Source of the DNA: a virus
Virus record (IMG/VR): IMGVR_UViG_3300021420_000059
Span: 1-45,863 of that record
DNA: 45,863 nt
Direction: 5' to 3' (one strand)
Each line of letters opens with the position of its first letter. Within the stretch, counting starts at the first letter, position 1. Shown piece by piece: positions 1 through 45,863 of this stretch. Position numbers and translations under genes: made by a program. Below the pieces are notes generated by a model that saw only the letters and a list, made by a program, of their open reading frames with translations, ran no database searches and was not told the origin of the DNA.

Positions 1-2
1 CG

Positions 3-353
3 CCGCCGGACGACGGCCCGGACAAGTACGGCAAGCGGCACTTCGACCCCGAGAACCTGAAGCGCGGGCAGCAGGACTTCATCGACCAGCTCGAGTGGTG
101 CGTGCATTGCGTGAAGCGCGCCAATCCAGGCGACGACGAGCAGAGCGCCACGCGGCGCATGATGCTCATTGCCTCCATCGTCACGACGTACATGGTACTG
201 CGCGGCTCGAACCTCGCGCAGATCCCCGACGCGTTCCCGCAGTTCGTGCAGAATCCCCTCGTGATCGAGGCCATGAAGGGCGCCCATCACACTATGCGAT
301 TCGTCGAGTCGCTGGTCCGCGGATGCAAGCCAAATGAAAATAACTCGCGGTGA
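3..353 (+). CDS. Unknown protein, 5' end outside window
   Basis: The frame is open from the window edge to a TGA at 351-353, giving about 116 visible residues; the true start lies upstream. Internal GTG codons at 95 and 102 exist, but the residues before them are in good protein register (acidic and basic residues, FIDQLEW), so the gene probably begins further left. The middle is helical and mildly hydrophobic (IASIVTTYMVL), perhaps a buried helix rather than a membrane span. I do not recognise the family. It is followed by a 223-base gap with palindromes. Confidence 0.55.
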   Translation, partial: PPDDGPDKYGKRHFDPENLKRGQQDFIDQLEWCVHCVKRANPGDDEQSATRRMMLIASIVTTYMVLRGSNLAQIPDAFPQFVQNPLVIEAMKGAHHTMRFVESLVRGCKPNENNSR

Positions 354-471
354 AGCACGGCGCCGAGGATTAAAGCGCTATTTTGTCGGACGAAAATGCC
401 CGCGCGGGCACGTCGTCGAATATCTGAGACGCGCGTCTAGGAATTAGCCTCCGTACATTGTCCTGCGCCGC

Positions 472-486
472 GGTTTAACGTAAACC
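472..486. promoter_or_regulatory. Operator-like inverted repeat
   Basis: GGTTTA and TAAACC flank a 3-base spacer, a perfect dyad of the size bound by small dimeric repressors. It is AT-rich within GC-rich surroundings. No partner copy was seen elsewhere in the window, so its role is inference. Confidence 0.3.
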
Positions 487-508
487 ACCTCCAGCGGCGC
501 CTCTCACA

Positions 509-555
509 CGTCTTCCCGTGGCGGGCTCTCAGTCCGCTTGCATGTCCGGGAGACG
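509..555 (+). promoter_or_regulatory. Stem-loop in leader of the 577 gene
   Basis: Bases 509-518 pair with 547-555 (nine pairs, one bulged T at 514), and an inner 4-bp stem (521-524 with 534-537) fits in the loop. The ribosome binding site GAGAGGA (566-572) lies just 3' of it. Such 5' hairpins can stabilise highly translated phage messages; that role is inferred here. Confidence 0.35.
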
Positions 556-576
556 GCGATTCATTGAGAGGATTCT

Positions 577-1347
577 ATGACAAACATCGGCCCGAATATT
601 TCAGTTGGCGTTCTCGCCGGCCAGTCCGTGGTCGGCGGTACCGCGACTGCCCTCGGAGTCGTAGCTGCCAAGTCGTTCGCATACGACGAAGCGCAGTACG
701 TCTACTCCGTGTCCGTTCCCTTCGTACTCGGCACCGGCTCAGGTGTTGCGGCTGCCACCGGCGGCGTCAGCAACTTCGGCGGCACCCTCGCCCCCGGCGC
801 CTGCGCCATCGGCCCGGCCTTCGCGGCCCGTCAGCTTCGCTCCCTCACCGTGCTGTCATACAGCACCGGCGCGGGCACTGGCTGCGCGACCTCAGGCGAC
901 AACATTCGGTTGTTCCTGATCTCCCCGAACGCGCAGGCGTTCGGCACGGCGACCGCAACGTCACTGTACGTGACGGCGGGCATCAACACCGGCACTCTGT
1001 ACGGCACCCAGACCACGACCACGATCGGCGCGAACCTCGTGACCATCACGTGCGCGGCTTGGAACTTCTCGGGCACGACCACCCCTGTACAGGGCACTGG
1101 CTCGTTCGCGGGCGGCTACAATCCGGCGTACCTGCAGATCGCGGGCGGAACGTGCACGGTTGTCGTGGCATGCGGCGCTGGCACGAACACGCAGGTTGGG
1201 TACGTGTTCCCCGTCGGTGCACAGGGCGGCCTGAGCGTCGGCGCGGGCGACCTTCTCATCGTCTCCAAGAGCGCGACCGATACCTCGGCCGCCTACCTCG
1301 GAGAGGCTGAGTTCACCTACACCCCGGGCGCGAACGTCACTCGGTAA
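577..1347 (+). CDS. Beta-rich Gly/Thr/Ala protein, possible decoration or surface protein
   Basis: A 256-residue protein with a good ribosome binding site (GAGAGGA, 5 bases before ATG). It is rich in Gly, Thr, Ala, Ser and Val in alternating patterns typical of all-beta virion or surface proteins, with six or more cysteines spread along it (GACAIG, GTGCATSG, GTCTVVVACG). I see no clear signal peptide and recognise no family. It forms its own transcription unit, with a long structured leader before it and a strong terminator after it, and it reads opposite to the other structural genes. This suggests high, separately timed expression. A capsid decoration protein or a secreted or displayed protein are both possible. 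Confidence 0.75.
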   Translation: MTNIGPNISVGVLAGQSVVGGTATALGVVAAKSFAYDEAQYVYSVSVPFVLGTGSGVAAATGGVSNFGGTLAPGACAIGPAFAARQLRSLTVLSYSTGAGTGCATSGDNIRLFLISPNAQAFGTATATSLYVTAGINTGTLYGTQTTTTIGANLVTITCAAWNFSGTTTPVQGTGSFAGGYNPAYLQIAGGTCTVVVACGAGTNTQVGYVFPVGAQGGLSVGAGDLLIVSKSATDTSAAYLGEAEFTYTPGANVTR

Positions 1348-1374
1348 TTTAATCGGCATCAAGACCGACACACG

Positions 1375-1414
1375 GGGGCCCGCAAGTCTAAAGCTTGACG
1401 GGCCCCTTCCTTTT
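1375..1414 (+). terminator. Rho-independent terminator after the 577 gene
   Basis: GGGGCCCG (1375-1382) pairs perfectly with CGGGCCCC (1399-1406). An inner CAAG/CTTG stem extends it with one bulged A, and TTCCTTTT follows at 1407-1414. This is a classic intrinsic terminator and isolates the 577 gene from the LPS island. Confidence 0.85.
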
Positions 1415-1451
1415 GGGTACCCTGATCGGCCGTTCGTCCCCAGGAAGACGT

Positions 1452-2015
1452 ATGACCTGGTCCCCGCTGTCCGCAGCCTGCCAAAGTGAAACCCCCAAGA
1501 CCCGTTGGCGCGCAGTCCCGTTCACCGCGGGCAAGGGCCTGGACATAGGCTGCGGCAAGGACCGCCTGTTCGACACCGAGTACGTGGTGGGCGTGGACAG
1601 CTTCGACGCCGCAGCGCAGGGACTCTCGGTCGCGGCCAGCATGAAGGTTGACGCGCGCGACCTGTCGCAGTTCGCCGGCGGCACGTGGGATTTCGTCTAC
1701 AGCTCATTCCTCCTTCACCTCTTTCCCTATCAGGACGTGCCGAATGTACTGCGCGAGTGGATGCGGCTGCTCAAAGCCAATGGAAACCTGGTTCTTTACC
1801 TCCCCGACGCGGACACGTTTCCCAAGTGCGCGGAGCCGGCGCTTGGCATCGGAGCGGAGGGCGGTTGCAACCCCGGACAGCAATGGAATGTCACGTACGA
1901 GCGAGTGGCCGCCGCGCTGGAAAAGGTTGCCTTCAACTGGGATCTGATCTACTTTGAGAAGTGCTGCGCCGACGATGAGTACGGCCTGTTCTTCGTGATT
2001 CGGAGGCTCAAGTGA
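1452..2015 (+). CDS. Class I SAM-dependent methyltransferase
   Basis: 187 residues from ATG 1452, preceded by AGGAAG; an in-frame TTG at 1395 sits inside the terminator and is rejected. The motif LDIGCG (residues 30-35) is the SAM-binding loop, followed by VVGVDSFD (acidic end of strand 2) and a long FSSFLLHL/LLKANGNLVLYLPD region typical of Methyltransf_11-like enzymes. The substrate cannot be read from sequence. It is coupled by a GTGA overlap to a sugar C-methyltransferase-like gene, so a sugar or glycan substrate is the likeliest inference. Such enzymes are frequent in surface-polysaccharide clusters. Confidence 0.8.
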   Translation: MTWSPLSAACQSETPKTRWRAVPFTAGKGLDIGCGKDRLFDTEYVVGVDSFDAAAQGLSVAASMKVDARDLSQFAGGTWDFVYSSFLLHLFPYQDVPNVLREWMRLLKANGNLVLYLPDADTFPKCAEPALGIGAEGGCNPGQQWNVTYERVAAALEKVAFNWDLIYFEKCCADDEYGLFFVIRRLK

Positions 2016-3196
2016 GACGAAACCTTTGCCGCATGTGCGGCGGTCCCACGCAGCGCATCATCGACTTGGGCGAGCAGCCCCCGAGCAACGCGCTCCTCAC
2101 GTGCTCCATCCAGCCCGAGCAGGTCTACCCGCTCACCATCATCGTCTGCGAGCGCTGCGCGCTCGTGCAGACCGGCTACGATGTGCCCCCCACAGAACTC
2201 TTTGGCGCAGGATACCCGTACTTCAGCGGGCAGTCCGAGCAGTGGCGCGCGCACTGCTACCAGTACGTGCAGAACACGATCAGGCGCATCTCGCTGGGCA
2301 AGGACGATCAGGTCATTGAGATCGGCGGCAACGACGGCACGCTGCTGCAATACTTCCCGAAGGACATTCGCACGTTGAACGCCGAGCCGTCCGAGAGCGT
2401 GGCGAACGCGGCCATCAAGGCCGGCGTGGAAACGCAGATCACGGGGTTCGAGAGCAAGTACGTGTGGCCGAAGGCCGACCTCATCATCGCCAACAACGTG
2501 ATGGCGCACACGCCCGACCCCGAGGACATGATTAAGGCCGTGGCCGAGACGCTCAAGATCAACGGCATTCTCACCGTGGAGTTCCCTTGGATCGTGAACA
2601 CGATCGAAGGCATGCAATTCGATACGATGTACCACGAGCACTACTCGTACCTTGGCATCATGCCGCTGCAGAGCCTGCTGCTGAAATACGGGCTCCTTAT
2701 CTACGACGTGGAGCATCTGCCCTTTCACGGCGGCAGCTTGCGCATCTGGGTGTGCCGCACGAACTTCCGGCCCGACCCGCTGCGCTCGCAGGCCGTGGCG
2801 CTGTGCGCGGCGCGCGAGAAGGCGCTTGACTACTCGCAGTTCGAGCGCAACGCGCAGCACACGCGCGCGGAGCTCGTACGCTTCGTTGACTACAACCGCA
2901 GCTATCGTATCTACGGATACGGAGCCGCAGCCAAAGGCAACACGCTCCTGAACTACTGCGGGATCAACGCGCTGGACATTCCAATGGTGGCCGACACCAC
3001 GCCGGCGAAGCAGGGCAAGTGGCTCCCCGGCTCGCGCATTCCCATCGTCACGGAAGACACGATGCTTGCGCAGCACCCCGCGTACATCTTAATTTTGGCA
3101 TGGAATTGGAAATCGGAAATTACAGCGAAGCTCAGAGCGCGCGGATACACAGGGAAATTCGTAACTGCCATTCCTCGTTTGGAAGTGTTCGAATGA
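2012..3196 (+). CDS. Zinc-binding sugar C-methyltransferase-like protein
   Basis: 394 residues, GTG start overlapping the previous stop. Three parts match the NDP-hexose C-methyltransferase architecture (Methyltransf_13, SAM domain, Methyltransf_14). These are an N-terminal zinc site (C6, C9, C46, C49), a SAM domain with VIEIGGNDGT (101-110) and the family signature YHEHYSYL (207-214), and a C-terminal domain with YGAAAKGNTLLNYCGI and DTTPAKQGKWLPG. Characterised relatives add a methyl group to carbon 3 of dTDP-keto-sugars (TylC3, EvaC types). Here the sugar is unknown. The gene lies next to a glycosyltransferase and heptose-type genes, so modification of a sugar destined for LPS or a glycan is inferred. 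Confidence 0.82.
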   Translation: MRRNLCRMCGGPTQRIIDLGEQPPSNALLTCSIQPEQVYPLTIIVCERCALVQTGYDVPPTELFGAGYPYFSGQSEQWRAHCYQYVQNTIRRISLGKDDQVIEIGGNDGTLLQYFPKDIRTLNAEPSESVANAAIKAGVETQITGFESKYVWPKADLIIANNVMAHTPDPEDMIKAVAETLKINGILTVEFPWIVNTIEGMQFDTMYHEHYSYLGIMPLQSLLLKYGLLIYDVEHLPFHGGSLRIWVCRTNFRPDPLRSQAVALCAAREKALDYSQFERNAQHTRAELVRFVDYNRSYRIYGYGAAAKGNTLLNYCGINALDIPMVADTTPAKQGKWLPGSRIPIVTEDTMLAQHPAYILILAWNWKSEITAKLRARGYTGKFVTAIPRLEVFE

Positions 3197-3360
3197 GCAA
3201 AGCCGCCGATTACTTCGCTTTCATCAGCAGCAAAGTGGCTGGCGCCGCCGATCGCTGCCGCTACATTGATCTGCCGTGGAAGCTGAACGATGGCAAATGG
3301 GAGCGCGGAGCGCAGTGCATATTGAGGGCCCACCACTCAGGGGAGCATGTGTTCCCATGA
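3193..3360 (+). CDS. Small unknown protein (55 residues)
   Basis: ATG 3193 overlaps the preceding TGA (ATGA) and its own stop overlaps the next ATG at 3357 (ATGA), so it fits exactly between two real genes. The protein carries a C...H..H pattern near its end (QCILRAHHSGEHVF), which might bind a metal. No family recognised. The two-sided coupling is the main support. Confidence 0.6.
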   Translation: MSKAADYFAFISSKVAGAADRCRYIDLPWKLNDGKWERGAQCILRAHHSGEHVFP

Positions 3361-4481
3361 GTCGGCACGTCTTCAGCCATCGCGCGGAACTGAATCCGAA
3401 GAAGCTGCCCACGGCGGCCGTCGTGCGCTATGGCGCCTTCGGGGACCTGATTCAGGTCATGTCCGTCGTTACGGGGCTGAAGAAGCAGGGCTTTCACGTC
3501 ACACTCATCTGCCAGCACCCGGCAGCCGAGATCGTCCTCCACGATCCCACGCTCGACCGCCTCATCGTACAGACGCAGAACCAAGTGCCGATTCATCAGC
3601 TCGGCATGTTCTGGATGTGGTTTCAGTCTCATGGCGCGCCCGGCGGCAAGCCCTTCGACAACTGGATCAACCTTACGGAGTCCGTGGAGTCGAACCTGCT
3701 CATCAGCCCCGGCAACGTGAAGTTTGTGTGGCACCCCAAGGCGCGCCACCAGTTCATGAATCACAACTACCTTGAGTTTCAGCACACGATTGCAAACGTG
3801 CCGTACGAGCCGAGCTTCAAGTTCTACCCCACCGACGACGAGCGCCGCTGGCGTGACCAAGAACGCTCGCGCATGCGCAAGCACGGCATCGACAAGTTCA
3901 TCCTCTGGGGCCTCGCCGGCTCGAGCCGCACGCACAAGGTCTACCCGCACGCGACCGCGATATGGGACCACGTCCTGCAGTACTACGGTACGTGGGGCGT
4001 CGCCACAGTGGGCGACGCGAGTTGCGTCGAGTTCGAAAAGGGCTACGCCGACAAGCCGCGCATGTGGTGTACGGCCGGCCGCTGGTCGATCCGGCAGGCG
4101 CTCGCCATGCTGGAGATCGCGGACGTGGTCGTGGGCCCGGAGACGGGCGTCATGTCGGCCGCGGCTTGGTATCCGATGCCGAAGGTGCTGTTTTTGAGTC
4201 ACTCAACTCGTGAAAATCTAAGCAGAGATTGGATCAATACAACGTCGCTGTGGGCACCGTTTACGGCGTGTCCTGGGCGCGGCAAGAACGAGGCCCAAGC
4301 ATGTCACACCATGCTTCCATCTTTTGAGGGTTGTCTCCGTAATGCGAAGTACGGTGTGGCGCAGTGCACGGTCGAGGTGCGGCCTGAATGGACGTGGGAA
4401 GTTTTGCAAAAATGTATGAATACCGGGGAGGCGCCTGATTGGCTGCCGCCTTCTGGAGAATGGAGGCCCGGGCTTGAGTAA
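3357..4481 (+). CDS. GT9-family (heptosyltransferase-like) glycosyltransferase
   Basis: 374 residues from ATG 3357 (overlaps the previous stop); a longer upstream frame runs back into the 55-residue gene and is not used. The N-terminal motif VVRYGAFGDLIQ (22-33) matches the GDLI/GDxV loop of ADP-heptose:LPS heptosyltransferases (WaaC/WaaF, GT9). The C-terminal Rossmann half has WGLAGSSRTHKVYP and the nucleotide-site pattern VVGPETGVMSAAA followed by KVLFLSHS. Known members transfer L,D-heptose from ADP-heptose to LPS core at the inner membrane. The presence of two HldE-like genes 550 bases and further downstream supports a heptose donor, although GT9 enzymes can use other sugars. Confidence 0.8.
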   Translation: MSRHVFSHRAELNPKKLPTAAVVRYGAFGDLIQVMSVVTGLKKQGFHVTLICQHPAAEIVLHDPTLDRLIVQTQNQVPIHQLGMFWMWFQSHGAPGGKPFDNWINLTESVESNLLISPGNVKFVWHPKARHQFMNHNYLEFQHTIANVPYEPSFKFYPTDDERRWRDQERSRMRKHGIDKFILWGLAGSSRTHKVYPHATAIWDHVLQYYGTWGVATVGDASCVEFEKGYADKPRMWCTAGRWSIRQALAMLEIADVVVGPETGVMSAAAWYPMPKVLFLSHSTRENLSRDWINTTSLWAPFTACPGRGKNEAQACHTMLPSFEGCLRNAKYGVAQCTVEVRPEWTWEVLQKCMNTGEAPDWLPPSGEWRPGLE

Positions 4482-4893
4482 AGGCATCACACAAAAACTA
4501 TGGTATGCGAAGAACCGAGTGCGGCTTCTTGCGTTGGCGAACACGCCTGCACGCAAAGCGCAACGAGCCGAGTACAATCGAAAATACCGACAATTGCACA
4601 AGGCCCGACTGGCGGCCCAGCAAAAGGCTTGGCGCCAAGTCAATCAAGATCGAGTTCTTGCGCAACCGCATCGTAAATTACCTGCACCCACTCGGCCTAA
4701 ACCAGACAAGTGTGAGATATGCGGGCGCCTTCCGACGAGAAAATGGCGCTCTTTGTGCCTAGATCATTGTCACGCCACAGGGCGCTTTCGAGGATGGCTG
4801 TGCCATTCTTGCAATAGGCACTTGGGCGGACTTGGCGATAACATAGCCGGGCTGCTGCGCGCCCTGAAGTACTTAAATGACAACGAAACCTAA
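4474..4893 (+). CDS. HNH / recombination endonuclease VII-like nuclease
   Basis: 139 residues from TTG 4474, with GGAGG seven bases upstream and an 8-base overlap with the preceding gene. The C-terminal half has the endonuclease VII zinc/HNH pattern: CEICG, LDHCHATGRFRGWLCHSCN, HLGGLGDN and a final ALKYL helix. The N-terminal 60 residues are basic (KRKYRQLHKARLAAQQ), like the DNA-binding lead-in of homing HNH proteins. Family members cut DNA junctions or act as free-standing homing nucleases. Its place inside a sugar-gene run suggests a mobile insertion, but a packaging or repair role cannot be excluded. Confidence 0.82.
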   Translation: MSKGITQKLWYAKNRVRLLALANTPARKAQRAEYNRKYRQLHKARLAAQQKAWRQVNQDRVLAQPHRKLPAPTRPKPDKCEICGRLPTRKWRSLCLDHCHATGRFRGWLCHSCNRHLGGLGDNIAGLLRALKYLNDNET

Positions 4894-5047
4894 GCTTTGT
4901 TCACTTTGTAAGGGGCGAGGAGTGATACCTGAAACAGAGCCCGAGATGGCGCTGCGCTGGGAAGGCTCGTTGCGGGCGCACGTAGAATCGAAAACTCTCA
5001 AGCAGGGCAGTGGCTGCCCGAGGTGTCTCGGCCGTGGACGCGAATGA
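4877..5047 (+). CDS. Small DnaJ-type zinc-finger protein (56 residues)
   Basis: ATG 4877 to TGA 5045-5047, 56 residues, overlapping the end of the HNH gene. Two CxxCxGxG-type repeats (CSLCKGRG near the start, CPRCLGRG near the end) match one zinc site of a DnaJ cysteine-rich domain. The middle is an acidic-to-basic helix. Short proteins with this pattern are common in phages and presumably hold one zinc ion; the function is unknown. It also overlaps the start of the kinase gene. Confidence 0.7.
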   Translation: MTTKPKLCSLCKGRGVIPETEPEMALRWEGSLRAHVESKTLKQGSGCPRCLGRGRE

Positions 5048-5885
5048 AATCTTAGCCGCCATCCCCGGCAAGCACATTGCCGTCGTCGGGGACCCCATCC
5101 TCGACGAATACCACTTCGGGCGCGTCGAGCGCATATGCCCCGAGGCGCCCGTACCAGTTTTCATTCGCGAGCGCAGCGAGCTGCGTCCCGGGGGCGCGGC
5201 CAATGTTGTCAACCAGCTCCGGGCGCTCGGCTGCCATACGCTCGAGCTGTATTCACCGCGGGCGTCCGTCAAGACACGTTTCATGGCCGGCAGCCACATG
5301 CTGCTGCGCGTCGACGACGACAGGTTCTACACGCCGACCGCAGACGATGTGTACGGCGTATACAAGGCGATCCAGCAAGCTCCGGCCCTCGATGCCTTGA
5401 TTCTGTCCGATTACGCCCACGGCTGGCTGTCCCACGAGATGTGTCAGGCGGCCATCGACGCCGCCCACCGCCGCGGGTTGCCCGTAATCATCGACCCTAA
5501 GAAGGACGACTGGCACAAGTTTTACAGCCCGATTGGGCGCGCGTTGATTTGTCCGAGCGGGAGCGAGTATATTGCGGGATTCCCGTCCGGCATGGACGTG
5601 CTGCACAAGCAGGGCGCCGCCGGCATGACGCTTCACGAAAACCGCAAGGATTATGGACGCACCCCCGAACAGCACACCCACATCCCCGCCATTGCCCGGC
5701 ACGTCTTCGATGTCACGGGCGCCGGGGACACCGTCGTGGCTGTTGTTGCGGCTGCCGTTTCCGCTGGTGCGACCTACCTCGAAGCTGCTCGTCTCGCAAG
5801 TGTGGCTGCTGGCTACGTGGTGGGCGAAGTGGGGACCACGGTTGTGTCGTTTGAAAGACTGAAGGAGCTCGTCAATGCCGACTAG
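5034..5885 (+). CDS. PfkB-type kinase, HldE N-terminal domain homologue (heptose-7-phosphate kinase-like)
   Basis: 283 residues from GTG 5034 (GAGG upstream); a GTG at 5010 is a weaker alternative. The sequence follows E. coli HldE domain I closely: RICPEAPVPV (33-42), GGAANVVNQLRALG (53-66), LILSDYAHGWLS, VIIDPKKDDW, then FDVTGAGDT (225-233) with the catalytic Asp in GAGD, and VVGEVGTTVVS. HldE domain I phosphorylates D-glycero-D-manno-heptose-7-phosphate at carbon 1 on the way to ADP-heptose. It appears to lack about 25 residues between LICPSGSEY and GMTLHEN relative to HldE, so specificity may differ. It overlaps the cupin gene by 11 bases and forms an operon with it and the nucleotidyltransferase. 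Confidence 0.85.
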   Translation: MDANEILAAIPGKHIAVVGDPILDEYHFGRVERICPEAPVPVFIRERSELRPGGAANVVNQLRALGCHTLELYSPRASVKTRFMAGSHMLLRVDDDRFYTPTADDVYGVYKAIQQAPALDALILSDYAHGWLSHEMCQAAIDAAHRRGLPVIIDPKKDDWHKFYSPIGRALICPSGSEYIAGFPSGMDVLHKQGAAGMTLHENRKDYGRTPEQHTHIPAIARHVFDVTGAGDTVVAVVAAAVSAGATYLEAARLASVAAGYVVGEVGTTVVSFERLKELVNAD

Positions 5886-6231
5886 GATTCCGAAAATATG
5901 GGGGCACGAAGTCGTCCTCCACAACCACGCGTACTGCTGCAAGCTGCTCGTGTACGATGGCGTGCGCACCAGCTCCAAGCACTTCCACAAGGAGAAGCAC
6001 GAGACCTTCGTCGTCGTGCGCGGCACGTTCGACATCGAATGGGAGCAGCTGGGCACGGACAACAAGGGCGCGCAGAAGTTCGGCCCGGGCGCTGCGCTCG
6101 TGCTGGAGCCCATGACGGTGCACAGGGTGACGTGTGTTGACCCCGCCGGCGGCATGATCGTCGAGGCCTCGAGCCACGACGACCCCGAGGACTGCGTGCG
6201 GCTGGAGCCCAGTGTCAACCCATACGCGTAG
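5875..6231 (+). CDS. Small cupin, sugar-phosphate isomerase-like
   Basis: 118 residues, a single cupin barrel. It has the KIWGHEVVLHNHAYCCKLL lead-in seen in type II mannose-6-phosphate isomerase-like cupins, then HFHKEKHETFVVVRG (cupin motif 1: H, H, E, G) and PMTVHRV (motif 2 His). These residues would hold a divalent metal. In bacterial polysaccharide loci such cupins isomerise or epimerise activated or phosphorylated sugars. Here it sits between the heptose-kinase-like and nucleotidyltransferase-like genes with overlaps on both sides, so a step on the same sugar is inferred. The exact reaction is unknown. Confidence 0.75.
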   Translation: MPTRIPKIWGHEVVLHNHAYCCKLLVYDGVRTSSKHFHKEKHETFVVVRGTFDIEWEQLGTDNKGAQKFGPGAALVLEPMTVHRVTCVDPAGGMIVEASSHDDPEDCVRLEPSVNPYA

Positions 6232-6796
6232 AATCGGGCTGTGCAACGGGGTCTTTGACCTGTTCCACGCAGGCCATCGGAGATTTCTATGGGAAGCCTC
6301 AAAGTTCTGCGATTACCTGATCGTGGCAGTGAACGACGATGCCTCTGTGAAACGCCTGAAGGGCGCGAGCAGGCCCTTCGACAACTTGCACTACCGCATG
6401 GATCGCGTGAGCGAGTTCGCGGACATGGTGGTCCCGTTCAACGGCACGCTGCTCGATCTGGAATTCAGCTTCCACCCCCACGTCGTGATCCGCGGCTGGG
6501 ATCAAAAATTTGATTGGTGGAAACGCAGCGTAGGTGTGGTAGTCTTCCTTCCCCGCTTCGGGGATGTCTCAACTACAGGAATTTCGCAATGTTCACCTCA
6601 ATCTGGACCTACTTGCAGCGACTCGTTGGCAATGGCAAAGCAGCCACCATCGGCATCTTCGCTTTCATCCTCATCCTTTGCCTCGCGTTCTGCCACAAGG
6701 CTAACGCCGGAGAAGTTGACGTCCGACTGGGCAGCTCTTTCGGAACCCAAGGCACCGGTCCCGTTCTTGGACTACAGCTCAAAGCCCCGCTGTTAG
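6212..6796 (+). CDS. Cytidylyltransferase-fold enzyme, HldE C-terminal domain homologue (ADP-heptose synthase-like)
   Basis: GTG 6212 start, overlapping the cupin gene. The first 124 residues follow HldE domain II: NGVFDLFHAGH (12-22, with the HxGH nucleotide motif), LIVAVNDDASVKRLKGASRP, VVIRGWDQK and the closing GDVSTTGI (117-124; STT at 120-122). HldE domain II joins heptose-1-phosphate to AMP. After the STT motif the frame stays open for some 70 Ser/Pro-rich residues that look like another gene read out of frame: the PagL-like gene begins at 6589 in a different frame. The natural enzyme probably ends near base 6590; the listed stop is simply the first one in frame. A lost stop codon or an assembly error is possible. 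Confidence 0.8.
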   Translation: MSTHTRRIGLCNGVFDLFHAGHRRFLWEASKFCDYLIVAVNDDASVKRLKGASRPFDNLHYRMDRVSEFADMVVPFNGTLLDLEFSFHPHVVIRGWDQKFDWWKRSVGVVVFLPRFGDVSTTGISQCSPQSGPTCSDSLAMAKQPPSASSLSSSSFASRSATRLTPEKLTSDWAALSEPKAPVPFLDYSSKPRC

Positions 6797-7116
6797 GCTT
6801 CAATCAGGTCAATTGGTACGCTGGCACGCTGCTCTGGGGCGCCACCCGCTACAACAACCAGGACGTACAGTCAAACTGGGACTGGCACACCGGGGTCGAG
6901 AGCTGTCACGGCAGCTTCTGCGCCGGCATCGGCATGGTGTATCTGCAGCGCATCGACGCGATCAACGGAGCGCACACAAACTTCATGCTGCAGTTGTCAT
7001 ACCGTCCGCATTGGGGTAGGCTCTCGTCGATCGACGTGGCCCACATCAGTGATGCGGGCACGACGCCTGTGAATATCGGCCGGCAAGCGGCTTTGGTGAG
7101 CATCCGGTTGCAGTAA
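6589..7116 (+). CDS. Exported PagL-like lipid A deacylase / outer-membrane protein
   Basis: 175 residues from ATG 6589 (AGGA upstream). Residues 1-40 form a signal peptide: basic start, hydrophobic IGIFAFILILCLAF (21-34) and cleavage motif ANA at 38-40. The rest is a small beta-barrel-like sequence. The end, DVAHISDAGTTPVNIG (149-164), resembles the PagL active-site stretch HxSNAG...PN.G, giving candidate catalytic His152 and Ser154; the usual Asn is Asp155, and the Glu that follows in PagL is not evident (Arg or Gln there). PagL removes the 3-O acyl chain of lipid A in the outer membrane. The fit is good in layout but modest in identity. It closes the sugar/LPS run. Confidence 0.65.
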   Translation: MFTSIWTYLQRLVGNGKAATIGIFAFILILCLAFCHKANAGEVDVRLGSSFGTQGTGPVLGLQLKAPLLGFNQVNWYAGTLLWGATRYNNQDVQSNWDWHTGVESCHGSFCAGIGMVYLQRIDAINGAHTNFMLQLSYRPHWGRLSSIDVAHISDAGTTPVNIGRQAALVSIRLQ

Positions 7117-7117
7117 C

Positions 7118-7264
7118 ATGGCGAAGGACAAGAAGGACCGCGATACCGCGGATTGGCTCGACGAAGCCGAGGAGCGTCGTCGAAAAGAAGAGCTTGAGCA
7201 CGCCCGCCGACAGGAGCGCCGTGAGAAACACCGTAGCAAAACGCCTCCGCCGGATAGCCGCTGA
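7118..7264 (+). CDS. Small highly charged protein (48 residues)
   Basis: ATG 7118, two bases after the previous stop, 48 residues. It is dominated by Lys, Arg, Glu and Asp (EERRRKEELEHARRQERREK) and would form one charged helix. It overlaps the next gene in another frame. No family recognised; close packing and a start right after the PagL-like gene are the support. Confidence 0.5.
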   Translation: MAKDKKDRDTADWLDEAEERRRKEELEHARRQERREKHRSKTPPPDSR

Positions 7265-7544
7265 GTTCGGCCTTCCGGAGGAAACCAAGTACGCGCCCGG
7301 CGGCCCTCTGCGCCGGCGCCCGCCCAAGACCATGCCCGATGGCACCGTGCAGCCCGGGGCCCCGATTCCGCGGCCGTTCGTGCTGCGCGCGTGCTGGCGC
7401 CTTGTCTACAAGCACGCCAAGCAGGCGTACAAGGGCAAGCCGCTGAGCGTGCTGCAGCCCGAGCCCGAGCCGCAGAAGCCCGAGCAGCCGAAGGAGTTCC
7501 GTGATAAGGTGGCGGAATCCGCGAGGACCTATGCACAGAGTTGA
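7221..7544 (+). CDS. Unknown basic, proline-rich small protein
   Basis: 107 residues from GTG 7221, which has AGGAG at 7212-7216; a TTG at 7194 gives a nine-residue longer form. The first part is basic and helical (RNTVAKRLRRIAAEFGLP), the middle has a PRPFVLRACWRLVYKHAKQAYKG helix, and the end is rich in Pro, Glu and Gln. No family recognised. It lies in a run of tiny pre-replication genes between the LPS island and the primase. Confidence 0.5.
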   Translation: MRNTVAKRLRRIAAEFGLPEETKYAPGGPLRRRPPKTMPDGTVQPGAPIPRPFVLRACWRLVYKHAKQAYKGKPLSVLQPEPEPQKPEQPKEFRDKVAESARTYAQS

Positions 7545-7662
7545 CGCACCAGCGTATCATCCGACGAAGTACAAGATGCTCCCAAAACAGGAGCGTTCGC
7601 TCCCTCTCGGAGAGCAGCAAATTATTTGGCGGAACGGGTATCGTGTTCTCAAACGAGGATGA
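7531..7662 (+). CDS. Small unknown protein (43 residues)
   Basis: ATG 7531 with GAGG eight bases upstream (GCGAGGACCT), overlapping the end of the previous gene by 14 bases. The product is a short soluble protein with an aromatic and basic end (WRNGYRVLKRG). Unknown function. Support is the ribosome binding site and its fit between neighbours. Confidence 0.5.
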   Translation: MHRVDAPAYHPTKYKMLPKQERSLPLGEQQIIWRNGYRVLKRG

Positions 7663-7819
7663 CAACCCGCTTCAGCGCGGCATTCTGCACGCGCTGCAGC
7701 TCGTGGCGCTTGGTCTGTGCGCCATGATTCTCTATGAGATGGCGGTGTCGAGCGCGCTCGGCATTCCGCAGCACATGTGCATCGACGGAACGAACCTACA
7801 AACAGCGCCGCCGCAATGA
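7643..7819 (+). CDS. Small single-span membrane protein (58 residues)
   Basis: From GTG 7643 the product is 58 residues with one clear hydrophobic stretch (ILHALQLVALGLCAMILYEMAV), so it should sit in the inner membrane. A GGAACGGG stretch lies upstream. It overlaps the preceding small gene, and its stop overlaps the primase start (ATGA at 7816). Function unknown; a longer start at 7541 is possible but reads through the neighbour's coding region. Confidence 0.45.
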   Translation: MFSNEDDNPLQRGILHALQLVALGLCAMILYEMAVSSALGIPQHMCIDGTNLQTAPPQ

Positions 7820-10335
7820 CCCTCGTCGCCTCTCTCGGCAAGTACGACGCGAAGGACCCGCGTTGCAACGCCATCATTACGAAGACGTGGCGTGGGGACT
7901 TCGCCGCGTTCGTCGCTGCGATCCTGAAGAACGTCCCCGAGACCGACAACAAGGCCTCCGCGGGCTGGGTGTGCGGAGCCGAGTTCACCAAGTCGCATCG
8001 CCACGGCGACAATTTCGTGGCGCGCCATTTCCTGAGTCTTGACTATGATCATATCCTTCCCGCTCAGCTCGAAGCTGTTGTTGCTGCGTGTCGAGCCACC
8101 GCTTTCCTCGCCTATACCACGTGGTCTCATACTGCTGCAGCGCCTCGTGTTAGAGCTTGGATACCGCTATCCCGACCTGTTTCTCGCGATGAGTTCGAAG
8201 CAGTATCACGCCGTTTTGCGAGTCGCGCAGGCATTGAGCTTGCAGCACGGGAAAGTCACACCGTCGCGCAGTTCATGTACCGCCCCGCCAGTAAAACGGG
8301 CGTCCCGTTCCAACACTGGCAAGACACGACGGCGCCGTACCTCGACGTCGACAAAGTCCTAGGAGAATACGATGACTGGAAAGACCGTAGTCAGTGGCCT
8401 CGCCGAGTGGATGAGCGCGAACTGGGGCCCAGCGCTGGAAAAGCTGAGGACCCGCGCGAAAAGCCTGGAATCGTCGGGGACTTCTGCCGCGCCTTCAGCA
8501 TTCGACAAGCTATCGAGCGATTTGAACTCCCGTATCGACGCGGAAGTTCTGAAGACCGTTGGACTTACACCGAAGGAAGCCGACCGGATGGAGCAGTCAT
8601 CTACGACGACGACACGAAACTCCATTCCCACCACGATACAGATCCTGCGAGCGGGCAGCACAACGCCTATGATCTCGTGCGATTGCACCGATTCGGAGCT
8701 CTCGATTCTTTTGACGGTGATCTACCGCTTGCTCGACGAGCTTCGTCCGCGGCAATGGAAGTTTTCGCTCGTGCACTCCCCGAGCTCGCCGAAGCCGATT
8801 TCGCTTCCCTTGGTTTTAACGACCTCACAGCAGGGAACAGCATGGTGGGCGGCGGCCGGGAACAGCAACCTGTGCCCGAGCTGCGGCCAGCTGAACGTCA
8901 GCATCCCGCGGCTGGGCTACTACCATGTCTGCCTGCCGAAATCCCTGTTGCAACCTCCGTCACCTCCGACCTCGAAAACGCCCGCCGCATCCAGCGCAAA
9001 TTCGGGCAGGAACTCTTCGCGGTCGGCCAAGCGTTCTTCTCGTGGCAGAAAACGCACTGGGTCAAAGACGACGGACCGGTAATACGTCTGATCGCACAAC
9101 TTCCTACCCTTGTCGAGGCCGAAGCGGAGGGCCACGATGAAGACACCTCCAAGCAGCTGCGCAAGTGGTCCGCGCAGTGCAACATGGCGTCCACGCGCAA
9201 GACCTGTCTCGTCGAACTCAGTAATTTCCTAGACTTCAAGGCGGACAATCTCAATGCTGACCCCGGACTCTTTAATTGCCTGTCGGGAACGATTGACCTA
9301 CGAACTGGACAAATACGACCTCACAGAGCAGGAGATTTCATTACTTCGTGCGCACCTACGGAATATAGTCCTACAGCGCCGCGCAAGCGCTTTGATTCGT
9401 TCCTCCGCGAGATCTTCCGGGGAGACGAAGACATCATTGCCTTCGTCCAACGCTGGTTTGGCTATACCATCACCGGAGAGACTCGAGCCCACGCCATCGT
9501 CTTCCACGTCGGCGAAGGAGCCAACGGCAAGTCCAAGCTCATCGAAGCCATCGAAAATGCCATCGGAAGCTACGCTACTGCGGGACCTCGACAACTTCTT
9601 GCGCTGCGCACCAATGGTGGAGAAGCCGCCTCGCCCGAAGTGACGAAGCTCCTCGGTAAGCGCATGGTCACGCTGGTGGAGACCAACCGCAATGCCGTCT
9701 TCGACGACGGCCTGCTCAAGAACCTGACCGGGGGCGATCGGCTCACGGCGAGGAATCTCTACGAGGGGTACTTCGACTGGAAGCCCACGCACAAGCTGCA
9801 GCTCTTCACGAACTACGAGCCGCGCATCACGGGGCAGGACCGCGGACTGTGGCGCCGGCTCTACTTCATCGAGTACAAGGCCTCCTACGGTCTCAAGGCC
9901 GAGATCGAGCAGGGCATCGCGGAATTCCTCGAGGACGGAGGGCTTGACAAAAAGCTGGCGGCCGAGGCCCCCGGCATTCTCGCGTGGCTGGTCGAGGGCG
10001 CCCGGCAGTGGTATATCCAGGGCCTGAACCCGCCTCCGGTCGTTCTGCGCCTGAAACAGGCCTACAAGGACCGGCAGGACGTCATAGGACGCTTCCTAGC
10101 CGCCCGCGCCCAGCCCCAGACCGGAAGTCGGGTGCCCCTGACGCAGGGCACAGCGGCCCTCTACGGGGCGTATATGGGCTGGACGAAGGCGAACGGGCAC
10201 CGGCCGCTGGAGTCCCAGAACTTCACCCGGGAGGTCCTCAGGGGGCGCCCGGGGCTCAAATGGGTCCAATGGACCGACAAGGGCATCGAATACGAGGGGA
10301 TCGAGGGGCTGAAGCTGCGGGAGGACGGGGCGTGA
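7816..10335 (+). CDS. Replicative primase-helicase (AEP/RepB-type primase fused to D5/P4-type helicase)
   Basis: 839 residues from ATG 7816, coupled to the previous stop. The N-terminal part looks like an archaeo-eukaryotic primase: LSLDYDH (Asp76, Asp78 as metal ligands), TWSH (102-105) and VRAWIPLSRPVSRDEF (112-127). Next comes a conserved stretch, DRWTYTEGSRPDGAVIYDD and SHHDTDP...AYDLVRLHRFG, seen in many phage virulence/D5 primases. The C-terminal half is a superfamily 3 helicase of the P4/D5 type with Walker A GEGANGKS (566-573), then LVETNR and TARNLYEGYFDWKPTHKLQLFTN. It should unwind the fork and lay primers for the family A polymerase encoded downstream. Codon use drifts to lower GC between about 8040 and 8800. 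Confidence 0.9.
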   Translation: MTLVASLGKYDAKDPRCNAIITKTWRGDFAAFVAAILKNVPETDNKASAGWVCGAEFTKSHRHGDNFVARHFLSLDYDHILPAQLEAVVAACRATAFLAYTTWSHTAAAPRVRAWIPLSRPVSRDEFEAVSRRFASRAGIELAARESHTVAQFMYRPASKTGVPFQHWQDTTAPYLDVDKVLGEYDDWKDRSQWPRRVDERELGPSAGKAEDPREKPGIVGDFCRAFSIRQAIERFELPYRRGSSEDRWTYTEGSRPDGAVIYDDDTKLHSHHDTDPASGQHNAYDLVRLHRFGALDSFDGDLPLARRASSAAMEVFARALPELAEADFASLGFNDLTAGNSMVGGGREQQPVPELRPAERQHPAAGLLPCLPAEIPVATSVTSDLENARRIQRKFGQELFAVGQAFFSWQKTHWVKDDGPVIRLIAQLPTLVEAEAEGHDEDTSKQLRKWSAQCNMASTRKTCLVELSNFLDFKADNLNADPGLFNCLSGTIDLRTGQIRPHRAGDFITSCAPTEYSPTAPRKRFDSFLREIFRGDEDIIAFVQRWFGYTITGETRAHAIVFHVGEGANGKSKLIEAIENAIGSYATAGPRQLLALRTNGGEAASPEVTKLLGKRMVTLVETNRNAVFDDGLLKNLTGGDRLTARNLYEGYFDWKPTHKLQLFTNYEPRITGQDRGLWRRLYFIEYKASYGLKAEIEQGIAEFLEDGGLDKKLAAEAPGILAWLVEGARQWYIQGLNPPPVVLRLKQAYKDRQDVIGRFLAARAQPQTGSRVPLTQGTAALYGAYMGWTKANGHRPLESQNFTREVLRGRPGLKWVQWTDKGIEYEGIEGLKLREDGA

Positions 10336-10553
10336 GCGAATGGGCGTGGATCGTAACCCCGCTCGAGCCCTTCGCTAGGTGCGACAAATGCCGCGAGACG
10401 CTTCGGCTTTCCCGAGAGCATCTCGTGGCATGGCGGGCCAAGAAATATCACTTGGCCTGCCTCTTGGATCAGCTTACTGCGGCGATTCCTGATCCGACGG
10501 CTGCGCCTGAGTCGTCTCTTGACCTGACTCACTGGGGGATGCTTCCGCCTTAG
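10332..10553 (+). CDS. Small zinc-binding protein (73 residues)
   Basis: GTG 10332 overlaps the primase stop (GTGA). Residues CDKCRETLRLSREHLVAW and then YHLACL give a CxxC...HxxC zinc site. This N-terminal part is well supported; the last 25 residues lie opposite the end of a minus-strand gene (10474-10553). Function unknown; small zinc proteins next to primases may help DNA binding or protein contacts. Confidence 0.6.
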   Translation: MSEWAWIVTPLEPFARCDKCRETLRLSREHLVAWRAKKYHLACLLDQLTAAIPDPTAAPESSLDLTHWGMLPP

Positions 10554-10788
10554 GCGTCGTGTTCGCCACGAGCTCGCGCAGGAACGCCTGCCGCTCAGCC
10601 GCGGTATCGAAGAAGGCGAAGTTGGTGAGCTTGTCGGCCTTGATGATGTTGGTGAAGTTGTAGTCCTTGGCCTGGAAACGCAGAACCAAGGAATCGCCGA
10701 GCTCCTTCACGACGACGCCGAGCTTGATGAGCAGACGCCCTGGCTGGTTCTGATCTGGAGTGATGACGGTGAAAAAGTTGCCCTGCAT
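10474..10788 (-). CDS. Unknown protein, only minus-strand gene of the early block
   Basis: 104 residues from ATG 10788 on the minus strand, with AGGAG upstream. The first 80 residues look like a compact mixed alpha/beta domain (NFFTVITPDQNQPGRLLIKL, FRQAKD-like FQAKDYNFTN), and the tail is Gln/Ser/Glu/Pro-rich and probably unfolded. No family recognised. It points against all neighbours, overlaps the 3' end of the zinc protein gene by 80 bases, and starts 50 bases from a divergent plus gene. This suggests separate control, for example constitutive or very early expression. Confidence 0.7.
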   Translation of the reverse strand: MQGNFFTVITPDQNQPGRLLIKLGVVVKELGDSLVLRFQAKDYNFTNIIKADKLTNFAFFDTAAERQAFLRELVANTTPKAEASPSESGQETTQAQPSDQESPQ

Positions 10789-10838
10789 GAGGAGTCTCCT
10801 GTGTTGACTTTCCGAAACGAAGCGCGGAGGATAGCACA

Positions 10839-11039
10839 ATGAAATATTGGAAGGTAGCTTCCCCCGGCCACGGCCTTCCCCTCTACACGGAAGGCGAGAC
10901 CCGCCAAGACGCCATCAAGTCCCTCGACTGGGCGCTGGGCGGCCACAACCCATCACGGCTCCAGATACAAGAAATCCCATCCCGCGAGGCATATGCCGCG
11001 CTGACCGGACTTGAAGGAGATGACGTTGAGCAAGCCTGA
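10839..11039 (+). CDS. Small unknown protein (66 residues)
   Basis: ATG 10839 with a good GGAGG at 10826-10830. The product begins MKYWKVASPGHGLPLYTEG and continues with a helix and ETRQDAIKSLDWALGG, which resembles small HicB-like or DUF folds without a clear match. A TTGACT at 10804-10809 might be part of a promoter, but no good -10 is at the right distance. It overlaps the exonuclease gene by 14 bases. Confidence 0.6.
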   Translation: MKYWKVASPGHGLPLYTEGETRQDAIKSLDWALGGHNPSRLQIQEIPSREAYAALTGLEGDDVEQA

Positions 11040-11820
11040 CATCGGGATTCTGACTATCGACATCGAGACCTCGCCGATCGAGGCCTATTGCTGGGGGCTC
11101 TGGGACCAGAACATCGGAATCGACTTCATTAAGACCGACTGGACCATCTTCTCCTACGCCGCCAAATGGCTCGACGGGAAGAAGGTCTATTACGGCGACA
11201 CCGGCGGCCGCGGTAAAAAGCGGGTCCGCGACGACAAGGCGCTGGCCGGCGAGATCCGCACGCTACTAGACGACGCCGACATCGTAATCGCGCAGAACGG
11301 CAAGCGCTTCGATGTTCGCAAGATCAATGCGCGCCTCATCAAGCACGGCTACGCGCCGCCGCGCCCCTTCCGGGTCATCGACACGCTGATCGCGGCCAAG
11401 AAGTACTTTGCCTTCACCAGCCAGAAGCTCAAGTACACGTCCGAGTTTCTGGGTGCCCAGCCCAAGGACGAGCACAAGAATTTCCCCGGCTTCGAGCTGT
11501 GGAAGGAGTGCCTCCTTGACAATCCGGCCGCGTGGGCCGAGATGAAGAAGTACAATATCCAGGACGTGCGCTCGACCGAAGAGGTGTACCTCAAGCTGCG
11601 CCCGTGGATAGAGAACCATCCCAACATCGGCGCCTACAAGGGCTCCGATCAGGCTCTGTGCCCCAAGTGCGGCAGCGACAAACTGCAGGCGCAGGGCTTC
11701 AAGGTCCTGCAGCAGGGGCGCTATCAGCGCTACCAGTGTCAGGAATGCGCCGGCTGGAGCCGCGGCAAAGAGATGTTGATTCCGCTGTCGGTTCGGCGCA
11801 AAATGCTGGTACCAATCTGA
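11026..11820 (+). CDS. DnaQ-like 3'-5' exonuclease with C-terminal zinc ribbon
   Basis: 264 residues from TTG 11026, chosen because AAGGAG (11014-11019) sits six bases upstream; ATG 11020 and TTG 11011 are alternatives. RNase H-fold exonuclease motifs are present: TIDIET (10-15, Asp and Glu metal ligands), IVIAQNGKRFDVRKIN (motif II) and YNIQDVRSTEEVY (motif III with Asp). The last 60 residues form a CxxC...CxxC zinc ribbon (CPKCG...CQEC). Phage enzymes of this type trim DNA or RNA ends, or proofread. It overlaps the preceding small gene and lies between primase and recombination genes. Confidence 0.82.
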   Translation: MSKPDIGILTIDIETSPIEAYCWGLWDQNIGIDFIKTDWTIFSYAAKWLDGKKVYYGDTGGRGKKRVRDDKALAGEIRTLLDDADIVIAQNGKRFDVRKINARLIKHGYAPPRPFRVIDTLIAAKKYFAFTSQKLKYTSEFLGAQPKDEHKNFPGFELWKECLLDNPAAWAEMKKYNIQDVRSTEEVYLKLRPWIENHPNIGAYKGSDQALCPKCGSDKLQAQGFKVLQQGRYQRYQCQECAGWSRGKEMLIPLSVRRKMLVPI

Positions 11821-11827
11821 GGGCCCC

Positions 11828-12121
11828 ATGACTACTGAAGACACCCGTTCCCCTGAGTTGAAGCAGCTCGATGAAGTTTTCGAGATCCTGCGCAAGGGCC
11901 GCGACCAAGTCGCGCAGTTCTACGATGTGCGCCTGATTTTCGCATCTTACGCGGAGATCCTCGCCAGTCTCGCGGCCGGCATTCTCGTGAACAAGGTCTA
12001 CACGCCCGCGCAGATGGGCGCGCTCCTCGCCGACATGGTGCAGGACGCGCTCACGCGCGAGTCCAAGACCGTGCTCGAGATGCGCCACGGCACGGACGTG
12101 ATTCAGGGTGGAAAGCAGTGA
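11828..12121 (+). CDS. Unknown helical protein (97 residues)
   Basis: ATG 11828, with GAGGG seven bases upstream, and a GTGA overlap with the next gene. All-helical and acidic, with a moderately hydrophobic middle (IFASYAEILASLAAGILVNK). No family recognised. Position suggests an early nucleotide- or DNA-metabolism accessory. Confidence 0.6.
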   Translation: MTTEDTRSPELKQLDEVFEILRKGRDQVAQFYDVRLIFASYAEILASLAAGILVNKVYTPAQMGALLADMVQDALTRESKTVLEMRHGTDVIQGGKQ

Positions 12122-12504
12122 TCCGGGTCGCTGACAAGCCCCCAGAGTGGCTGCATAAGCAGCTCGACGCGCCGGTGCCGGCTGTCCTAGGCCTGCCGGT
12201 GACAGACGCGGAGCGCAAGGCGCTGCCCATCCTGACCTTTCTCACGGAGTACTTCCCCGATGCGGTCATCGAACTTACGAAGCTGTGCGTCGCCGGCAAT
12301 ATCCAGCACAACCCCGAACTGGCGCCGACGGATATTAAGTGGGCTCGCGCGAAGTCGGCTGATCAGCTCAACACGGCCTTCCGACATATCTTCGACAGGA
12401 AGCGCGGGGTCCTCAAAGACACCGACGGGTGCTTCCACAGCGTCAAAGCCGCGTGGCGGATGATGGCGCAGTCGCAGCTCGACATCGAGGAGTCGCGCAA
12501 GTGA
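12118..12504 (+). CDS. Possible dNTP pyrophosphohydrolase-like protein (DUF5664-type)
   Basis: 128 residues from GTG 12118. The layout LPILTFLTEYFPDAVIEL, then GNIQHNPE, WARAKSADQLNTAFRHIFDR and DTDGCFHSVKAAWRMMA is reminiscent of phage dATP/dGTP diphosphohydrolase-like proteins (all-alpha NTP pyrophosphatase relatives): small residues before a helix, an RH pair, and D-DG-H-AAWR. Such enzymes shape the dNTP pool. The match is by pattern memory only, so the call is tentative. It sits between exonuclease and recombination genes. Confidence 0.5.
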   Translation: MIRVADKPPEWLHKQLDAPVPAVLGLPVTDAERKALPILTFLTEYFPDAVIELTKLCVAGNIQHNPELAPTDIKWARAKSADQLNTAFRHIFDRKRGVLKDTDGCFHSVKAAWRMMAQSQLDIEESRK

Positions 12505-12680
12505 CCATTCCTTTCGTTGATGAGGGCCTGCTGTGTTTCTTGGGCAGCGACAAGATCATCCCATATTCCTATGCGGCCACGGCGCAGCAGATCGCGAACC
12601 TTCGCGAGCATTGCATCTGCATGTACATTGTCAGACTCAACATGAACTGGGCGGGAGACCTGTATGACCATCGAAGCTAA
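12501..12680 (+). CDS. Small unknown protein (59 residues)
   Basis: GTG 12501 overlaps the preceding stop (GTGA); the product is 59 residues and overlaps the next gene by 17 bases. It has a CIC pair and mixed hydrophobic character (HCICMYIVRLNMNW). No family recognised. Confidence 0.5.
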   Translation: MTIPFVDEGLLCFLGSDKIIPYSYAATAQQIANLREHCICMYIVRLNMNWAGDLYDHRS

Positions 12681-13056
12681 GTTGGACCGAATCATCGAGC
12701 TATTGGAGGCCTGCAATCGGCCGGCGCAGCCCCCAGTGGACAATGCCCACGTGGCGCCCGGCTGCGAGAAATTCGCAAACCCTACGCCAGCGTCGCCGGA
12801 AAAGAAGACGCGCGCAAAGCCGGCTGCGACTGCTCCGGCCCCGGCCTCTGCGACCGCTGCGCCCCCGGCCCAGACCACCAGTGTTGCCGCTGCTACACTT
12901 GACGACGTCCGCGTCGCCCTCGTGACGCTCTCGTCCAAGACCGGCAGCCGTGCGAAGTCGGACGAGATCCTCGCCAAGCACAACGCGCGAGTGACGGGCG
13001 ATCTGAAGCCCGAGCAGTATGCGCAGGTCGTTGCCGCGTGTCAGAGCGCCGGCTAA
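12664..13056 (+). CDS. Unknown protein with helical C-terminal module
   Basis: 130 residues from ATG 12664 (GGGAGACC upstream). A short N-terminal helix (IEAKLDRIIELLEACN) is joined by an Ala/Pro/Lys linker to a C-terminal module, LDDVRVALVTLSSKTGSRAK...LKPEQYAQVVAAC. That module resembles small helical tails found on phage recombination or ssDNA-annealing proteins. The linker is clearly disordered. It precedes the recombination genes, so a helper of ssDNA-binding proteins is a fair inference. Confidence 0.55.
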   Translation: MTIEAKLDRIIELLEACNRPAQPPVDNAHVAPGCEKFANPTPASPEKKTRAKPAATAPAPASATAAPPAQTTSVAAATLDDVRVALVTLSSKTGSRAKSDEILAKHNARVTGDLKPEQYAQVVAACQSAG

Positions 13057-13529
13057 TGTTCGCGCGCGTCTGCTTCGACTACGATCCGCGCGGTCGCGGC
13101 GGAGCCGTCGGCTGGTTCAGGGGGTTCGACTTCCTGCGTCGCCGATGGGGCCTCGACCGCTCGACGGTGTTCGTGGACGGGGAACGATACCTGGATCGCT
13201 GGATCGTGTATCTGAACGGATACACGCTGCGGTTACACAGGTTCTGGCGCGGCGACGATGACCGGGCGAGCCACACGCATCCGTGGTGGTTCGTGACGTT
13301 TCCGCTCGGCGGCTACCTTGAGAAGCTCTTCGACGAGGGGCGCTACACCGGGCACCGCTTCGTTGAGCCGTGGCGCTTCCATTTCCGGCCGGCGCACTTC
13401 GAGCACTACGTGGTGCGCGGCCTTGACGGCGTGCCTTGGTGGACGATCGTGCTGACGGGGCCGAAGAACAACACGTGGGGCTTCTATCCGGAGCCCGGCA
13501 AGTTCGTCAACTGGAAGCAATGGCAGTGA
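13056..13529 (+). CDS. Cupin-like conserved phage protein
   Basis: 157 residues from ATG 13056, joined to the previous stop (TAATG). The middle carries LHRFWRGDDDRASHTHPWWFVTFPLGGYLEKLFDEG, with an HTHPW...GGY pattern like a metal-binding cupin motif, and HFRPAHFEHYVV further on. Proteins with this pattern are widespread in phages of Gram-negative hosts; their reaction is not known to me. It overlaps the YqaJ exonuclease start by ten bases. Confidence 0.6.
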   Translation: MFARVCFDYDPRGRGGAVGWFRGFDFLRRRWGLDRSTVFVDGERYLDRWIVYLNGYTLRLHRFWRGDDDRASHTHPWWFVTFPLGGYLEKLFDEGRYTGHRFVEPWRFHFRPAHFEHYVVRGLDGVPWWTIVLTGPKNNTWGFYPEPGKFVNWKQWQ

Positions 13530-14197
13530 TCCAGATTTTCACCTGCGAGCAGGGCACCGAAGAGTGGCGCAAGGCCCGTGCCGGCATCCCCACTGCGAGT
13601 CGGTTCTCCGACGTGCTGGCGCAGGGGCAGGGCAAGACGCGCCGCAAGTACATGATGGAGCTGCTCGGGGAGATCCTGACCGGGGAGCCGATGGCGGAGT
13701 TCGGCAACGCACACACGGACCGCGGCCATATCATGGAGGACGATGCGCGGCAGCTCTACTCCTTCGACGTGGCCGAGCCGCTATCGCAGGTTGGCTTCAT
13801 TCGCAACAGCTTCGCGGGCTGCAGCCCCGACGCGCTGGTGGGCGAGGAAGGCCTGCTCGAGATCAAAACGAAGCTGCCGCATCTGCAGCTCGAGGTTCTG
13901 CTTAAAAAAGAAGTGCCGGCCGAGCACATCGCGCAGTGCCAAGGGGCGCTGTGGGTGACGGGCCGCAAGTGGCTCGATTTCGTCAGCTACTGGCCGGGGC
14001 TTCCCTTATTCGTGAAGCGCGTGTATCCTGATCCCGAGTATCAGGAGAAACTAACCGTGGCGATCGCCGCCTTCAACGCTGAAATGCTGACCCTTGCTAC
14101 TACGGCGGGGACCATGCCCACCCTGCGCTTGCCGCGCAAGGTGATAGAGATCGACGCCGAAACTGAGTTTACAGACAGGAGTAAAGTAAGTGAGTGA
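13520..14197 (+). CDS. YqaJ/lambda-type 5'-3' exonuclease
   Basis: 225 residues from ATG 13520, overlapping the previous gene. It opens with QGTEEWRKARAGIPTASRFS (11-30), the usual lead-in of YqaJ recombinases. The PD-(D/E)xK core is GCSPDALVGEEGLLEIKTK (100-118) with Asp104, Glu114 and Lys116, followed by HIAQCQGALWVTG. Such exonucleases resect dsDNA ends to leave 3' single strands for annealing. The next gene encodes the expected ssDNA-binding partner. Confidence 0.9.
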   Translation: MAVIQIFTCEQGTEEWRKARAGIPTASRFSDVLAQGQGKTRRKYMMELLGEILTGEPMAEFGNAHTDRGHIMEDDARQLYSFDVAEPLSQVGFIRNSFAGCSPDALVGEEGLLEIKTKLPHLQLEVLLKKEVPAEHIAQCQGALWVTGRKWLDFVSYWPGLPLFVKRVYPDPEYQEKLTVAIAAFNAEMLTLATTAGTMPTLRLPRKVIEIDAETEFTDRSKVSE

Positions 14198-14879
14198 GAG
14201 AAAACAGTCCCCGACGAGCGAGATCATTCAGGTGTACTGCCGGCTGCGCTGGCTACGCCTCGAAGAGCCGAAGGCCTTCCAGCCCGGGCAGGCCCCGCGG
14301 TGGGAAGCGACCGGCATCCTCGACCCCTCCGACCCTAAGGGTAAGGCAGGTATTCAGGCCCTTCTGAGCGCAGCCGCCAATCTCTGCAAGTCAGAGAGCA
14401 GCTACGGCATTGTGCCGCTCGCGCTCAAGAAGCTCGGTGTCAAGTTCCTGGGCCATCCGGCCCTTGATCTGAACGATCCGGCCAACGCCGACGACCAGAT
14501 CAAGATTCCCTTCACCGACGGCGACGACAAGAAGTGGGGGAAGTACGATGGCTACAAGGGCATGTTCATCGTCGCCGCGCACAACTCCAAGAAGAAGCCC
14601 GGCATCGCCGATCAGTACGGCAAAAAGATCACGGGCGACGTGAAGAACCCGAACTACCCTTCCGACGGTTGCTACGGCTACCTCTCGGCCACGCTGTGGT
14701 TGCTGGTGGGCAAGTCGGCGGCCTCCTACGGCAACCGTGTCGGGATCAACCTGCGCGGCGTGCAGTTCGTTGCGAAGGGCGTGCCTTTCACGAGCACAGA
14801 GATTGATGCGGAGGATGAGTTCGATGCGCTGGAGGATGCAGCGCCAGCCGGTCCCGCCAAAGTGGACGACTTCGACTAA
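14190..14879 (+). CDS. DUF2815-type ssDNA-binding / recombination protein
   Basis: 229 residues from GTG 14190 (AGGAG at 14177-14181). It matches the DUF2815 pattern: an RWLRLEEPK start, K-rich segments, LWLLVGKSAASYGNRVGINLRGVQFVAKG and an acidic, flexible tail ending KVDDFD, as in SSB proteins that recruit partners through their C-terminus. Placed directly after YqaJ exonuclease, it should coat the resected strand and support annealing or replication. Confidence 0.85.
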   Translation: MSERKQSPTSEIIQVYCRLRWLRLEEPKAFQPGQAPRWEATGILDPSDPKGKAGIQALLSAAANLCKSESSYGIVPLALKKLGVKFLGHPALDLNDPANADDQIKIPFTDGDDKKWGKYDGYKGMFIVAAHNSKKKPGIADQYGKKITGDVKNPNYPSDGCYGYLSATLWLLVGKSAASYGNRVGINLRGVQFVAKGVPFTSTEIDAEDEFDALEDAAPAGPAKVDDFD

Positions 14880-14884
14880 GGCTT

Positions 14885-14960
14885 GGGCCCTCGGAGAGCA
14901 CGACTGCCAGCCCCAGAGGCAATAAGGTGGTTGTCTAAGCGTCTTGCCGAGGGCCCTTCT
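14885..14960 (+). terminator. Long hairpin between recombination and polymerase genes
   Basis: GGGCCCTCGG (14885-14894) pairs perfectly with CCGAGGGCCC (14947-14956). After a four-base bulge an inner stem, 14899-14904 with 14941-14946 (five of six pairs), closes a 36-base loop. TTCTTT follows. It could be a terminator, an attenuator or a small structured RNA. The large loop is unusual for a simple intrinsic terminator. Confidence 0.5.
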
Positions 14961-14964
14961 TTCC

Positions 14965-15174
14965 ATGCAAACCAAGAAAAGTAGCGCCACCGAGGTTGTC
15001 ACCGGTACAGCCGCCGGCCTCATCCTCGCGTGGGTCACGGGCCAGTTCCTCATCTACCCGTACTACCACGTGAAGGTCGATGCGCTCCTGAACCTCAAGC
15101 TGACGGCGTGGTTCACGATCGTGTCGATCATCCGCGGGTACGTGTGGCGCCGCTGGTTCAATAGGCTCACGTGA
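14965..15174 (+). CDS. Small membrane protein, DUF7220-like
   Basis: 69 residues from ATG 14965, nine bases past the hairpin arm. Two hydrophobic segments (VVTGTAAGLILAWVTGQFLIY and LTAWFTIVSIIRGYVW) end in a basic tail, RRWFNRL. This layout matches a small phage membrane family (DUF7220) common beside replication genes. Function unknown. Its stop overlaps the polymerase start (GTGA). Confidence 0.6.
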   Translation: MQTKKSSATEVVTGTAAGLILAWVTGQFLIYPYYHVKVDALLNLKLTAWFTIVSIIRGYVWRRWFNRLT

Positions 15175-17237
15175 AACTCACGCTTGACATCGAGACCTTC
15201 TCGCGGGTGAACCTTAAGACCGCGGGCCTCTACGCCTACGCCGAGGACGAATCGACGGACCTGCTGTGCGTGTGTTGGGCGGTGGATGACGGCCCTGTGC
15301 ATGCTTGGATTCCAAGCGCCGATCCAGAGTTTTGCCTCGGCCTGCAAGGCGAAGAGCTGTGCTTGGGCCGCGGCGAGCAGGCGCCCGTGTTCCTTGTTGA
15401 CTACATCAAGTCTGGCGGCATCATCCACGCCTGGAACGCCTCCTTCGAGCGCCGCGTCCTGAACGGCCCCGCCGGCAAGCGCTACGGTTTCCCCGAAATC
15501 TCAATCGAACAGACCCGCTGCAGCATGGCGCGCTCGCGCGCATCGTCCATGCCCGGCCGACTCGAGGATGCTGCCAATGTTCTCAACACCCCAATCAAGA
15601 AGCGCGTCGCCGGAATCAACGCCATGCGCTACCTGTGTAAGCCTCGAGCGGATGGCTCGAGGCCTACTATTGCCGAAGAAAGAGAGCGATTCCTGCAGCT
15701 TGTTCCTTACTGCGCCGACGACGTTCGTGCTGAACGATGCGTCGACGCCGTGCTGCCCGAAATGTCTCCAAAAGAGATCAAAGTTTATCACTTCGATCAA
15801 AGAGTCAATGATCGCGGCGTGCGCATTGACCTCAATTCGATCGCCGATATGGAGTTCTTGGTCGGAGCGTACAAGAAACAACTCACGGCGCGCTGCCTTG
15901 AGATTACAGGCATCTCGCCGACCCGCCCCGGGCCGCTCTCCGACTGGATCCGAAAGAACGGCTTCCCCGCGCTAGAGAACCTGCAGGCCGACAGCGTGCG
16001 CAAGGCACTCCTGACCGACCTGCCCGAGGACGTGGCGACGGTGCTGAAGATCTACAGCACCGTCAACATGAAGGCGGTCTCGAAGTTCAGTGCGATGCGC
16101 GAGGCCGTGTGCAAAGACGGGCGCATCCGCGGCATGCTGCAGTACCATGCGGCGGCCACGGGCCGCTGGTCGTCATTCATCGTGCAGCTGCACAACCTGT
16201 TCCGCTCTGTGATCGACGACCCGGATATGGCGATCGTGGCGGCACGGCAACGGGACCTCGGTCTGATCAAGATCCTGCACCCGGGCGTCGACCCGATGAA
16301 GGTCTTCGCCTCCTGCATCCGCGGCATGCTGATTCCCGATGAGGGCAAGGAGTTTGTGTTCCCCGACTTCTCAGGCGTCGAGGCGCGCTGGAACGCGTGG
16401 CTTTTCGGCGAAGAGTGGAAGATCCAGGCATACAAGGAAGGCCGCGACATGTATGTCGAGACCTACGCCCGTGCCTTCAACGTGGACCCCAAGACCGTCA
16501 CCGCCAAGCAGCGGCAGGTCGGCAAGATCCTCGAGCTCTCGATGGGCTATCAGGGCGGCGTGGGCGCCTTCGTCAAGATGGCAGCCACCGCCCGGCTGGA
16601 TCTGACCGACCTGCTGCAGGCACAGATCCCGGCGGAGATCCGCCGAGAGGCCGATGCGGCATACATGATCCGCGGCGCGGCCACCAAGCTGCCGCCCGAC
16701 ATCTGGGTCGTCTGCGAATCGCTGAAGATGCTCTGGCGTAACGCGCACCCGAAGATCGTGCAGGGCTGGTTTGACCTTGAGCGCGCGGCAAAGAAGGCCG
16801 TGGAGAACGCCGAGACGATAGTTCCCATCCCCAACGGCCGAATCCGATTCAAGCTGAAGGGCGATTGGCTGCGCATGGAGCTGCCGTCGGGACGTGTGAT
16901 CCGCTACTTCAAGCCGCGCATCGAGGATGACAAGCTCCTTTACGAGGGCGTCGACACCTATACTCGGCAGTGGGGCACAACGTCCACCTACGGCGGCAAA
17001 CTCTGCGAGAACGAAGATCAGGGCGGTTGCCGCGACCTGCTGGTGGACGCCATGCTGGCTTTCGAGGCCGAGGACCTGCCGATCGTAATGCATGTGCACG
17101 ATGAACCCGTGCTTGAGGTCCGTAAAGGCATATTGCCAGATTACGCCGTTGCGAGCATAATGTGCAAAGTTCCTGACTGGGCAGAGGGGTTTCCGATAGC
17201 GATCGAGGGCCATCGTGGGCCGAGGTACAGAAAGTGA
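15171..17237 (+). CDS. Family A DNA polymerase with 3'-5' proofreading domain
   Basis: 688 residues from GTG 15171, overlapping the previous stop. The N-terminal exonuclease domain has LTLDIETFS (start), HAWNASFERRVL and YCADDVRAE, with the metal-binding Asp/Glu residues. The polymerase domain has motif A FPDFSGVEAR (Asp399), motif B RQVGKILELSMGYQGGVGAF and motif C MHVHDEPVLE (Asp644). This is the replicative polymerase, working with the primase-helicase at 7816. All catalytic residues are present. Confidence 0.95.
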   Translation: MKLTLDIETFSRVNLKTAGLYAYAEDESTDLLCVCWAVDDGPVHAWIPSADPEFCLGLQGEELCLGRGEQAPVFLVDYIKSGGIIHAWNASFERRVLNGPAGKRYGFPEISIEQTRCSMARSRASSMPGRLEDAANVLNTPIKKRVAGINAMRYLCKPRADGSRPTIAEERERFLQLVPYCADDVRAERCVDAVLPEMSPKEIKVYHFDQRVNDRGVRIDLNSIADMEFLVGAYKKQLTARCLEITGISPTRPGPLSDWIRKNGFPALENLQADSVRKALLTDLPEDVATVLKIYSTVNMKAVSKFSAMREAVCKDGRIRGMLQYHAAATGRWSSFIVQLHNLFRSVIDDPDMAIVAARQRDLGLIKILHPGVDPMKVFASCIRGMLIPDEGKEFVFPDFSGVEARWNAWLFGEEWKIQAYKEGRDMYVETYARAFNVDPKTVTAKQRQVGKILELSMGYQGGVGAFVKMAATARLDLTDLLQAQIPAEIRREADAAYMIRGAATKLPPDIWVVCESLKMLWRNAHPKIVQGWFDLERAAKKAVENAETIVPIPNGRIRFKLKGDWLRMELPSGRVIRYFKPRIEDDKLLYEGVDTYTRQWGTTSTYGGKLCENEDQGGCRDLLVDAMLAFEAEDLPIVMHVHDEPVLEVRKGILPDYAVASIMCKVPDWAEGFPIAIEGHRGPRYRK

Positions 17238-17523
17238 TTTTCGGCTGGAGGCTGATCTCCAAGGAGCGGCTGTACGATGGGCACGTGCAGCTGGTTGGTT
17301 TGCGCGCCGCTATAAAGGCCCTGGACGCCGAAGTCACCCCGACTACCTCTTTGCTAAAATGGGACGTGTGGTCTGGATCGAATTCAAGCGCCCCCGCAAA
17401 GAGCCCACCGACCTGCAGCACATCGAAATCACCGCAATGCGATCCCACGGATTGATCGTGTATTGGCTTGATGATCTCCAAGACTTCAAAGCAATTCTCG
17501 CAGCTCACGAAGGAGCAGCTTGA
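17215..17523 (+). CDS. VRR-NUC domain nuclease
   Basis: 102 residues from GTG 17215, overlapping the polymerase end by 23 bases. It has the stand-alone VRR-NUC pattern: an N-terminal E...L.G helix, GPGRRSHPDYLFAK (Asp43), VWIEFKRP (Glu56, Lys58) and LQHIE (Gln68). VRR-NUC proteins are PD-(D/E)xK nucleases that act on branched DNA; phage copies usually sit next to a SNF2-type helicase, as here. Confidence 0.88.
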   Translation: MGRGTESDFRLEADLQGAAVRWARAAGWFARRYKGPGRRSHPDYLFAKMGRVVWIEFKRPRKEPTDLQHIEITAMRSHGLIVYWLDDLQDFKAILAAHEGAA

Positions 17524-18907
17524 TGCCATCGAATGGACGCAAGGTCGTGAGTCCGGCGGATTATGGATGGATGTGGGGACGGGCAAGACGGTCGTCCTCC
17601 TCACCGCCATCAAAAGACTCATCGAATCCTTTGCAGCACGACGCATATTGGTGGTTGGACCAAGACTCGTCGCCGAGCGCGTCTGGCACACCGAAGTTGC
17701 TGAGTGGGCCCACCTCGGAAGTCTCCGCGTGTCTCGCTGCGTTGGAACAGTGCGGCAAAGACTTAGAGCTCTTGAACAAAACGCTGACATCTATACCATC
17801 AGCCGAGACAACGTCCAGTGGCTCGAGTCCCTCTTCATCGACATCAGAGCCAAGCGTCAGATCCGCGCATTTCCTTGGGATTGTCTCGTCCTCGATGAAA
17901 GTCAAAGCTTTAAGTCCGCCTCCGCGCTTAGATCTAAGTCAGTGCGCAGGCTCCGCCGCCTCGTATCCCGCTGCTACCTCGCCACGGGTTCCCTCATGCC
18001 GAACGGCTACCGTGACGTTTGGCATCAGATGTATCTCATTGATGGTGGAGCGCGGCTGGGCAAGACTGAGACGGCGTATCTCACGACTTACTTCGACAAG
18101 GAGATGATGGATGGCATCCCGAGCTACCGCCTCAAGAAAGACGCCGCGCAAGCGATCGACAAGCTCGTCGGTGAAGTCTTCTTCGTCGTCCGTGATGCAC
18201 AACCTCCGGCACCCAGCAACTTTATCCGCGTCCAATTGGATAAAGCAGAACGATCAGCGTATGGCCGAATGGTTCGAACTTCAGTTCTTGAAGTCGCTGA
18301 TCAGACAGTTACAGCGGTCAACGCGGGGGTTCTCTGGGGAAAGCTTCTCCAGATGGCTAACGGTGCAATCTACGATTCCGCTGGAACTTGGCACGAAATA
18401 CATCGTCGAAAGCTCGACGCCCTGTGGGAGCTTCTGGAAAGTCTCCCTCGCCCGGTCCTGATCGGCTATGGCTTCGTCCACGACGTCGAGCGAATCTTTT
18501 CTGGCGCTCCGCGCGCACTGGGCCGCTTTGGAGTGCTGCGCACTGGCAAATCTCTGGACGCCTGGCGACGTGGCGAAATTGACTACGGTGTTATCCACCC
18601 CGCCAGCGCCGGACACGGTCTTAATGACCTTTACGTTTCGGGCGCGGAGAACCTCGTGTGGTTTGGCTTCACCTCAAATCGTGAGTTCTATGACCAGCTT
18701 AACGGACGAATCACCGGCGGGCATCGACGCACTGGAAGAAAAGTTTGCATCCATCATCTCGTCACTGAGGGCACAGTTGACGAAGATGCCCAGGACATGC
18801 TAGCGTTCAAGGGCGACAGTCAGGTCGCAGCACAGATTCGGGTGGCGCAGCGATTACGGGAGGTGGCGTATGAAGGGGGACAAACCGGCATGGGCTCGGC
18901 TCGCTGA
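17471..18907 (+). CDS. SNF2/DEAD-type superfamily 2 helicase
   Basis: 478 residues from ATG 17471, overlapping the VRR-NUC gene. Motif I is GLWMDVGTGKT (30-40), motif II LVLDESQSFK (Asp142, Glu143), motif III LATGSLMPNG, and the second RecA domain has VIHPASAGHGLNDL and QLNGRITGGHRRTGRKV (motif VI arginines). It is a DNA-dependent ATPase; paired with VRR-NUC it probably handles branched or stalled replication intermediates. Much of the gene uses less GC-rich codons than its neighbours. Confidence 0.9.
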   Translation: MISKTSKQFSQLTKEQLDAIEWTQGRESGGLWMDVGTGKTVVLLTAIKRLIESFAARRILVVGPRLVAERVWHTEVAEWAHLGSLRVSRCVGTVRQRLRALEQNADIYTISRDNVQWLESLFIDIRAKRQIRAFPWDCLVLDESQSFKSASALRSKSVRRLRRLVSRCYLATGSLMPNGYRDVWHQMYLIDGGARLGKTETAYLTTYFDKEMMDGIPSYRLKKDAAQAIDKLVGEVFFVVRDAQPPAPSNFIRVQLDKAERSAYGRMVRTSVLEVADQTVTAVNAGVLWGKLLQMANGAIYDSAGTWHEIHRRKLDALWELLESLPRPVLIGYGFVHDVERIFSGAPRALGRFGVLRTGKSLDAWRRGEIDYGVIHPASAGHGLNDLYVSGAENLVWFGFTSNREFYDQLNGRITGGHRRTGRKVCIHHLVTEGTVDEDAQDMLAFKGDSQVAAQIRVAQRLREVAYEGGQTGMGSAR

Positions 18908-19094
18908 GCAGGCCGCCAACTGGAAGCCTCTTCCTTACCGAGCTGAGTCAGACGTCGATCGAGACTTGAATCCGCGCCGCAAGGCGCAGCAGATCGGCAC
19001 CGGTTTCTTCGAGTGGCCCCTCTGGCGGGCCTTCCCTACTTGGCCCCAGCACCTCGAGCGCGCCGCGCTGACACGCGGGACCGCTACCGCCTGA
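18870..19094 (+). CDS. Small unknown protein ending the plus-strand block
   Basis: 74 residues from ATG 18870 with GGGAGGTGG just upstream, overlapping the helicase end by 38 bases. It is polar with several Trp residues (WARLAEQAANWKPLPY, WPLWRAFPTWP). No family recognised. Its last 11 bases overlap the 3' end of the convergent minus-strand zincin gene, marking the switch from early to late blocks. Confidence 0.55.
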   Translation: MKGDKPAWARLAEQAANWKPLPYRAESDVDRDLNPRRKAQQIGTGFFEWPLWRAFPTWPQHLERAALTRGTATA

Positions 19095-19590
19095 CGATCC
19101 GTTTCAGCTTGGCGAGCGAGTTCGACGTGCCGGGGTCCGCGTAGCGGACCTTCCACGCGGCGCAGACCGCGCGCATGCCCACCACCGGGATGACCCGGCA
19201 CGTATCAAGGATGGACATGTGACAGGCCATGAACTCCGGCCCGTGCGCTTCCTGTTCTTCTGAGGCGCCATCGCTCAACTTAAAATGGATGTGGTGCGCG
19301 AGCTCGTGCGTGACGGTGAGAATATCCCACGCAGTGCCCTTGTGCGGGTTGAAGGTAATCGTGTCCTCATGCCATTCCGCGGCCCAGCGGCCAAGATTTT
19401 TCCACACGATCTTCGGCTTTGATACGCCGTAGTTTTTGCAGATGCTGGCGGTCAAGGCGTTGATCAGCGGCTTCGTCAGCGTCATGTAGTTGCGCGCGCC
19501 AATCGCCTCGTTCTCCATCCGGTACACGCGGTACTGCTGCGGATCGGACTTCGGACTGCGTTTGATCGCGTATTGGTAGCGCGCGGCCAT
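19084..19590 (-). CDS. Zinc metallopeptidase-like (SprT/zincin) protein
   Basis: 168 residues from ATG 19590. The motif VTHELAHHIH (93-102) is a zincin HExxH; HGPEFMACHM (116-125), with preceding EEQEAHG, supplies the downstream ligand region as in SprT-like domains. No signal peptide is visible. It is the last gene of the late operon, right after the lysis genes, and its partner is unknown. It may process a virion or host protein, or be a fold-only relative. Confidence 0.75.
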   Translation of the reverse strand: MAARYQYAIKRSPKSDPQQYRVYRMENEAIGARNYMTLTKPLINALTASICKNYGVSKPKIVWKNLGRWAAEWHEDTITFNPHKGTAWDILTVTHELAHHIHFKLSDGASEEQEAHGPEFMACHMSILDTCRVIPVVGMRAVCAAWKVRYADPGTSNSLAKLKRIVRR

Positions 19591-19591
19591 G

Positions 19592-19822
19592 CTATTTGTT
19601 CCGGCGGCGAACCGGCTGCTGCAACAAAAGCTTCAACAGGTCGGCATGGTTGTCGGCCATCTTGGTACGGATTTCCGTCTGGCCCTCAAATACCTTGCCG
19701 AGCACGTCGGTGAGCTGCTTGTAGCGGTCGTCGTCCTGCTTGACGTGGGCCTTGTAGACCCAGCCGACGACTGCGGCGAAGGCGGCGATCATGCCGTGGG
19801 GAGTGTAGTCTGCGATGCTCAT
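19592..19822 (-). CDS. Small membrane-anchored helical protein of the lysis cassette
   Basis: 76 residues from ATG 19822, four-base overlap with the preceding gene. One N-terminal hydrophobic segment (MIAAFAAVVGWVYKAHV, 11-27) is followed by a charged helix (KQDDDRYKQLTDVLGKVFEG...) and a basic tail QQPVRRRNK. The layout could fit a holin partner or spanin-like accessory, but it is short for an Rz protein. Confidence 0.6.
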   Translation of the reverse strand: MSIADYTPHGMIAAFAAVVGWVYKAHVKQDDDRYKQLTDVLGKVFEGQTEIRTKMADNHADLLKLLLQQPVRRRNK

Positions 19823-19995
19823 TGGATGTCCGCCCGTTTTTGGTCGTAGACGCGGATCCCATGCCAGAGAACAGCGAGGCTACAGAAGGTTGTGTAGTTG
19901 AGATCGCTCGGGTGCTTCCACAAGTAAACGCCCGCCGTAACCACGAAAAGCAGAATGAACCAGTCGGTCAAGTCGAAAGTGAGGAACTTCTTCAC
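19819..19995 (-). CDS. Holin candidate (58 residues)
   Basis: GTG 19995 overlaps the endolysin stop (GTGA). The product has a short charged N-terminus (MKKFLTFDLTD) and two hydrophobic segments (WFILLFVVTAGVYLW, TTFCSLAVLWHGIRVY), ending RVYDQKRADIQ. Size, two spans and position directly after the lytic transglycosylase fit a class II holin. No sequence-level match is claimed. Confidence 0.6.
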   Translation of the reverse strand: MKKFLTFDLTDWFILLFVVTAGVYLWKHPSDLNYTTFCSLAVLWHGIRVYDQKRADIQ

Positions 19996-20459
19996 CGGGC
20001 CGCTCCCTGCACCAGCCGGTGGTAGTTCCCGTAGAACTGCTGCTGAGTCGCCGCCCCCGCGGGCGTGTTGTAGTGCGCCTTGTAGTACGCCCACAATCCA
20101 TTTAGATCGGTCGCTGCTGGCAAACTGCCGGGCGCGCGCAAATAGTGAATGCGGCACATCGCCACTGCCAGCGCGTCGTTGTTCACCAGATCCGCCGCCA
20201 CCATCAGGCCCGGGACTAGCCCCCGAATCTGCGCCGAGAGCTCGGTCTTGTACGCTAGGAAGTTCGTCCATATGTCGTTGAAGTCCTCTGGTTCCATCTG
20301 GAAAATGCCTAGCGCCGGGCCATTCACCTGCTGTCGGTATACTCCCAGAAGGGATTCCTGCGCGCAAGTCGCGCACAGGAGCTCCTCCGCGTCGGCCGAG
20401 TACAGGCCGAGCGGAGTGAGCGTACTCTGGATCAAAGCCCGAAGAGGTTGAATATCCAT
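19992..20459 (-). CDS. Lytic transglycosylase-type endolysin
   Basis: 155 residues from ATG 20459; a longer frame to 20522 runs into the previous gene. LCATCAQESLLGVYRQ places the catalytic Glu at residue 35, and VNGPALGIFQMEPEDF (46-60) is the GxxQ...P motif of soluble lytic transglycosylase (SLT) lysozyme-fold enzymes. It would cleave the glycan strands of the cell wall at lysis. There is no signal peptide, so it needs the holin encoded next. Confidence 0.8.
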   Translation of the reverse strand: MDIQPLRALIQSTLTPLGLYSADAEELLCATCAQESLLGVYRQQVNGPALGIFQMEPEDFNDIWTNFLAYKTELSAQIRGLVPGLMVAADLVNNDALAVAMCRIHYLRAPGSLPAATDLNGLWAYYKAHYNTPAGAATQQQFYGNYHRLVQGAAR

Positions 20460-20472
20460 CGCAGCAGCGTCC

Positions 20473-20802
20473 TCACGCAACGGAGAGGACAGGGGCGGTA
20501 GGGACCGCGAGTATCTGGACACCGACTTCGTCAGACACCAGCGAGGCGCCGGCCGCGTTGGACAGTGTCGCCACGATGTAGCTCACGCCTTGCGGCAGGC
20601 CCACGTCGGCCAGCGGCACGAGGATCGAACCGGCGGCTTCGCCCGCAGTGACGAGCGCTGCGGGTACAGCGACGCTGTTCGGATACGGGCCGCCGGAGAC
20701 GGTGCCGTACTCGAGGGTGGCCGCCGTGACGTCCTGCGCCGCCATTGCGGTGCTGACGAGCGTGAAGCCGACTTTGGGGTTCAGTACAATCGGGGTTGCC
20801 AT
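20473..20802 (-). CDS. Small beta-rich protein (109 residues)
   Basis: ATG 20802, just after the giant virion protein gene. All-beta Val/Ala/Gly-rich sequence with alternating strands (FTLVSTAMAAQDVTAATLEYG, GVSYIVATLSN), resembling a fibronectin type III- or Ig-like domain. It is probably a minor virion or decoration protein. Unknown family. Confidence 0.6.
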   Translation of the reverse strand: MATPIVLNPKVGFTLVSTAMAAQDVTAATLEYGTVSGGPYPNSVAVPAALVTAGEAAGSILVPLADVGLPQGVSYIVATLSNAAGASLVSDEVGVQILAVPTAPVLSVA

Positions 20803-20803
20803 G

Positions 20804-23800
20804 TTAGTACTCCTGCTCTAGGTGTTCGTTGCCCTTCGCTACGTTGACGCCGGCCTGCGCCGTGGCCGCGTTGCGCGCCTTGCTCATCGCTCCGTGCGCT
20901 AAATTCTTGCCGATCGCCATGCCGGGATTGGCCTTGTTGAAGGCGTCGATACTCGGCTGGAGGCGGTCCATCTCTTTTTGGTCGCCGTTCAGCATCGCCG
21001 TCTCAAATTGGTTGGTCAGCGGATTATGCCGATCAGTGATGTCCTTGTCGATGTTCTTGATCGCGCTGTTGCGCGCGTAGGCATCCGCCATCTTCTGCGG
21101 CGTGAAGCCCACGCTCTGCAGAAAGAGATCCCTGTTGGTGATCTGATCCTTCGGCACCACGGGCTCTCCGGACATGTTGTTCGCGCCCTGCGTCGCGTAG
21201 CGCACGCTCTTGGCTAGCGCGGCCGCTTCCGGCGGCAGCATGTGCTCGAGCCCGCGTTCGGTGTTTCCCGTGCGCATCATGTCGATGCCGGCCGCCGCGT
21301 TCGTCGGGATGGCCGCGATCGGTCCGAGCAATTGCCCAAGGCCGTCCAGCATCTGCGCGGACGTGCTCTCTTCGCGACTCGGCGGCCTGTACCAAAGATC
21401 ATTGTAGCTCGCGCCGCCCGAGAGCGAGGCACCGCTTATGGCGCCTACCGGGCCGGTCATAATCGCATCGCCGGCGGTCTCTCCCAACGCATCGTTCAAA
21501 TGCTTGTGGAGTGCAGCGGTCATGTCGTAGGGCTGATCCTGGCTGCCCATTACCGTGTTCATGACTTTCTCGGCGATCCAATACAACGGCATGCCTGTGA
21601 CGCCTGCGAACATCGACATGCGCCCGATAAGACCGCCGAACGCAACTGCCGCGTCCTTGCGTGCTTGCGGGTCTGTCTCGGAAGCCGTCATGTCGCGGAA
21701 CTCGCGCGCGAGTCGGTACGTCACGCCCAAGGAGTACTGCTTGAAGAGACCGATGACCTTGGCGGTGTCGTTCTGCAGGTAGCGCGGACGATTGGCGTTC
21801 GTGTAGTCGAAGTGACTGTCCCACGTGATCTGTCGTGCGAGCTTCGCGGCATCCGCATGCCCCATGTCCGCCTGCCGTCCGAGCCGGTACGCGGCCAGAT
21901 GCGTCGTCATGCGGTTGTGGTTCTCCATTGCGTTGAAGAGAAAGCCGGCTGCCTTGGCGAACGCGGCATACGGGCCGTGGCCGATGGGGCCGCCTTGACC
22001 GCCGGAGGCCAGCATCTGGGTGTTGTTGTTGCTGAACACGCCCATGTCGGAGGCCTCATCGTGCGCGCGGCGCTCATCGCCTCGCAGCGTATCACCGAGG
22101 GATCCGTAGGACTTGGCCCACTGGCCGGTGGCCCGGCTGAGTTCCTTGCTGGCGCCGAGCCAGTTGAAGTGCTTCGCCAGCATCGGAGCTGCCAGCATGG
22201 GGTTCTGGGAGAAGATTCGGAAGGCCGTGGCCGGGGCTGCCCCCAAATACCAAGTGAAACCGAACTTCGTGAGGTTGGAGGCCAGCTGGCTCGCCCGCGG
22301 GTTCTTGATCCACTCGTACCGATCCTTGAGCTCGCGGGCCAGCTCCGGAGCCCAGCGGCCATCGGTCTGCGCGTTCTTGTCATCCGGGTTCTGCGCCGCC
22401 TTTTGCTCAAGCGCACGGGCATCCTGCTCGGCCCCGGAGAGCTTGCTCTCAAGCTGGTGGCCGTACTCGAGGCGCGCCAGCTGGTGCGCGCCGTGGAAGG
22501 AGTTGTAGGCAAAGGCGCGCAGCGAGTCTTGGGAATATCCCAGACGACCGACGCGGGAGATCATGTGCTTGCGCATGCTCATCTCAGGCATCGCGCGCAG
22601 GTACTGCTGCCAGATTTCCTTCTCGAGATCGCCCGAAGGGTCGGCGTCGTGGGCGAGGCCCATGACGTTGCGGACGAAGTCGGGGTCGATACGCTCCATC
22701 ATGGAATTCGTGTCCATGCGCTTGCCGCCATCAACGTCGAGCCCCTGCTTGCGCATCTCGGCCATCCATGCCTTCTGCTGGGCCCCGCTTTCGAACCGGG
22801 AGAAGGCTTTGGTGTTGCCGTTCTCGTCCTTGGCGTTAGCCCACAGGTCCCCAAAGCGCTGCAGCGGGAAGTACGGGCCCTTGACGGTATTCGACTCGAA
22901 GGACTTGCGTAGCTCCGCCATGAGGTTCTTCTTCGTCTCCCCGTCCGCATCGGTCTGCTCGATACGCGCCTTCAGGGCGTCGTAGACCTGCGAGCGCTTC
23001 TGCGCATAGTTGTCGCGCACCCGATTGTAGAGTTCCTTGCCCTTGTCATCGAGCTTGTTGTTGTAGTCGTCCTGCAATGATTTGTGCATCGCGCGCTGAT
23101 ACTTCTCGTCGCGGGCCGCCTCCGGATTCGCCGCGCGATCAGCAGCCGTGTATCGCTCTTCGTACGGTTTGGAGGGATCATGCCCGGCCATTGTGGAGGC
23201 AGTCATGAGGTCGCTTAAGGTGTGCCCGCGATCATCCTGCTTCGCGTTCCACTGCGACCACTCCTTGGCGAGGGCCGTGTCTCGCGTGTGCATCTGACCC
23301 TTGCGGCCTTCCATCGCGTCATGCGCGTCGATGAAGCCATGCAGGTTCGGCATCTTGTCCGCTGACATGAAGTCCGGCAGGTTCCGCAACCCGATGGCGC
23401 CGAGCACTTTGCGCGGCGCGTTGTCACGGAAGTCGCTCAGCGCTCCCTTCACGGATCGTATGAAGCCCGGGTTATAGTTCGCCTGCTCTTCCATCGTGCG
23501 GCCGAACTTGTGGCCCACCGCTAGCGGGTGGTCCGGGGCGTAGTGGTCTTCCATGTTCTTGTCGTCATTGTCCAGCGAGAAGCGCGCACCGCCGGAGGCC
23601 TTGTACTCCGCGCCGTCGCGCGCCGCCTTCAGGGGTTCCGCGCCGCTGACGTGGGCCTGCGCCTGCCGGATGAGGCGGGCGATGTCGTTGTCATTCCAGT
23701 GCTTCACGAGGCCGAGCTTGCGCAGGCCGCCCCGGACCGCGTCCGTGATGCGCTGCCAGTGCGAAGGATCGCGGTCCGGCACCGGCAGGTCCCCGTGCAC

Positions 23801-26194
23801 GTCTTTGCCGGCGAACTGATTCTCCGCCAAGTGCGCGGCGTACTCATCGCCGAGCAGGCGCATGTGCGTGGGGTTCTTGAGGTCATAGCCGCGCTGGGTC
23901 ACGTAGTCCTTCGCCCACTTCGTGTCCTTGATGTCGTGGGCGATGCCGGTCAGCGTGTCGCTGTAGTCCTTGCCCAGGAAGCTGTGCAACCCTTGATGGG
24001 TCAGCTCGTGCACCGCGGTGTTGAGGAGGTCTTCCTTGTCTCCGGCTTTGTGGCTGTCGGCGAAGATGTGGGCCACGCCGTCCTCGTAGGCGCCCTTCAC
24101 CCGCAGGCCGTTTGCCTTGACGGCCGTGATCTGATCCGCCAGATGCTTCGGGACCGTGTCGGCGTCCTGCGAGGCATGGATCATGAAGCTGCGCGGGGCC
24201 GTGGCGTCGGACACCCCGGACAGGTGCTCCTTCGCTTCGTCGTGCTCCATGCGCGGGTTCATCGCCCGGTCGAGATCCCTAGCCACGTCTTGGTCATTGA
24301 ACCATCCGTTTTCCTCTCGCTTGGATGAGAGGGCGCCCTCTTCGGGGGCCTCGGGCTTCTTGACTCCCGCCCGAATCTCGTCAATGAGCTCTTGGGCGGC
24401 CGAGGGCATCGGTCGGCCCTGCTGGCGCTTTTCGGCCGCCACCCGGATGGCGGCGAGCCTATTAGGCGGCGCAGGAGCGGCGATCGGCTCCTCAGGGGTA
24501 GCAGGGGCAGGGGTACCTTCCTCGGCCGGCGCTGGGGCCGCCTCCGGGGTCGTCTCTGGGGGCTGTCCGCGCACTTTGGCGGCCATTGCCTCGTCAAGGG
24601 CTGCCTGCCGGCGCGCCGCGAGGTCTGCGGGCTTGACGGGCGCCGGGTTGGTCTCGGGAGCCTCTTCCTCTTCGGCCGGCTCTGGGGCCGCCTCGGGGGC
24701 TTTGGCAGCCTCCTCGGCCGGGAGCTCTTCGAATTCGTCCTCGGTGCCCTTGGCGTTCGCCTTCATGCGCTCCTGCACCGTCTGCTCGGGCTCATCGGCG
24801 CCGGCGGCTGTCCGCTTGGCTTTGAGGGTCTGGAGGGCCTCATGCTGTTCGGCCGGCAGCCCTGACGGACCCGCACCGGGCTCGGGTTCCGCCGGGGGAG
24901 GGGCCTGCGCGGCCGCCTCGGCTTGTTGCTGCTCGAGCTCGGCCTGCTGGTGAGCCTGCAGGGCGGCATCCTGATGGGCGGCCTCGGCCTCCCGGGCGCC
25001 ATGCACCGCGGCGGCATCGTGTACCGCCCCGACGTGCGCGTTGACCTGCGTCATCGCCACGACCTGTGACATCCCGTCGCCGCCCTCGGCCGCCACAGCT
25101 TCGGCAGCGTGGGCCTGCGCGCGTTCCATAGCGTCCGACGGCGCCCTCTCGACCACTCCGCGCGCTTCGGGCATCCCGTGCGGCATGAAGCCAAAGGGCG
25201 CCGTGGTCAGCGCGGCGAGGGCATCTTCCTTCGCATCGAAGGGCTGCTGCATGTCGGCCGGCATGGCGGCGTTCTGCGCCACACGCCCGACTTCCTGCAT
25301 CCCGGCGCCGGCAACCGCTGCGCTGCCCACCCGGGCAGCCAGATTACCGCCGACGCCCATCGGGACGGCGCCAGAGGCGCTGTTCACCAGATAGCTGACG
25401 ACTCCGGCTGTGCGCGCGGCCTTGGCATCCCCGGTGGCCTGCATGACCTGATTGCCGGTCTCGATCGCTGCTGCGGCAGCGGGGGCCTGCATTGTGACGG
25501 CACCGCCGGCCGCGCGCGCAACCGCGCCGCCGCCAGCCGCCACGCCGGCGCCAGCTTCGCCGCCCGATGCGATGGCTTGGTCGATCATCATGGCTGTACG
25601 GCCAAGGCCGTGCATGGCCTTGTCGACGAAGTCCGCGTCCGGGCGCTCTTCGAAAGCCGCGCCGCCCTGCTGCACCGGCTCGACGGCATTCTTGAACCAG
25701 TCATCCTGCATCCCGGTTTGCGGGATACCAGTGACCCAAGAATGGATCTTGTCAAGCAGCATGGGGCCGGTGGCCGCCGCGAGATTGAGCGCGACCGCCG
25801 CGTTGTTGCTCTGGGAGAGGGCGCCTTTGAGGAAGGACCACTCGTGCGGCTTCATGCCGTTCGGCGGGGGCTGCGCCGGCGGGGGCTGGTCGTTCGCGGA
25901 CATGTCCGTGTCCCAGTACCCGGGGCGCTCAGCCGGCGCGTTGATGTCTCCTTGTGGCTGAGCAGCCCCGACGGCGCCGCTCATGTCCGTATCCCAATAG
26001 GCCGGGCGTGCGGACTTTGAACCGGACTTGGCGGCCTCGCGCTTCGCCTTCAGCGGCGGAGGAGACTCCTCGACAGGGGCAGCCGTCGGCGGGCCGCCGC
26101 CGGCAGGCGCAGTGTCGCTAGGCTGAGAGGTCGGGGGACCGTCTTGGCCGTAGGGGTCTTGAACGTCAGTAGCCGGAGCATCCGCAGCAGCCAC
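20804..26194 (-). CDS. Giant internal virion / DNA-ejection protein with embedded metallopeptidase motif
   Basis: 1,796 residues from GTG 26194 (CAGGAG upstream). Residues 1-115 are Pro/Ala-rich with two YWDTDM motifs (66-71, 93-98). A long Ala/Glu/Pro-rich linker spans roughly 370-650. A zincin HELTHQGLH (729-737) is followed by DEYAAHLAEN near 782, as in peptidase domains embedded in phage polyvalent proteins. The second half is helical and ends with hydrophobic segments (FGGLIGRMSMFAGVTGMPLYW) like large polyvalent protein-associated domains. Size and place upstream of lysis genes fit a T7 gp16-like protein that enters the cell with the DNA. The function of the peptidase is unknown. Confidence 0.8.
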   Translation of the reverse strand: MAAADAPATDVQDPYGQDGPPTSQPSDTAPAGGGPPTAAPVEESPPPLKAKREAAKSGSKSARPAYWDTDMSGAVGAAQPQGDINAPAERPGYWDTDMSANDQPPPAQPPPNGMKPHEWSFLKGALSQSNNAAVALNLAAATGPMLLDKIHSWVTGIPQTGMQDDWFKNAVEPVQQGGAAFEERPDADFVDKAMHGLGRTAMMIDQAIASGGEAGAGVAAGGGAVARAAGGAVTMQAPAAAAAIETGNQVMQATGDAKAARTAGVVSYLVNSASGAVPMGVGGNLAARVGSAAVAGAGMQEVGRVAQNAAMPADMQQPFDAKEDALAALTTAPFGFMPHGMPEARGVVERAPSDAMERAQAHAAEAVAAEGGDGMSQVVAMTQVNAHVGAVHDAAAVHGAREAEAAHQDAALQAHQQAELEQQQAEAAAQAPPPAEPEPGAGPSGLPAEQHEALQTLKAKRTAAGADEPEQTVQERMKANAKGTEDEFEELPAEEAAKAPEAAPEPAEEEEAPETNPAPVKPADLAARRQAALDEAMAAKVRGQPPETTPEAAPAPAEEGTPAPATPEEPIAAPAPPNRLAAIRVAAEKRQQGRPMPSAAQELIDEIRAGVKKPEAPEEGALSSKREENGWFNDQDVARDLDRAMNPRMEHDEAKEHLSGVSDATAPRSFMIHASQDADTVPKHLADQITAVKANGLRVKGAYEDGVAHIFADSHKAGDKEDLLNTAVHELTHQGLHSFLGKDYSDTLTGIAHDIKDTKWAKDYVTQRGYDLKNPTHMRLLGDEYAAHLAENQFAGKDVHGDLPVPDRDPSHWQRITDAVRGGLRKLGLVKHWNDNDIARLIRQAQAHVSGAEPLKAARDGAEYKASGGARFSLDNDDKNMEDHYAPDHPLAVGHKFGRTMEEQANYNPGFIRSVKGALSDFRDNAPRKVLGAIGLRNLPDFMSADKMPNLHGFIDAHDAMEGRKGQMHTRDTALAKEWSQWNAKQDDRGHTLSDLMTASTMAGHDPSKPYEERYTAADRAANPEAARDEKYQRAMHKSLQDDYNNKLDDKGKELYNRVRDNYAQKRSQVYDALKARIEQTDADGETKKNLMAELRKSFESNTVKGPYFPLQRFGDLWANAKDENGNTKAFSRFESGAQQKAWMAEMRKQGLDVDGGKRMDTNSMMERIDPDFVRNVMGLAHDADPSGDLEKEIWQQYLRAMPEMSMRKHMISRVGRLGYSQDSLRAFAYNSFHGAHQLARLEYGHQLESKLSGAEQDARALEQKAAQNPDDKNAQTDGRWAPELARELKDRYEWIKNPRASQLASNLTKFGFTWYLGAAPATAFRIFSQNPMLAAPMLAKHFNWLGASKELSRATGQWAKSYGSLGDTLRGDERRAHDEASDMGVFSNNNTQMLASGGQGGPIGHGPYAAFAKAAGFLFNAMENHNRMTTHLAAYRLGRQADMGHADAAKLARQITWDSHFDYTNANRPRYLQNDTAKVIGLFKQYSLGVTYRLAREFRDMTASETDPQARKDAAVAFGGLIGRMSMFAGVTGMPLYWIAEKVMNTVMGSQDQPYDMTAALHKHLNDALGETAGDAIMTGPVGAISGASLSGGASYNDLWYRPPSREESTSAQMLDGLGQLLGPIAAIPTNAAAGIDMMRTGNTERGLEHMLPPEAAALAKSVRYATQGANNMSGEPVVPKDQITNRDLFLQSVGFTPQKMADAYARNSAIKNIDKDITDRHNPLTNQFETAMLNGDQKEMDRLQPSIDAFNKANPGMAIGKNLAHGAMSKARNAATAQAGVNVAKGNEHLEQEY

Positions 26195-26209
26195 GCTTTT
26201 TCTCCTGGA

Positions 26210-27079
26210 TTAATCTGTCTGCATGTCCGAAGGATCAGCCGGCTCGGGACCTTGAGATCCGCCCCCGGACGGCACATTGACCGTTTGGCCGCCGAGCAGC
26301 TTCACGGGGTTGCCGCCTGCGCCCTGCGGCGGCTGTGACGCGCGCGTCGCGGCGTCGATGAACGGCTTCGGCAAGTAACCGTGCGCCTGCTCGAACACGT
26401 CGGATTTGCGCAGCCCTTGGTTCGGGCCGTCGGGGATCGTCCCCAGCGGATCGCGCAGGAGGTCTTCCACCTCGCCGGGCTTCACGCTGTTGTTCGTGCT
26501 CTTCGGGTCACGAAGGCTCTGCATCTTGTCGTTGTCCCACGCGTAGAGCCGGTTCCCCTGCGGGTTGTAGATTGCCCCAGTGCGGCTGTTGACGAGACCC
26601 ATCACTTGGTGCGGGGGTGCCCCGTAGTCGGGCGTCCCGTCGGGCTTCGTCGCAGGACCCGCGTTGACGGGCTGCGCTTTCCATTCGCCGCCAGCCTTGG
26701 CAGCGCCCCTGTTGCCGGCAGCGCCCGCTGCGCGGATCAGTGCCGCGTTCTCGCGGCTCTGCGCCGTCTCGTGGGTTCGCTGCTCCTCGGAATGCAGCTT
26801 CTCGGTCTGCTGGCCGGCCTCGAACTGCCGCCCGGCGCTTGCAGACATCATCCCTACCTGATACTCGCGCTCCTTCTGGGCCGTCTCGAACTGTTGAGTC
26901 TTACCCTGCAGCTTCTCCTGCTCGGTGAAGCCGCGCTGCTGCTGCTCCTGCTCGAAGTTCTGTTTCATGCGCTCGATCGCCTGCTGGCGCTGGGACTGAA
27001 TCTGTTCAGTGCCGACCTCGTTCATCCCCTTGCCGAGGCCTTCGATGCCGCCACCAACTGCGAATGCGAGACTACCCAT
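26210..27079 (-). CDS. Coiled-coil internal virion protein candidate
   Basis: 289 residues from ATG 27079 (GAGGGG upstream), overlapping the previous gene by eight bases. A Gly-rich start (MGSLAFAVGGGIEGLGKG) leads to about 100 residues of Gln/Glu/Arg-rich coiled coil (residues 20-120), then Gly/Pro-rich and mixed regions. It lies between the YWDxDM-tailed protein and the giant virion protein. Its order and composition match the internal core proteins of podoviruses. No family recognised. Confidence 0.65.
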   Translation of the reverse strand: MGSLAFAVGGGIEGLGKGMNEVGTEQIQSQRQQAIERMKQNFEQEQQQRGFTEQEKLQGKTQQFETAQKEREYQVGMMSASAGRQFEAGQQTEKLHSEEQRTHETAQSRENAALIRAAGAAGNRGAAKAGGEWKAQPVNAGPATKPDGTPDYGAPPHQVMGLVNSRTGAIYNPQGNRLYAWDNDKMQSLRDPKSTNNSVKPGEVEDLLRDPLGTIPDGPNQGLRKSDVFEQAHGYLPKPFIDAATRASQPPQGAGGNPVKLLGGQTVNVPSGGGSQGPEPADPSDMQTD

Positions 27080-28019
27080 TGTCTTTCCCCTCACTCATGT
27101 CCGCGTCCCAGTAAGCAGGGCGCATGTCCACATCCCAATACCCGGGGCGCATGTCCACGTCCCAATACGCCGGCCGGTGATCCCGTGGAGCCGGCTCCTC
27201 CATCTTCTCAACCTCGCGCCGTGCCGCCCAGTGCACCTGCTGCACGTCGGTATCCAGATACATCGGCACCGGGAAGGAGGGCTTGCGCACCAACCGATGT
27301 GCCTTGCTCTCGCTTCCGCCGCCCGCCGCGGGCGGTAATATGAGGCACCACACCACCGACATGATGTAGTACCCAGCCGCGTTCGCATTCGTGCTGGTCC
27401 AGTTGGCCGTGGCACCGCCAGCCGCGCTGACCGCAATCGACTCGATGGCCGTCGTGTTGCCGCCGAATAAGTTCCCGCCAACGAACACCGACGTGAACCC
27501 CGCCCCCGGCGCGGCGAGCACCGTCACCCCGGCGTCTTGGCTCCATGAAGCCAAGAGGCACGGCAGGTCTGATGCCGGCACCTGCATCGAATTACTGCTG
27601 AAGGGCGCGCCAGCACCCAATGAACCCGTCAGCGTCTCATCATGCGCAACCAGCGTGTTGACCCCGGCCACCTCGGACAGCATCACATCCGGGTAGCCAA
27701 AGCCCGACGCGCCAGCATTGGCATTCACCGTGACTGTGCATGGGCCGCCTGCAATATTCTTCGCGTACCAGTGCGCGCAGAAGTGACCTCCCGGCGGCCC
27801 CACCACCCCGAGGAACGTATACGTATTGTTCTGCGTGTCCGTTATCGTGTTGGCCGCGAAGTGGATGTTGTCGGGGGACAACTGCTGGGTATAAGATACC
27901 TGCACGTGCAATATGTTCCCGGCATGCGTCGAGGCCAGCGCACCGCTCGCGAAAGAGAACATTATAGTTCCGGTGTTGTCGCTACTCTCGGAGGTCTGGA
28001 GATACGCCTGCGTCGTCAC
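27072..28019 (-). CDS. Beta-rich virion protein with triple YWDxDM tail
   Basis: 315 residues from GTG 28019, overlapping the previous stop. Residues 1-235 are beta-rich, like a tail or decoration domain (TSESSDNTGTIMFSFASG, VSYTQQLSPDNIHFAA, VTVNANAGASGFGY). A basic stretch follows, and the C-terminus has three direct copies of a nine-residue unit, RP(A/G)YWD(V/A)DM (282-308). Two similar units occur near the start of the giant protein encoded downstream. A docking role for the repeat is inferred. Confidence 0.7.
   Translation of the reverse strand: MTTQAYLQTSESSDNTGTIMFSFASGALASTHAGNILHVQVSYTQQLSPDNIHFAANTITDTQNNTYTFLGVVGPPGGHFCAHWYAKNIAGGPCTVTVNANAGASGFGYPDVMLSEVAGVNTLVAHDETLTGSLGAGAPFSSNSMQVPASDLPCLLASWSQDAGVTVLAAPGAGFTSVFVGGNLFGGNTTAIESIAVSAAGGATANWTSTNANAAGYYIMSVVWCLILPPAAGGGSESKAHRLVRKPSFPVPMYLDTDVQQVHWAARREVEKMEEPAPRDHRPAYWDVDMRPGYWDVDMRPAYWDADMSEGKDNG
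27096..27176 (-). repeat. Three tandem 27-bp repeats encoding YWDxDM units
   Basis: Three consecutive 27-base units (minus strand) encode RPAYWDVDM, RPGYWDVDM and RPAYWDADM. Bases differ mostly at third positions, so selection seems to act on the peptide. Related single copies lie at 25979-26008 and 25898-25927 in another gene. Confidence 0.85.
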
Positions 28020-29275
28020 GATGGCTGCGCGCCCGCCGCCTGTTGAAGCATCCCTCCTCCGCCTGCTGAAGCGCCCGCGCCCTCATCTGTCTGCTGCTCC
28101 GGCGGAGGCGGCTGTTGCGGCGGCGCGCCACTCGTCGGCGTCGCCGTCGTGCCTACCGGGGCCCCGCTCTGGGGACCCGCCGTCTGCGGCGGACCCTGCT
28201 GGCCGCCCTCGCTGGCAGCATGATTCGCATCTATCGCCGGCTTCGCATGGGCGAGGGCCGCCGCATGCTGCTGCTGGTGATGCTGCAGCACCTTGCGGCC
28301 CAGAACGTGGGCGGCGCCCTGCGCCTGTCCCTTGTTCACGCCGAAGACCCGCATGATCCCTTCGTACACGGCCCCGAGCACCGCGGTCATCTCCTGATCG
28401 GAGTACTGAATCTGCTTCACCTGCTGGCCGAGGTCGAGCACGTGAGTCACGACATCCTTCGCGAACGGCAGGATCAGCTGCGGCGGGAAGTTGTCGAGCT
28501 TCTTGTGCAGCTCGACCACGAGCATCATCGACACGTGCACCGCGCCGCGGATCTTGCCCGAGCCTTGCGGCATCAGTCCCTGCAGGACCGCTGTTGCAGT
28601 GGCGTCGCCCTGCTGGGCGTAGAGCGCCTGCTCGAGCAGCTGGTTCGCCTGCTTGAATTCGTCCTGCAGCGCCGGGCTCGCCGGCACCTGAGGCAGCATG
28701 TCGTTGCCCTGCGCAGCGCCGCCGGGGGTGTTGCCGGCTTGACTAGCCGCGGCTTCCCCGCCGCCGGTGTCGCCCGCGCCCGGAGGCGCCGAACTATCGC
28801 CCGGGGGTGGCGTGTCGCCGCCGCCGGATGTATCATCCCCAGCGCCCGGAGCTTGCGGGTTCGGAACAGGAGATGCGCCTTGACCACCTTGACCGCCTTG
28901 ACCTCCGCCCTGTGGCTGCTGGCCTTGGGATGCGCCGCCGCCGGGGCCGCCCTGATCCTGATCTGCACCTTGGTCATCGCCGCCGCCTGCCGAGGACTCA
29001 TCGGGTTCGGCTCCTTCGCCGGATGCCTGTGGTTCGGACTGCTCGGCGTCGGGGCTTGGCTGAGCGTTATCGGGGCCGGCATTGGGCTGACTTTCGGCAT
29101 CGCTGCCGCCGCCCGCATCATCGCCGGGTAGATCGGCCTCTTGAGGCGCAGCAGGAGCCTTGTGCTCCTTCTTGTGCTTCTTCGGCATCTCTTCCTTGTG
29201 CGTCTCGCGCTTGTCGCGCGAGTCTTTCTTCTCGCCTTCCGGCTGCGCTTGCGCGGCTTTTTCCAGGATGCCCAT
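28016..29275 (-). CDS. Low-complexity virion protein with helical C-terminal half
   Basis: 419 residues, ATG 29275 directly after the previous stop. Residues 1-200 are charged, then Gly/Gln/Pro/Asp-rich (GGGQGGQGGQG) and surely disordered. Residues 200-345 form a helical domain (LQDEFKQANQLLEQALYAQQ, VSMMLVVELHKKLDNFPPQL, VTHVLDLGQQVKQIQ). The end is again Pro/Gln-rich. It belongs to the internal virion protein run; no family recognised. Confidence 0.65.
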   Translation of the reverse strand: MGILEKAAQAQPEGEKKDSRDKRETHKEEMPKKHKKEHKAPAAPQEADLPGDDAGGGSDAESQPNAGPDNAQPSPDAEQSEPQASGEGAEPDESSAGGGDDQGADQDQGGPGGGASQGQQPQGGGQGGQGGQGASPVPNPQAPGAGDDTSGGGDTPPPGDSSAPPGAGDTGGGEAAASQAGNTPGGAAQGNDMLPQVPASPALQDEFKQANQLLEQALYAQQGDATATAVLQGLMPQGSGKIRGAVHVSMMLVVELHKKLDNFPPQLILPFAKDVVTHVLDLGQQVKQIQYSDQEMTAVLGAVYEGIMRVFGVNKGQAQGAAHVLGRKVLQHHQQQHAAALAHAKPAIDANHAASEGGQQGPPQTAGPQSGAPVGTTATPTSGAPPQQPPPPEQQTDEGAGASAGGGGMLQQAAGAQPS

Positions 29276-30520
29276 TTAAGTCATGCCCCCTGTCGGCGTT
29301 GTGTTCGTCGGAGCCTTCATGCCCGGAGGCACCGGCGCCTGAGTGAACGGTGAAATAGGCACTCCGGGTGTCGGGCCAAGACCCGAGTTGCCGGCGACCA
29401 TACCCTTGACGGCCTGCGCGCGCTGCAGGTATCCCTGCGGCACGGTAATCGGCTGCGCGGCCGCGGCCTGCAGCTGATCGACCTGTGACTGGTTCTGCCA
29501 CTGCAGGTTGCCCCACTGCTGCGCGGCAATCTGCTTCTCGATGGCCTCGTTCTGCGCGATGCCCGAGCCAACGCCGGCGATGATCTGTCCACCGGCCTGA
29601 ATGCCGGCGGACATCGGGGAGATGCCGGTGCTGCCGCCGCCAGCGCCGCTAAGGGCGCCCTTCAGCATGCCGCCGAGGCCGCCGCTCGTGGGCTGCGCGG
29701 CCGCGGGCTGCGTGGTCGCCGCCCCGTACTGCTGCGCCGCCGCGGATGGCTGAACCGTCGCGTTGGTGCCTCCGTTGCTCAGCGCGTTCTGATCGACTGC
29801 CGGTGAGCCGTCGGGATTCATCGGCGCGTTCGCCGAAGCCACAGCCGATTGGTCGCTCGTCGCCCCGGCGGCGGTGCCGGCATCTGCTCCGGCGGGAGCG
29901 CCCGGGGCGCCTATGGAGCCGGGAACGCCGGGCTGCGCTGTGTGCGCAGCGGCTACGGCGCTCGTGGTGTTCTGCTCTTGCGCTGCCGCGGCCTGCATGT
30001 TACCGGCCGGGGCCGAGGAGGTGTTGGCGTATGCGCTGTTCGGGCCGTTGACTGTGGCGGGATCGGTGCTCGTGACCCCGGGCGCGCCGGGGTTGGCGGC
30101 GGCCAAGTTGGCGGCGTCGCCGCCAGTCTGCGTGGATGAGAGAAACGAGTTGCTGGTCTGGATGGCGGAGCTCTGGCTGGCGACATCGGTCGATGTCTGC
30201 CCCATGAGGTCGGCCCCGTTGTTGCCAACCTGCATAGACATGGCTGCGGCCGAATCCGCATCGGACGCAGTCGTGGCCACGTTGATCGCGCTCGCGCCGT
30301 ACAGGGCGGTGGCGGCGCTGCCGAGAGAAGCCGCGGCCATGAGGCCCTCGCCCCACCCGGACTTCATGAAACTCCCGACCGATCCGCCTACGACGCCCAG
30401 CTGCGCGGCGCCGCCGAGCGCGAGTAGCGCGCCTGCGAGGAGACCCGAGGTGGATCCCCACGTAACGTAGGTCAGCACCGCTGCGGCGACGACATCCAGA
30501 ATTCCACCTAAAAGACCCAT
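29276..30520 (-). CDS. Internal virion protein candidate, hydrophobic N-terminus
   Basis: 414 residues from ATG 30520 (AGGAAGG upstream); an earlier in-frame start at 30562 overlaps the acetyltransferase gene and is less likely. Residues 1-85 are strongly hydrophobic with repeated small residues (LGGILDVVAAAVLTYVTWG, LLAGALLALGGAAQLGVVGG), able to enter a membrane. The middle is Ala/Gly/Thr-rich low complexity, and the C-terminal third has Gln-rich helices (QNEAIEKQIAAQQWGNLQWQ). Ejected core proteins that build a membrane channel often look like this. Confidence 0.65.
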   Translation of the reverse strand: MGLLGGILDVVAAAVLTYVTWGSTSGLLAGALLALGGAAQLGVVGGSVGSFMKSGWGEGLMAAASLGSAATALYGASAINVATTASDADSAAAMSMQVGNNGADLMGQTSTDVASQSSAIQTSNSFLSSTQTGGDAANLAAANPGAPGVTSTDPATVNGPNSAYANTSSAPAGNMQAAAAQEQNTTSAVAAAHTAQPGVPGSIGAPGAPAGADAGTAAGATSDQSAVASANAPMNPDGSPAVDQNALSNGGTNATVQPSAAAQQYGAATTQPAAAQPTSGGLGGMLKGALSGAGGGSTGISPMSAGIQAGGQIIAGVGSGIAQNEAIEKQIAAQQWGNLQWQNQSQVDQLQAAAAQPITVPQGYLQRAQAVKGMVAGNSGLGPTPGVPISPFTQAPVPPGMKAPTNTTPTGGMT

Positions 30521-30521
30521 G

Positions 30522-30977
30522 TTATGCCTTCCTGCCTCTTGGAAAATACATGTACCCGCCATCGCCTCGATGCTTGAATCCGATTCGCTCCGCTATCACC
30601 AGCGGCCGGCTGTCCATCATAACCCAGTCCGCGTTGAATCCCGCGATCACAATCTGCTTCTGCTGCGCATCCACCCACCGGCGGAAGTCCCGCAGCAGCG
30701 CCGCTCCGGCACCCGCAATTTCCGAGTACCAGAAGAGCACCGTCGCGTGCTTCTTCATCGCCCACGTGTTCTGATCCACGCGCGCCAGAAGCACCGCTCG
30801 AGGCTCGCCCACCTCTCCAGCCACCTTCGCGTAGTGCTGCTGCCCTGTCGCGAAGTCGCGCACCAGCCAGTGCACCTTGTCAATATCCGCAATCAACTCC
30901 GGATACATCGCCGCCGCCAACGTCATCGCCTTCACTCGAACCCAAGGGCAGTCCCTGATTTCAAGAGGCCGTATCAC
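30522..30977 (-). CDS. GNAT-fold acetyltransferase-like protein (internal virion protein A-type)
   Basis: 151 residues from GTG 30977, overlapping the previous stop. The plan fits GNAT: an N-terminal MIRPLEIRDCPWVRVKAMTL helix-strand, central VLLARVD...KKHATVLFWYSE strands, then LLRDFRRWVDAQQKQIVIAG and AERIGFKHRGDGGYMYF at the end. Podoviruses often carry a GNAT-like gene at the start of their internal virion protein group. Whether it still acetylates is unclear; the acetyl-CoA loop (RxxGxG/A) is not obvious. Confidence 0.65.
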   Translation of the reverse strand: MIRPLEIRDCPWVRVKAMTLAAAMYPELIADIDKVHWLVRDFATGQQHYAKVAGEVGEPRAVLLARVDQNTWAMKKHATVLFWYSEIAGAGAALLRDFRRWVDAQQKQIVIAGFNADWVMMDSRPLVIAERIGFKHRGDGGYMYFPRGRKA

Positions 30978-32215
30978 GGCGCATAGCCTCCTGACGCCGC
31001 TTGAGCCGGCTCAGGCAACTGCCCGAACGGATCGTAGCCCACCTGTTGCCCCTGCGCGTTCGTCGTCACCGGCAGGGTTGTAGCCGACGCCGCGGGTTTG
31101 GCCGGCGCGGCCACTGGAGCCTTGGCCGGAGCCGTTGTCGTCTTGGCGGGGGTCGTTGTCGTCTTGGCCGGCGTCGTTGCTGGTTTCGTTGCCGCTGCAG
31201 GCGCCGGTGCTGCAGCGGCAGCCGGCGCAGTTGTGACCGAGAAGTTACTGCTGCCTCCGGCCGAGTTTGATGTCACTGCCGGTGCCTTTGCACCCGTACC
31301 GCCGTTCAATGAATTGATGATCCCTAAGCCTGCTGACAGCACTGAGTAGTCCGCCTGTATGGTGTCCGCCACTCGCCCCGGGGAGATGTTCTGGTTCGCC
31401 ATCGTAGCAGAGATGCCGTTCATCATGGAAGTGAACATGCTGGATGCGCTCGAGTTGGACGCGATCAGCTCGTTGTACTGCCCCTGAATGCCGGCGAGCG
31501 ACTGGGCCTGAGAGCCCGAAAGGTACTGCTGGCTGATCTGCTCATCGAGCGACATGACCTGCTGCGTCATCGCGTTCTGCGCGGCTGTGTTCGTCGCGGC
31601 CGCCGCCTGCGTCTGGCTCGCGTTGAACTGCTGTTCCTGCGTGCCGAGCTGCGCTTGGAGCTGCTGATTCGCGTTCTCTTGACTCGCGTTGAATTCGTTG
31701 GCCTGCGTGCTCAGCTGCGCGTTCTGCAGCATGCCTTGGCTTGCTTCGCCGGCGTTCTGTTCTGCCAGCGGCGCCGCCGCCGCGACGGCCGCAGATTCCG
31801 CGCTGCCCGCGCCGATGCTTGAGTTCTCAAGTCCACGGCTGGCCGCGCTGAGAAGGCCCTGCTGCTCGGCCTGCTGGATGTATGGGCTGTTCGCGTTCGT
31901 GATCGCGTCGATCTGGGCGGCGGAGTTCGTCGCGTCTTGCGGATTGAACTGGCCGTTGTTGATAGCCGCCATTGTGCCGGTCAGGGATGCGGCGGCTGTC
32001 GGCGTGGTGCCGATCGGGGTGGCTGTGCCGCCGTTGCTGGGGGCAAAGGTGCCCGCCGTCTGCGGCTGCGTCATAAGGCTCTGCAGGGAGGGCGTGCCGG
32101 GGGTTGAGATTCCGCTATTGGTCTGCGCCGGCGTGGCAACGGAGCCCGCCGGGGCCGCTCCGGTGCTCTGCATGCTCAGGGCGCCCCCGTCTGATCCGCC
32201 TACGCCCGTTGCCAT
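30974..32215 (-). CDS. Ala/Gln/Thr-rich internal virion protein candidate
   Basis: 413 residues from ATG 32215. A Thr/Ser/Gly-rich start is followed by a long Gln/Ala/Asn helical region (LSTQANEFNASQENANQQLQ, near residues 165-235). The last 100 residues have tandem TTPAK and APAK units. It lies between the tail fibre and the GNAT gene, so it is likely a virion protein. No family recognised. The composition is so skewed that similarity searches would give false hits. Confidence 0.6.
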   Translation of the reverse strand: MATGVGGSDGGALSMQSTGAAPAGSVATPAQTNSGISTPGTPSLQSLMTQPQTAGTFAPSNGGTATPIGTTPTAAASLTGTMAAINNGQFNPQDATNSAAQIDAITNANSPYIQQAEQQGLLSAASRGLENSSIGAGSAESAAVAAAAPLAEQNAGEASQGMLQNAQLSTQANEFNASQENANQQLQAQLGTQEQQFNASQTQAAAATNTAAQNAMTQQVMSLDEQISQQYLSGSQAQSLAGIQGQYNELIASNSSASSMFTSMMNGISATMANQNISPGRVADTIQADYSVLSAGLGIINSLNGGTGAKAPAVTSNSAGGSSNFSVTTAPAAAAAPAPAAATKPATTPAKTTTTPAKTTTAPAKAPVAAPAKPAASATTLPVTTNAQGQQVGYDPFGQLPEPAQAASGGYAP

Positions 32216-32295
32216 TAGATTGTCCCCCTAGAACCGGACCCCATTCGCCGGAGTCTCTCATGCCGCTTCGTCCTGTAGTGCTTGATTCTGTTCAT
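32215..32295 (-). CDS. Possible 26-residue basic microprotein
   Basis: In the only gap between tail fibre and next gene, ATG 32295 opens a 26-codon frame rich in Arg and Lys (MNRIKHYRTKRHERLRRMG). It ends in a TAATG overlap with the gene at 32215, and GAGGTAGGG lies upstream. Start-stop coupling supports translation; it may just be a leader peptide that feeds ribosomes to the next gene. Confidence 0.35.
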   Translation of the reverse strand: MNRIKHYRTKRHERLRRMGSGSRGTI

Positions 32296-32310
32296 AGTGT
32301 GAGCCCTACC

Positions 32311-34152
32311 TCAGTTCAGCAGGTAAGAAACCGTGAAGGCGACTGCGACGCCTTTGGTACCTGAATTCGTGAATGAACCGCCGGTGATGACGCCGAGCGC
32401 CGCATTCGTAAAGGTCACTGTGCCGCCCGTAGCGATTGATACCACGTTTGTCGACCACGCCGCGCCGGTGTTGTTCTCGATGCAACCTGAGATAGAGAAG
32501 TTCTGCACGCGTGCTGGTCGAATTGCCGCCGGCATTCCGGTGGCCGTCATGGTGGCCGTATTGCTCGTGCCGAGGGCCGCCGGAAAGTAGAGCACTACGA
32601 GGTTGCCGACGCGCGTCCACACCGCGGTGCCTGTAACGCTGGCGGTCATGCCGGTGTACGTGATCTGGAACGTACCTTGGTCTGGCGTCATGTCCACTTG
32701 GCTTGCGGCCACCGGGCCGTAACCAGTGATCTGCGGGCCGGAGACGTTCCACTCCATGATGCTCGTGCCCAGCGCGGTCAGACTTGTGCTGTAGCCAAAT
32801 GCCCAGATCCCCGTGGTGCGGTTTCCCAGGTATCCGTAGTAGCTGCCTGCAGCATCCATCACGAATTGCGGCGCCGCCTCGAGACTGTTATAAAACGGTC
32901 CGGTGCCTGCGGCCACAAGGCCGGCCCCGGTGACGTAGAATAAATTCGAACTGGCGGCGGCATTGGCTATATTCAAGGCGTAGTCGCTGGCATTCGTGCC
33001 CGCTTCGATGATCACGCCGCCGGAGAAGCCCGAGGCCTGTCCGGAGATGAACGATGCAAGGTAATGCAGGGCGGTATTGGTGCCGCCGACCACAGCGAAG
33101 CCGATCGTATTAGCTGCTGCGTTTATCGTCACCGCCGTGACTGCGCTCGACGGCGTGAATGTGTGCGCGCCGGTCCATGTGGGCACAATGGCCTGCGACA
33201 ACGGCGGCGCGCTGTCCGACGTCATGAACGTCGCCGCGGAGCCATTGACTGCCGAGAGTCCGATCGTCGCCGTCGGATTGTGGCTCGACGCCGCACTCGT
33301 TTGCACGGCCGCGCCGTTCACGAAAAGGCCGGTTGCGTTGAGGGTGCCCAAGCCTTGGCTGCCGCCAGTGGGCGCGCCCACCGTGACGCCGCCCGTGCCC
33401 ACGATCTCGAAGAACTGTGTGCCGCCGCCCTGCTTGTTCACGAGGAAGGCGATGTCGCTGGCGTTCGTTCCCGCGTTGATTTCCACGCCGTAGGACTGTC
33501 CGGGGGTGGCGCTGCCGTCCAGCGTGATCGCGTAAGCGTTCGCGCCCCCGGTCAACGTAAACCCACTGGCGAAGGACACCGTGGAGTTGAACGACACGGC
33601 GCCCGAGAAGGCCCAAGTGCCAGTCATCGTCGGGCTGATCGTTTGATCCAAAGCAAAGGTCACGTCGATCGGCGCGCAGGCCGTCGATACGCCGCCCGCG
33701 GGCGTCAACCCCACGAGGTGCGTCGGCGCCGCGCCGGAGATCGTGTTGCTCGTAATGACCGTGCTCGACGGGGCGATCAGGGTCCACGCGACGTAGGTGC
33801 TGTTGTACCGCAGCGTGTACCACGTATTCGCCGTGATGGCGCCGCCGCTAAGGGCTTGTCCGGCGGGGGTTGTGATGCTGACGGTCGCGCCGCTGTCGAC
33901 CGCGATCGTGCTGCCGCCGGTGTTAGCATTCACCGCCTTGAACTCGACTACCATGCCGTCGGTGTATGCGCCGTTCTGTCCACCGGAGGTCGTTACGACG
34001 TAGGCGTTGGCCGCGCCGGTGTCGACGCCTTGGATGGCGAGCTTGTCGAAGCCCACCTGAACCGCGGTGAATTCCGTTGCCTCGGCTTCCGCACGCGCAA
34101 GAGTGCCCGGGATGAAGGCGCCTGAGTAGGTGTAGAAAACTGGCTGTGCCAT
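32311..34152 (-). CDS. Tail fibre / receptor-binding protein
   Basis: 613 residues from ATG 34152 (TAATG with the previous gene). The N-terminus (MAQPVFYTYSGAFIPGTLAR, AEATEFTAVQVGFDKL) is a typical virion-attachment lead-in of short-tailed phage fibres. The middle is repetitive beta structure with Gly/Thr/Ala, including paired GVEINAGTNASDIAFLVN and GVIIEAGTNASDYALNIA segments suggesting duplicated shaft modules. The C-terminal 130 residues (GTFQITYTGMTASVTGTAVW onward) look like a receptor-binding tip. No enzymatic depolymerase signature is seen. Confidence 0.8.
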   Translation of the reverse strand: MAQPVFYTYSGAFIPGTLARAEAEATEFTAVQVGFDKLAIQGVDTGAANAYVVTTSGGQNGAYTDGMVVEFKAVNANTGGSTIAVDSGATVSITTPAGQALSGGAITANTWYTLRYNSTYVAWTLIAPSSTVITSNTISGAAPTHLVGLTPAGGVSTACAPIDVTFALDQTISPTMTGTWAFSGAVSFNSTVSFASGFTLTGGANAYAITLDGSATPGQSYGVEINAGTNASDIAFLVNKQGGGTQFFEIVGTGGVTVGAPTGGSQGLGTLNATGLFVNGAAVQTSAASSHNPTATIGLSAVNGSAATFMTSDSAPPLSQAIVPTWTGAHTFTPSSAVTAVTINAAANTIGFAVVGGTNTALHYLASFISGQASGFSGGVIIEAGTNASDYALNIANAAASSNLFYVTGAGLVAAGTGPFYNSLEAAPQFVMDAAGSYYGYLGNRTTGIWAFGYSTSLTALGTSIMEWNVSGPQITGYGPVAASQVDMTPDQGTFQITYTGMTASVTGTAVWTRVGNLVVLYFPAALGTSNTATMTATGMPAAIRPARVQNFSISGCIENNTGAAWSTNVVSIATGGTVTFTNAALGVITGGSFTNSGTKGVAVAFTVSYLLN

Positions 34153-36659
34153 TAGCGCTGATTCCTTCGCGGGTCGTAGTAGAGCGTCAGTCCCTGAAGG
34201 ACGAACGGCAGATCGACCACGGCTTGGTGGAAGATCAGGAAGCTGATGTTCGAGCCGGTGCCGTCCAGCTGGGCGCGCGCCGTGCTGATCGCCTGCCCGT
34301 CCCAGTAGAACTGATTCCAGTTGATACTATCCCAGTAGCCGCCGCCACCGAAGACTTCGACCGCCGGGATGTTCGCCGCGGTCAGGAACTGGAGCGAGCT
34401 CGCGCTTTCCTCGTTGCTGTACGTGAGGTCGGAGGCGAACTTGAGCATGACTTGGGTTGGTGAGTTGAGCTCCAGGTCCGCCCTGCGGAAGAACTTCCTG
34501 ACGGCAGGAGATCCCACGTTATTGAAGGCGAGTCGTATATAGGAAGTAATCTTAATACCGTCGAAGGACTGCCCCGATCGGTCTTGGTAGACATACCCAT
34601 CTCCGTTGCTGAGGCCAAAGTAGCCAACCTCGTTGTTGTTCTGGTCTTCCGAGTTGCAGATGTTGAAGATCGGGCTCGGGTAGCTGGCGTAGCCGAACTG
34701 CGCCGTCACGCCGCTCTCGATCGCGCTCCACGCCTTATTCTGCTGGCCGAGGCCGGGGACGAACATAATGAGACAGCTGCCGTCATTGAAGTAGAAGCGC
34801 GCCTCGTTGAACGCCCGCACGATGGTCGAGTCGTTGAAGTTCGGCCGCAGCGCATTGATCATCGGCTGTATGAGCTGGGATACAGTTGCTCCCACGTAAT
34901 TTCCGTAGGATTGGGTGCGGCTGAGAGAAGTGATGCCGAGGTTGTTGATGGCGTAGACGGTATCCAGCAATTGGCCTGAATACAGTATTGCTCCGGCCTT
35001 TTCAGCGACAAGGGATTGTACAAAGTTTGCATCGGAGTTTCCTGACAGCGCCCACGAAGAGTGCTTGGTTGGGATGATGAGATTCGGGCCGACCATGCTG
35101 AAGAGGCCAGTGATGCTGTCACCGACGCTGAACTCCTCCGCTCCCAAGAAGCCGTCAAACTGCAGCGGCGAGCCTGCCACCGACTGCTGATAGATGCCGC
35201 CGGGGAAGGCGAGGAACAGGAAACCCTGGTAACAGCACAGCAGGAAAGGATTGTTGATCGGGGGCTGGTTCGTGAGCGCGATAAGCGGCATCAGGATCGG
35301 CGTGATCAACTGGGCGTTGTCGATCTGGAATGCCGGGCCCACGCCGTTGCAACCGTAGGCATTGTACTGCGCAGTGCCGGCGTAGAAATTCTGATTCTGC
35401 CAGCGGTAGAAACCCTGCGTCCCGCCGGGGAGCGCGAAGAGGACGTTCGTGCCGACGGCATTGGCAAACCCGGTGCCGCCGGCCGTGAGGCTCTCCGCGT
35501 TGGAGAAAGTTCCTGTGACTTTGTTGAAAGCGATGTACCCGACAGCCGTGTCCTGCGGGATCACGTAGGCCACTGTGCCCACCGCGCCGCTGGTGACGCC
35601 CGTGACGGTCTGCCCCGCGACGGGCAACTGCGCCGTCGAGTTGCAGGCGAACATGGCTTCCGAGGCAATCGGGATGGAGGGAATGATACTGAGCTGGTAT
35701 GTGCCCGTGCCGCCAGCGACGCCACCCGCGAGCTGGTTGGTAATCGTCGCACCGATAGGGACTAGGCCGGTCGTGTCGCTGACTGTTTGTCCTGCGGCCA
35801 GCGTGCCGGTAGCAACCGCCGAGACGATCAGATAGCCATTCTGATTGATCTGCGCGGTGAAGATGGCGGTGTTGAGCGCCAGCGTGCCGTAGTAAAGCGT
35901 GTTCGCGTAGGTGAGCGCGCTCGTCCCCCAGCCATTCGTGCTGGTGGATAACCACATCACCGCCGGCGTTCCCGTGTTGGTGCTGGTCCCGCGCACGGCA
36001 TAGACGTTGCTGCCGTTCTGCCACGCGCCAAGGATGTTGCCCGTGCCGGGCACAGTTAAGATCTGCTGGCGATAATAGTTCTGCGCGCCGAAGGTGAACT
36101 CGGCCGTGAAGGTGAAGCCATCGGTGCCGGTGCCGGCGGGGCCGTAGTCGGCCGAAGGCGTCGTCATGATCGTTGCAGTCATCGTCGTCGTGCCGATGTA
36201 CATCTTCTCGGCAGTAGCGAACGTGCCGGAGATGTTGGTCAGCGCGAGCCAGTACTGCGTGGTGGTGGCTGTGGCCGTCAGCGTGCCGGTGATCGTCACC
36301 GTGTATGTGTACGTCGTGATCGCGGCGACCACGATGCCGGTGGCGCCAGAGGTGACGCCAGTGCCCGGCTGGTAGACGTTGGTGGCCGAGGTAGAGGTGA
36401 GCGTGCCCACGCCGGTGATGCCGGCGAGAGAGCTTACTTGGAAGCCGTATGCAGTCCCGAGGCTGGGCTTCGCGTGCCCGTCGAAGCGCTCGTAACCGTC
36501 GATGCGCCGGTAGCCGCCGTTGTAGTACGGCTCGTAGTTGACCATCGCAAGGCAGAAGCCCGGGTCCACGGACAGCGCAGGCGTGACGACGTCCAGCCCT
36601 CCGTTGAAGGGATAATATTTTGTCTGGGTGACAGACTTGAGGCCGCCACCGCGCGGCAT
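34152..36659 (-). CDS. Tail nozzle/hub protein
   Basis: 835 residues from ATG 36659 (TAATG with the adaptor gene). The N-terminus (YYPFNGGLDVVTPALSVDPG, GGYRRIDGYERFDG) is the hallmark of podovirus tail hub or stabilisation proteins, and the end (FLIFHQAVVDLPFVLQGLTL) fits as well. Between about residues 90 and 400 are Thr/Gly-rich inserts, including two similar modules with the pattern GxTSGAxGxV...SGTF..AE (nucleotides about 36170-36382 and 35450-35630). It should form the lower tail tube that holds the fibres. Confidence 0.8.
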   Translation of the reverse strand: MPRGGGLKSVTQTKYYPFNGGLDVVTPALSVDPGFCLAMVNYEPYYNGGYRRIDGYERFDGHAKPSLGTAYGFQVSSLAGITGVGTLTSTSATNVYQPGTGVTSGATGIVVAAITTYTYTVTITGTLTATATTTQYWLALTNISGTFATAEKMYIGTTTMTATIMTTPSADYGPAGTGTDGFTFTAEFTFGAQNYYRQQILTVPGTGNILGAWQNGSNVYAVRGTSTNTGTPAVMWLSTSTNGWGTSALTYANTLYYGTLALNTAIFTAQINQNGYLIVSAVATGTLAAGQTVSDTTGLVPIGATITNQLAGGVAGGTGTYQLSIIPSIPIASEAMFACNSTAQLPVAGQTVTGVTSGAVGTVAYVIPQDTAVGYIAFNKVTGTFSNAESLTAGGTGFANAVGTNVLFALPGGTQGFYRWQNQNFYAGTAQYNAYGCNGVGPAFQIDNAQLITPILMPLIALTNQPPINNPFLLCCYQGFLFLAFPGGIYQQSVAGSPLQFDGFLGAEEFSVGDSITGLFSMVGPNLIIPTKHSSWALSGNSDANFVQSLVAEKAGAILYSGQLLDTVYAINNLGITSLSRTQSYGNYVGATVSQLIQPMINALRPNFNDSTIVRAFNEARFYFNDGSCLIMFVPGLGQQNKAWSAIESGVTAQFGYASYPSPIFNICNSEDQNNNEVGYFGLSNGDGYVYQDRSGQSFDGIKITSYIRLAFNNVGSPAVRKFFRRADLELNSPTQVMLKFASDLTYSNEESASSLQFLTAANIPAVEVFGGGGYWDSINWNQFYWDGQAISTARAQLDGTGSNISFLIFHQAVVDLPFVLQGLTLYYDPRRNQR

Positions 36660-37483
36660 TAGTAGCCCCCGCTCCAGTCCTGCTCGCCCCAGCCCTCGCC
36701 GTAGTCAGTCGACACGACGATGTTGTTGCCCTGCTGGCGCCGGCTGTTCTTGCGGTTTGGCAGCTGGTCATTCTCGAGCGCGGCAAGGAGCCCCTGGTTG
36801 TTGGGGATACCGTCATCGTTGACGCTGCCGTAGATGGCGAGCCGGGCCTGCGCCACCTGCTCCGGAGCGTTCTCGAACATACCGTACTTCATGCGGGCCC
36901 ATTCCATGATGAGCCGGTTGCCGAAGCGCGCCGGGATGTTCGACACATCCGCGTCGTTTTTCAGATCGTACGGCACCGTCCGGTACTCGCAGAAGCACTG
37001 ATAACTCTGGTCCGGAATGTTGTCGAACCGGAAGGTGTTGTTCGGCATCACAATGACGCGGAACGGCTGATTGAAGCTCGTGATGTTGAAGACTTGGTTG
37101 CGCACTTCCTGCCATTCGGCAGTCGGCAGAGGTTGTGGGCTGGTGGCGTTCACCGGGTAGATGAAGAAGCTCTTCCAGTCCCACTCGGCCAAGTCCACCG
37201 GGTAGGCACTCACCGAGCCGTTCAGCGTGGTGTAGATGCCGGTCTGGTTCTGCGCACCGGTGTAGAAGGTCAGCGTCTGGCGCAGCCACTTCCAGTCGAC
37301 CCAGATGTTCTGGATGTCGAGCTCGGCGTCGTGAATGTAGTTCACGAGGCGCAGGATTTCGCCCGTAGTATTGGCTGTCGTCGGGATCGCGGTAGTGGGC
37401 GTGCCGCCGGCGGCGCCGACTTCGCGGTAGAGGTCCTGCACCAGCTGGAGGAAGGACTTGCCAACTTGGGGTGTCAGGGCCAT
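36659..37483 (-). CDS. Head-tail adaptor (SU10-type)
   Basis: 274 residues from ATG 37483. It has the shape of the podovirus adaptor family: an N-terminal helix FLQLVQDLYREVGAAGG, VNYIHDAELDIQNIWVDWKWL, then a beta region (FRVIVMPNNTFRFDNIPDQS, CEYRTVPYDLKNDADVSNIP) and helix FGNRLIMEWARMKYGMFE. These proteins form a ring of 12 under the portal. The C-terminal 40 residues are polar and possibly flexible. Confidence 0.82.
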   Translation of the reverse strand: MALTPQVGKSFLQLVQDLYREVGAAGGTPTTAIPTTANTTGEILRLVNYIHDAELDIQNIWVDWKWLRQTLTFYTGAQNQTGIYTTLNGSVSAYPVDLAEWDWKSFFIYPVNATSPQPLPTAEWQEVRNQVFNITSFNQPFRVIVMPNNTFRFDNIPDQSYQCFCEYRTVPYDLKNDADVSNIPARFGNRLIMEWARMKYGMFENAPEQVAQARLAIYGSVNDDGIPNNQGLLAALENDQLPNRKNSRRQQGNNIVVSTDYGEGWGEQDWSGGY

Positions 37484-37485
37484 CG

Positions 37486-37857
37486 CTACTCTCCCAGCGC
37501 TTCAGCAGCTAGGATCTGCGCGCGCTCTTTTTGGATCTTCAGCACGTCATCCGGCAACTTTGCCAGATCGACGAGCCCTTTGCCGCCCCGCGCGGCGCGC
37601 TGCTTCGCCCGCGCCTTGCGGTTGTTCGCTTCCTGCTCCGGAGTGGTCACGTACCACTCGCCTTCCGGCAGCTCACGGATGAACTGCCCGGACGGGGAGA
37701 AGAGGTTCTTCCCCTGAACGAGGCGGGGTCCCACCTCGGACGACACCTGCTGCGCGAGCGCCTCGGGGTCGTACACCGGCGTTTCGGCCGGCTCCTTGTA
37801 CACAAAGGGCACGCCGGGGGCTGAGCCCCTGCGCAGCCCTGACGTATTACGAGCCAT
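37486..37857 (-). CDS. Unknown structural-region protein (123 residues)
   Basis: ATG 37857, just upstream of the adaptor gene. Mixed polar protein with a basic segment (NNRKARAKQRAARGGKGL) and a helical end. LFSPSGQFIRELPEGEWYVTTPEQEANN is a compact region. Similar-sized genes between capsid and adaptor are common in this phage type. Unknown function, perhaps a completion protein. Confidence 0.6.
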   Translation of the reverse strand: MARNTSGLRRGSAPGVPFVYKEPAETPVYDPEALAQQVSSEVGPRLVQGKNLFSPSGQFIRELPEGEWYVTTPEQEANNRKARAKQRAARGGKGLVDLAKLPDDVLKIQKERAQILAAEALGE

Positions 37858-37867
37858 CGTCGCCCTC

Positions 37868-38311
37868 CTACGGCGTCTTCTGCCCTATTCCCTGATCGCG
37901 CGGATCGCTCTCGGGCTCGACCGGAGTGGCCGAGTTGCCGTTGCAATACGCCGGATTCGCATTCGACTCGAGGTACTTCTGCCGCGGCAGGCCCAAACCG
38001 TGGTACGGCTTGCCCTCGTCGCGTCGGCCCTCAAAGCGCCGATCGTACTCGGCCTGATCGAAGCTGTCCTTGCCCCACTCATTGTGGTTCCACGCCTCGA
38101 AGAAGTCTCCGTTGCGCGGCATCGGACGGCCGTGGTGATCGCCATGCGGGTCCATGACCTGCAAGCGCTCGGTGTTCTCGAACTTCGTGTCCATGTGGGC
38201 GCTGCCGTTGATCCCCTCATAGAGGTCGGCGCCCTTGTCAAACTCGGTCTCGGTGATCCCGAGCGCGGGTTTGTCCCACTCGTACTGTGACCGCGGAATT
38301 CGCATTGCCAT
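37868..38311 (-). CDS. Unknown structural-region protein (147 residues)
   Basis: 147 residues from ATG 38311, chosen for GAGGAG six bases upstream; an ATG at 38344 would start within the hairpin. Polar, Asp/Gly/Asn/Tyr-rich, with few hydrophobic runs (SQYEWDKPALGI, DHHGRPMPRNGDFFEAWNHN). No family recognised. It is the first gene after the 38334-38361 hairpin and so may be expressed less than the capsid genes. Confidence 0.6.
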   Translation of the reverse strand: MAMRIPRSQYEWDKPALGITETEFDKGADLYEGINGSAHMDTKFENTERLQVMDPHGDHHGRPMPRNGDFFEAWNHNEWGKDSFDQAEYDRRFEGRRDEGKPYHGLGLPRQKYLESNANPAYCNGNSATPVEPESDPRDQGIGQKTP

Positions 38312-38323
38312 GCTGTACTCCTC

Positions 38324-38361
38324 AAAGAAAGAACCCGACGGCACGTTGCCGTACCGCCGGG
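38324..38361 (-). terminator. Hairpin with GCAA tetraloop downstream of the capsid genes
   Basis: On the minus strand 38361-38334 folds as a 12-bp stem (two G-U pairs) closed by a GCAA tetraloop, followed by TTCTTTCTTT (38333-38324). This fits a terminator or partial attenuator between the capsid cluster and downstream tail genes. A T-rich tract also flanks it on the plus-strand side. Confidence 0.75.
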
Positions 38362-38387
38362 CTTTTCTTTACCGCCTCAGCGGTTTC

Positions 38388-38870
38388 TTACATCTCTCCA
38401 ACCAGGAACTTGTTCCGGCGCTTGCCCGATACGGTGTAGTTATTGCTACGACCGACCTTGCGCTCCGGAGCATTTCCAGTCATGGGGTCGATGTCGTAGT
38501 TGTAGTTCGGCTCAGTCTTGTCCGCGTCCATCGTCTCGCGAATGCTGACTCCGTCCTCCAACCCCGCCTTCTCGACCTCGAAGTAGCCGCCGCCGTAAAG
38601 CAGCGTCTCTTCGCCCATGCCGTCCTGATTCGGGCCGTCGCGAATTTCGTCGAGCTCGTTCGGCGCGGCTACCGTGCCCTTGCCAAACTCGTCGTCATTC
38701 TTCTCCGGCTCGAGCAGACGCTCGAGGCCCGAAGAGCCCTTGCCATGCCCGGAGTGACCGGACTGGCTGCCATTGGAGTGCGACTGCTCGATACCCTGCT
38801 TGGCATCGAGAGCCAGACCGTCGCCGGCCTTTGCACCCTTGGCTTCGTCGTTCAGTGATTTCTTCGCCAT
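38388..38870 (-). CDS. Unknown protein downstream of capsid gene (160 residues)
   Basis: ATG 38870. Acidic, low-complexity first half (SNGSQSGHSGHGKGSSG), then a moderately ordered region and a basic end (ERKVGRSNNYTVSGKRRNKF). It is transcribed with the major capsid gene and before the hairpin, so it should be abundant. A head decoration or head-completion role is possible. No family recognised. Confidence 0.6.
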   Translation of the reverse strand: MAKKSLNDEAKGAKAGDGLALDAKQGIEQSHSNGSQSGHSGHGKGSSGLERLLEPEKNDDEFGKGTVAAPNELDEIRDGPNQDGMGEETLLYGGGYFEVEKAGLEDGVSIRETMDADKTEPNYNYDIDPMTGNAPERKVGRSNNYTVSGKRRNKFLVGEM

Positions 38871-38885
38871 GTGTAGTTCCCCCTC

Positions 38886-39827
38886 TTAGGCCTGGCTGTC
38901 CCACACGAAGATACGGCTGCCCGGTACTTCAGTGTGAGCAATACCGAAGCCCAGCTCGGCGTACCACGCGATGCCGCGCGAACGACCGTAGTCGGTGGGG
39001 ATCTTGCCGCGGATTTCCTCAGGGATCGCGAAGGCCTCGACCACTGTGTCAGATCCGAAGAAGAACCCGCGATCGGTATTGGCGAAGGTCGCGCCGAGGC
39101 TGTTCGTCGCCAACGGAACGTTGGTCTGCTCGACGAAACGGACGCCTTCGTAACGGCCCTTCTCGCCGTTCATGATCACGTGCCAGCCTTCCGGAGTGTA
39201 CTGGTTGATGCCCTCAAGGTTGTTCTTGAAGGGACGCAACGGAGTCGGCCGGAAGATAGCCATGTAGTTCACGCCGTCGAACGTCGGAACGTTCTGCTCG
39301 GCCATGTAGTCCGCGATGACCTTCACGAGAGTGCTGGTCAGCGGGCCCGAGCTGGTGCCCGACACCGTGCCGTTCGTGTTGACCACGATCGTGCTGGTGC
39401 TGGTGCCCCAAATTCGGTACGGGCTGGCGTTGAACTGGTTGTAGGCCGCGAGATCGAGCACCTTGCGGGCGTCGTTCTTGAGGACCTTGTGGATGATTTC
39501 CGTCACGGGCTGCTCGGACAGATCGTCCAGCTTCTTCGTGAACGGCACGCTGTTGCCATACTCAGTGATGGTCAGCGAGTTCTGGGTGATGACGAAATTG
39601 GTCTCGGGCATGACCTGGTTTTCCACCAGGACTGCGCCGGCCTGCTGGACATCGCTATAGATGTTCCAGTTGAAGTTCGCGCCGATGCCGAGGCCGAAGG
39701 CCTCTTTCGCATCGCAAAACTGACGGAAACGCACCATCGGCTGAAGAGCCGTGCGCAGCTTTCGCGACAGGTTTGGCGACCACATGTATCCGCCGAGGGC
39801 GGACGTGCTCCAAACTTGACCTGACAT
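38886..39827 (-). CDS. Major capsid protein
   Basis: 313 residues from ATG 39827. Position after a scaffold-like gene, size, and an HK97-fold-like sequence (N-arm with LSRKLRTALQPMVRFRQFCD, long helix KKLDDLSEQPVTEIIHKVLKNDARKVLDLAAYNQF, P-domain strands, NVPLATNSLGATFANTDRGFFFG) support this call. It is close in pattern to capsid proteins of podoviruses with SU10-type adaptors. There is no separate protease, so maturation may not need cleavage. Confidence 0.85.
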   Translation of the reverse strand: MSGQVWSTSALGGYMWSPNLSRKLRTALQPMVRFRQFCDAKEAFGLGIGANFNWNIYSDVQQAGAVLVENQVMPETNFVITQNSLTITEYGNSVPFTKKLDDLSEQPVTEIIHKVLKNDARKVLDLAAYNQFNASPYRIWGTSTSTIVVNTNGTVSGTSSGPLTSTLVKVIADYMAEQNVPTFDGVNYMAIFRPTPLRPFKNNLEGINQYTPEGWHVIMNGEKGRYEGVRFVEQTNVPLATNSLGATFANTDRGFFFGSDTVVEAFAIPEEIRGKIPTDYGRSRGIAWYAELGFGIAHTEVPGSRIFVWDSQA

Positions 39828-39842
39828 TTTCTTGTCCTCCGT

Positions 39843-41033
39843 CTAGTACGGCTGACCTCGGCTCTTGCGAAGCTCGGACATGATCCCCTGCGGGGAGTTG
39901 TCGTCTTCTTTGGCCGCGGCCGGCGCCGGTCGCACACTGCGTGCTTGCGGCATCGGTACTAGATTCTCTTTACGTTGCTGACGGTTGCTGGTCTGCTGTA
40001 CCACCGCGGCCGGCTTGACCCCTAACTTGGTCATCCATTCGCGCGTCTGCTTTCCAGCTTCTAACATGACCTGCTCGGGACTCCACGAGGGATTCGCCGC
40101 TGCAATGTCGTTCGTCTTTCGGTCAGCGAGAGTAAACAGATCGGGGTCGTTCGAAATGTCGGGGTAGTCCTGCTTGAACCGGCCGAGGCCGCTCTGCAGT
40201 GCCCTTTGATTCTCACGTTCTGCAATCGTTCTCAACGCTCGCTCGGAGGCGCGCTGCTCTACGGCGTTCACGTCGATCGCGGGCGCTGCCGCCTGTCGGA
40301 TCGTCTTGAACGTCTCAGCCATCTTCGCCGCCGCTTTGTCCTCAGGCTCGCTCACGAGACTGCGGACCAGCCCTTGGGCCAAGGCCAAGTCGTCGACTTC
40401 CACCACTGCTGGTTTTGCAGGGGCGGGCGCCGGCGCCGGGGCTCTTAGTTTCGCCTCGAGCTGCCGCTTCAGATCCTGTGCTTGGTCGAACCTGATTTTG
40501 GCCGCCAAACCGTACTGAAGCTCCCGTCGTGCATCGGCGAGGTCGATCAAACGCTCTTTGCCGTCCACGACAGTCCTAAACTTGGGCTTGCCATCCACTC
40601 GCACGACGAACTCGCCGAGGGGATCCTCGCCCTTGGTGCTGATCCGCTGCGCCTCGCGCACCGCCGGTTTCACCACCGCGGGAGCCATCGGCTCTACGTC
40701 TGCAGCACCATCCTCAATCTGCGCAGGCTCCGCTTCGCCGCCGTCCTCCACGAGGTCCCGGTGTCCCCGGTCCACGTCGAGCGCTTCGCCGCGCGCTTCC
40801 TTCGCATGCGCTGCGGCAAGGGCCGCGGCGCGCGCATCGACATCTGCCGACGCGAAAAACTTCTGGTCGTCTTCGGCGCGGTCCGCAATGATGCGCGCGT
40901 CGAGCTCCGCCATGAGCTTCTCCCGAGCCTCAATGTTCGGGTCTCGCCCCACTCTACGGGTATCCGCGAGTTTGTCACCCATCGTCTGCTCAGACTGTGG
41001 ACCAGTCGACGCGCTGCTGGTAGGTTCAGCCAT
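39843..41033 (-). CDS. Scaffolding-like protein
   Basis: 396 residues from ATG 41033, directly before the capsid gene. It is acidic, Ala/Glu/Asp-rich and largely helical (REKLMAELDARIIADRAEDD, ERALRTIAERENQRALQSGL), with Pro/Ala linkers (APAPAPAPAKPAVVE) and a basic end RKSRGQPY. This is the usual profile and place of a capsid scaffold. No protease signature was found. Confidence 0.75.
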   Translation of the reverse strand: MAEPTSSASTGPQSEQTMGDKLADTRRVGRDPNIEAREKLMAELDARIIADRAEDDQKFFASADVDARAAALAAAHAKEARGEALDVDRGHRDLVEDGGEAEPAQIEDGAADVEPMAPAVVKPAVREAQRISTKGEDPLGEFVVRVDGKPKFRTVVDGKERLIDLADARRELQYGLAAKIRFDQAQDLKRQLEAKLRAPAPAPAPAKPAVVEVDDLALAQGLVRSLVSEPEDKAAAKMAETFKTIRQAAAPAIDVNAVEQRASERALRTIAERENQRALQSGLGRFKQDYPDISNDPDLFTLADRKTNDIAAANPSWSPEQVMLEAGKQTREWMTKLGVKPAAVVQQTSNRQQRKENLVPMPQARSVRPAPAAAKEDDNSPQGIMSELRKSRGQPY

Positions 41034-41044
41034 TTTCGTTCTCC

Positions 41045-41380
41045 TCAGGTGCGGTAATCATCGAGTTCCCCGGCGGCTTGATCGCCCTCGAGGATGGCAT
41101 CGCCCAGCCAATTGATGAAGAGCCGCGCGATGGTCGCGCGCTGGCGAATCTGACGTAACTTAGTGCGAGCTCGGAACCAGCTCCAGCCGTCCGGATCCAC
41201 CTCGAGGGCGTCCTGTTCGGCCAGCCGGATCATCTCTTTGGCGCGGGCATGCAGGAGCTGGCCGACGGAGTTCGACTGGAGAAACGCGCGCACGGCTTCG
41301 CCGCGAGACGCAATCTCGAACAGGTCTTTCTCTCGGGAATCGACAAACTCAACTGCGGGAGCCCTGGTAGGTTGGCCCAT
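41045..41380 (-). CDS. Small helical protein (111 residues)
   Basis: 111 residues from ATG 41380 with AGGAG eight bases upstream; the frame is open further but enters the neighbour. Mostly helical and charged (FVDSREKDLFEIASRGEAVR, WFRARTKLRQIRQRATIARL). Unknown function; a capsid-assembly helper is possible from position. Confidence 0.65.
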   Translation of the reverse strand: MGQPTRAPAVEFVDSREKDLFEIASRGEAVRAFLQSNSVGQLLHARAKEMIRLAEQDALEVDPDGWSWFRARTKLRQIRQRATIARLFINWLGDAILEGDQAAGELDDYRT

Positions 41381-41396
41381 CCGTTTTCTCCTGTAA

Positions 41397-41588
41397 TCAA
41401 CGGGCTGCGGGATGCAGCTTGCTCCTGGCTTGTGCCTTGATCGAGGCCTCTTTCGAGGCTGAAATGTTGCCGGCGTTGTAGGAGCGCGTCGCCCCGCCAA
41501 TCGCCAGTCGTGCATGCTTGGGGTCCCCTATTGGGAAGCCCTTCTTACCCTTCGGGCCGCCCCCGGCGAATGGCCCCGGGCGGCTCAC
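41397..41588 (-). CDS. Small protein (63 residues) ending in HPAA motif
   Basis: GTG 41588 overlaps the previous stop (GTGA). The sequence has a FPIGDPKHARLAIGGATRSY core and a basic helical end, ASIKAQARSKLHPAAR. The FPIxDxxHAR pattern recurs in small phage proteins near capsid genes. It shares HPAA with three neighbours. Confidence 0.6.
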   Translation of the reverse strand: MSRPGPFAGGGPKGKKGFPIGDPKHARLAIGGATRSYNAGNISASKEASIKAQARSKLHPAAR

Positions 41589-41851
41589 TTGGACTTCCTG
41601 TATTTGTTGCCTTCCGTGCCGAACGCCGAGGTGTGGCTCGTCGCCGGGTGGCGCTTGTGCTCGCCCTTGGCGTAGCCGTGGCTCTTCATCGCCGTCGAGA
41701 AGCTGCTCTTGCGCGCCGGCAGCTTCGTCGGGCCGCGCGCGTGATCCGCCGCCGAAAAGTCCTCTCCGACGGACTGCGGAATGCCGATCGTGCTGTTGCC
41801 CGCGGCTGCCGCGTGCATAGCTGCTTGCTGAGCTCGAGATACGCTTGGCAT
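41585..41851 (-). CDS. Small protein (88 residues)
   Basis: 88 residues from ATG 41851, overlapping the previous stop (TGATG). It begins MPSVSRAQQAAMHAAAAGN, a start shared by small conserved phage and bacterial proteins, followed by GIPQSVGEDFSAADH and a basic end, NKYRKSK. Function unknown. Confidence 0.6.
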   Translation of the reverse strand: MPSVSRAQQAAMHAAAAGNSTIGIPQSVGEDFSAADHARGPTKLPARKSSFSTAMKSHGYAKGEHKRHPATSHTSAFGTEGNKYRKSK

Positions 41852-42024
41852 CAGACTTTCCCCACGCCCGGGAGCCATGGCGCCGGGGCTGCTTCGCTAG
41901 TGTTATCAACGCCTTGCGGCAACCGGATGCGCGCCTGCGCGGCCGGATGAATCTTGGTCGTCGGCTTCATCGGGCTGGCAATTTTCGGGGCCTTGAATTT
42001 CCCCCCTCCGCCGATCTTCATCAT
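41851..42024 (-). CDS. Small protein (57 residues) with HPAA motif
   Basis: ATG 42024 overlaps the previous stop (ATGA), and its stop is TGATG with the next. Basic and Pro-rich (GKFKAPKIASPMKPTTKIHP, then AAQARIRLPQ). It contains IHPAA, as do its neighbours. It is too short for most gene finders but coupled on both sides. Confidence 0.55.
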   Translation of the reverse strand: MMKIGGGGKFKAPKIASPMKPTTKIHPAAQARIRLPQGVDNTSEAAPAPWLPGVGKV

Positions 42025-42203
42025 TTGCGCCCCAGCATGCCGGGTCGGCCCCCATTGACGGGGTTCTGCGCCGGGCCCTTGTTCAGGGCCGCGGCAGCGG
42101 CCGGATGGATGGCATTCGCCTTGTAGGCCATGCCGGTCGCGCCGGGGTTCGGTAGCGGGAAGCTACCGGGAACGCCCGGGGATGTCTGGCGTCCCATGCC
42201 CAT
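42021..42203 (-). CDS. Small protein (60 residues) with HPAA motif
   Basis: ATG 42203 overlaps the previous stop (TAATG). Pro/Gly/Ala-rich, with MAYKANAIHPAAAAALNKGP and end GGRPGMLGRK. Same IHPAA motif as neighbours. Unknown function. Confidence 0.55.
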   Translation of the reverse strand: MGMGRQTSPGVPGSFPLPNPGATGMAYKANAIHPAAAAALNKGPAQNPVNGGRPGMLGRK

Positions 42204-42568
42204 TATCGGTTGCCGTTGCCGCCGCCGAACGTCGGCCGTACGGGCTGCGTCGTCATGCGACCGGGAGCCGCTGCAGCGGGATGGACCGGGGCTGCCGGGC
42301 CGTTGGGCTTCGCGATGTTCGGGGCGCCTAGGCCGGCCGGGCGCACTGCGGGGGCGGCGGGAGCCGCCGGCGCGGGCTGGCGCGGCGCAGGAGCCGGCTG
42401 CGGGATCGCCGGGGCGACCTGCCGCGGGGCCGGGGCCGGCTGCGGGATCGCGGGGGCGACCTGTCGCGGCGCAGGGGCCGCCTGCGGAATCGCCGGCGCC
42501 TGGGTCGGGGCCGGGGGAGCGCCACCGGCAGGCATGCCGGGGGCGGAAGGGGGAGCCATGCCGGCCAT
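42203..42568 (-). CDS. Pro/Ala-rich repeat protein (121 residues) with HPAA motif
   Basis: ATG 42568 overlaps the previous stop (TAATG). Three tandem copies of a 14-residue unit (APAIPQPAPAPRQV, residues 24-65) are followed by a region containing APVHPAAAAPGRM. It is fully disordered in character. It may be a spacer or virion-tethered protein. Unknown family. Confidence 0.6.
   Translation of the reverse strand: MAGMAPPSAPGMPAGGAPPAPTQAPAIPQAAPAPRQVAPAIPQPAPAPRQVAPAIPQPAPAPRQPAPAAPAAPAVRPAGLGAPNIAKPNGPAAPVHPAAAAPGRMTTQPVRPTFGGGNGNR
42374..42499 (-). repeat. Three 42-bp tandem repeats encoding Pro/Ala units
   Basis: Three imperfect 42-base copies on the minus strand encode APAIPQ(A/P)APAPRQ(V/P). 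They are the most repetitive stretch of the small-gene cluster and could vary in copy number between isolates. Confidence 0.8.
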
Positions 42569-42789
42569 TATTTGTTACCTCCGGAGAAGATTGGGGCGCC
42601 TACTGGGGCACCGTAATTGCCGGGCGAGCTCGCCTTGGTGCTCGGATTCACGAACTTGGCAGGACCCGAGCCACCAACAGCCGACGGGTGCGGGGGATTG
42701 CCGCCGCCCGACATGCGGTCTGCGGTCTCCTGCACCGTCTCGCCGCCCGTGGTCGGGTTGCGAGGCTCTGCTTTTGTAGGATCTGCCAT
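42568..42789 (-). CDS. Small unknown protein (73 residues)
   Basis: ATG 42789, first gene after the portal gap. Polar, Gly/Pro/Ser-rich (SGGGNPPHPSAVGGSG) with no hydrophobic core. Unknown function; coupled to the next gene by TAATG. Confidence 0.55.
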   Translation of the reverse strand: MADPTKAEPRNPTTGGETVQETADRMSGGGNPPHPSAVGGSGPAKFVNPSTKASSPGNYGAPVGAPIFSGGNK

Positions 42790-42812
42790 GACCCTTCATA
42801 CCCCTTTTTCGA

Positions 42813-42841
42813 ACTTTCGTGTACCTTGAGTACGCGAAAGT
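42813..42841. promoter_or_regulatory. 12-bp inverted repeat after the portal gene
   Basis: ACTTTCGTGTAC (42813-42824) and GTACGCGAAAGT (42830-42841) are inverted with one difference around a CTTGA loop, in the 58-base gap between portal and the next gene. No T tract follows on the minus strand, so it is more likely a processing hairpin, a weak pause site or a protein site than an intrinsic terminator. Confidence 0.45.
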
Positions 42842-42847
42842 GTGAAC

Positions 42848-45244
42848 TTACTTCGGCGGAAACCCCTTGCCGGGCGCCGGCTTGGGCTTCGGCTTTGCCG
42901 CGTCGACCGCCTGCTTGCGCGCGTCGGCGGAGCGCTGATGCGCCCCGTCGGCCCGCTTCAAGTTGACCTCGGCCAGCCGGTTGCCTTCCTTCGCCGCCCC
43001 GATGTCGCGCAGCGTCTTGTTCTTGTTCGACGCGATCTCTTCCTGCGTCATGTTCTTGAGGTGCCCCATCGTCTCAGTCGTATTCAGCTGCGCCATGCGC
43101 CACTCGTGGTTCTGCTGGTTCGCCGCGGTCTCGCGCGCGTCGCGCTGATCGGCTTCCTTGCCGCGCTGCTGGAGCTCCTGCATCTTGACCATGACTTCCG
43201 GCGGCGGGACAGGCGGCACTGCGGTCTTCATGTGTTCCGTAAGCTCCTGATCGTCCATGAAGAATCGCGAGGCGTCCTTGTATCCAAGGGCGCCGAAGAT
43301 CTCATCCGCCACTTCGAGGCTCTTCAACCGCCGCGCCATGTCGGGCAGCTGGATGACGTTGGAAATGCCGAAGGTGATCTTCTGCACGCGCTTCACGGGG
43401 TCCGTGTTGCCGATGCCGACGTTGATCGTCACCGTCAGATTCTGCTGCAGCAGGTCGTCCGTCACGACGTCCGTGCCGTCGCGCTGCCACAGCGGCGTGC
43501 TGCGGGCGGCAATCGCCAGCACCACGTGGTCGGTCTCGTACATCTGCTCCATGCGCACGAGCTGGCGCAGCACCGGCTGCATCCATGTCTCGAAGAAGAG
43601 CTTGATGCCGTAATCCTGCACCGCGCCCGCCGCCCCTTGAAGGACGTCCATGCTGCCCGCTCGGTCCATCTGCTTGCCGCCGGCGGCAATGCTGGACTGA
43701 CCGAACCCGCCCACTAAGTCATCGAGGTCTTGAGCAAGCCGGTCCTGCTCTTGATATGAACTCTGCGTCACGTCAGGGGTATTGACAACTTGGACGTCCT
43801 TCTCGGGATCGTTCGTCATCACGCCGCCGCCCGGGACGTTGCGCATGAGCGCATCGAGGTCCATCTGCGAGCCGCGGCGGATGAAGTAGCGCTTGTTCAG
43901 CGCGAGACGTACGTTATCCAGTCGCTGGTTTGCTACGGAGTTGATTTCCTCCTGCAACTGCGCCATCTGGGCAACGTCGCCATCGGGGTAGTTTCGGTTG
44001 GTCTCGATCGCGGAGAACCCCACTACGAACGGCCGTTCGCCGGGCTGCAGGTGAGGGTACATCTCCGTGAGCGGGATCGGGTCGCTCAACACCAGCTGGG
44101 TGCCGAGAGTCCAGAAGGCCACGTCAACGCCGCCCTCGCGGACGATGTTAAGGTGGGCCCAGACCATCATGAATTCGTCCGACGCCTTGTCGGTCGTCGG
44201 GTCCACGCGGCGGTAGCCTTCGCGGGCGCGCCGGGTGCGGTTGTCGATGTTCTCTTTCGCCGCAGAGACAATCTCCCCGAGGGAGTACTTGCGCCAGATC
44301 GGCTGGCCCGTCTTGGGGCTGTCCATATTCATGCGCTTGAGCACGTCGCCCGCGTACATGCCCATCATGTAGCACAGCGTGGGGCTCGATTGCGCGGGAT
44401 TGCGCCAGTCGCACATCGGGTCGAAGAGGAAACACTCGGGCGGAATGATGTCCACCTGCGGCATGTCCACGATGATTCGCAACTGCTCGCGGCCCATCGG
44501 CAGCATCTCGCCGTCATCGCCCGCCGGCGCCATGATCGGGCGATCCTGATCGTCAAACGCCGGGACGATCTCCTTCACCTGCTCGAAGCGCCAGTACTGA
44601 TGCGACACGCAGATGCCATAGACCTTCGTGTCCTGAAAGGCGCCCTGCGCGGTGAGGAACCAGTTCCACGGCACGACCTCGAGCCGCTTCTGGAGTAGCG
44701 CCTTGTTGACCTTCGCCGAGACAACCTGCTGATCGTTCGTCGGGTCAGACGCGGTGATGTCCATGTAATCTTGGGTCGCGAAGGCCGCGGCCGCGTGGGC
44801 CGCCTCGGAAGCCTTCGTGTTGGCGCGCGTCTTCGGACGGAACGTCCGGGCGCGCTTCCAGTCCCGGCGCGTGTAGGGCGTTGCCGGCCCGTGCTCGCCG
44901 TGGAAGTGATGCAGGTTGCGCTCCCATCCAAGCGTGATGTTCGCCTCGATGTAGTCGCGGCCGTTCAGGTAGATGTCGGTGGCCTTCTGGATGCACCAGC
45001 CATCGGATTCCTGCGTGCCCTGATTGCCGCGCGCCTGTCCCATGCCGCCCGCGGGATCCGCGATGTTGACGGCTGGGTTGTTGAGCTCGTGGCCGCCGGT
45101 CGTAGGCGGCCGCGGATCGCCGGCTGAGCTCGCCGCCATGCCCGGGGGCAAGTCCGCCGGGGTGCGCGTGTACTCGTAGGCCGGATCGACTGCTAGGGGG
45201 CGCGTCTCTGCTATGGAGCTGCGGCTGGGCTCGTTACTTGCCAC
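42848..45244 (-). CDS. Portal protein
   Basis: 798 residues from ATG 45244, eleven-base overlap with the gene before. It has the expected large portal layout: a disordered start, DIYLNGRDYIEANITLGWER, wing-like PTNDQQVVSAKVNKALLQKR, stem and crown helices, and a long helical end (EVMVKMQELQQRGKEADQRD, MGHLKNMTQEEIASNKNKTL). Position next to terminase confirms the role: a ring of 12 at the head vertex for DNA entry. Confidence 0.88.
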   Translation of the reverse strand: MASNEPSRSSIAETRPLAVDPAYEYTRTPADLPPGMAASSAGDPRPPTTGGHELNNPAVNIADPAGGMGQARGNQGTQESDGWCIQKATDIYLNGRDYIEANITLGWERNLHHFHGEHGPATPYTRRDWKRARTFRPKTRANTKASEAAHAAAAFATQDYMDITASDPTNDQQVVSAKVNKALLQKRLEVVPWNWFLTAQGAFQDTKVYGICVSHQYWRFEQVKEIVPAFDDQDRPIMAPAGDDGEMLPMGREQLRIIVDMPQVDIIPPECFLFDPMCDWRNPAQSSPTLCYMMGMYAGDVLKRMNMDSPKTGQPIWRKYSLGEIVSAAKENIDNRTRRAREGYRRVDPTTDKASDEFMMVWAHLNIVREGGVDVAFWTLGTQLVLSDPIPLTEMYPHLQPGERPFVVGFSAIETNRNYPDGDVAQMAQLQEEINSVANQRLDNVRLALNKRYFIRRGSQMDLDALMRNVPGGGVMTNDPEKDVQVVNTPDVTQSSYQEQDRLAQDLDDLVGGFGQSSIAAGGKQMDRAGSMDVLQGAAGAVQDYGIKLFFETWMQPVLRQLVRMEQMYETDHVVLAIAARSTPLWQRDGTDVVTDDLLQQNLTVTINVGIGNTDPVKRVQKITFGISNVIQLPDMARRLKSLEVADEIFGALGYKDASRFFMDDQELTEHMKTAVPPVPPPEVMVKMQELQQRGKEADQRDARETAANQQNHEWRMAQLNTTETMGHLKNMTQEEIASNKNKTLRDIGAAKEGNRLAEVNLKRADGAHQRSADARKQAVDAAKPKPKPAPGKGFPPK

Positions 45245-45689
45245 GGTTCTTGTTCCATGCTTCCACGGTGTCGCGCGAGTCCACGGTGTTCACGTTGTCT
45301 TGAAAGTCGCGCGGCATCTGTTCGATGTCGTAGGGGTCGATGATCCGACCGCGTGTCACGCCGAAGCGCTCGAGGATCTCGCCGGCGGCCTTGCGGCAGC
45401 GCGGCAGGAGCGCGGCGATGTTGTCGCGCTTCATGTGGAGGCGGTAGCCCATGCGCTTGTTCAGCCCGGGGGCGCTGAGGACGACGCACTCGTTGCGCGT
45501 GTCGACGTTGACTTCCCACTGCCGGTTTGGGTAGGTACGGACGAGGTCTTCCCCGATTTTCTTGGCGATGTGATACTCGAGGAGCGCCGCCTTCTTCTCG
45601 TGGCTCTCTTCCGGCAGCACCTGATTGAAGTCGATGATGGGCGCGTTGCCCTTCTCCCCCTGATAGAACCGCGCTTTGGCTTCGCTCAT
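45234..45689 (-). CDS. Conserved protein between terminase and portal (151 residues)
   Basis: ATG 45689 overlaps the terminase stop (ATGA). Mixed alpha/beta soluble protein (EYHIAKKIGEDLVRTYPNRQ, WEVNVDTRNECVVLSAPGLN, RCRKAAGEILERFGVTRG). No family recognised, but a gene of this size at this place is common in related phages; a packaging helper is possible. Confidence 0.65.
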   Translation of the reverse strand: MSEAKARFYQGEKGNAPIIDFNQVLPEESHEKKAALLEYHIAKKIGEDLVRTYPNRQWEVNVDTRNECVVLSAPGLNKRMGYRLHMKRDNIAALLPRCRKAAGEILERFGVTRGRIIDPYDIEQMPRDFQDNVNTVDSRDTVEAWNKNRGK

Positions 45690-45863
45690 GTCGGGGCCTC
45701 CGGCTCAAATGACTCATCCTCGGGTTCGAAGCTGTTGCGTATCAGGTCGCCCAGCTCCTCGGCGAAGGTGTGGCACAGCGCATCAGCCTCGTCGGGCGAC
45801 GCTAAACCGCGCTTTTTCATATCCTTCTTCCGCTCAAGCCTTATACGTTCTTTGTCGTCGTAG
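45686..45863 (-). CDS. terL: Terminase large subunit, C-terminal end only
   Basis: The last 58 codons are visible; the rest lies beyond the right edge. DDKERIRLERKKDMKKRGLA followed by SPDEADALCHTFAEE is the characteristic C-terminal nuclease-domain ending of phage large terminases (the conserved Asp in SPDxADA). The last residues are acidic (EPEDESFEPEAP). The enzyme cuts and pumps DNA into heads. Confidence 0.85.
   Translation of the reverse strand, partial: YDDKERIRLERKKDMKKRGLASPDEADALCHTFAEELGDLIRNSFEPEDESFEPEAPT

Follow-up and report, generated by a model that had tools for sequence, protein, structure and literature searches.

Why would a phage carry a run of sugar-handling genes, and onto which acceptor would their product be placed? 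The window (the whole stretch of DNA analysed here, 45,863 nucleotides) contains primase, polymerase, capsid and portal genes, which identify the record as phage; the record is incomplete, its left edge cutting a GT2 gene and its right edge a probable terminase gene; judging by the relatives L003 and L004, the complete genome would measure about 63-64 kb. A DNA-level search of phage records with the window gave no match. The plus-strand run at 1452-7116 exists and is coding, and the initial annotation read it as an island by which the phage makes an ADP-heptose-type donor, transfers it to the LPS core and trims lipid A. The genes of the run and of the region ahead of it are as follows.

3..353, plus strand: GT2-family glycosyltransferase, C-terminal part, cut by the left end; homologous to 4138-5139 of the relative L003
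577..1347, plus strand: ORF577, protein rich in Thr/Ser/Gly, encoded immediately ahead of MT1; L003 homologue in the same place
1452..2015, plus strand: MT1, class I SAM methyltransferase (Methyltransf_11, PF08241, E 3e-9)
2012..3196, plus strand: MT14, nucleotide-sugar 3-C-methyltransferase type (PF08421, PF13489 and PF08484)
3357..4481, plus strand: GT9-type (GT-B fold) glycosyltransferase, start ATG 3357 (PF01075, predicted fold)
4474..4893, plus strand: recombination endonuclease VII-like protein (PF02945, E 2e-17)
5040..5885, plus strand: HldA/HldE-type heptose-7-phosphate kinase, short phage form (TIGR02198, E 4e-62)
5875..6231, plus strand: cupin of phage sugar cassette, isomerase-like (phrog_7851, E 6e-14)
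6212..~6586, plus strand: HldE C-domain-type nucleotidyltransferase, start GTG 6212, open frame to 6796 (TIGR02199, E 6e-23)
6589..7116, plus strand: exported, probably beta-rich protein, with a hydrophobic signal segment ending AxA and a coding-like frame

The truncated GT2 gene, ORF577 and the endonuclease VII-like gene inside the run were absent from the initial annotation. The L003 homologue of the GT2 gene matches PF00535 (E 1.2e-6). The endonuclease gene has a GC3 of 0.53, against 0.69-0.90 in the other genes measured, and is probably an insertion in the run.

The split HldE-like kinase and nucleotidyltransferase, and the cupin between them, were all matched by profile search as first described. 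The kinase scores 210 bits against TIGR02198, below the 345-bit equivalog cut-off, matches HldA (4e84) with an E of 2e-37, and keeps the GAGD (PfkB catalytic) and PEAPVPV motifs intact in the alignment. When viral contigs were scanned with the single kinase sequence no relatives were found; more than 569 were retrieved when the search used an alignment with the cyanophage kinases, which lack the same segment as the window kinase. The nucleotidyltransferase scores 81 bits against TIGR02199, below the 181.5-bit equivalog cut-off, has an intact HxGH motif (as HAGH) and also resembles cytidylyltransferases; its frame overruns the natural end by about 70 codons and overlaps the next gene, and the tail (6587-6793) is not coding-like. 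The cupin is 58% identical to the cupins of L003 and L004, and its profile matches D-lyxose and mannose-6-P isomerases. No match to a GmhA-type SIS domain, the HAD phosphatase profile (TIGR01656, which is not GmhB-specific) or the HldD families was found in the 45.9 kb of this incomplete record, and a literature search on phage ADP-heptose or PagL genes found nothing. The nucleotidyltransferase frame without a natural stop and the splitting of the set by the endonuclease gene could be taken to mean that parts of the run, for example this run-on gene, are decaying or stuffer cargo, recently acquired and non-functional; for the LPS genes of cyanophages, 'stuffer DNA' has been put forward as one possibility (PMC3037559). 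However, the kinase, nucleotidyltransferase and cupin retain conserved motifs and phage-like codon use, and the GT9 family invariants are intact, and we consider such decay highly improbable.

The last gene of the run had been proposed to encode an exported PagL-like lipid A deacylase. The export signal and a coding frame of its own stand, coding starting from ATG 6589 and not from 6514, but the PagL identity is not supported. Even with E allowed up to 10, PF09411 matched nothing in the window or in 50 related viral records; the hhalign probability against 11 PagLs was 1% (P 0.047), and in two tests a score as good was reached by 6.6% and 21% of the shuffles. Similarly, a Pfam scan, BLASTP against 2ERV, an HMM of the 11 PagLs and a C-terminal block PSSM gave no support. 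The protein is, like PagL, exported, small and probably beta-rich, and its local HISDAG...N.G resembles HYSNAG...N.G; the HISDAG string, however, is within chance, and Asp replaces Asn129 and Cys replaces Glu80. An AlphaFold model made without an alignment (pLDDT 48) has predicted strands and is too weak for a fold search, and no relatives were found in viral contigs, phages or one genome-contig scan. With the PagL assignment unsupported, so is the trimming of lipid A.

Both of the methyltransferases originally claimed were recovered by profile search. MT14 matches Methyltransf_13/14 (E 2e-41) and the D-mycarose 3-C-methyltransferase 4rv9 (E 9e-64), and besides this homology it shares the Zn-binding, MTase and C-terminal domain architecture of the nucleotide-sugar 3-C-methyltransferases. 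Its nearest solved relatives carry out C3 methylation of antibiotic sugars, such as D-mycarose. The glycosyltransferase claim also holds, by PF01075 family and GT-B fold. Alone, the window GT9 reaches only E 1e-3 against PF01075 (19 bits, under the 22-bit cut-off), 26 of the 44 family members match it (best E 8e-11), and direct sequence matching to solved structures gave nothing convincing; the fold was settled by structure prediction. With the AlphaFold model (pLDDT 91), Foldseek retrieved GT9 3tov (E 5e-11), the LPS heptosyltransferases WaaF (2e-10) and WaaC (2e-7) and, as a somewhat weaker match, TibC, a protein heptosyltransferase (2e-6). Residues D30, K194 and E262-T-G and four Cys are invariant in the family (the Cys in 44/44 members). 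The Cys spacing in the window is C-x10-C-x9-C-x10-C, and the four residues might form a metal-binding iron finger like that of the BAHT protein heptosyltransferases; other GT9s may have comparable sets of Cys. The GT9 family is chiefly known from the synthesis of LPS. There is no equivalog-level match of the window protein to an LPS heptosyltransferase (WaaC/WaaF), the score being 22.5 of 185 bits against TIGR02193, and the LPS core is a putative acceptor.

Together with a kinase nearest HldA, the GT9/WaaF/WaaC-like fold is consistent with remodelling of host LPS or surface glycan, the initial interpretation minus its deacylase: the kinase and nucleotidyltransferase would boost ADP-heptose, and GT9 and GT2 would add a methylated sugar to the LPS core or O-chain, which would change the receptor and prevent superinfection or renewed adsorption to debris. 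O-antigen modification by phages is an established strategy (PMC11436027), T4-like cyanophages carry a kinase/nucleotidyltransferase/cupin cassette whose members appear in print as 'LPS genes' (PMC3037559, PMC2984593), and the superinfection-masking idea is not new, being a long-standing suggestion for cyanophage LPS clusters (PMC2984593). An Rz-like spanin in L003 also suggests a Gram-negative host. On the other hand, the relatives of MT14 act on dTDP-deoxysugars, and its C3 methylation would correspond to no known LPS-core reaction; flippase, polymerase and acyl-handling genes were not recognised in the run, and PagL is unsupported.

The gene order of the relatives bears on the same point. 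The GT9 family is phage-specific and occurs in 162 viral contigs; as a rule it is joined to MT1 in one protein (50/81 loci, separate in 16). Wherever the locus covers the major capsid gene (57/57 loci), MT1-GT9 follows that gene on the same strand at a distance of 0.5-8 kb. Many GT9 loci, however, are fragmentary and akin to each other, and these counts are therefore not independent events. This family, with its usual fusion and position, is new, whereas kinase, nucleotidyltransferase and cupin together form a cassette that is common in phages and not new; the exact combination of genes in the run was seen nowhere else among the loci examined. In the closest two relatives, L003 and L004, MT14, GT9 and the cupin are kept and a dTDP-glucose 4,6-dehydratase relative is present, with neither kinase nor nucleotidyltransferase, which implies that donor modules swap; both these modules and the tailoring genes differ from one relative to another. 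The other 81 GT9 loci examined likewise have neither gene, and the GT9-heptose link therefore rests on the window, the fold similarity and one further locus (L111), where GmhA-kinase-nucleotidyltransferase genes lie beside terminase genes and the terminase is related to that of a GT9 phage (L007). The capsid-region position and the dTDP-sugar genes of the closest relatives argue against LPS remodelling, which we regard as possible but doubtful; host LPS or surface as the acceptor is put no higher.

ORF577 offers another acceptor. Its C-terminal 41 columns match a Thr-rich protein whose gene, in relatives, comes immediately behind that of the major capsid protein (hhalign probability 78%, P 1.9e-5); the best value among 29 other neighbour families was 1.6%, and nothing comparable appeared in 60 column shuffles. 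No such match was seen to another Thr-rich neighbour family (c126). In 46 loci a Thr/Ser-rich gene lies directly after the capsid gene, ahead of MT1-GT9, and the S+T content of such proteins is 17-29%, compared with 8-15% for the other phage proteins that were measured. ORF577 or its homologue precedes MT1 in the window and L003, and the window's own capsid gene has no Thr-rich gene after it, so the pairing appears to have been kept through relocation. ORF577 is a candidate both for a virion protein decorating the head and for the acceptor, and decoration of the virion shell may be at least as plausible as that of the bacterial outer membrane.

Based on the results presented above, our leading explanation, held at slightly less than even confidence, is that the run forms a phage glycan island whose donor module can be exchanged and whose acceptor is a virion protein. 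The families, the fold, the conserved active-site residues and the relatives' gene order are observed, whereas the identity of the donor, the acceptor and the benefit are inferred from them. MT1 and the GT9-type transferase, helped by GT2, would form the conserved transfer core; MT14 and the cupin, as isomerase or epimerase, would tailor the sugar; and the exchangeable donor module, here the kinase and nucleotidyltransferase, would carry host-derived heptose-7-phosphate towards an ADP-heptose-type donor, with the GmhA, GmhB and HldD steps supplied by the host or by genes in the part of the phage genome that the record lacks. The likeliest acceptor would be ORF577 or its capsid-region counterpart, so that progeny heads carry a methylated sugar, with virion masking or altered adsorption as the benefit; we give a virion head protein nearly an even chance. 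ORF577 and its capsid-region relatives carry no functional annotation, and the match between them covers 41 C-terminal columns only. A late-operon position would also fit late surface modification, and among solved structures the fold comes closest to GT9/WaaF, ahead of TibC.

The variation in donor modules and tailoring genes would also fit a sugar placed, depending on the phage, on several surfaces, DNA or a small molecule, the exported protein then being an unrelated outer-membrane exclusion protein; the cyanophage cassette adjoins tail-fibre and neck genes, with 2OG oxygenases and carbamoyltransferases. We think this unlikely; a non-systematic look at the window revealed no hydroxymethyl-pyrimidine or DNA-modification genes.

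In general, profile searches placed the kinase and nucleotidyltransferase in HldE families and the GT9 in its family without WaaC/WaaF equivalence, and gave no match to PagL; the initial observation is partly confirmed and its interpretation partly supported, a phage island of sugar-donor supply and glycosyltransferase being upheld. A bolder and decidedly tentative extension of the virion reading is a widespread uncultured phage lineage in which a dedicated MT1-heptosyltransferase fusion would add sugar to a Thr-rich decoration protein of the head, drawing on exchangeable donor modules (either heptose kinase and nucleotidyltransferase or a dTDP-sugar dehydratase together with a 3-C-methyltransferase), as a phage counterpart of TibC-type protein heptosylation. 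Phage sugar genes are usually annotated as LPS-modifying cargo, and the relatives' gene order here points towards the virion and singles out both an enzyme (MT1-GT9) and an acceptor (the Thr-rich protein encoded behind the capsid gene) that can be tested. Were this borne out, phages of probable Gram-negative hosts would have a defined virion-glycosylation system, and many virome 'LPS' genes would need re-reading.

Among known systems, the window kinase and nucleotidyltransferase share domains and motifs with bacterial HldE/HldA, but they are split, the kinase is shortened, and both score under the curated equivalog cut-offs. The BAHT protein heptosyltransferases TibC/AAH (PMC4358343) share with the window GT9 the GT-B fold, four conserved Cys near the C-terminus and an S/T-x3-K segment; in the model, however, the GT-B domain starts near residue 18 with no TibC-type N-terminal beta-barrel, the Cys spacing differs and the sequence family match is PF01075. 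The MT1-GT9 phages of IMG/VR (L002-L082) have the same GT9 family (36-68% identity) and the same MT1, but in relatives the pair lies behind the major capsid gene, whereas in the window, L003 and L004 it is next to the primase, accompanied by MT14 and cupin, and the kinase and nucleotidyltransferase are in the window only. The cyanophage cassette (P-SSM2, S-CAM1, Sf-FS3; PMC3037559, PMC2984593) similarly has a separate nucleotidyltransferase and an HldE-type kinase near a phrog_7851 cupin; its further genes, for an HldD-like epimerase and a phosphatase of the HAD type, were not found in the window, and it sits among tail-fibre genes, whereas the window adds GT9, MT1 and MT14. Finally, Corndog phages, unrelated in phage and host and with no HldE-type donor genes noted, also carry an O-methyltransferase and three glycosyltransferase genes among head genes, between portal and protease, for which capsid glycans have been proposed (PMC4351075).

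Profile searches confirmed six of the seven genes on which the initial annotation had based an LPS-remodelling island (MT1, MT14, GT9, kinase, cupin and nucleotidyltransferase); the seventh, a PagL-like deacylase, was not recognized. An endonuclease VII gene splitting the run and ORF577, upstream of it, had both been overlooked. The genes, all in the plus-strand block (1-18.9 kb) of the 45,863-base virus record, whose minus-strand structural block occupies 19-45.8 kb, are as follows:

577-1347, plus strand: Thr-rich protein (ORF577)
1452-2015, plus strand: class I methyltransferase (MT1)
2012-3196, plus strand: sugar 3-C-methyltransferase type (MT14)
3357-4481, plus strand: glycosyltransferase (GT9)
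4474-4893, plus strand: endonuclease VII
5040-5885, plus strand: kinase
5875-6231, plus strand: cupin
6212 to ~6586, plus strand: nucleotidyltransferase
6589-7116, plus strand: exported protein

In profile searches, MT14 shows the zinc-binding, methyltransferase and C-terminal domains of the sugar 3-C-methyltransferase architecture. Among solved structures it is most like D-mycarose 3-C-methyltransferase and TcaB9, enzymes whose substrates are dTDP-linked deoxysugars. The kinase and nucleotidyltransferase clearly belong with HldE, as first proposed (TIGR02198, E 4e-62; TIGR02199, E 6e-23), both scoring under the curated equivalog cut-offs. The closest solved structure to the kinase is D-beta-D-heptose 7-phosphate kinase 4e84 (E 2e-37), and the kinase motifs are intact in the alignment; a segment of the full-length HldE in locus L086 is missing from it, as it is from cyanophage kinases. 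The nucleotidyltransferase frame runs approximately 70 codons beyond the natural end of the family (6587-6796), overlapping the next gene; this run-on is not coding-like and would reflect a lost stop or an indel. The endonuclease VII gene has a GC3 of 0.53, clearly under that of its neighbours. At the same island, at a different point, the related viral locus L003 carries an HNH-like gene (8553-9014), and the island looks as if it were a repeated target of homing endonucleases. A second cupin-like protein (phrog_4786; 13038-13529), also found in L003 and the related locus L004 shortly past their dehydratase gene, may be part of the same sugar pathway.

The last gene of the run is coding from the ATG at 6589, and its product bears a predicted export signal. 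Its identification as PagL was not supported: Pfam PF09411 gave no match; hhalign against ten plasmid-borne PagL relatives aligned with the 2ERV sequence gave a probability of 1% (P 0.047); 6.6% of shuffles of the mature protein scored as high with the PagL family HMM; and with the active-site block PSSM it ranked 1,612th among the ORFs scanned, 21% of shuffles being as good. The likeness is confined to one short string (HISDAG versus HYSNAG). The AlphaFold model was too weak to inform on the fold, and no relatives were found across viral, phage or genome collections. Lipid A trimming by the island is not borne out.

The window GT9 by itself matches PF01075 weakly (E 1e-3), but 26 of the 44 members of its family hit that profile. 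Its predicted structure (pLDDT 91) has a GT-B fold whose closest matches are GT9 3tov, WaaF and WaaC; TibC, a heptosyltransferase acting on a protein (PMC4358343), comes next. An N-terminal Asp, a Lys after an S/A-x3 segment, an E-T-G motif and four cysteines are kept in all 44 members. The fold is therefore compatible with an ADP-heptose-type donor, and it does not discriminate between a lipid and a protein as acceptor. Other or mixed acceptors are considered improbable.

An alignment-based scan of viral contigs gave 162 GT9 relatives, of which 80 were kept and, with L002, compared as 81 loci. These loci are related to one another, and the following gene-order counts are not independent: 50 encode MT1 as a fusion with GT9, 16 as a separate protein, and in 15 it was not seen; GT9 lies 0.5-8 kb downstream of the major capsid gene, on the same strand, in all 57 loci whose sequence includes that gene; and 46 have a member of a Thr/Ser-rich family, c172, between the capsid gene and MT1-GT9. 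No c172-type gene follows the window's own capsid gene. ORF577 is the gene immediately before MT1 in both the window and L003. Over its C-terminal 41 columns it matches c172 with an hhalign probability of 78% (P 1.9e-5); none of 29 other neighbour families exceeds 1.6%, and none of 60 column shuffles scores above 17, the match itself scoring 39.8. With a c172 profile, the homologue in L003 is hit at 2e-6 and ORF577 of the window weakly, at 0.026. Read most simply, the Thr-rich gene has travelled with MT1-GT9 as one unit, which suggests that they are substrate and enzyme. A virion protein as the glycosylation target is a tentative reading, at slightly under even chances.

The primase, DNA polymerase, helicase, major head protein and portal recognized in the window identify it as a phage. 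One ORF of 1,796 residues (20804-26194) probably encodes a large virion-associated protein. The record is incomplete: its left end (3-353) cuts a GT2 glycosyltransferase gene, present in full in L003, and its right end (45686-45862) truncates a gene whose product has a relative in a Vibrio phage and which is taken, from its position, to be the large terminase gene. The two nearest relatives sit on 63-64 kb contigs; since both ends cut genes, approximately 18 kb of the phage may be missing.

Donor supply varies among the relatives. In L003 and L004 (GT9 identity 68% and 64%), MT14, GT9, cupin and primase stand in the window's order, and L003 also has MT1, ORF577 and GT2, the L004 contig being cut at that place. 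No kinase or nucleotidyltransferase was found in either contig; instead, both carry a relative of dTDP-glucose 4,6-dehydratase (L003, 16280-17290; L004, 8249-9223), a protein not found in the window. The nearest kinase to that of the window (40%) belongs to another viral locus, L111, from a phage related to the GT9 lineage. There, a GmhA-type isomerase, kinase and nucleotidyltransferase (1068-5140) directly adjoin terminase genes that have relatives in the GT9 phage L007. No GmhA-type SIS domain, HAD phosphatase or HldD was found in the window's 45.9 kb; therefore, completing a heptose pathway requires genes from the host or from the part of the genome that is missing.

By tblastn, the kinase/cupin/nucleotidyltransferase cassette was found in cyanophages. 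In P-SSM2 and S-CAM1, the order, among tail-fibre genes, is nucleotidyltransferase, kinase, HAD-type phosphatase, cupin and HldD-like epimerase; Sf-FS3 resembles this order with additional genes in between. P-SSM2 PSSM2_311 (L083, 12716-13060), annotated "phosphoheptose isomerase", matches HAD-type capsule phosphatases (TIGR01689) and not the GmhA SIS domain; judged from this match, the label is a probable misannotation, likewise in the S-CAM1 and Sf-FS3 records. These cyanophage genes have been published as LPS genes, with surface change against other phages as the proposed role (PMC2984593). For the window island, such surface or LPS remodelling is rather unlikely, and an LPS acceptor is possible but not favoured over a virion protein target; phage-borne sugar synthesis and transfer holds. 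Kinases of this type are encoded in more than 569 viral contig stretches, and among the best 80 of these a nucleotidyltransferase lies near 70, a cupin near 66 and an epimerase-family gene near 66. The corresponding part of the window is therefore a reduced version of a common, already known phage cassette, showing neither the HAD-type phosphatase nor the HldD-like epimerase of the cyanophages. The cassette with MT1, MT14 and GT9 was seen nowhere else among the loci compared, and this joining in one island therefore constitutes a new variation on a known cassette type.
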